From Candidatus Poribacteria bacterium (GTDB lineage Bacteria; Poribacteria; WGA-4E; WGA-3G), in the NCBI GenBank assembly GCA_022822085.1, contig JAJECK010000135.1:1-32704 (forward strand): a DNA stretch of 32,704 bases, in the 5' to 3' direction. Of this stretch, positions 1 to 32,704 are shown in pieces. Both the position numbers and the translations under genes were made by a program. The number at the start of each line of letters is the position of its first letter. Position 1 is the first letter of the stretch. The notes beneath the pieces are model-generated. The model was not told the origin of the DNA and ran no database searches. It saw nothing but the letters and a program-made list of their open reading frames with translations.

Positions 1-2
1 TC

Positions 3-236
3 AAATCGGAAACACTTTCTGTAATCTGTGAGGGTTTTAACATAATTAATATTAATCCTACCAACTATAAATTTGTAGTAAAATATAACAGAAAAGGAAA
101 AATATTAAAAGCGAAAATATTAACTGGAAATGGTATTATATCACAATTGATATGCCGATGCAATGATTGGTCAGGGTTATTTAGTTTTCGATTTTTCGGC
201 TATATTTTTCACATTTCAACCCAACCTACAATATAA
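3..236 (+). other. Open frame at left edge, possible 3' end of an upstream gene
   Basis: One plus-strand frame stays open from the window edge to a TAA at 234-236 (about 77 codons) and has no ATG. The translation is rich in Ile, Asn and Lys, as expected of AT-rich DNA, and shows no motif I recognise. It could be the tail of a gene that starts outside the window or a chance open stretch. The rest of 1-405 holds the dusB promoter and nothing else I can identify. Confidence 0.2.
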
Positions 237-303
237 ACTCTCCGTAACACGCATCAACTAAAAATTTTTAAAACTAAATTACCCTGCATGCAATCTGATT
301 TTC

Positions 304-333
304 TTGACATAAGTACCTGATGCAGGGTATAAT
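304..333 (+). promoter_or_regulatory. Sigma70-type promoter for dusB
   Basis: TTGACA (304-309) and TATAAT (328-333) are both perfect consensus hexamers with an 18-bp spacer. They lie about 72 bp upstream of the dusB ATG at 406. No competing reading frame is convincing here. The promoter probably drives dusB and possibly dapF, which follows after 47 bp. Confidence 0.75.
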
Positions 334-405
334 AAACCTTAATCCAATATTTCAGAAACGAAAGAGAAACTGCATAAATATTTTGATGTTCCCGCATAGG
401 TAAAA

Positions 406-1446
406 ATGCTAAATATTGGCAATGTAAATATCCCAGATTTTCCACTTCTATTGGCACCGATGGAAGATGTCAGTGATCCGCCTTTTCGCGCCGTTTGTAA
501 AGAAAATGGTGCCGACATCATGTATACTGAATTTATATCTTCTGAGGCACTCATCCGTGATGCAGCTCAGAGTGTTGCCAAGTTAGACATATTCAAATAT
601 GAAAAACCTATAGGCATACAAATTTTTGGGCACGATATAGAAGTAATGCGAGAATCCGTTGAGATCACTGAACGGGTTCAACCAGATATTATTGATATTA
701 ATTATGGGTGTCCTGTCAAAAAGGTAACATGCAAAGGAGCGGGTGCTGGTATCCTCCAAGATATACCAAAAATGGTTCGGATGACAGCCGAAATGGTTAA
801 GACCACCACTTTGCCAGTAACTGTGAAAACACGATTAGGTTGGGATGATAATACGAAATATATTGTTGAAGTTGCAGAACGTCTTCAAGATGTGGGTATC
901 CAAGCAATCTCAATCCATGGAAGAACACGTCGGCAGATGTACAAAGGTGAAGCAGATTGGACCCTGATAGGAAAAATCAAGGACAATCCACGCATGAATA
1001 TTCCCGTATTCGGCAACGGTGATGTTGATTCTCCACAAAAAGCAGCTCAGATGCGGAAAAAATATGGTGTTGACGGAATTATGATTGGTCGTGCTGCAAT
1101 AGGTTATCCTTGGATTTTTAATGAAATTAAACACTATTTTGCAACTGGCGAAATGCTCGTACCACCACCCATAGATGAACGAATTGCAGTTTTCAGGAAA
1201 CATCTGGACTTTTCTATTGAATGGAAAGGGTTGAAACTTGGTTTACTTGAGATGCGACGACACTATTCCAATTATTTTAAAGGTATTCCGCATGTCAAAC
1301 CATTTCGCACTCAGTTGGTTACTTGTGATAGTTATGATGGTGTCCTATCTATAATTGAAGAACTCCGAAGACATGCATACCGAACGCAAGAAAACACATA
1401 CAAATTTCCAATCAACCAGATGCAATATCAGAATGCCTTGACGTAA
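406..1446 (+). CDS. dusB: tRNA-dihydrouridine synthase
   Basis: A 346-aa flavoprotein that reduces uridines in the tRNA D-loop to dihydrouridine using FMN and NAD(P)H in the cytoplasm. The N-terminus carries the family pattern LAPMEDVSDPPFR. The active-site cysteine lies in the segment NYGCPVKK followed by GAGAGIL. FMN-binding signatures HGRTR, GNGDV and DGIMIGRAAIG follow in the usual TIM-barrel order, and a helical C-terminal domain completes the protein. Length matches the Dus family. The ATG at 406 is preceded by only a weak Shine-Dalgarno (AGGTAA) but begins exactly where the family alignment begins. DusB is chosen over DusA/DusC from overall pattern; the paralogue assignment is less sure than the family. 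Confidence 0.93.
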   Translation: MLNIGNVNIPDFPLLLAPMEDVSDPPFRAVCKENGADIMYTEFISSEALIRDAAQSVAKLDIFKYEKPIGIQIFGHDIEVMRESVEITERVQPDIIDINYGCPVKKVTCKGAGAGILQDIPKMVRMTAEMVKTTTLPVTVKTRLGWDDNTKYIVEVAERLQDVGIQAISIHGRTRRQMYKGEADWTLIGKIKDNPRMNIPVFGNGDVDSPQKAAQMRKKYGVDGIMIGRAAIGYPWIFNEIKHYFATGEMLVPPPIDERIAVFRKHLDFSIEWKGLKLGLLEMRRHYSNYFKGIPHVKPFRTQLVTCDSYDGVLSIIEELRRHAYRTQENTYKFPINQMQYQNALT

Positions 1447-1493
1447 TCATATATTTATTTTATTATATTTGAACAAAAGAATAGGACACGAAT

Positions 1494-2327
1494 ATGAAAA
1501 AAATACCTTTCATGAAACTAAGCGGAGCGGGTAATGATTTCGTTATCATCAATAATCTAAATAGTATTGTTGATAGCACAGATTCGCAATTCATGAATTT
1601 TGTTACTAAAATTTGTCAGCGTAGAATGTCAGTCGGTGCAGATGGTGTGTTACTTGTTGAACCCTCCCAAGATGTTGATTTCCGTATGCGATATTATAAT
1701 GCCGATGGCGGAGAGGTTGAAACCTGCGGAAATGGTGCCCGTTGTATTTCAAAATTTGCTTTCCTTCAAGGAATCGCCTCTGAAAAGATGCGATTTTTGA
1801 CGAATGCGGGGATTTATGAAGCAGAAGTAGTCAATGATAACGTTAAAGTACGTATGAGCGACCCCACTGATATACGAATTAACGTGCCGCTGAAACTGGA
1901 TGATGGAATGCATGAGATTGGATTCACAAATAGTGGTGTTCCTCATGTCATTTTCTTTGTAGATGACTTGGAATCTACCGACGTTTTTGACATGGGTCAA
2001 CAGACACGTTATCATAATGACTTTAAGCCCGATGGAACAAATGCGAATTTTATACATATTCATTCAGAAGAGCTACTTGAAATACGCACTTATGAACGGG
2101 GTGTAGAAAACGAGACACTCGCTTGTGGCACAGGTTCTATTGCATCAGCTATTGTTTCCGCTGTCTTAGGGAAGGTTCAATCACCCGTTTCTGTCAAAAC
2201 AGCAAGCGGAGTAGTTTTAAAAATACATTTCGATTTAGAGAATGAAACCGCAAAAAATGTGTTTCTTGAAGGGGACGCACGCGTTATTTTTGCTGGTGAA
2301 CTTACTTCAGAAGCATGGAACTATTAA
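1494..2327 (+). CDS. dapF: Diaminopimelate epimerase
   Basis: A 277-aa cofactor-independent epimerase that converts LL-diaminopimelate to meso-diaminopimelate, the precursor of lysine and of the peptidoglycan cross-link. The two catalytic cysteines are visible: Cys78 in CGNGARC and Cys211 in ACGTGS, acting as the thiol/thiolate acid-base pair. The N-terminal FMKLSGAGNDFV pattern is typical, and the length is standard. The gene sits 47 bp after dusB and 48 bp before dapA, so two steps of the lysine/DAP branch are adjacent and probably co-transcribed. The Shine-Dalgarno is weak (AGGACA) ahead of the ATG at 1494. Confidence 0.96.
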   Translation: MKKIPFMKLSGAGNDFVIINNLNSIVDSTDSQFMNFVTKICQRRMSVGADGVLLVEPSQDVDFRMRYYNADGGEVETCGNGARCISKFAFLQGIASEKMRFLTNAGIYEAEVVNDNVKVRMSDPTDIRINVPLKLDDGMHEIGFTNSGVPHVIFFVDDLESTDVFDMGQQTRYHNDFKPDGTNANFIHIHSEELLEIRTYERGVENETLACGTGSIASAIVSAVLGKVQSPVSVKTASGVVLKIHFDLENETAKNVFLEGDARVIFAGELTSEAWNY

Positions 2328-2336
2328 TTTTTAGCA

Positions 2337-2352
2337 ACACAATACATTGTGT
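2337..2352. promoter_or_regulatory. Perfect inverted repeat between dapF and dapA
   Basis: ACACAAT-AC-ATTGTGT is a 7-bp perfect inverted repeat with a 2-bp centre. It ends 10 bp before the dapA Shine-Dalgarno. It has no T-tract, so it is not a terminator. It may be an operator or only a chance palindrome. Confidence 0.3.
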
Positions 2353-2375
2353 CATAGTCATCAAGGAGGATTTAC

Positions 2376-3251
2376 ATGTTTGAGGGCTCCTATGTTGCAC
2401 TCGTCACACCCTTTAAGGACGATGAATCGTTAGATGAAGCAAAACTCAAGGAACTTATTCAGTTTCAGATTGAAGGCGGAACACACGGCATCGTCCCGTG
2501 TGGTACAACAGGTGAATCTCCTGCGCTTTCAGATACAGAACATGACCGTGTTATAGATATTACCTTAGAAACGGTGAATGGTAAAGTTCCCGTTATAGCA
2601 GGAACAGGATCAAATTCTACGACTCGCACACTCCGCGCAACAAAACATGCAAAAGATGCAGGTGCTGATGCTGCATTGATTGTCACACCATACTACAATA
2701 AACCCAATCAAGAAGGTCTTTATGCACATTATATGACAATTGCTGATGCGGTTGATATTCCAATTGTCGTATACAACGTCCCTGGACGATGTGGAACAGA
2801 CATCCTTTCCCCAACTATTGCCCGTCTTGCAGAACATCCGAACATTGTCGCTCTCAAAGAAGCTACAGGTGAACTAAAACGTGCAAGTGAGGTAGTCAAT
2901 TTATGTCCAGATGATTTTGTTGTGCTATCAGGGGACGATGTCAACACTTTACCGATTTTGTCGGTGGGTGGCAAAGGTATTATCTCAGTGGCGGCGAACA
3001 TTGTACCTTCGGATATAGCTGAAATGTGTAATGCATTCCATGCAGGCAATCTTGAACTAGCACGTAAACTTCATTATAAAACCTATTCTTTAGCTGTAAA
3101 TCTGTTCATAGAAACGAATCCTATTCCTGCTAAAACTGCCTTGATGTTAATGGGCAAACTCAATGGTAAAGTCCGATTGCCACTTGCCCCATTGTCTCCA
3201 AAGAATCTTGAAAATCTCCGCCAGACGCTTGTGGAAGCTGGATTGATTTAA
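2376..3251 (+). CDS. dapA: 4-hydroxy-tetrahydrodipicolinate synthase
   Basis: A 291-aa TIM-barrel aldolase of the N-acetylneuraminate lyase superfamily. It condenses pyruvate with aspartate semialdehyde, the committed step of the lysine/DAP pathway. Lys161 in the segment ALKEATG forms the pyruvate Schiff base, Tyr133 lies in YNVPGR, and the GTTGE motif supplies the substrate-binding threonines. Length is that of a standard DapA. The start is well supported by a strong AAGGAGG at 2363-2369, six bases before the ATG. It follows dapF and ends in a hairpin terminator, closing the dusB-dapF-dapA group. Confidence 0.97.
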   Translation: MFEGSYVALVTPFKDDESLDEAKLKELIQFQIEGGTHGIVPCGTTGESPALSDTEHDRVIDITLETVNGKVPVIAGTGSNSTTRTLRATKHAKDAGADAALIVTPYYNKPNQEGLYAHYMTIADAVDIPIVVYNVPGRCGTDILSPTIARLAEHPNIVALKEATGELKRASEVVNLCPDDFVVLSGDDVNTLPILSVGGKGIISVAANIVPSDIAEMCNAFHAGNLELARKLHYKTYSLAVNLFIETNPIPAKTALMLMGKLNGKVRLPLAPLSPKNLENLRQTLVEAGLI

Positions 3252-3294
3252 TGGTCAAGCTTACTCCAAAAAACGCAGCATATATCCCATTGAT

Positions 3295-3316
3295 GCCCGA
3301 TTAAAATCGGGCTTTT
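3295..3316 (+). terminator. Rho-independent terminator after dapA
   Basis: A stem GCCCGA(T) pairs with (A)TCGGGC around a loop of about four bases (3295-3312) and is followed by TTTT. It sits about 45 bp after the dapA stop and ahead of the next gene, so it separates the dap group from the hydrolase. Confidence 0.8.
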
Positions 3317-3359
3317 CTTATATGCGAAGATGTCCAATATAAAAGGAATATAATACAAA

Positions 3360-4448
3360 ATGAAAAAGACTATAAAATATATATTGATTGGTGTTGGAAT
3401 ATTCGCAGTAGTAATTGCAATTGCTGTTGGCTACATGTTTTGGATGATGGGACAACCCGTCTATACTTTCGGTTCAGTAAATACTGCTGAAAACCTACGC
3501 AATCCGTTAGAACCCCCAAAACAGTCCGATTCCACATCTTGGCGTGTAGAGTCTGATATTACACTGCATTATGATGTATATGGAAGTGGAAAACCAGTTA
3601 TCATCGTGCACGGAGGACCGGGAATACCGTACGCTAATACTTGGAAGGGATTAGCACCTTTAGAAGAACAATACGAATTCTACTATTACCATCAACGAGG
3701 TGCAGGGAAATCTACCAGACCAATCGATAGTTTTGAATCGAAAAATTATCCGAAAAATGTATCAGAATTGGATAAAACACTCGGATTAGGTGCACAGATT
3801 GCAGATATTGAACGTATCCGCCGCATTCTCGGTGAGGATAAGCTACTACTGATTGGACACTCGTTCGGTGGATTTATAGCCGCACTTTATGCTGCAGAAT
3901 TTCCTGATAAGGTTGAAAAATTGATACTTGTTGCGCCAGCAGGAATGTTAATACCACCACAGAAGGGCAACAATATTTTTGATGCAGTACGTGCAAAACT
4001 ACCGGAAACAGATCGAACAAAATATGATGCCCTTATGAAGGAATATTTCAATTTTGGGAACATCTTCTCTAAAGTAGATAGTGATCTGGTAGATTTACAT
4101 ACACAAGTAGGACGCTTTATCTTGAAGGGAATGGGATATGATTATTCTAAAATGGGCACACCACCTACTCCAGGTGGATGGAGTGTATTTGCTGTCTACT
4201 TCAGCACTGGTAAGTCTCCAGACTATCGTGATGCAGTCCGACATATTACTGCACCTACCCTAATTATCCACGGTGATGACGACGACATCGCATTAAATGG
4301 GAGTCAACAATACGAAGAATATATACCAAATGCGAAGTTTGTCCCCATCGGTTGTTCGGATGAATCAACCATATCCGGACACTTTATATATGATGATTGT
4401 CCTGATGAGTTTGCTACAACTGTTATAAATTTCTTGGCTGACGAATAA
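3360..4448 (+). CDS. Membrane-anchored alpha/beta hydrolase, prolyl aminopeptidase-like
   Basis: A 362-aa alpha/beta hydrolase-fold protein. Residues about 7-29 form one hydrophobic segment (signal anchor), so the enzyme probably faces the periplasm while tethered to the inner membrane. The oxyanion segment HGGPG, the nucleophile Ser168 in GHSFGG, an acid in the HGDDDD stretch (306-309) and His341 in SGHF give a complete catalytic triad. HGGPG with a downstream RGAGKS resembles the proline iminopeptidase group (S33), but substrate cannot be read from sequence. AAAAGGAA lies upstream of the ATG. The 3' end overlaps the convergent patatin gene by 26 bp. Confidence 0.85.
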   Translation: MKKTIKYILIGVGIFAVVIAIAVGYMFWMMGQPVYTFGSVNTAENLRNPLEPPKQSDSTSWRVESDITLHYDVYGSGKPVIIVHGGPGIPYANTWKGLAPLEEQYEFYYYHQRGAGKSTRPIDSFESKNYPKNVSELDKTLGLGAQIADIERIRRILGEDKLLLIGHSFGGFIAALYAAEFPDKVEKLILVAPAGMLIPPQKGNNIFDAVRAKLPETDRTKYDALMKEYFNFGNIFSKVDSDLVDLHTQVGRFILKGMGYDYSKMGTPPTPGGWSVFAVYFSTGKSPDYRDAVRHITAPTLIIHGDDDDIALNGSQQYEEYIPNAKFVPIGCSDESTISGHFIYDDCPDEFATTVINFLADE

Positions 4449-5343
4449 ATGCATCAATTGCTGTGGAGTTTGTTTTAAAATCTCTTTCAGCTAATGATTT
4501 AAGATTATCTGACTGTTTAACGGTGTCTATATCCCAAAAGTTTATCTTAGGATCAATTCGTAAGTAATTCTCTTTCAACAAACGGTTAATCAAATTCGCA
4601 GATGCTTGCGATTGTAATGTCATCACGAAAGAAACTAACTTTATGCCACCCCATCCTGAAAGAAAACCCCAGCCACGTTTCTTTCTATACATTGATATTG
4701 AATGTCCTGTACCAATTGACAATATCTTAATCTGTGATGGGTTTTTACCAAAGGAAGTGAGGGCTTCCGTATAGGCTGCAATTGATGGGTTGTTTGCCCA
4801 CAAACCACCATCAGATAATAGATGATTTTTTATGTTTTTCGGAGCAAAAAATGTAGGTGCTGCACACGAAGCCACTATCGCATCACGTAGGCATATATCT
4901 CCATCCGAGTAATTCATATCATTCACTTTTTCAGTATAATTTGACCTAAAAATGTGCAGTTCACTCGTTGTTATCTCTGAACATGTGATCATGAGGGGGG
5001 TTGAGATTTCTGATAACGGTGTTGCGGGGATATGGTGTGCGATAATCTCAGCAAGTTTCGTGTTTGAATACTTACTGAAAAACAGAGGATTGCGATACCA
5101 CTTTTTTCGGAATATATCTGGTGCCTCGGATTCAAAGAGTTGGACAATCTCCTCCATTGGAATCTCAGCAACAGCAGCCCCTGCAATGATAGCACCTGTG
5201 CTTGTTCCTGCAATAAGATCAAAACACTCTCTGATACGCACATTATATATTTCTTCAACTTTAGCAAGGAGTTGCGCAGAATAAATGCCGCGTGTGCCAC
5301 CACCATCTAACGCAAGAATGTTTAGGGTATTTGCATTATCCAT
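4423..5343 (-). CDS. Patatin-like phospholipase
   Basis: A 306-aa patatin-domain lipid hydrolase. The oxyanion loop DGGGTRG (13-19), the nucleophile Ser48 in GTSTG and the catalytic Asp178 in SDGG form the Ser/Asp dyad of the family. No signal peptide or membrane span is evident, so it is probably cytosolic and acts on membrane phospholipids. The short patatin-only layout resembles bacterial phospholipases such as the CBASS effector CapV, but no nucleotide-cyclase gene is present here, so no cyclic-nucleotide role can be assigned. It begins 16 bp after the DUF4268 gene on the same strand, which suggests one transcript. Its Shine-Dalgarno is weak. It overlaps the convergent hydrolase gene at its 3' end. 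Confidence 0.9.
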   Translation of the reverse strand: MDNANTLNILALDGGGTRGIYSAQLLAKVEEIYNVRIRECFDLIAGTSTGAIIAGAAVAEIPMEEIVQLFESEAPDIFRKKWYRNPLFFSKYSNTKLAEIIAHHIPATPLSEISTPLMITCSEITTSELHIFRSNYTEKVNDMNYSDGDICLRDAIVASCAAPTFFAPKNIKNHLLSDGGLWANNPSIAAYTEALTSFGKNPSQIKILSIGTGHSISMYRKKRGWGFLSGWGGIKLVSFVMTLQSQASANLINRLLKENYLRIDPKINFWDIDTVKQSDNLKSLAERDFKTNSTAIDAFIRQPRNL

Positions 5344-5359
5344 AAAAGTGATTTTTAGG

Positions 5360-6319
5360 TTATTCTACATCCGTATCTTCGGGCAGATAGTCGGAAGGAT
5401 CAAGCTCTTGTAGTCGTTGTCGAAATACGTTGTCAAACAATTCTAATTTTTCTGCAAGCCATGTATGCTGGTCAGACCAACTTTCTTCATTTTCTGGTGA
5501 AATATCAGACTTATGAAGAGATACCGTACAAGCTTTTTTACCTGGATTTTCCTCCCATTCCAATTCTTTTCCGACATCTTCTTCAATGCTTTCACGTGTT
5601 GAATATAACAGATGATAGTAAGCAATAGCATCATCGCCCTTAATCATAAGACGAGTTCCAATTCTTTCTTTCTGTTTACTGATTCTAGCTTCTAAATTGA
5701 AATCTGCATGACCGATACCGAATGATACTGCATTTGTAGGACGTGGACTGAGTCTATTAAATCTACTGTTTAAGGACAGCAGGTGATCTTTGAATTTGGA
5801 CCAGAATCTTGTTTTCCAATCATTTATTGAAGCCGTTGAAATTGATCGGGGCACATCATTCGGTTTACAAACAATCTCAAACCTTGGTGCTGGATGGGAA
5901 GCGTCAATTTTCCATACCTTGATCTCAACCCCAAAATATGTAACACGATCATCAGTAATATCATTTAGCTGATCAAGTGCAGCTCGGTGTTCATCTCGGA
6001 AATTCTTTGCAATCCAGATAACCGTATGAGCATCCAATCCAGCCGAGTATGTCAGAAGTTTACCAAGGTGTTCGTGGTCAGTTTCTTCCAATTGGTTTTC
6101 AATGACGACCCACGTGTCATCCTCATTTTTACATAGAATGTCCGCTTGGAAGTCACCAACTCCTATCTCTTGCGCTTCAAGTTCAAGATTGAGTCCTAAA
6201 GTTTCAGCTAGATGAGAAAGGTTTTCATCTTCTGCCAACCATGGTGTGAAATCTTGTGCTTCATGTTGCCAAACTTCTCGTAGTTCAACTTCTTCAAGTC
6301 GTGAAAGTTCTTCATACAT
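5360..6319 (-). CDS. DUF4268-family protein with PD-(D/E)XK-like N-terminal domain
   Basis: A 319-aa protein. The N-terminal half holds a nuclease-like signature: Asp60 in the segment FQADIL, then VVIENQLEETDH (Glu74, Gln76 in place of the usual Lys) and HLGKLLTY, the pattern I associate with DUF4268 proteins. The C-terminal half (about 165-310) is the alpha/beta domain of DUF4268 itself. An E-N-Q core can still fit a PD-(D/E)XK fold, but activity is not certain. The start is supported by AGGAG about ten bases upstream on the minus strand. It is the first gene of a pair with the patatin phospholipase, an arrangement seen for nuclease/lipase defence modules; that role is inference. Confidence 0.75.
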   Translation of the reverse strand: MYEELSRLEEVELREVWQHEAQDFTPWLAEDENLSHLAETLGLNLELEAQEIGVGDFQADILCKNEDDTWVVIENQLEETDHEHLGKLLTYSAGLDAHTVIWIAKNFRDEHRAALDQLNDITDDRVTYFGVEIKVWKIDASHPAPRFEIVCKPNDVPRSISTASINDWKTRFWSKFKDHLLSLNSRFNRLSPRPTNAVSFGIGHADFNLEARISKQKERIGTRLMIKGDDAIAYYHLLYSTRESIEEDVGKELEWEENPGKKACTVSLHKSDISPENEESWSDQHTWLAEKLELFDNVFRQRLQELDPSDYLPEDTDVE

Positions 6320-6366
6320 TTACTGTTATCTCCTGCTATAGCCAAACGTTGAATTTTACTTTTATC

Positions 6367-6395
6367 AAGATAGCATATCATTGAGTACATATCAA
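6367..6395 (-). promoter_or_regulatory. Candidate promoter for the DUF4268-patatin pair
   Basis: Reading the minus strand, TTGATA (6395-6390) and TATCTT (6372-6367) are separated by 17 bp, about 50 bp upstream of the DUF4268 start. The -10 box is imperfect. Confidence 0.3.
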
Positions 6396-6405
6396 TTGAA
6401 TTAAT

Positions 6406-6434
6406 TTGAGTAGGTTAATGGAATGTGATATACT
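6406..6434 (+). promoter_or_regulatory. Candidate promoter for sulfatase gene
   Basis: TTGAGT (6406-6411) and TATACT (6429-6434) with a 17-bp spacer, about 70 bp upstream of the sulfatase start. It is divergent from the DUF4268 promoter candidate in the same 180-bp gap. Confidence 0.5.
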
Positions 6435-6503
6435 TCTCATATCAAAAGTAATCATTGTATACATTTATTAGTAGTAATTTAATTTCAATTTATCAGGAGT
6501 ATG

Positions 6504-7832
6504 ATGAACAAACCAAATATAATCTATATTCATTCTCACGATACAGGACGGTATGTGCAACCTTACGGTCATGCAATACCTACTCCTAACATCCAGAAGT
6601 TAGCTGAAGACGGTGTTCTATTTCGAAAGGCATTCTGTGCAAATCCAACCTGTTCTCCATCCCGAGCAGCCCTACTCACAGGTCAGTGGGCACACAGTTG
6701 TGGTATGGGAGGATTGGCAAACCGCGGATGGAGTCTACCTGTCCCTAAACATCTCCTACCATATACACTGAATGATACAGGATATGTGACAGCATTAGCA
6801 GGATTCCAGCATGTTGTCCGGAATGTTAAGGATACAGGGTACCAACGGATATTAGCACAAGAAAACGGCAACGGTGGTGCTGAACAACGCGCCTGCGCGT
6901 TCCTTGACGAAGAACATAGCCAGCCATTCTTCTTAGACATAGGATTTAGTGAAACACATCGTAAAGCAAAAGGGTTTGATCCACCACCTGAAGGTGAACC
7001 AAAGACAGATCCACGCTATGTCCAACCACCTGCTCCGTTTCCCGATAATCCAGTAACAAGACAGGATATGGCAGAATATATAGATGCAGCACGGAAACTT
7101 GATTGGAAAATGGGGAAAGTCTTTGACTCATTGGAGAAAAATGGTCTTGCTGAGAATACACTTGTAATTTGCACAACAGATCACGGCCTTGCATTCCCAC
7201 GTATGAAATGTCATGTTTCAGATCATGGGATCGGTGTGATGTTGATCGTCAGAGGTCCTGGTGGGTTTGATGGTGGAAAAGTCGTTGACGGGTTAGTAAG
7301 TCAGATCGATCTGTTCCCTACTATCTGTGATTTGGCTGAGATTGATCCTCCTAAATGGTTGCAAGGACACTCTATGCTACCTCTTGTTCGCGCTGAAACT
7401 GACGATATACGAGAGGAAATTTTTGCTGAAGTGAATTATCACTGCTGCTATGAACCGCAGCGCGCTATTAGAACTAAAAGGTGGAAATATATAAGACGGT
7501 ATGATGATGCAAAACAGTGGGCGTTACCAAACTGCGACGATAGTATTAGTAAGTCATATATGATGGATAATGGTTGGGTAGATCAACCCGTTGAATCGGA
7601 GCGGCTATATGATGTAATATTTGATCCTTCTGAAGCACACAACCTCGCTGATAATCCTGATTACGCTGATGTTTTGACAGAGATGCGCGAACGATTAGAG
7701 CAATGGAGAACTGAAACTGATGATCCGGTGAATGAAAACCAAATTATGGTGCCTCCTGATACGGCGGTTTTAAACATCCCATCGGATATATCCCCTGGAG
7801 ATAAACGCTATCCTGCTGCAGAGCTGCTTTGA
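6504..7832 (+). CDS. Type I (formylglycine) sulfatase
   Basis: A 442-aa arylsulfatase-family enzyme of the alkaline phosphatase superfamily that hydrolyses sulfate esters. Cys50 in CSPSR followed by AALLTG is the canonical site converted to formylglycine. His/Asp near the N-terminus (IHSHDTGR) and Asp226-His227-Gly in TTDHG are metal ligands. The segment IHSHDTGRYVQPYG resembles N-sulfoglucosamine-type sulfatases, though the substrate is unknown. No signal peptide is visible: the protein starts directly in the catalytic domain, so it may be cytoplasmic. AGGAG lies one base before the ATG at 6501 and four bases before the ATG at 6504, so the latter is the better start. The 3' end overlaps the convergent antitoxin gene by 25 bp. 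Confidence 0.92.
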   Translation: MNKPNIIYIHSHDTGRYVQPYGHAIPTPNIQKLAEDGVLFRKAFCANPTCSPSRAALLTGQWAHSCGMGGLANRGWSLPVPKHLLPYTLNDTGYVTALAGFQHVVRNVKDTGYQRILAQENGNGGAEQRACAFLDEEHSQPFFLDIGFSETHRKAKGFDPPPEGEPKTDPRYVQPPAPFPDNPVTRQDMAEYIDAARKLDWKMGKVFDSLEKNGLAENTLVICTTDHGLAFPRMKCHVSDHGIGVMLIVRGPGGFDGGKVVDGLVSQIDLFPTICDLAEIDPPKWLQGHSMLPLVRAETDDIREEIFAEVNYHCCYEPQRAIRTKRWKYIRRYDDAKQWALPNCDDSISKSYMMDNGWVDQPVESERLYDVIFDPSEAHNLADNPDYADVLTEMRERLEQWRTETDDPVNENQIMVPPDTAVLNIPSDISPGDKRYPAAELL

Positions 7833-8173
7833 ACATCAGCTGCAGATTCCAATTCGGTTTCTTCAGCTTCTAATGGTACAACCGAAAGTCGACAATCGAG
7901 GGCATTTAGGATCGTACAGAGTGTGTCAAGATGCGGTGCTTTATCACTCGAAAGTGTTTTTTGTAAGGCATCAGGTGACATGTGCGTCCGTTTTGCGAGT
8001 TCGGAAATCCCGCACTGTGATTCAACAAAGGTACGCAGTGATAACCAAAATACTGCAATGTCTCTATCAACTTGATATTCTTCTAACGCGAATTGGATAT
8101 AATCAAGTGCCTCTCCGCGGTTTGCAGCAAGTTGTCCAATTAGATAGTCACGCCATTTCCTCAGTTCTTTCAT
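7808..8173 (-). CDS. XRE-family antitoxin, pair 1 (last of the array)
   Basis: A 121-aa addiction-module antidote-type protein with a helix-turn-helix around ELAKRTHMSPDALQKTLSS. It would bind and neutralise the toxin of pair 1 and repress the operon. The ATG overlaps the pair 1 toxin stop as ATGA. It differs from the other three antitoxins: the C-terminus is 13 residues longer and, after CRLS, unrelated to the tail shared by the others. That tail is encoded partly on the strand opposite the sulfatase stop region, so this copy marks a boundary of the tandem array. It is the last gene of the operon. Confidence 0.85.
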   Translation of the reverse strand: MKELRKWRDYLIGQLAANRGEALDYIQFALEEYQVDRDIAVFWLSLRTFVESQCGISELAKRTHMSPDALQKTLSSDKAPHLDTLCTILNALDCRLSVVPLEAEETELESAADVQSSSAAG

Positions 8174-8508
8174 CGATATCTCTCCTTGTAATCTCTCCAG
8201 TAAGATTTTGCACGTTCAATATCATGACCTTGCGATGACTTATCACCACCGCATAGTAACAGTATTATTGTGTTTGCAACTTCACCAAAATAGATTCGAT
8301 ATCCAGGACCGAAATGTAGTCGTAATTCACGGATACCTTCACCTACAGACTGACAATCGCCAAAATTGCCCACTTCAAGACGTGTAAGTCGTCTTCGAAT
8401 TCTAGTTAATGTTTTGTGATCACGAATTGATTCCAACCATTCAGTAAAAGGTTCTCTCCCGTTTTGTGTTGTATAAAATTCTAAGTCTCTGGGTTGTATA
8501 TCAAGCAT
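8170..8508 (-). CDS. RelE/HigB-type toxin, pair 1
   Basis: A 112-aa addiction-module killer protein of the RelE/ParE superfamily, expected to be an mRNA-cleaving toxin. Family signatures are LRLHFGPGYRIYF, CGGDKSSQ and DIERAKSYW. The start is set at the ATG at 8508 because the promoter-proximal toxin of pair 4 begins at the equivalent MLD. An upstream in-frame TTG at 8571 would add 21 residues and overlap the previous antitoxin, but it reads through the shared spacer. AGAAG lies before the ATG. Confidence 0.88.
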   Translation of the reverse strand: MLDIQPRDLEFYTTQNGREPFTEWLESIRDHKTLTRIRRRLTRLEVGNFGDCQSVGEGIRELRLHFGPGYRIYFGEVANTIILLLCGGDKSSQGHDIERAKSYWRDYKERYR

Positions 8509-8560
8509 TATATTCTTCTGTGAATATCTCCAATCATCTATTTTTCTAATCTGAAGCGAC

Positions 8561-8887
8561 TCAAGAACCAATGTTTTCAGATGCTAACGGTTCAATAGAA
8601 AGCCTACAACCGAGTGCTTTCAGAATAGTCCCGAGTGTATCAAGATGCGGTGCTTTATCACTTGAAAGAATTTTTTGCAATGCATCAGGTGACATGTGGG
8701 TCCGCTTTGCTAACTCGGTTATACCCCCTTGTGCCTCAACAACATTGCCTATACCCTTTAGAAAGAATGGTGCATCACCATCATGTTGATATTCTTCCAA
8801 TGCTACATCAAGATAACCAATTGCTTCTTCCTTATCAGATGCAAGCCGGTTAATTAGGTAATCGTGCCATTTCGGATATTGTCTCAT
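8561..8887 (-). CDS. XRE-family antitoxin, pair 2
   Basis: A 108-aa antidote protein. The C-terminal half (ITELAKRTHMSPDALQKIL onward) is almost identical to the antitoxins of pairs 3 and 4 and carries the helix-turn-helix. The N-terminal half (MRQYPKWHDYL...) is divergent from them. Its start overlaps the pair 2 toxin stop as ATGA (8884-8887), which implies coupled translation. Confidence 0.87.
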   Translation of the reverse strand: MRQYPKWHDYLINRLASDKEEAIGYLDVALEEYQHDGDAPFFLKGIGNVVEAQGGITELAKRTHMSPDALQKILSSDKAPHLDTLGTILKALGCRLSIEPLASENIGS

Positions 8888-9222
8888 CGTTGCGATTCCT
8901 TATATTCTAACCAATAAGTTTTTGCACGTTCAATGTCTCGCTGCTGTGAAGACTTATCTCCACCACATAGCAAGACAAGAACCGTATTTTCGAATTCACC
9001 AAAGTATATACGATATCCAGGTCCGAAGTGGAGTCGTAGTTCAAAAACACCTTCACCTACGGGGTTGCAGTCACCAAAATTACCATTCTCAAGTCGGTTA
9101 ATTCGTCTTTCAATTCTGTTAATTGTCGTTTTATCTCGTAATGATTCAAACCATTCAATGAATGGTGTTCTCCCGTTTTGTGTTCTATAAAATTCTATTT
9201 CTCTGGGATGTATATTAAGCAT
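8884..9222 (-). CDS. RelE/HigB-type toxin, pair 2
   Basis: A 112-aa toxin with the same signatures as pair 1 (GPGYRIYF, CGGDKSSQQRDIERAK). The ATG at 9222 sits 52 bases after the stop of the upstream antitoxin (9275), a spacing kept in every unit. An in-frame TTG at 9285 is the alternative start. Confidence 0.88.
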   Translation of the reverse strand: MLNIHPREIEFYRTQNGRTPFIEWFESLRDKTTINRIERRINRLENGNFGDCNPVGEGVFELRLHFGPGYRIYFGEFENTVLVLLCGGDKSSQQRDIERAKTYWLEYKESQR

Positions 9223-9274
9223 TATATTCTTCTGTGAATATCTCCAATCATCTATTTTTCTGATCTGAAGCGAC

Positions 9275-9601
9275 TCAAGAACCACTGTTTTCAGATGCTA
9301 ACGGTTCAATAGAAAGCCTACAACCGAGTGCTTTCAGAATAGTTCCGAGTGTGTCAAGATGCGGTGCTTCATCACTTGAAAGTATTTTTTGTAATGCATC
9401 AGGTGACATGTGGGTCCGCTTTGCTAACTCGGTTATACCTCCTTGTGCATCTATAACAACTTCAATTGCACTATGGAGTGTAGTATAATTTTTATAGATT
9501 TGGAATTCCTCAATTACTGCATCAAGAAAATGGATTGTTTCTACACGGTTAGTGGTAAGCCGTTCAGTCAAATATTTACGCCATGTTGACTTTTTTTTCA
9601 T
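9275..9601 (-). CDS. XRE-family antitoxin, pair 3
   Basis: A 108-aa antidote protein. The start is placed at the ATG at 9601 rather than an upstream in-frame one at 9628, because this restores the ATGA overlap with the pair 3 toxin seen in the other pairs and equalises antitoxin length. The N-terminus (MKKKSTWRKYL) is the most diverged of the set, whereas the HTH half matches pairs 2 and 4. Confidence 0.86.
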   Translation of the reverse strand: MKKKSTWRKYLTERLTTNRVETIHFLDAVIEEFQIYKNYTTLHSAIEVVIDAQGGITELAKRTHMSPDALQKILSSDEAPHLDTLGTILKALGCRLSIEPLASENSGS

Positions 9602-9936
9602 CGTTGTGTCTCCTTGAAATCTCTCCAATAAGTTTTTGCACGTTCAATGTCCCGTTGCTGGGAGGATTTGTCTCCACCACATAGCAATAGAACAATCATG
9701 TTATCAACTACAGCAAAATAAATACGATAACCTTTCCCAATATGAAGTCGTAACTCAAAAACTCCTTCACCGACCGATTTGTAATCACCAAAATTCCCTG
9801 ATTCAAGTGACAATAGACGCGCTTCAATCCTTCCTCGTATCCTTGCATCTCGTAATGATTCAAACCATTCAGTGAAAAGGGTTCTCCCGTTTTGTGTTGT
9901 ATAGAATTCTATTTCTCTGGGTCGTGTATCAAGCAT
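9598..9936 (-). CDS. RelE/HigB-type toxin, pair 3
   Basis: A 112-aa toxin. It shows slightly altered core residues (LRLHIGKGYRIYF in place of HFGPG) but keeps CGGDKSSQQRDIERAK. The first 30 residues are close to the other copies; the middle (about 30-60) is the most different, consistent with a distinct partner interface. ATG at 9936; TTG at 9999 is the alternative. Confidence 0.87.
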   Translation of the reverse strand: MLDTRPREIEFYTTQNGRTLFTEWFESLRDARIRGRIEARLLSLESGNFGDYKSVGEGVFELRLHIGKGYRIYFAVVDNMIVLLLCGGDKSSQQRDIERAKTYWRDFKETQR

Positions 9937-9988
9937 TATATTCTTCTGTAAATATCTCCAATCATCTATTTTTCTGATCTGAAGTGAC

Positions 9989-10312
9989 TCAAGAACCACT
10001 GTTTTCAGATGCTAACGGTTCAATAGAAAGCCTACAACCGAGAGCTTTCAGAATAGTCCCGAGTGTGTCAAGATGCGGGGCTTTATCACTTGAAAGTATT
10101 TTTTGCAATACATCAGGTGACATGTGTGCCCGCTTTGCAAGTTCAGTAACACCAATTTGTGCGTCAACAACTGTTTTTATGCCTTTTAAAAAGAAAAGTA
10201 TATCACCATCATCCTGAAATTCCTCAAATGTAAGTTTGAGATAGTCGATGGCTTCTTCTCGGTTAGCAAGACCTTTCATTAAAAACTCATGCAAAGTTTC
10301 AAGTTTTCTCAT
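9989..10312 (-). CDS. XRE-family antitoxin, pair 4 (promoter-proximal pair)
   Basis: A 107-aa antidote protein, one residue shorter than pairs 2 and 3. The start is set at the ATG at 10312 (ATGA overlap with the toxin stop) and not at the upstream 10339. The HTH region reads ELAKRAHMSPDVLQKILSS. As part of the first pair in the operon it would be made in the largest amount if expression declines along the transcript. Confidence 0.86.
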   Translation of the reverse strand: MRKLETLHEFLMKGLANREEAIDYLKLTFEEFQDDGDILFFLKGIKTVVDAQIGVTELAKRAHMSPDVLQKILSSDKAPHLDTLGTILKALGCRLSIEPLASENSGS

Positions 10313-10647
10313 GTTTGTGTTTCCTTGTATTCTAACCAATAGAATTTTGCGCGTTCAATGTCCCGTTGCTGAGACGATTTGTCTCCACCACATAAGACGA
10401 CTATAATCCTGTTGGACTCAACTCCAAAATATATACGTATCCCCGGACCGAAATGAAGTCGTAATTCATATATACCTTCTCCAACTGAACTAAAATCACC
10501 GAAATTTCCCTCTTCAAGCCGTTGAAGCCTTTTACGAATACTGGTGCGAGTTTTCTGGTCACGTATCGTTTCAAACCATTCAGTGAATGGGGTTCTCCCG
10601 TTTTGTGTTCTATAAAACTCTAATTCTCTGGGTTGTGTGTCAAGCAT
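10309..10647 (-). CDS. RelE/HigB-type toxin, pair 4 (first gene of the operon)
   Basis: A 112-aa toxin. This copy has no upstream repeat unit, and its only sensible start is the ATG at 10647, which fixes the start of the paralogues. Signatures: FYRTQNGRTPFTEWFE near the N-terminus, LRLHFGPGIRIYF, and LCGGDKSSQQRDIERAKFYW. No clear Shine-Dalgarno precedes it, unlike the internal copies, so the leading toxin may be translated poorly. Confidence 0.88.
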   Translation of the reverse strand: MLDTQPRELEFYRTQNGRTPFTEWFETIRDQKTRTSIRKRLQRLEEGNFGDFSSVGEGIYELRLHFGPGIRIYFGVESNRIIVVLCGGDKSSQQRDIERAKFYWLEYKETQT

Positions 10648-10708
10648 GAATAGATAATAGAAAATGTGAAATTATTAAACAAACAATAAAGTGAATAATC
10701 TCCAAAAA

Positions 10709-10737
10709 ATAATAACAGATTTTGCATCACAATGCAA
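10709..10737 (-). promoter_or_regulatory. Promoter with overlapping palindromic operator for the TA array
   Basis: On the minus strand TTGCAT (10737-10732) and TATTAT (10714-10709) are 17 bp apart, about 60 bp upstream of the first toxin. A perfect inverted repeat TTGCAT-N4-ATGCAA (10722-10737) covers the -35 box. That is where an XRE antitoxin would be expected to bind for autorepression. The rest of 10648-10909 is AT-rich and non-coding. Confidence 0.5.
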
Positions 10738-10801
10738 TTCAATTCGGCAAAATACTTCACTGAGATGTCCTTATCACTTATTAGAATTAACAAGATTTCA
10801 C

Positions 10802-10830
10802 TTGTCTATTAACCCATTACATGATACGAT
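10802..10830 (+). promoter_or_regulatory. Candidate promoter for the PhyH gene
   Basis: TTGTCT (10802-10807) and TACGAT (10825-10830), 17-bp spacer, about 80 bp before the dioxygenase start. Both boxes are imperfect. Confidence 0.3.
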
Positions 10831-10909
10831 AATTACATAATCATACATAGATTTTGAGATGAAAACTACAAAGCAATAATGGCTGAATTTATGGAAGGAG
10901 AACAAGGAG

Positions 10910-11716
10910 ATGCGGCACGAACTCACCGCGGAACAAATTGAATTTTATCAGAATAATGGATATCTTGTTATTGAAAATTTCCTTGATGCTGACGAGTTAA
11001 CAGAATGGCGTAGATGCACAGATGAATCAGTAACCGAACGTCTCGGAAATTCCGTTGAGTTTTTCACAAATCAATTGGACCCATCAAATTTTTATGCGCG
11101 TGTCTTTACACAATGTCTACGTCTTTCCGATACACATCCCGGCATGCGAAAGTTGGTGCATGACCCGAAAATTGGTAAGATGGCTACGCAATTGGCTGGA
11201 ACTGACGGCATGCGAATTTGGCACGACCAAGCATTGATTAAACCTCCCAACGGCAATCCCACCGCTTGGCACCTTGATGTACCATACTGGTCATTTGACT
11301 CACGAGATGCTGTCTCATTTTGGGTGGCATTAGATGATGCCACGTTAGGCAACGGTTGTATGTGGTATCTGCCCGGTACTCACAAGGAAGCACGTTTTGA
11401 TAATGTCGGCATCGGTGAAAACATTGGCGCGCTGTTTGATGTTTACCCAGAATGGAAGAAACTTGAACCACAATCCGCACCATGCCCTGCAGGTTCAATG
11501 GTATGGCACAACGGTCTAACCGCACACGGCGCAGGTGCAAACATGACGTTTTCACACCGACGTGCAATGACATGCGGTTTCATGCCTGATGGATGCACAT
11601 TCAACGGAAAAAGAAACATCCTGCCAGAAGATTATTTTAACTCACTAACAGTAGGTGATGTGCTTGACGACGAAGTACAGAATACGCTTGTTTGGCACAC
11701 TGACTGGGAAAAATAG
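10910..11716 (+). CDS. Phytanoyl-CoA dioxygenase (PhyH) family protein
   Basis: A 268-aa non-haem Fe(II)/2-oxoglutarate oxygenase. The iron triad is visible: His121 and Asp123 in WHLDVPYW and the distal His206 in LTAHGAG, with an Arg (217 or 218) in SHRRAM to bind 2-oxoglutarate. The N-terminal TAEQIEFYQNNGYLVIENFL is the usual PhyH opening. Substrate is unknown; the family hydroxylates many small molecules. AAGGAG at 10895-10900 lies nine bases before the ATG; a second AAGGAG abuts the ATG directly. It precedes a sulfatase-fold hydrolase by 60 bp, so the two may share a catabolic pathway. Confidence 0.9.
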   Translation: MRHELTAEQIEFYQNNGYLVIENFLDADELTEWRRCTDESVTERLGNSVEFFTNQLDPSNFYARVFTQCLRLSDTHPGMRKLVHDPKIGKMATQLAGTDGMRIWHDQALIKPPNGNPTAWHLDVPYWSFDSRDAVSFWVALDDATLGNGCMWYLPGTHKEARFDNVGIGENIGALFDVYPEWKKLEPQSAPCPAGSMVWHNGLTAHGAGANMTFSHRRAMTCGFMPDGCTFNGKRNILPEDYFNSLTVGDVLDDEVQNTLVWHTDWEK

Positions 11717-11776
11717 TAATTTCACAATATAACTGAATCTCATTCTATAATTGAATTCATAAGGAGAATAAAAAAC

Positions 11777-13171
11777 ATGGCAAAACAGCCAAATATCGTC
11801 CTGATGGGTATAGACTCACTTCTCGCCACACACATGAGTTGTTATGGGTATCACAGACAGACAACACCACATATAGATAAGTTTGCAGAGGGCGGGACGC
11901 TCTTTGAAAAAACATATAGTGCCCACATCCCCACAACGAGTGCCTATGCGTCTATGCTGACAGGGATGGACACATTTGGCACACAAGTTGTCGCACTTCG
12001 CCACAAAGGGCCTCTACGCGAAGAAGTGAAAACCTTACCTGAAATATTGAAAGAAGTCGGTTACGATACGACTTGTGTCGGATTCGGTGGTCCAAGTGCC
12101 CGTGGATTTGATAACTATTTAGATTACGCAAATTGGGGGCCAGATGAAACTGGGCGCAGTCCAAAGGCAGAAAACCTGAACAAAACAACACTGCCTGAGT
12201 TGAATAGGTTAATTGATCAGAAAGATGAGAAACCGTTTTTCCTATTCCTGCGACACATGGATCCACACTCTCCCTATCTGCCACCCGCACCTTATGAACG
12301 GACGTTCTACCACGGCGACGAATGTGATCCGAATAATAAATCCATGGAACCTGTGATGACATTCAAACCGTTCTGTGATTACTTTGCATCATGGATGCCT
12401 GCAGGAATAACAGACAAAGACTATGTCATCGCACAATACGACGGTGCAATTGCATATATGGATGCATGTATACAGACGTTATTCAACGCTCTTGAAACAC
12501 GCGGGGTTCTGGACGATACTATAGTCGTTATCAATGGCGACCACGGTGAAACGCTTTATGACCACGAATGTTGGTTTGATCACCACGGACTCTACGATGT
12601 TACGCTACATGTGCCGCTCATTATCCGTTATCCTGATCGTGTGCCTGCCGGAAGACGTGTCTCTGGATATAACCAACACAAAGACCTTGTCCCGACACTC
12701 CTTGAGTTAGCAGATATTGAAACGGACATTGCATTTGATGGTGATAGTCTTACGCCTCTAATAAGTGGTGAAATTGTTTCTTATGATAGTGAATTCTATA
12801 TCACAGAATGCACTTGGATGCGCAAACACGGATGGCGAACTCCTGAATGGAAACTTATCGTCGCGCTTGAGCCTGATTTCCACTACAAACCCCCTGTTGA
12901 ACTCTACAATCTCATTCAAGACCCCGATGAGAACGATAACCTTGTAGAAAAACATCCGGATATTGTAAATGTCTTAGAAACACGGATGAAGAATTGGATA
13001 CTTCAACGGGAAAATGAAACTGGGTTGCCGAACCCGATTATGAATCAAGGCGATTGGCACGGACATAAAGGTGTCGGTCCCTTTAAATCGTCAGATCAAG
13101 CATACAACACAATGCACATCGGCAATCCGGGTGAGGCAGCGCGTTTACAAGCAAAATCACGGGATGAGTAG
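11777..13171 (+). CDS. Sulfatase-fold hydrolase lacking the formylglycine cysteine
   Basis: A 464-aa member of the alkaline phosphatase superfamily. It has the sulfatase layout: IVLMGIDSLLATHMSCYGY with N-terminal metal ligands, ASMLTG, RHMDPHSPYLPP, and NGDHGETLYDH with C-terminal metal ligands. The nucleophile position aligned to the C of CxPSR is Thr53 (TTSAYASMLTG), so formylglycine cannot form. Thr nucleophiles occur in phosphoethanolamine transferases and related phospho-transfer members, so this enzyme may cleave phosphate or phosphonate esters rather than sulfate esters. No signal peptide is evident. AAGGAG precedes the ATG. It lies between PhyH and the PEP-hydrolase gene on the same strand. 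Confidence 0.87.
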   Translation: MAKQPNIVLMGIDSLLATHMSCYGYHRQTTPHIDKFAEGGTLFEKTYSAHIPTTSAYASMLTGMDTFGTQVVALRHKGPLREEVKTLPEILKEVGYDTTCVGFGGPSARGFDNYLDYANWGPDETGRSPKAENLNKTTLPELNRLIDQKDEKPFFLFLRHMDPHSPYLPPAPYERTFYHGDECDPNNKSMEPVMTFKPFCDYFASWMPAGITDKDYVIAQYDGAIAYMDACIQTLFNALETRGVLDDTIVVINGDHGETLYDHECWFDHHGLYDVTLHVPLIIRYPDRVPAGRRVSGYNQHKDLVPTLLELADIETDIAFDGDSLTPLISGEIVSYDSEFYITECTWMRKHGWRTPEWKLIVALEPDFHYKPPVELYNLIQDPDENDNLVEKHPDIVNVLETRMKNWILQRENETGLPNPIMNQGDWHGHKGVGPFKSSDQAYNTMHIGNPGEAARLQAKSRDE

Positions 13172-13172
13172 C

Positions 13173-13263
13173 CATCAGTCGTCAGTTATCAGTTGTCAGT
13201 AAAGAGATTTCTGATTTAATCACATGCCTCTTACTGACCACTGAAGGCTGATAACTGACAACC
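13173..13263. repeat. Imperfect inverted repeat in the gap before the PEP-hydrolase gene
   Basis: The left arm (about 13175-13206, containing GTCAGTTATCAG and GTCAGTAAAGAG) is echoed in reverse complement by the right arm (about 13228-13262, CTCTTACTGACC ... CTGATAACTGACAAC). The arms enclose about 20 bp. It looks like a dispersed intergenic element; it fills most of the 111-bp gap and could form a long hairpin in the transcript. Confidence 0.6.
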
Positions 13264-13282
13264 ACAAAGAAAGGAAAACAAA

Positions 13283-14104
13283 ATGCCAGATTATACACGA
13301 GAACAAGTATTAGGACGACTGAATTCGGAATTAGATAAAGGTAACTCACTGCTTGCTGTTGGAGCAGGAACAGGTATTACTGCAAAGTTTGCTGAAAAAG
13401 GTGGTGCAGATCTGATTGTTATTTACAACTCTGGTCGCTATCGGATGTCAGGGTTTGGATCCTGTGCAGGACTTTTAGCTTACGGCGATGCAAACGCTAT
13501 TGTCATGGAAATGGGGGAACGTGAGGTTTTGCCAGTTGTCCAAGAAACACCTGTAATCGCCGGTGTCAACGGCACAGACCCAACACGGCGGATGAGCAAC
13601 TTCTTAAAACAGGTACGCGATGTAGGATTTGATGGTGTCAACAACTTCCCTACCGTAGGTGTGATTGACGGCACGTTTCGGGTAACCCTTGAAGAAACAG
13701 GGATGGGTTTCTATAAAGAGGTTGAAACAATTGGCATTGCACATGAGATGGACCTGTTCACCATCGTCTATGTTTTCAACCCTGAAGAGTCTGAGAGTAT
13801 GGCGAAAGCCGGTGCAGATGTTATTATCGCGCACATGAACACAACGATTGGTGGCACTATCGGTGCAGAAACCGCTTTTACACTTGAAGACGCAGCGGTG
13901 CGTGTACAGGAGATATGCGATGCAGCAAAGGCGCAGAATCCTGATGTGATCTGCTTGTCGCACGGTGGTCCCATTGCAAAGGCACCAGATGCTGCCTATA
14001 TAAATGAACATACCGATACTGTTGGGTTTGTTGGTGCATCAAGTATTGAACGGTTCGCCTGTGAGGAGAGTATTCCGCGGGTTACTACCTCGTTTAAAGA
14101 ATGA
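13283..14104 (+). CDS. Phosphoenolpyruvate hydrolase-family TIM-barrel protein
   Basis: A 273-aa protein of the PEP_hydrolase family (Pfam PF09370 as I recall it), related to the PEP mutase/isocitrate lyase-type barrels. Visible family segments are GAGTGITAKFAEKGGADLI, IYNSGRYRM, PVIAGVNGTDP, GFDGVNNFPTVG, GADVIIAHM and CLSHGGPI. The reaction in this organism is not known. AGAAAGGA lies about ten bases before the ATG. A second copy of only its last 36 codons is found at 17136-17264, downstream of the large secreted protein. It is followed after 43 bp by a MITE. Confidence 0.85.
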   Translation: MPDYTREQVLGRLNSELDKGNSLLAVGAGTGITAKFAEKGGADLIVIYNSGRYRMSGFGSCAGLLAYGDANAIVMEMGEREVLPVVQETPVIAGVNGTDPTRRMSNFLKQVRDVGFDGVNNFPTVGVIDGTFRVTLEETGMGFYKEVETIGIAHEMDLFTIVYVFNPEESESMAKAGADVIIAHMNTTIGGTIGAETAFTLEDAAVRVQEICDAAKAQNPDVICLSHGGPIAKAPDAAYINEHTDTVGFVGASSIERFACEESIPRVTTSFKE

Positions 14105-14147
14105 TTTTCTCATTTCACAATTATTACTCTTTCTACAATATTCTTAT

Positions 14148-14266
14148 CAGGACTTACGCATTCCCCCTTTGATAAGGGGGGTTAGGGGGTAAAAAGGCGT
14201 TATTTTAGGTATTTAACCCCCTACCCCCCTTATCAAGGGACTTTAAGACGTATGGCGTAAGTCCTG
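14148..14266. mobile_element. 119-bp MITE with 12-bp terminal inverted repeats and 5-bp TSD
   Basis: Ends are CAGGACTTACGC (14148-14159) and GCGTAAGTCCTG (14255-14266), perfect inverted repeats of 12 bp. CTTAT flanks both sides (14143-14147 and 14267-14271), a target-site duplication. Internally a G-run arm (14171-14190) pairs with a C-run arm (about 14216-14235), so the whole element can fold into a hairpin. It has no coding capacity. It ends 23 bp before the next ATG. Confidence 0.85.
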
Positions 14267-14289
14267 CTTATAAAAAAGGTAATCTACAC

Positions 14290-17124
14290 ATGCATTCAAA
14301 ACGATTCTTAATCATTACTTTCGCTTTCTATCTTGGTTTCTGCTTCAATTGTTTAGCACAGGAACCAACAATCTTAAAACACGGGAGTTCTATCCAATCA
14401 ATAGAATTTTCACCGATAGACGCATCACTTGTAGCCAGTGCAAGTGACGACCACACAGTAAAATTATGGAATTCGCAAAATAATACATCAACAACACTCA
14501 CTGGACATATAGACAAAGTTAATGCTGTAACGTTTTCTCCAGATGGAAAATTGCTTGCAAGTGGGAGTGATGATCGTTCCATCAAAATCTGGGATGTCAA
14601 ACGAAAACAGAACAGAGTCACACTAAAACATAGACCATCTGGAGGTGCAGCATCAACCGTCATTTCATTAGCATTTTCACCTAACGGAAAGATGCTTGCA
14701 AGTTCTGGGTATAAAAGTGTGAAGTTCTGGGATATTGCCAGTTGGAAAGAAATCGCAACGTTAAAACATGATGACTGGGTGCATGCGGTCGTTTTTTCAC
14801 CGAATGGACAACTCCTTGCTGCTGTAGATGGAAAACAGATGAAGGTCTGGAATGTTAAAAAACGAAAAATTATCACCCGATTGGAAGGGGATGTTGAATG
14901 GATCGGTGCTATTGGATTCTCACCAGACAGTCAAATCTTTACAAGTGCTGGATCTGAAGGAAATATTAAACTATGGTCGGTAACTGATTGGCAGGTTATC
15001 AGAAATATTAAGGATGTTTCCTCAGTTTCGGACCTTGCGTATTCATCAGATGGCAAATACCTCGTCAGTGCTGGACATACCGTTGTTGTTTGGTCCGTTG
15101 AAAATGGCAGAAGAATCACGTCGTTCTCAGAACACACGGGATGGGTGGTGGAAGCAGCATTTTCGCCAGATGGCACTACCATCGCAAGCGGCGGGCTTGA
15201 GGATGGCACACTCTGTATCCAGAAGATTGATATTCCAAGAGAAGCACAGGTCGAACCAAACACTGTCCGATTGATATATTTTATCCCAAGTGACCGCACA
15301 CCACAACCTGACATAGATGCCAAGTTAGATAAATTAATAAAAACCGCACAGCAAATCTACGCATCACAGATGGAACACCACGGCTTCGGTAAAAAGACCT
15401 TTAAGTTTGAAAAAAATGCTGACGGTAAAGCCGTGGTACATCATATAAAGGGAAAGTTCAAAGACGAATATTATGAAAAAAAGTCTGGGAAGGTCTGGGA
15501 CGAAATAGATAAGCAATTTGACACATATTTTAATATCTATCTCACGGCTTTGGAAAGTCGCGCTGAAGTCCTTGATGGGTTTGCATGTGGTTTTGGAGGT
15601 ACTCGCGGTGATTTTGGTGGTACAGTACTCATTCCCGCTTCTGGGCAATGTTTTTATGAGACTGCTGTAACCGTGCACGAACTTGGACACGCCTTTGGAT
15701 TAGCACACGACTATCGCAACAATTTGAAGCCATGGGTAAATTTATATACAAATGAACCGATGACAACATCATTCTGTGCAGCACAGTGGTTAGATGTTCA
15801 TCCGTATTTCAATACACGCGAAACTACCTCTAACCAATTAACCACAATTCAAATGGCAACACCAAAACGGGTACCTGAATCTAACAAAGTCCATTTCCAA
15901 TTTACTATAACAGACAAAGATAGACTACATCAAGCACAGTTTCTAATACCAGAATCTCACAATTCGCCATTCTCAAAATTGCAGGACTTTAAAGGTTTAA
16001 ATAGTGATAAGGAAAAAGTTGAGTTCTTTACAACACAGTTAACACCAAAGATAAAATTCGTATGGTTGCGGGTGATAGATAAAAACGGCTATTTTACTGA
16101 AAAGAGATTCCGCATCAAGATGGAACCACTTCTACCACCACCTAACACTGTATCTATACCAGATGCTAATTTAGCTGCAGCAATTCAAAATGCAGTTGGT
16201 TTGCTGCCTGATGCTCCAATTACACAATTGGATATGCTTAACCTATTCGGACTGAATCCGTTCGGAAACTTTGATGGCAGTAACAATCTGATAACCGACC
16301 TCACTGGTATTGAACACGCAACGAATCTAACGAGTTTAAATCTCAGCATAAATAAGATTAACGACATTCGTCCTATCGCAAAAATGAAGAAGCTGCGGGT
16401 TCTAACACTTAACAATAATAGAATCTCGAACATAAAAGCGATCACGGGATTGACAAACTTACAAGAATTATCACTAAAAAATAATCCAATTGAAGACTAT
16501 TCACCCATACGTGAATTACTTGAAAAGAACCCTAATATCGTTTTGGATGTGTGGCATCTTGTTTACAAGGTGGATAAAATAACCGGACCATGGCTTTGGA
16601 TGATTGCTCCAACAGGTAAAGGAGGCGCGAATTCCATAGATGACGACTCACTCGCAGCACTTAGTAATGGGATTGTGACTGAAAGAACTATTGCAAGAAA
16701 AGGTGTCAGAGAAGGAGATCGCGTTAGTGACCATGTTTGGACGAAGGAAAAGATAAGTGGGACCAGTGATAACAACCTTAATGAACTTGTCAGAAAAATC
16801 GGTTTTACAGATAGCATCAATCCGACTGCTATAACAAACAATCTGTACGTCCAAGATCATTCCGCTTATGCACTCATCACTCTTAAATCTGCTACCGATC
16901 AACCTGGCGTCAGAATGTTTGTTGGCAGTGATGACGCAATAAAGGTGTGGCTCAACGGAAAGGTGGTCTATAAGAATGCAATCATCCGTGGTGCAGACAA
17001 TTTTCAGAATAGTTTCAAGGTAGATTTGAAAGCGGGTGATAACCTCTTGCTGGTTAAAATTAGCCAGGTCGGTGGTAAATGGAGTATGTTCGTCGGCATT
17101 GATGCGGATATAACAACGAAGTAA
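14290..17124 (+). CDS. Secreted WD40 - metzincin-like protease - LRR multidomain protein
   Basis: A 944-aa exported protein. Residues 1-23 form a signal peptide, with likely cleavage after CLA-Q. Seven WD40 repeats (about 30-315) each show FSPDG-type and (I/V/F)W(D/N/S)-type motifs, enough for one complete propeller. A metalloprotease-like region follows with HELGHAFGLAHD: His463, Glu464, His467 and His473 form the zinc-binding HExxHxxGxxH pattern of metzincins. After a beta-rich linker come the cap IPDANLAAAIQNA (about 620) and LRR repeats (about 665-740, LTSLNLSINKI, LRVLTLNNNRI). The last 185 residues include VGSDDAIKVWLNGKVV, resembling a jelly-roll binding domain. A role in extracellular adhesion or proteolysis is inference. 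Only weak AAGG precedes the ATG. Confidence 0.88.
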   Translation: MHSKRFLIITFAFYLGFCFNCLAQEPTILKHGSSIQSIEFSPIDASLVASASDDHTVKLWNSQNNTSTTLTGHIDKVNAVTFSPDGKLLASGSDDRSIKIWDVKRKQNRVTLKHRPSGGAASTVISLAFSPNGKMLASSGYKSVKFWDIASWKEIATLKHDDWVHAVVFSPNGQLLAAVDGKQMKVWNVKKRKIITRLEGDVEWIGAIGFSPDSQIFTSAGSEGNIKLWSVTDWQVIRNIKDVSSVSDLAYSSDGKYLVSAGHTVVVWSVENGRRITSFSEHTGWVVEAAFSPDGTTIASGGLEDGTLCIQKIDIPREAQVEPNTVRLIYFIPSDRTPQPDIDAKLDKLIKTAQQIYASQMEHHGFGKKTFKFEKNADGKAVVHHIKGKFKDEYYEKKSGKVWDEIDKQFDTYFNIYLTALESRAEVLDGFACGFGGTRGDFGGTVLIPASGQCFYETAVTVHELGHAFGLAHDYRNNLKPWVNLYTNEPMTTSFCAAQWLDVHPYFNTRETTSNQLTTIQMATPKRVPESNKVHFQFTITDKDRLHQAQFLIPESHNSPFSKLQDFKGLNSDKEKVEFFTTQLTPKIKFVWLRVIDKNGYFTEKRFRIKMEPLLPPPNTVSIPDANLAAAIQNAVGLLPDAPITQLDMLNLFGLNPFGNFDGSNNLITDLTGIEHATNLTSLNLSINKINDIRPIAKMKKLRVLTLNNNRISNIKAITGLTNLQELSLKNNPIEDYSPIRELLEKNPNIVLDVWHLVYKVDKITGPWLWMIAPTGKGGANSIDDDSLAALSNGIVTERTIARKGVREGDRVSDHVWTKEKISGTSDNNLNELVRKIGFTDSINPTAITNNLYVQDHSAYALITLKSATDQPGVRMFVGSDDAIKVWLNGKVVYKNAIIRGADNFQNSFKVDLKAGDNLLLVKISQVGGKWSMFVGIDADITTK

Positions 17125-17135
17125 CGGAGAAATAA

Positions 17136-17264
17136 ATGTCCAAAATGGTTGCAGCGTTCATCAATGAAAACACTGATACTGTTGAGTTTGTGGGGGCATC
17201 CAGCATTGAACGTTTCGCATACGAGGAGAGCATTCCACGGGTTACTGCTTCGTTTAAGGAATGA
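17136..17264 (+). pseudogene. Orphan C-terminal fragment of a PEP-hydrolase-family gene
   Basis: A 42-codon frame whose last 36 codons match the end of the protein at 13283-14104 (shared segments VGASSIERFA, EESIPRV and SFKE, and a stop at the same place). At the DNA level the two stretches differ at roughly a fifth of positions, mostly third codon positions, so this copy evolved under coding constraint before it was cut down. It starts with an ATG after a purine-rich GGAGAAATAA but lacks nearly all of the barrel. It is probably the remnant of a paralogue. Confidence 0.8.
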
Positions 17265-17420
17265 AAAAGTAATACATCCTGGGAGAGTGAAAGAACTTCC
17301 ATCATCAACGAAAACGGGCACTTAACAGGTTGTTTATATGAGTGGGCATTCGGCGCGGATTATGACCAGCTGCCTTTTGAGATAACTGATGACAAGGAGC
17401 ACAAAGTTATATGCAGATAA
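17265..17420 (+). pseudogene. Possible gene remnant before the methyltransferase
   Basis: Directly after the previous fragment's TGA and in the same frame, 51 codons run open to a TAA at 17418-17420 without any ATG. The translation has a protein-like composition (for example TGCLYEWAFGADYDQLPF and EITDDKEHK) and runs ten bases into the methyltransferase start. I do not recognise it. It could be the truncated tail of a lost gene or a chance open frame. Confidence 0.3.
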
Positions 17421-20098
17421 GATCAATAAACGTAGAACAAATATATGCCAGGGTCATTGGGTGTATCGTAGACCTGCTGATGAATCCTGATAACACAGCA
17501 CTTAGAGAGCGGTTTGACATATTCTATGCAGAGTTGAGAGGCTCAATAAACGATACAATAACTCAGAGCAACACCATCAATATGATGGTACAGTATATCT
17601 TGTCCCGGCCTGTTTTTGAGGTGCTCTTTGAGAATTATGACTTCGCTTCCGGTGGTCCTATTGTAAGAGAACTGGATAATCTACTGAACGATTTCCGAGA
17701 ATTCGGACTTGAGAACGAAACGCGTGGTTTAGAGGATTTCTACGAAAATGTCCGCAATTGTGCTCGCGGGATTAACACTGTTGTAGATAGACATCACTTA
17801 ATGTTAGAACTCTATGAAAGGTTTTTCAAAAAATTAATATCTATTGACACTGACCGAATAGGTATACTTTTCACCCCTGTAGAGATCGTAGATTTTATCT
17901 TACATAGTGTCAATGAGATATTGCAGGATGAGTTTGGAAAATTTCTTACAGATGAGGGTATCCATGTCCTTGATCCATTTGCAGGAAGTGGCACTTTTCT
18001 TTCCCGCCTCATTCAATCTGGGCTTATCCAATCTGACGATTTAGAACGGAAATATCGTGAGGAATTACATGCCAATGAAATTGTCCCAATTGCTTACTCC
18101 CTTGCATCTGCTAATATTAAAGACGCATTCCACGGACAACGCGGAGAAATTCGCAGCTACGAACCGTTCAACGGCATTGTCCTAACCGATACACTCAATC
18201 TCAATGTAGAATCACGCTCTTTACTTTTCCCTAGTGAAAGTCTGTTCAATAATGACCAACTTGCTGAAAACCAAGAAATATCTCCGATTCAAGTTATCGT
18301 CGGCAACCCTCCTTGGCCAGTAGGATACAGAATGGGAACAGATGACAACAGAAGCGTGGAGTACCCCAGACTTGCAGAGCGGATTACAGAAACCTATGCT
18401 GTTTGCTTTACAGCAACGCTAAGGAGGAGTCTCTATGACACATACAAGATGGCGATTCGTTGGGCATCCGACAGTATACGAGGACAGGGAATTGTTGCTT
18501 TCGCCACCATAGGGTCATGGATTGATAGTAGTGTTGATTCGGGAATGCGTACCTGTTTAGCAGAGGAGTTTAGTTCAATCTATATCCTTAATCTACATGG
18601 TAATACAAGTCGCATTGGTAACCAAAGACGTTGCGAAGGTGGTAACGTGTTTGGTGCCAATTTAAAGGCACCAGTCGCAATTACAATCATGGTGAAAAAT
18701 CCAAACGCTGCGTTTAACGATTGTAAAATTCACTACCGTAGCATTGGGTACTATCTCACCCGTGAACAAAAGCTAAGGGCTCTGCAACAAGCCAGATCTA
18801 TAAGAGGTTTCAGTGATTGGCGAATAATTTCACCTGAAAATCATCACAATTGGATTAACCAAGACAGCGATGTATTTGCTCAGTTCTATCCACTCTCATT
18901 ACAAGACTCTCGAGCATACGGAACAAATGAGGGGATATTTAATCTATATTCACCAGGGATGATTACAGGTAGAGACGCATGTATTTATAACTTTTCACGT
19001 GATGTCTGTGCACAAAACGCACAGAGAATGATACAAGACTATCTTACAGTTCTTTCCGAACTTGAGGCACATCCTGATCTCATACGAAATGTAGAAACGC
19101 GTCGGAACGCATTATATTTTAGATGGGATCAGGAAATTGAGAATAACCTAAGGCAAAGGGAAACAACAGAATATGACGAAAGTAACATTCGAAAAATTGC
19201 TTACCGACCCTTTGTAAAAATAAATGGTTACGTGGATAACATCTTTATACGTAGAAGGCGTCAAATGGCTCAGATATTTCCATCTCCATCCAGCCACAAT
19301 CGTGTGATTTGCATTCCCCGAGTCGTATCCAGGATCCCTTTTTCCGCACTCATGACTGATACTATGCCAGACCTCCGTTTCCATGCAAACTGTGAGTGTT
19401 TTCCCCGTTACCAATATTCGGAGTTATCGGACAGACCAGGCACTACGGACACGTTTCAAAGATCCGATGAAGCACTGTATCGTATAGACAATATTTCAGA
19501 TGCGGCACAGTATGAATTTTGTAGGCACTACGGAACAAGAAAGATTACGAAAGACGATATATTCTATTACGTTTACGGCATTTTACACGCTTCCAGTTAT
19601 CGTGATCAATTTGAAACCGATTTAAGAATGTTTCTGCCACGCATTCCATTTGCACCAGACTTCATTGCATTCGCTGATGCTGGCATGAGACTTGCAGATT
19701 TACATCTCAATTATGAAACATGCCAACAAAACCATTTGAACACCGTTTTCGAACGCGGGATAGAAACACAACCAGAACATTTCCGGCTCGGACCAAGGGG
19801 AATGCGATTCGCTATTTCTGACAGAACGACACTCATCATCAACGAGAATATCCGTTTATCTGGTATTCCAGAAGATGCACATCGGTATTTTGTCAACCAT
19901 AGGACACCACTGGAATGGTTTATTTACTGTTACAAAGTAACACGGGATAGGGTTAGGGATAGTGGCATCGTTAACGATCCCCACAATTGGTTCTCGGATC
20001 CACGTGATCTTATTACGGCAATTAAGCGTATTGTTTATGTGAGTGTGGAATCTGCGCGGATTATTGATAACCTGCCGGATGAGATAACCGATGAATAA
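17411..20098 (+). CDS. N6-adenine DNA methyltransferase, type ISP-like, without nuclease/helicase part
   Basis: An 895-aa gamma-type N6-adenine methyltransferase. GILFTPVEIVDFIL leads into SAM motif I, DPFAGSGTF (188-196), and catalytic motif IV NPPW (299-302) is intact. The C-terminus (LEWFIYCYKV, SGIVNDPHNW, VSVESARIIDNLP) resembles the end of single-chain type ISP restriction enzymes such as LlaGI. Those enzymes are about 1,500 aa with an N-terminal Mrr-like nuclease and SF2 helicase that are absent here. It starts within what would be the coupler. AAGGAG at 17394-17399 supports the ATG. It may be an orphan modification enzyme or a recognition subunit. No partner helicase adjoins it. Confidence 0.82.
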   Translation: MQIRSINVEQIYARVIGCIVDLLMNPDNTALRERFDIFYAELRGSINDTITQSNTINMMVQYILSRPVFEVLFENYDFASGGPIVRELDNLLNDFREFGLENETRGLEDFYENVRNCARGINTVVDRHHLMLELYERFFKKLISIDTDRIGILFTPVEIVDFILHSVNEILQDEFGKFLTDEGIHVLDPFAGSGTFLSRLIQSGLIQSDDLERKYREELHANEIVPIAYSLASANIKDAFHGQRGEIRSYEPFNGIVLTDTLNLNVESRSLLFPSESLFNNDQLAENQEISPIQVIVGNPPWPVGYRMGTDDNRSVEYPRLAERITETYAVCFTATLRRSLYDTYKMAIRWASDSIRGQGIVAFATIGSWIDSSVDSGMRTCLAEEFSSIYILNLHGNTSRIGNQRRCEGGNVFGANLKAPVAITIMVKNPNAAFNDCKIHYRSIGYYLTREQKLRALQQARSIRGFSDWRIISPENHHNWINQDSDVFAQFYPLSLQDSRAYGTNEGIFNLYSPGMITGRDACIYNFSRDVCAQNAQRMIQDYLTVLSELEAHPDLIRNVETRRNALYFRWDQEIENNLRQRETTEYDESNIRKIAYRPFVKINGYVDNIFIRRRRQMAQIFPSPSSHNRVICIPRVVSRIPFSALMTDTMPDLRFHANCECFPRYQYSELSDRPGTTDTFQRSDEALYRIDNISDAAQYEFCRHYGTRKITKDDIFYYVYGILHASSYRDQFETDLRMFLPRIPFAPDFIAFADAGMRLADLHLNYETCQQNHLNTVFERGIETQPEHFRLGPRGMRFAISDRTTLIINENIRLSGIPEDAHRYFVNHRTPLEWFIYCYKVTRDRVRDSGIVNDPHNWFSDPRDLITAIKRIVYVSVESARIIDNLPDEITDE

Positions 20099-20117
20099 TC
20101 TGAAAACCCGATTTCAT

Positions 20118-20305
20118 ACCGTTCGTAGTCGCGCAATTCATTGCGTCTCGGACATTCCAGTGGAAAGGAAAAACCAGTATTAGAATTGGTATTATCAAAG
20201 CATTCTAAAAATTCAGACTCCAATTGGTATTATCAAAGCATTCTAAAAATTCAGACTCCCAATCCTGCAAATCCTATAATCCTGTCCATCCTGGTTCAGA
20301 CAAGT
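20118..20305. repeat. Patchwork of short repeats in the 306-bp gap after the methyltransferase
   Basis: Three elements are visible. CGCAAT-TC-ATTGCG is a palindrome at 20132-20145. A 38-bp unit beginning AATTGGTATTATC is repeated exactly twice in tandem (20184-20221 and 20222-20259). Then comes a stretch with recurrent ATCCTG/ATCCTA words (20260-20305) of the kind dispersed in many uncultured bacterial genomes. No gene is seen between 20099 and 20404. Confidence 0.7.
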
Positions 20306-20342
20306 GAAAATAACTATACACCCTTCCTTCAAACGAAAACAA

Positions 20343-20371
20343 TTGATAATCAACACAAGTTATGATATACT
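20343..20371 (+). promoter_or_regulatory. Promoter for the DUF433/DUF5615 pair
   Basis: TTGATA (20343-20348), 17-bp spacer, TATACT (20366-20371), 34 bp before the DUF433 ATG. AGGTGG at 20393-20398 is the ribosome binding site. Confidence 0.6.
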
Positions 20372-20404
20372 CTTTCCAACTGTTTTCACAAGAGGTGGAA
20401 TAAG

Positions 20405-20698
20405 ATGAACAACTATAAAGATATTATCACAATTGAACCGGGCAAACGCAGCGGACAGCCATGTATACGAGGAATGCGGATCACCGTATATGATGTTTTT
20501 GAATATCTTGCATCGGGTATGACCGTGGCCGAAGTCCTTCATGATTTTCCCGAATTAACCGAGACAGACATTCGTGCTTGTTTTGCTTATGCTGCGGATA
20601 AGGAAAAATCACAGATTACCGTCTACACAGATGAAACTTCTATTCGATCAGAACTTGTCCGACCAACTGGTGGATCTGCTGGCGGATCTGTTTCCTAA
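20405..20698 (+). CDS. DUF433-family antitoxin
   Basis: A 97-aa protein with the DUF433 pattern: ITIEPGKRSGQPCIRGMRITVYDV, then YLASGMTVAEVLHDFPELTETDIRACFAYAADKE. The fold is a small winged-helix-like DNA-binding domain found as the antitoxin partner of PIN-like toxins. Most relatives are about 75-80 aa; here about 20 extra residues (ending GGSAGGSVS) are encoded in the region that also codes for the start of the next gene, so the tail is probably not functional. It is the first gene of a two-gene operon with its own promoter. Confidence 0.88.
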   Translation: MNNYKDIITIEPGKRSGQPCIRGMRITVYDVFEYLASGMTVAEVLHDFPELTETDIRACFAYAADKEKSQITVYTDETSIRSELVRPTGGSAGGSVS

Positions 20699-20963
20699 TT
20701 CTTCACATGCCAAAACTATAGGGCTAGATACAGCAATTGATACCGAGTTATGGGATTACGCTCGCGATAACGAAAATATCATCATATCAAAGGATACAGA
20801 CTTTAGGAATCGGAGCGTTATTCACGGTTTTCCCCCAAAGGTAATTTGGATCGGAATAGGAAATTGCGCAACGAGTGTTGTTGAAAATCATTTGAGAAGA
20901 TACATCGCTGATATAAAAGAATTTTCAAAAGATGCAAATGCAGGTTTATTTATCCTGCGATAA
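20631..20963 (+). CDS. DUF5615-family PIN-like toxin
   Basis: A 110-aa Mut7-C/PIN-like protein, a presumed ribonuclease toxin. Acidic residues typical of the fold are visible in LLFDQNLS at the N-terminus and in ISKDTDFRNR. The start is set at the ATG at 20631 because homologues begin with the strand-forming KLLFDxNLS; the longer upstream frame only reads through the DUF433 gene. The 68-bp overlap with DUF433 in another frame is long and implies tight translational coupling. Confidence 0.87.
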   Translation: MKLLFDQNLSDQLVDLLADLFPNSSHAKTIGLDTAIDTELWDYARDNENIIISKDTDFRNRSVIHGFPPKVIWIGIGNCATSVVENHLRRYIADIKEFSKDANAGLFILR

Positions 20964-21057
20964 CACACTAAAACTTCAACAGCACTGACATTCAGTATTC
21001 AGTCCTGATTCTGAAAAGAAATTAGGATTATTGTAAATCCATGAAAGCGGAGAATCT

Positions 21058-23454
21058 ATGTCAACAAAGGTCAACGAATTCCAAATTCTAAATGCAGATG
21101 ATGACGAATTGATGCGGATAAGTCGAAAAGGGACACTGTCTCTCAATTTAGATGAGATGCATGCAATTCAGAAACATTTTGCATCACTCAAACGTAATCC
21201 CACCGATGTTGAACTTGAAACCATCGCCCAAACATGGTCTGAACATTGTGTTCATAAGACATTCAAAAGTCTTATCCTCTATTCAGAAGAAGGCAAAGAA
21301 ACAGAAGAAATTGACGGTTTGTTTCCAACCTACATTCAACGCGCAACTGAAGTGATAAACAAACCGTGGTGTGTTTCTGTCTTTTCAGATAACGCTGGCA
21401 TCATCGAATTTGATGAAAACTATAATCTTGTGTTCAAGGTAGAAACACACAATCACCCATCTGCAATTGAACCTTACGGTGGTGCTGGCACTGGCATCGG
21501 CGGCGTTATCAGAGATTCTCTCGGAACAGGGCTGGGGGCAAAACCAATCTTAAATACGGATGTATTCTGTTTCGGTCTCCCCGACACACCTTACGATAAA
21601 CTGCCGAAAGGAACGCTACATCCCAAACGGGTGTTTAAAGGCGTTGTTGCGGGTGTTCGTGATTACGGCAACCGTATGGGTATTCCCACAGCAAACGGTG
21701 CCATCCTATTTGATGCACGATATACAGCAAACCCACTCGTCTTTTGTGGGAATGTCGGATTGATACCCAGAAATAGATGTGATAAATCCGTTGAACCTGG
21801 AGACCTAATCGTCGCTATAGGTGGACGCACAGGACGCGATGGAATACACGGTGCTACCTTCTCTTCCGCAGAATTAGACGATACATCTGAAAACCTTGGT
21901 AGTGTCGTTCAGATTGGCAATCCGATTATGGAAAAGAAGATTGTTGATGCCTTACTAAAAGCACGAGATCATAACCTGTTCAGATCCATCACAGATTGTG
22001 GTGCTGGCGGGTTCTCATCAGCTGTCGGAGAAATGGGAGAGGATACTGGTGCTGAAGTGCATTTGGAACGTGTGCCTTTAAAATATGAAGGTTTGGCTCC
22101 ATGGGAAATATGGCTATCAGAAGCGCAAGAAAGAATGGTCATCGCTGTTCCACCTGAAAATTTGGATAAACTCATGGAAATCTGTGATGCAGAGATGGTT
22201 GAGGCAACAGTCCTCGGCAGCTTTACAGATTCGCACAGACTTCAGGTGTTTTATGATGGCGAAATCGTTGCAGATTTAGATATGAAATTTCTTCATAAAG
22301 GTTTGCCACAGCATATTAAAAAAGCAACTTGGCAACCCCCACAGCATAAAGACATGCAATCACGGGATAAAATAACCGAGGACTATACCGATGACCTATG
22401 TCAACTCCTTTCAAGTCCAAATATCGCAAGTAAAGAATCTGTCATAAGGCAATACGACCACGAGGTGCAGGGTGGAGTTGTTGTAAAACCGCTGGTTGGC
22501 GTTAATAATGATGGTCCAAGTGACGCCTGCATTGCAACCCCAATTATTGGCAGTGAGAAAGCAGTCATCGTTGCAAACGGCATTAACCCCAAATATAGTG
22601 ATGTTGATGCTTATATTAGTGCTGCATCCGCAATTGATGAAGCACTACGTAATGTCATCGCTGTCGGTGGAACATTGGAAAAAACTGCACTACTTGATAA
22701 TTTCTGTTGGGGTAATCCTGATAAACCCGACCGCCTCGGTGCATTAGTTCGCTCAGCTAAGGCATGTTACGACATAGCAACCGCTTACGGTACACCTTAT
22801 ATTTCTGGTAAGGATAGCCTGTACAATGAATATCGTGACACAACAACAGGTGAACAACGCGCAATTCCTTCCACGCTACTCATTTCAGCAATTTGTGTAA
22901 TGCCAGACATTTCCAAAGCAATAACTATGGATGTCAAATCACGCGATAATCTTATATATGTCGTTGGCAATACTTATGCTGAATTGGGCGGTTCCCACTA
23001 CTTTGATATACACGGATATATTGGAAACATCGCACCCATTGTCCGAACAAGTGATGGTAAATTGACAATGGAAACACTGAGTTCAGCAATCAATCACGGT
23101 TTAGTCCGTTCTTGTCATGATTGTTCCGAAGGCGGAATAGCTGTTGCAGCTGCTGAAATGGCGTTTGCAGGCGGATTCGGAATGACCTTAAACCTCAGTA
23201 ATGTGCCTACTGGAGAGGATATAACCGGTGATGATTTTCTGCTCTTTTCAGAGTCAAATAGCCGCTTTCTCGTTGAAATTGAACCGAAAAACCAAACAAC
23301 TTATGAAGAACACATGGAGGGCATTCCAATCGGATGCATCGGTAAGGTAACAGATTCACCAGAGTTCATCGTCTACGGATTGACACAAAATTGTGTTGTC
23401 AATTCATCCATAGAGACCCTAAAAACTGCATGGCAGACTCCATTGCATTCGTAA
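21058..23454 (+). CDS. purL: Phosphoribosylformylglycinamidine synthase subunit PurL
   Basis: A 798-aa ATP-dependent synthase that makes FGAM from FGAR in step four of purine synthesis, using ammonia from PurQ. Characteristic segments are TWSEHCVHKTF near residue 60, then VETHNHPSAIEPYGGAGTG, the repeated GDLIVAIGGRTGRDGIHGA and CGAGGFSSAVGEMGEDTGAE, and a second half-repeat with SGKDSLYNEY and HDCSEGGIAVA. It is the small-type PurL without a glutaminase domain. GCGGAG precedes the ATG. purQ follows 42 bp later. No purS is seen in the window. Confidence 0.97.
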   Translation: MSTKVNEFQILNADDDELMRISRKGTLSLNLDEMHAIQKHFASLKRNPTDVELETIAQTWSEHCVHKTFKSLILYSEEGKETEEIDGLFPTYIQRATEVINKPWCVSVFSDNAGIIEFDENYNLVFKVETHNHPSAIEPYGGAGTGIGGVIRDSLGTGLGAKPILNTDVFCFGLPDTPYDKLPKGTLHPKRVFKGVVAGVRDYGNRMGIPTANGAILFDARYTANPLVFCGNVGLIPRNRCDKSVEPGDLIVAIGGRTGRDGIHGATFSSAELDDTSENLGSVVQIGNPIMEKKIVDALLKARDHNLFRSITDCGAGGFSSAVGEMGEDTGAEVHLERVPLKYEGLAPWEIWLSEAQERMVIAVPPENLDKLMEICDAEMVEATVLGSFTDSHRLQVFYDGEIVADLDMKFLHKGLPQHIKKATWQPPQHKDMQSRDKITEDYTDDLCQLLSSPNIASKESVIRQYDHEVQGGVVVKPLVGVNNDGPSDACIATPIIGSEKAVIVANGINPKYSDVDAYISAASAIDEALRNVIAVGGTLEKTALLDNFCWGNPDKPDRLGALVRSAKACYDIATAYGTPYISGKDSLYNEYRDTTTGEQRAIPSTLLISAICVMPDISKAITMDVKSRDNLIYVVGNTYAELGGSHYFDIHGYIGNIAPIVRTSDGKLTMETLSSAINHGLVRSCHDCSEGGIAVAAAEMAFAGGFGMTLNLSNVPTGEDITGDDFLLFSESNSRFLVEIEPKNQTTYEEHMEGIPIGCIGKVTDSPEFIVYGLTQNCVVNSSIETLKTAWQTPLHS

Positions 23455-23463
23455 CTTATCGCC

Positions 23464-23475
23464 AACACATGTGTT
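23464..23475. promoter_or_regulatory. 12-bp perfect palindrome between purL and purQ
   Basis: AACACATGTGTT lies in the 42-bp purL-purQ gap, about 20 bp before the purQ start. It may be a protein-binding site or chance. Confidence 0.2.
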
Positions 23476-23496
23476 TAATTTATATACGGAGAAGTT

Positions 23497-24297
23497 ATGA
23501 GACCCAAAGCACTTATCTTACGCACCGCAGGAACAAACTGTGATATGGAAACAGATGTAGCGTTTCAACTTGCAGGGGCGGATACGGATTTAGTTCATAT
23601 ACAAAACATAATATCAGGAAATAAATGCCTATCTAACTACCAGATTCTTGCTATTCCGGGTGGATTCTCCTACGGTGATGATATTAGTGCGGGGATACTT
23701 CTTGCGGTTGAAATGAAACACAAATTGAGAGATGCAATCCATCAATTTGTTTCCGACAATAAACTTGTAATTGGAATATGTAACGGGTTCCAGGTACTTA
23801 TCCGGATGGGTTTATTACCTGGGATCAACGGAGAAAAATCAGAATTATCACAATCCGCAACTTTGGCAATGAACACCTCTGCAAAATTTGAATGTCGTTG
23901 GGTTGAATTGAATACACAACAGAGTGCATGCATTTTCACAAAAGGTATAAAATCCCAACTATATCTCCCAGTTGCACACGCTGAAGGTAGGTTTACCGCT
24001 CCTGAGAATGTTTTAGCAGAATTGGAATCAAACAAACAAGTGGTATTCCGATACAACAATGGTAAAAAATATCACTCAAATAGAACAGAGTATCCGTTCA
24101 ATCCCAACGGCTCAGATGCAGACATAGCAGGTATCTGTGATAATACAGGTAGAATATTCGGATTGATGCCCCATCCTGAAAGGTTTTTGACAAAATACAA
24201 CCATCCACGTTGGACACGAGAAGACCTGCCTAATGAAGGTGATGGTCTGGCAATTTTCAAAAACGCAGTTGATTATGTAAAAGCGACATTTTCATGA
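23497..24297 (+). CDS. purQ: Phosphoribosylformylglycinamidine synthase subunit PurQ
   Basis: A 266-aa class I glutamine amidotransferase that feeds ammonia to PurL. The nucleophile is Cys95 in GICNGFQ; the His and Glu of the triad lie in MPHPER near the C-terminus, and the VAHAEGRF segment is typical. At 266 aa it is the longer form of PurQ. CGGAGAAG precedes the ATG. Its stop overlaps the next gene's ATG as ATGA, so the downstream membrane protein is likely translationally coupled. Confidence 0.96.
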   Translation: MRPKALILRTAGTNCDMETDVAFQLAGADTDLVHIQNIISGNKCLSNYQILAIPGGFSYGDDISAGILLAVEMKHKLRDAIHQFVSDNKLVIGICNGFQVLIRMGLLPGINGEKSELSQSATLAMNTSAKFECRWVELNTQQSACIFTKGIKSQLYLPVAHAEGRFTAPENVLAELESNKQVVFRYNNGKKYHSNRTEYPFNPNGSDADIAGICDNTGRIFGLMPHPERFLTKYNHPRWTREDLPNEGDGLAIFKNAVDYVKATFS

Positions 24298-24728
24298 GTA
24301 ATAAATTATCACGCAAGTTACTCCCTTTCTATATGAAAATGCCTATCTTTTGGGCATTCATCATCATCACATTTCTTGGACAGGTAATGTGGGTCACAGC
24401 AATATCAAAAAACCCGCGTATTGATTTAAGCTGGTCAAGCTTCGGTTATGCATTGGGAATAGTGCTCGGATATATGCAGGGCAAGTGGACTTCACGACTT
24501 TGGCAAAACTCATACCTGCAAGTTTTAAGACGAGAGATAACATTCTGGGATGCGAAAGGCGCGAAAAGTCTAACTTATTTTACCTGTTTTGCACTCGGAT
24601 TACCGGTAGTCGGTATTATCTTAATCAAATCAACTGCAGAATTAGCTGGTATTCAGTCATACATATTTGGATTTATCGGTGGTATGAATGTGGCATTGCT
24701 GCTATGGGTTCGACGGATACCAAAGTAA
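24294..24728 (+). CDS. Small four-helix membrane protein, function unknown
   Basis: A 144-aa inner-membrane protein with about four hydrophobic segments (roughly 18-37, 46-62, 92-111 and 117-139) separated by short basic loops. I do not recognise a family. The ATG lies inside the purQ stop overlap (ATGA), so it belongs to the purLQ transcript, but there is no evident link to purine synthesis. Confidence 0.75.
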   Translation: MSNKLSRKLLPFYMKMPIFWAFIIITFLGQVMWVTAISKNPRIDLSWSSFGYALGIVLGYMQGKWTSRLWQNSYLQVLRREITFWDAKGAKSLTYFTCFALGLPVVGIILIKSTAELAGIQSYIFGFIGGMNVALLLWVRRIPK

Positions 24729-24784
24729 AGGAATTCTGGACTACAGTGGACATTTCGTTAGCCTACTCTATCAGTTTAACCTAA

Positions 24785-26500
24785 ATGAACCTTGACAAAA
24801 ACCAACAGAAATCCATCAACCATTTGACAGGTCCGGCGATTGTTGTTGCGGGACCGGGAAGTGGTAAAACCACCGTCGTCACATCACGCATTCTAAATCT
24901 AATTCAAACACACAATATCCCTCCATCAAATATCCTTGCTATAGCATTCAATAGAAAAGCAGTAGAAGAGATGGAAAATAGACTTCTGCAGCTGCGACAA
25001 TCACAAATCGGACTGCCAACAATCCGAACCCTCCATGCCTTCGGGAAAGATATAGTCTATACCAATTACAAACAAGCAGGATTCAGATATCCGCCAGAAA
25101 TATGGTCAAGTGAAATAGACCGAATTATTGCAGAAGAAAGACGTGAAATTGATCGGTCAGCAGCATCAACCACTGTATCCATATATACAATAGAACATAA
25201 AGAAACAGGAAAGTGTTATGTTGGACAGACCACAAATCCAGAACGTCGGCGCAGAGAACACTTCACTCATTCATCCAATGACCGTCTTCGTCAAGCAATC
25301 AGATCTGAAGGTGTGAACAAATATACCTTTAAAGTCTTGGAACAGGTTCCAGGTATTGATGCCAACTATCGAGAAGCATATTGGATAAAACATCACAGAA
25401 ACCGTGGAGGTGTATTCAATCGTGCTGATCCGATGAGAAAACAGTCCAGTCATCAAATAATGCTTGAGATGTTCTGTCAACATTTTGAGATAGAACATAC
25501 AGATCATCTGGATAGAGATCCTGAGTTCGAAGATCTTAGTGAAAGGTTCAACGACATAAAAGATACGGTGATGCGGGAGAAACGTCAGGTTCAAACAGGT
25601 GTGTTCGATCCAAATAAAATTACCAACGTAGTTGTCCGTGAATTTGCTAAGAAATATGAAGAACAAAAGTCGTCAGCGAATGCTGTTGATTTTGAGGATA
25701 TGATTATCCATTCTGCAAATTTGTTAGAAACACACACAGATGTTAGACAACAATATCGTGAAAAATATCCTTATGTCCTTGTTGATGAATTCCAAGACAT
25801 ATCTCCGATTGATTATAGGTTGATATCTCAGCTGTCAGAAAACCTGTTTGCTGTAGGAGATGATGACCAAGCGATTTATAGCTTCCGAGGTGGTGATTCA
25901 CAGATTATGCAGAACTTTTCAAATGATAGAGGTGTGGTCAAATATGAGATTACACGGAACTATCGTTCAAACTCAACAATCGTTGAGCATGCAAGAGCAT
26001 TAATTGAACGTAACAATCCCAGAATACGCAAAAATCTGCGCGCTCATAATCCCCATCAAACAACAATAGAGATCGTTGAAACGACACCTGATACCATATC
26101 AGACCTACTTTTACAGCATGTCACCGAACCGCATGAAACAGCAATTCTTGTCAGAACAAACTATGAAGTAGGACGAATTGAAGAGATTCTTACCGATTTC
26201 GACGCATCCTATGAGATAGAAGTTACGACAATACACAAAGCAAAAGGTCGTGAGTGGGAGAAGGTTATCCTTATCCACAATACATTAGATAGACGTTTTC
26301 CACGTAAAGATACCATTCTTGAAGAGGAACGACGGGTCTTCTATGTTGCGATGACACGTGCAAAGTCGCAGCTTGTCGTTCTCGGTGGCAATTGCCGATT
26401 TGTTCCTGAATTTGAGAAGATTCAGAAAAACATTTGTTATTATTATCGTCAGATAATATATTGGAATGCAAGAAGAAAACTGAAAAAACTTGAGACTTGA
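24785..26500 (+). CDS. UvrD-type SF1 helicase with inserted GIY-YIG nuclease domain
   Basis: A 571-aa UvrD/Rep-like helicase. Motifs in order: Q-motif DKNQQKSI; Walker A GPGSGKTT (23-30); Ia AIAFNRKAVEEM; Ib TLHAFGK; II VDEFQD (333-338); III GDDDQAIYSFRG; IV TRNYRS; V TIHKAKGREWE; VI EERRVFYVAMTRAK (514-527). Between motifs Ib and II, residues about 131-212 form a GIY-YIG domain: IY (133-134), YVG (145-147), Arg155, His159, Glu197 and Asn212. The Tyr-His (25) and Glu-Asn (15) distances match the I-TevI catalytic set. The protein therefore combines a DNA translocase and an apparently intact nuclease in one chain. No clear Shine-Dalgarno precedes the ATG. Confidence 0.9.
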   Translation: MNLDKNQQKSINHLTGPAIVVAGPGSGKTTVVTSRILNLIQTHNIPPSNILAIAFNRKAVEEMENRLLQLRQSQIGLPTIRTLHAFGKDIVYTNYKQAGFRYPPEIWSSEIDRIIAEERREIDRSAASTTVSIYTIEHKETGKCYVGQTTNPERRRREHFTHSSNDRLRQAIRSEGVNKYTFKVLEQVPGIDANYREAYWIKHHRNRGGVFNRADPMRKQSSHQIMLEMFCQHFEIEHTDHLDRDPEFEDLSERFNDIKDTVMREKRQVQTGVFDPNKITNVVVREFAKKYEEQKSSANAVDFEDMIIHSANLLETHTDVRQQYREKYPYVLVDEFQDISPIDYRLISQLSENLFAVGDDDQAIYSFRGGDSQIMQNFSNDRGVVKYEITRNYRSNSTIVEHARALIERNNPRIRKNLRAHNPHQTTIEIVETTPDTISDLLLQHVTEPHETAILVRTNYEVGRIEEILTDFDASYEIEVTTIHKAKGREWEKVILIHNTLDRRFPRKDTILEEERRVFYVAMTRAKSQLVVLGGNCRFVPEFEKIQKNICYYYRQIIYWNARRKLKKLET

Positions 26501-26518
26501 ATCAGGTTGTGGTATAAT
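26490..26518 (+). promoter_or_regulatory. Extended -10 promoter for the methyltransferase operon
   Basis: TTGAGA (26490-26495), 17-bp spacer, TATAAT (26513-26518) preceded by TGG (extended -10). It overlaps the stop of the upstream helicase and lies 41 bp before the methyltransferase ATG, giving the three downstream genes their own start of transcription. Confidence 0.7.
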
Positions 26519-26559
26519 TTTTGTGATGTCAAATTAACCAGAATACCATCAGAAAATAT

Positions 26560-28302
26560 ATGAAACTTGATAAAAGAAAATCTTCCGCGTTAGATATGGA
26601 CTTTGAACCCAACCATCTTTATTATGGTGATTGCCTTGATGTGATGCACAGTTGGCCAAGCAAATCAGTTGACTTAATCTATGTCCAACCACCATCTAAC
26701 TCAAATGTGACCGCTTCTGGACCTCAGGGAGAAAATATTAGACAACCAGATAGAGAACTTAACACATTTACCGATATGTGGACTTGGACAGATAAAGCGG
26801 AACAACGACTAAAACGACTTCAACACACAACACATCCTGTTGAACGAGCAATACGTGCTTCTGCTATAGTCCTCAAACATACTGACATGTTGGCATATAT
26901 AACTTATATGGCAGAACGTCTCACTCAAATGAAACGGATCCTTAAACCCACAGGGGCTATCTATGTGCACTGTGATTCAACTGCTAGTCATTATCTCAAG
27001 CAAATCATGGATGTTCTTTTCGGCCCAAAGAATTACCGAAATGAGATTATCTGGTGTCCCACCGGAGGGCGTGTTAGATGGTACAATTCCAACTCAAAAA
27101 ACTTTAGTGAAAGTAGGGAAACAATTCTCTTTTATGGTATGCCCAAACACCAATTTAAGGCATGTTACGAACCGGATCCGCATGCAGAAAAACGGTATCA
27201 ACACGTTGATGAACACAATAGACGTTTTACATTAATGCCGCTATGGCGTTCTCCGAGTATGGATTCACGTCCTAATCTCAACTTTGAATGGCGAGGCTAT
27301 GTAAATCCGCACCCAAGCGGATGGATCATGACAAAGGATAATCTTGAACGACTATATCAAGATGGGCGTATTTACATTAAGAACGACAGACCTTACCGCA
27401 TCCGTTATATGGATGAAGATAAAGGCAAACTCGTCAGTAACGTTTGGACCGATATTAATCAATTGCACGGTATTAATACGGAATTCCCTGATTTTCCTCC
27501 CCAGAAACCGTTAGCATTACTTGAACGAATCCTGAATGCATCGTCAAATGAAGGTAACCTTGTCCTTGACCCGTTTTGTGGGTATGGAACAACTGTTGAG
27601 GCAGGCTTAAAACTAAGGAGACAGATTATCGGCATTGATACTTCCATGCTCGCGTTAGATGTTATCAACACTGTGCGGCTCCTCGGAAAGTACCCATCAC
27701 TTCCTATAAAAGGGTTTCATCCCTTCTTTGAATCCGACAGGCATACAAGTGTTCAACAAATGCATTCACCGAGGCAGCAGTTTCCTATTGACTTTGAACC
27801 CGCCAATTCTGAAAAAGATATCGAAATTATATACCAATTGAAAGATGCATTTCATAATGATTTTAAAGCTTTCTCACACCTCGTAAAGAAAGAACGGTAT
27901 CAATTTCAAGACTGGGCTGTGCAGCAAATAGGGATGATACCAAATCGCCGGAAATCCAGCGATGGGAATATTGATGGTGCGGGTGAACTCGTGGACGCAC
28001 CATATGATAATTATCAGAAAATCGCGCTGGCACAAGTCAAAAGTGGCAAGTCAACTAATTGGAAGGCAGATATAGAGCGGTTCTGTTACACTCTTGACTC
28101 TGAGAATGCTGCCTACGGGGTGTTTATTACGCTCCATCCTATCGGTGCAAAGAGTCCCGCACACAAAATTGTGGAGCAGCTTGGCAACATTACCGTTGGC
28201 AATAAGACCTATCCACGATTGCAACTATGGTCTGTGGAGGAATTTTACGTGAACGGTACTCGTCCGAATCTTCCTCCTTTAGTGGATCCTTACATGAATT
28301 AG
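26560..28302 (+). CDS. Beta-class DNA methyltransferase with altered motif IV and C-terminal Mrr-like nuclease
   Basis: A 580-aa protein. Motif IV comes first: LIYVQPPSNSN at 39-49, where the family has (D/N/S)PP(Y/F/W); Gln43 and Ser46 replace both key positions. SAM motif I, DPFCGYGTT (337-345), is intact, followed by QIIGID. The order IV then I is that of beta-class N4-cytosine/N6-adenine enzymes. Residues about 440-570 form an Mrr-like domain: Asp468 and Asp472 in SSDGNIDG and Gln492-Val-Lys494 in AQVKSGK. It may bind DNA and SAM without methylating, with cleavage by the C-terminal domain. It lies between the two helicase-nuclease genes and has its own promoter. No Shine-Dalgarno is clear. 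Confidence 0.88.
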   Translation: MKLDKRKSSALDMDFEPNHLYYGDCLDVMHSWPSKSVDLIYVQPPSNSNVTASGPQGENIRQPDRELNTFTDMWTWTDKAEQRLKRLQHTTHPVERAIRASAIVLKHTDMLAYITYMAERLTQMKRILKPTGAIYVHCDSTASHYLKQIMDVLFGPKNYRNEIIWCPTGGRVRWYNSNSKNFSESRETILFYGMPKHQFKACYEPDPHAEKRYQHVDEHNRRFTLMPLWRSPSMDSRPNLNFEWRGYVNPHPSGWIMTKDNLERLYQDGRIYIKNDRPYRIRYMDEDKGKLVSNVWTDINQLHGINTEFPDFPPQKPLALLERILNASSNEGNLVLDPFCGYGTTVEAGLKLRRQIIGIDTSMLALDVINTVRLLGKYPSLPIKGFHPFFESDRHTSVQQMHSPRQQFPIDFEPANSEKDIEIIYQLKDAFHNDFKAFSHLVKKERYQFQDWAVQQIGMIPNRRKSSDGNIDGAGELVDAPYDNYQKIALAQVKSGKSTNWKADIERFCYTLDSENAAYGVFITLHPIGAKSPAHKIVEQLGNITVGNKTYPRLQLWSVEEFYVNGTRPNLPPLVDPYMN

Positions 28303-28377
28303 TCAGCGAAAGGTTTCCGGATCTATAATGATAGGGCAAAGTTACCTCCTGTTTTGACATATAGAAAGATGACTTCT

Positions 28378-31300
28378 ATGAAAGTGAAATTGGACAAACA
28401 CCAATTGAAAGCAATGAAACATTTTCAAGGTCCTGCGCTTGTGGTAGCAGGTCCTGGAAGTGGAAAGACTACAGTAATCATAAAGCGGATTTTGAATCTA
28501 ATACACGAGCATAATGTTGATCCAGAGCGGATCCTTGCAATTGCCTTTACTAATGCTGCTGTAGATACAATGAAAGACAGAGTTAATAAACATCTCGGAG
28601 GTCGTAAGAAACCAAAGATATGTACTCTCCACTCTTTTGGCAAAGAAATTATCACAGAACATTACGATCATAAGTTGATTGGATTCAGTCAAGAACCTGA
28701 ACCGTGGGATGGAAGAAAAATTGGAAAAATTATCAGAGATGAAAAGAGATCATTAGATCGGCAAACTCGAGATATTGATGTGTACATCTATAAATTTGAA
28801 GGTAAGATGACTGGACGCGTTTATATAGGACAATCTATACATCCTTATCTTCGTGAAAAAGAACATAGAACTAGATCATCAAACAAAGGACTACGTGATG
28901 CTCTTGAAATGGATGATGAGATATTTGACTTTAATCCCTCATTAGACAAGGTAAAAGGAAAAATTGCTTACCGTCATGAAAGAGACTGGATACGACATTA
29001 TAAAAATAGATCTGCTATCGACCTCGTCCAAAAAATGGAAGAAGTCGCCAGAAAAAGTAGAGACCTTAATGTTGATATCTATAAACTAAAATCCTTGAAA
29101 GATTCAAGAGCATATTTTGGATATACAACTGAATTAAATGCTATTCGTGAGAATTTTAATAGAGATCGGACAAGTCCGATTGTATTTGATGAAGTATTAT
29201 ATACGGATATACCTTGGAGAGAGGCTTCTATTTATGTAAAAAAAGAGATAAGGAAACACAAGAATTGGGCAGTTTTTAATAGAGAAGATCCAGTTACTGC
29301 TCAATACCGCAATCAACTACGTATAGAGATATTTTGTAAACATTTCAATGTATCATATGAAGAAGTTTTAGAAAAACCCGATAGTTTTAAAAATTTATAT
29401 GAGAAATATAACAATCTACAAAATGTTGATATAGAAAAAGCAAAACGCAAGGTTGTTGCTGGTTTATTTCGTCCTGAAGAAGTTAAAGATCCTGTTTTCC
29501 GAGAATTTGCCAAAGAATATGAAAAGAAAAAAAGGGAGTCTAATGCAATTGATTTCTTTGATATGCTGATATATTCAGCATATATGCTTGAAAACGATCC
29601 GGATCTTCTTTACGAATACCGCGAAAAATATAGGTATGTATTTGTTGATGAATTTCAAGATATATCACCAATAGATTTTCGTTTGTTAAAACTATTTCCG
29701 GACAACCTTTTTGCCGTTGGGGACGACGATCAGGCGATCTATGGATTTCGAGGTGGAGATTCCAAAATCATGCAAAATGACTTTGCAAACTGGGAAAATA
29801 CGCAGAAATATGAGATTACCCGTAATTACCGTTCTACATCAGATATTGTTATACATTCAAAAGCAGTGATTGAAAATAACCAAGGCAGGATTGATAAAAA
29901 CCTTCGTTCTTACACTTCAGATCAAGGTATGATAACCTATTTTGATTTATCAAAAAGTAATTTATTTTCGTCATTGTTAAGGGAGTTTTCAGATATATTG
30001 AGTAGTGATTATCAAAAAGTAGGGATTTTAGCACGCAATTGGTTAGGAGAAATAAATGATGTCCAAGAAATGCTTGATTGTCCAGAGATTAGAAGACAAG
30101 GTTACGAAATCAAATGGGAGAAACTTGATAACTCTTCTGATGAAGAGAAAAAAAGAGTAAAAATGCTCCTATGTAAAGGCTCAAAGGAAATAGAGGTAAT
30201 TAATATTCACGAAGCCAAAGGGAGAGAATGGGATAAGGTTATTCTTCTTGTGAATACAATGTATGAAAATCTTCCCGATAAAAGAAACGATATTGAAGAA
30301 GAAAGGAGAGTCTTCTATGTTGCAGTAACTCGTGCAAAACATGAGTTAGTTATTTACTATGATGGTGTTCGGGATCGTATATTTATAGATCAATTCAAAA
30401 AACTACCACATTCAGAACGTAAGAAACGTTTGGAATTTTATAACACATCACTTTTGTCTACGTTTGAAAATCGAATAATTAATGCTAAGCACCAATTAAA
30501 GGAAGTAGCTGAACTTTTGTCAACAACATTTGCATCTCAACGGACAAGACTGTTAGATGCGTCAACTAAGACCTTACGTAAACAGTACGAACCTGAACTT
30601 GAGAGTTTGCGATGTGAAATAGTTGAAGTCGAAAATATTAGAAAGAATTTAGTAGCCTCACTCCCACTACAACTAAATGCATCAAGGGAGACTTTTCTTA
30701 AAAAGTTGATCGCAGAAATGAATCATTTGGAATTAATTGTTGATAAAACAACTGAAAAAAGTAACTCATCTGCCGAATTACTAACACTCTCTGAAAAGTT
30801 ACATTCTTCACAAAAACAGTTCCTTGATTTTCTGAAAATTCATGGTATAAGACCAATTGAAACCGTTGCGAAAACATTCAATTCAGACCTACATGAAGCA
30901 AGTCAATCTGCGCTGTACTCAGATGAAGTGCCGGCAGGAAAAATTATCAAAGTATTTCAACGTGGTTATCTATTGCATAATCAAGTGATTCAGAAAGCGA
31001 AGGTTATAATCTCAAAAGGATCGAATCCTTGGACACCTGAGAAATTAGAGCAAACTGTTGAGGTATATTTAGACCGCTTATTTTCTGCCTTTCAGGTAAG
31101 GTATAATCTAACTGATATTGAAAAATCACTTGTCATTCAAAAGTTGGTAGAATATTTATCAGGATTAGAAGATAATTGCATTGAGGAAATTTGCTTATTT
31201 GCAAATAAAAGTAGTAAGGAGGCTATTCAGGAAAGACGTTATACAGACTATTGTGCTGGACTAAAAAAAATACATCTGTGTACCGATGTATTTCGAGACT

Positions 31301-31683
31301 TCTGGAATAAAATATGGGAAATAATTAGATTTCTATCAGCAAAAAACAGGAATCGGGCAGATCTGATATTAAGTCAAGAATATGTGCAGCCGGTAAAGTT
31401 TGTAACATACAAAGGTTATTATGACCTTACAAACGTTGAGACATATCCAGATTGTATTAAGGGACTTGACCAGCAAAGTTCAGAGCAGACAATTGAAAAA
31501 AGCGATATTCTATTTGCATTCCCAAAAATGAATATGAAAGAACTAAAACCATTTATAAAAAGGGATCTGTCTATCGTCGATCAAAGACTACAACCCATTG
31601 AAAGAATCTCAGAAGGTGTTCCTGTTCCAGACGGTAATCTAAAATCATATATTCAACTTGTCACTCGATCTGTCATGTTATGA
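28378..31683 (+). CDS. UvrD-type SF1 helicase with two degenerate GIY-YIG domains and a long helical C-terminus
   Basis: A 1,101-aa paralogue of the gene at 24785. Start chosen at the ATG at 28378, which aligns with the other helicase (MKVKLDKHQ); an in-frame TTG at 28354 and ATG at 28369 are alternatives. Helicase motifs GPGSGKTT, VDEFQD (423-428), GDDDQAIYGFRG, TRNYRS, NIHEAKGREWD and EERRVFYVAVTRAK (about 640-655) are intact. Insert one has Tyr138, YIG (149-151), Arg159, His163 and Glu201, but Leu216 where Asn is expected. Insert two (about 232-301) has Tyr235, YFG (246-248), Glu282 and Asn301, but Phe260 replaces the His. Residues about 661-1101 are helical and coiled-coil-like without a recognised domain. 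Its stop overlaps the S1 gene as ATGA. Confidence 0.9.
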   Translation: MKVKLDKHQLKAMKHFQGPALVVAGPGSGKTTVIIKRILNLIHEHNVDPERILAIAFTNAAVDTMKDRVNKHLGGRKKPKICTLHSFGKEIITEHYDHKLIGFSQEPEPWDGRKIGKIIRDEKRSLDRQTRDIDVYIYKFEGKMTGRVYIGQSIHPYLREKEHRTRSSNKGLRDALEMDDEIFDFNPSLDKVKGKIAYRHERDWIRHYKNRSAIDLVQKMEEVARKSRDLNVDIYKLKSLKDSRAYFGYTTELNAIRENFNRDRTSPIVFDEVLYTDIPWREASIYVKKEIRKHKNWAVFNREDPVTAQYRNQLRIEIFCKHFNVSYEEVLEKPDSFKNLYEKYNNLQNVDIEKAKRKVVAGLFRPEEVKDPVFREFAKEYEKKKRESNAIDFFDMLIYSAYMLENDPDLLYEYREKYRYVFVDEFQDISPIDFRLLKLFPDNLFAVGDDDQAIYGFRGGDSKIMQNDFANWENTQKYEITRNYRSTSDIVIHSKAVIENNQGRIDKNLRSYTSDQGMITYFDLSKSNLFSSLLREFSDILSSDYQKVGILARNWLGEINDVQEMLDCPEIRRQGYEIKWEKLDNSSDEEKKRVKMLLCKGSKEIEVINIHEAKGREWDKVILLVNTMYENLPDKRNDIEEERRVFYVAVTRAKHELVIYYDGVRDRIFIDQFKKLPHSERKKRLEFYNTSLLSTFENRIINAKHQLKEVAELLSTTFASQRTRLLDASTKTLRKQYEPELESLRCEIVEVENIRKNLVASLPLQLNASRETFLKKLIAEMNHLELIVDKTTEKSNSSAELLTLSEKLHSSQKQFLDFLKIHGIRPIETVAKTFNSDLHEASQSALYSDEVPAGKIIKVFQRGYLLHNQVIQKAKVIISKGSNPWTPEKLEQTVEVYLDRLFSAFQVRYNLTDIEKSLVIQKLVEYLSGLEDNCIEEICLFANKSSKEAIQERRYTDYCAGLKKIHLCTDVFRDFWNKIWEIIRFLSAKNRNRADLILSQEYVQPVKFVTYKGYYDLTNVETYPDCIKGLDQQSSEQTIEKSDILFAFPKMNMKELKPFIKRDLSIVDQRLQPIERISEGVPVPDGNLKSYIQLVTRSVML

Positions 31684-32579
31684 AGGGGTACCTATTGGAA
31701 TCCGACATAAATTATCTCTACATGGATATTAATGATACAATTGTAGTTGTATATCAAGATGGTATATTACAATTCAAAAATATAGACTGGGATGAAATTG
31801 CTAATGCCTACGAAAAAGGTAGTCCTATTCTGGGATTGATCTCTGGGAGGACAAAAGGAGGGTTTTATGTTAAATTTGGATCGCTGTATGGGTTCCTTCC
31901 AGAGTCAGAAATGGAATTACGAGCAGTTCAAAATCTTGATTCTAATGTTGGCAAGACCTATGAAATGAAAATTATTGAGTTTGATCCAGAGCAGAACAAA
32001 CTTATCCTGTCACGCCGTGCTTGGCTTGAAGAAAAAAGAAGTGAGTTTTTTGAAAACGTTGAAGTAGGACAAAAAGTAAAAGGCATTGTTAAAAACATCA
32101 AAGACTTTGGTGTATTTGTTGATCTGGGAGTCATTGATGGTCTAATTCGAAAAACTGAACTGAGCTGGAAACGTATAAATAACACTTCTGAAGTTATTTC
32201 TATAGGCGATGATGTTGAAGTAATGGTAATACAAATAGATAGAGAGGCTGAAAAGATCGCCTTGAGTTTGAAACGCATGACTCAAGATCCTTGGGAAGAT
32301 GTTGATAATAAATATCCAATTGGTTCAACAGTTCAAGGAACAATCAACAGAATTGAAGAATATGGAGTGTTTCTACAACTTGAAGAAGGAGTCGTAGGAT
32401 TGCTTCATATTTCTGAGATGCAATATTCCAATGATGGTAGATATTCAATAGACCTTCTTAATGTTGGTGATGTAGTTGAAGTAACTGTACTTAAAGTCTC
32501 ATTAGAATCAAAGCATATCTCTTTTAGTATGAGGCAAACTCACGAGCATCTCTTAGAACAGTTACTGAAGTCATATTGA
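31680..32579 (+). CDS. Three-S1-domain nucleic-acid-binding protein
   Basis: A 299-aa protein with three S1 (OB-fold) motifs: about 46-115 (SPILGLISGRTKGGFYVKFG), 131-198 (VGQKVKGIVKNIKDFGVFVD) and 214-285 (IGSTVQGTINRIEEYGVFLQ). It is shorter than ribosomal protein S1 (four to six repeats) and lacks other domains. S1 domains bind single-stranded RNA or DNA. The ATG sits in the stop of the helicase (ATGA) with no Shine-Dalgarno, so translation is probably coupled and the product made in proportion to the helicase. Its place at the end of the nuclease-helicase operon suggests an accessory role there rather than in general translation; that is inference. Confidence 0.88.
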   Translation: MKGYLLESDINYLYMDINDTIVVVYQDGILQFKNIDWDEIANAYEKGSPILGLISGRTKGGFYVKFGSLYGFLPESEMELRAVQNLDSNVGKTYEMKIIEFDPEQNKLILSRRAWLEEKRSEFFENVEVGQKVKGIVKNIKDFGVFVDLGVIDGLIRKTELSWKRINNTSEVISIGDDVEVMVIQIDREAEKIALSLKRMTQDPWEDVDNKYPIGSTVQGTINRIEEYGVFLQLEEGVVGLLHISEMQYSNDGRYSIDLLNVGDVVEVTVLKVSLESKHISFSMRQTHEHLLEQLLKSY

Positions 32580-32656
32580 GTAAAACCTATAAATATGTTA
32601 GAATAAAGATATGAACATTAATAATTTAGGTACTATTTTTTATGAAAGGTTCTCTT

Positions 32657-32704
32657 ATGGCTAACACACCTAAAAAACAACTTAATTTCAAGAGTCTTCC
32701 GAAA
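32657..32704 (+). CDS. Start of a further gene, cut by the window edge
   Basis: An ATG at 32657 opens a frame to the edge (MANTPKKQLNFKSLPK), preceded by AAAGG seven to eight bases upstream. An in-frame ATG at 32642 is an alternative. Only 16 codons are visible, so no function can be given. About 75 bp separate it from the S1 gene. Confidence 0.4.
   Translation, partial: MANTPKKQLNFKSLPK

Follow-up and report, generated by a model that had tools for sequence, protein, structure and literature searches.

How a DNA helicase could use a nuclease domain placed within its own motor, and for which cellular task, is the question raised by h571, a gene in the window (the whole stretch of 32,704 nucleotides that was analysed). 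In the initial annotation, a GIY-YIG nuclease was described within a UvrD-type helicase, at the place of subdomain 1B, and the protein was proposed to translocate and to cut DNA in the path of unwinding. Our best explanation, which we give an even chance of being right, is that h571 encodes a resident enzyme of chromosome maintenance, a helicase-endonuclease that translocates 3' to 5' and cleaves branched DNA. The gene and the parts of its product were as follows.

24785..26500, + strand: h571, UvrD-type helicase with GIY-YIG in 1B, 571 aa (open reading frame and Pfam)
24785..25048, + strand: first part of helicase domain 1A, residues 1–88, Walker A AGPGSGKT with Lys28
25049..25171, + strand: N-terminal part of subdomain 1B, residues 89–129, helical
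25172..25423, + strand: GIY-YIG nuclease domain insert, residues 130–213 (Pfam, model, conservation and dN/dS)
25424..25630, + strand: C-terminal part of subdomain 1B, residues 214–282
25631..26044, + strand: second part of domain 1A and start of 2A, residues 283–420, motifs DEFQD (334–338), GDDDQ (358–362) and NYRS (392–395)
26045..26218, + strand: rest of 2A before motif V, residues 421–478 (alignment)
26219..26404, + strand: motifs V and VI, residues 479–540, HKAKGREW and YVAMTRAK

The helicase part was examined by Pfam, alignment and structure prediction. A UvrD-helicase match (PF00580, 1e-64) and UvrD_C motifs were detected, and all SF1 motifs and the 1A/2A core were present, as in the SF1A helicases UvrD, Rep and PcrA. 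The best structural match of the whole model was Rep (1uaa), with Z = 31.8 over 401 residues (VIA), and UvrD and PcrA were also aligned. However, h571 differs from these helicases by the GIY-YIG domain in 1B and the deletion of 2B, and its scores against the NCBIfam equivalogs for PcrA, Rep and UvrD were at most 230 bits, compared to cut-offs above 900. The insert of approximately 85 residues, with a continuous reading frame, lies inside 1B, since the flanking helices 89–129 and 214–282 both belonged to 1B in the alignment with the UvrD of the same genome and phage UvrD proteins. The usual four-subdomain layout was not found, as only approximately 8 residues near 470–478 of h571 aligned with the approximately 170 residues of 2B in UvrD. 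The alignment, and not the model, is the basis for calling 2B absent; the 2A part of the model is poor (residues 391–426 below pLDDT 50), and the model carries no DNA. The protein stops 30 residues past the helicase core. The missing 2B, and a second such protein 1.9 kb downstream, had been overlooked at first reading.

The identity of the inserted domain was confirmed by profile and fold. GIY-YIG profile PF01541 matched residues 132–206 at 5.8e-11 (43.0 bits versus a cut-off of 22.6), and a phmmer search against the PDB gave a weak match of residues 132–215 to residues 4–93 of I-TevI (1mk0, E 0.086). The signature set was present as Tyr134, Tyr145-Val-Gly147, Arg155, His159, Glu197 and Asn212, with spacings of 11 (Tyr134–Tyr145), 10 (Tyr145–Arg155), 4 (Arg155–His159) and 15 (Glu197–Asn212). 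The catalytic residues of I-TevI are Tyr6, Tyr17, Arg27, His31, Glu75 and Asn90. Subtraction of 128 from the h571 numbers gives the first four of these, and the Glu–Asn spacing equals that of Glu75–Asn90; the Tyr–His and Glu–Asn spacings of 25 and 15, which had been said to equal those of I-TevI, agree with these numbers. The PDB title of 1mk0 contains 'E75A mutant'.

Residues 130–205 were predicted to form a beta-beta-alpha-alpha-beta-alpha fold by AlphaFold2 with 25 aligned sequences, and the pLDDT of this block was mostly 87–96. The PDB matches of the full model were all helicases and uninformative on the insert, so residues 78–300 were folded separately. The first three Foldseek matches of this model were the I-TevI catalytic domain, with an rmsd of 2.3–2.5 Å. 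For 1mk0 and 1ln0, the rmsd was 2.3 Å over 92–93 columns, the TM-score by target was 0.77–0.79, and the probability was 1.00 with a modest E-value of 1.4e-3. The next match was the GIY-YIG domain of UvrC. Thus, the nuclease domain named in the initial annotation, with its catalytic residues, was borne out by the Pfam match, the residue check and the I-TevI fold match. Its position in 1B agreed likewise with the profile match, the predicted structure and the conservation, which support it; the predicted fold at the insert was GIY-YIG and not an ordinary 1B subdomain.

To describe the distribution, 85 genomes of the phylum were searched with the insert and its flanks. The window's family was represented by 59 genomes, and a GIY-YIG/UvrD protein was detected in 54 of them, in most cases a single orthologue of about 570–620 residues per genome. 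Among the same 85 genomes, other Poribacteria families gave only weak matches to separate GIY-YIG ORFs. The relatives with names are Poribacteria metagenome-assembled genomes, and the family is sponge-associated. Four of the five family genomes without the protein were only 73–83% complete. The fifth (G080), a single contig, displayed a clean gap after purL, purQ and the 144-aa gene described below, and no h571 remnant was detected in this gap. None of 398 Pseudomonadota genomes gave a match at E 1e-6 with a profile that recovers 19 of 20 family genomes, and plasmids and phages searched with the insert contained separate GIY-YIG proteins only. The phyla searched were Poribacteria and Pseudomonadota, and a restriction to Poribacteria is not claimed.

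The orthologues were then compared for conservation and selection. In 43 of them, 65–80% identical, the helicase motifs and the seven GIY-YIG signature residues were essentially invariant, and the middle residue of Y-x-G was Ile in 41 and Val in 2. The median dN/dS over the 60 closest pairs was 0.11 for the GIY-YIG domain and 0.06–0.10 for the helicase core blocks, and it was 0.20–0.23 for the linker stretches 89–129 and 421–478. Therefore, with a nuclease dN/dS near that of the helicase core and invariant residues, both activities look to be kept by selection. On these sequence data, a chance match is excluded for the GIY-YIG domain by its conserved signature residues and its helicase-like dN/dS. 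In the tree, the orthologues formed one clade cleanly apart from the paralogues (support 98/100), and no insert-free allele was found among the orthologues examined in the family.

The neighbourhood of h571 contained the following genes.

21058..24297, + strand: purL (21058–23454) and purQ (23497–24297), conserved upstream anchor
24294..24728, + strand: 144-aa probable membrane protein, upstream syntenic neighbour of h571
26560..28302, + strand: N6/N4 DNA methyltransferase, located between the two helicases and carrying an Mrr-type nuclease domain at its C-terminus

Where the upstream sequence was long enough, the 144-aa gene almost always preceded h571. The h571 site lies downstream of purL, purQ and this gene, usually directly or with one or two small genes between; in the exception, L040, several kb separate this anchor from the h571 orthologue. 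In 8 of about 20 loci (L041, L043, L045, L046, L047, L050, L055 and L059), the helicase gene was immediately preceded by a pair of ORFs, an HNH nuclease ORF with matches to Septu PtuB-like profiles and a 184-aa ORF without a Pfam match; this pair was absent from the other loci. The methyltransferase-Mrr fusion was not seen at its place in relatives. Upstream of purL, at 17411–20098 of the window, an 895-aa type ISP/IIG restriction-modification-like protein (ISP coupler, N6 methylase and specificity domain) was encoded; it lacks the N-terminal approximately 700 positions of the long PADLOC models and was not seen there in the relatives that were read.

The second helicase of the window, h1109, was 40–44% identical to h571.

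28354..31683, + strand: paralogue h1109, 1109 aa, UvrD helicase in which 1B holds two copies of GIY-YIG, with GrpE C-terminal to the helicase
28774..29016, + strand: first GIY-YIG of h1109, residues 141–221, with Tyr, Tyr, Gly, Arg, His and Glu kept and the terminal Asn not aligned
29068..29292, + strand: second, decayed GIY-YIG of h1109, residues about 239–313
30538..31017, + strand: GrpE domain of h1109, residues 729–888
31680..32579, + strand: separate ORF with three ribosomal-S1-type domains, its start overlapping the h1109 stop (ATGA)

A second GIY-YIG/UvrD protein was detected in about 12 of the 59 family genomes, and it adjoined the first in the neighbourhoods that were examined. Paralogues with a single GIY-YIG (L041 and L059) kept the full residue set. 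In the double type, the first copy kept Tyr, Tyr, Gly, Arg, His and Glu, and the second kept Tyr and YxG, without Glu and mostly without Arg and His. GrpE was matched in many paralogues (1e-17 to 1e-26), several of which contained 3–4 S1 domains in addition (1e-47 to 1e-61); one paralogue gave a marginal Hfq match (26.8 bits, Pfam cut-off 27). The S1 part was fused in one frame with the paralogue in L053, L214 and L219 and is a separate ORF in the window. GrpE and/or S1-type tails were observed on tandem paralogues in L053, L214, L219, L041, L059, L216 and L217. Ordinary grpE and rpsA sit elsewhere in the window's genome, and therefore the GrpE and S1 parts of the paralogues are extra copies. 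Together with the decayed second nuclease, the tailed paralogues offer a natural series on which part of the architecture matters.

Rep, UvrD and PcrA move 3' to 5' on single-stranded DNA, and Rep without 2B is still active as a helicase. By homology to these three proteins, h571 would be a single-chain helicase-endonuclease in which a UvrD/Rep-type SF1A motor without 2B moves 3' to 5' on single-stranded DNA with ATP. Subdomain 1B faces the duplex in UvrD, Rep and PcrA. A nuclease in this position could therefore cut at the opening junction or close to it; we infer the strand and position of this cut. The translocating nuclease proposed in the initial annotation is compatible with this modelled architecture. 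The most likely substrates in the sponge-associated family would be branched, forked or flapped DNA. The protein was probably built once from a homing-endonuclease-type GIY-YIG domain, and its gene was duplicated, with the copies gaining GrpE and S1 tails.

The near-universal presence, the fixed site and the strong purifying selection, all read from sequence, favour a resident role in chromosome maintenance. The window's genome also encodes a separate UvrC, a Cho-like UvrC and an ordinary UvrD/PcrA; therefore, h571 would add a function and would not substitute for them. Replacement of UvrC was ruled out because UvrC was present in every phylum genome searched, and replacement of UvrD was ruled out by the ordinary UvrD of the window's genome. 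The C-terminal domains of UvrC were not detected in h571 by Pfam, which sets it apart from UvrC and Cho. As the protein is near-universal in an uncultured symbiont family, h571 may be a part of core DNA metabolism that is absent from reference organisms.

Against chromosome maintenance, a widespread gene could still be a fixed defence gene, and the PtuB-like HNH ORF upstream in some loci points toward defence. The main rival explanation, which we regard as a real if tentative possibility, is therefore an anti-phage or anti-plasmid defence nuclease. Its motor would patrol or be recruited to the invader, the GIY-YIG domain would cut, and the tailed paralogues would be diversified effectors. The best PADLOC matches of the helicase part were the GajB and DRT helicase profiles, and Gabija GajB is, like h571, a short UvrD-like helicase. 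The HNH/184-aa pair, the Mrr-methyltransferase fusion between the window's helicases, the type ISP/IIG restriction enzyme upstream, and paralogues that are patchy and fast-evolving with exchangeable tails also agree with defence. However, h571 itself is not patchy; it occupies the same site across nearly the whole family, as one orthologue clade under strong purifying selection, and in many genomes it has only metabolic neighbours. Unlike h571, GajB lacks a nuclease insert, and it acts together with GajA. No GajA-like gene or other known defence partner adjoins h571, the direct neighbours of which are the 144-aa membrane protein and the methyltransferase-Mrr fusion.

Another reading, which we consider unlikely, is that h571 acts on RNA-containing substrates such as R-loops or transcription complexes, like HelD or PcrA at RNA polymerase, and that its nuclease cuts the displaced strand of DNA. 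In the paralogues, RNA would then be bound by the S1 and Hfq-like tails, and HelD structures were among the fold matches. However, h571 itself has no RNA-binding tail, HelD was a weaker match than Rep/UvrD (Z 23 versus 32), and GrpE is no RNA binder.

Phages depend on host proteins, lambda on GrpE and Q-beta on S1 and Hfq. It is conceivable, though very improbable, that the locus serves as a helicase-nuclease platform and that its duplicated copies carry these proteins (GrpE, S1, Hfq) as baits, so that phage replication complexes seizing a bait would be cut. If true, this would be a bacterial counterpart of the integrated decoys of plants, built on a conserved GIY-YIG/UvrD enzyme. No paper on integrated decoys in bacteria was found in the literature search.

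A selfish or accidental GIY-YIG insertion with no role in the helicase is hardly credible: GIY-YIG domains do move between genes, I-TevI has the closest fold, the nearest viral relatives are free-standing ORFs of 160–330 aa, and the same reading was proposed for an HsdR with GIY-YIG (PMC1564403), but all catalytic residues are kept in the 43 orthologues and the single-GIY paralogues at a dN/dS of 0.11, which speaks against decay, the frame is continuous with no insert-free allele in the family and no Rfam intron RNA, and the decaying second copies of the double-GIY paralogues show how unselected copies look.

The preferred helicase-endonuclease was also compared to known systems. Like h571, AddAB, RecBCD and AdnAB join a UvrD-type motor and a nuclease in one polypeptide; in these enzymes the nuclease is of the RecB type and C-terminal. 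In contrast, h571 has a GIY-YIG domain inside 1B of one short chain, and no RecB-type nuclease was matched in it by Pfam. A nuclease in 1B, unlike the terminal one of RecBCD-type enzymes, would couple cutting directly to the junction that the motor opens, with the whole motor and nuclease in one 571-residue chain. I-TevI-type homing endonucleases share with h571 the catalytic residues, their spacings and the closest solved fold, whereas h571 is part of a helicase at one chromosomal site and is not free-standing. Neither the intron or intein location nor the NUMOD domains of homing endonucleases were found, since Pfam gave no NUMOD domain in h571 and Rfam no intron match in the window. An intron or intein was ruled out by this Rfam result, the continuous frame and the insert size of approximately 85 residues.

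In Tlr8p of the Tetrahymena Tlr elements, a GIY-YIG domain is located C-terminally to an SF1 helicase (Dunin-Horkawicz et al. 2006, PMC1564403). Tlr8p and the SF1 helicase fusions of polinton-like viruses share with h571 an SF1 helicase and an I-TevI-like GIY-YIG in one protein (PMC1564403), but they belong to eukaryotic mobile elements and their GIY-YIG follows the helicase, whereas that of h571 is internal. In Methylococcus, the HsdR MCA0838 carries an inserted GIY-YIG that was judged recent and possibly without function (PMC1564403). It is likewise a GIY-YIG inside an ATP-driven DNA translocase; however, it is a single case, in a type I restriction subunit, with an Slx1-like domain. Tlr8p and the HsdR insert narrow the claim of the initial annotation that no GIY-YIG was known in an SF1 helicase core. 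In the literature covered, which largely excluded subscription journals, no UvrD-type helicase was found described with a GIY-YIG in its 1B subdomain. We regard h571 as a member of the known helicase-nuclease fusions with an apparently undescribed placement of the GIY-YIG domain in 1B.

A phage origin of the whole protein was rejected: 80 viral UvrD and 47 viral GIY-YIG relatives were examined and none joins both parts. The two-part architecture was absent from the viral, phage and plasmid matches examined, and the closest viral helicase by E-value (L136) had no GIY-YIG match.

Further genes of the window were also observed. A 944-aa protein with a WD40 beta-propeller and leucine-rich repeats is encoded at 14290–17124; it has a 63% identical counterpart in L039, and most of the other relatives showed no such gene at this position. 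An overlapping DUF433/DUF5615 pair at 20405–20963 is a probable toxin-antitoxin module. On the minus strand at 7808–10647, eight overlapping small ORFs alternate between Gp49/HigB-like and HTH antidote proteins and form a tandem toxin-antitoxin array; four of five tested ORFs matched PF05973 or PF21716/HTH_3.
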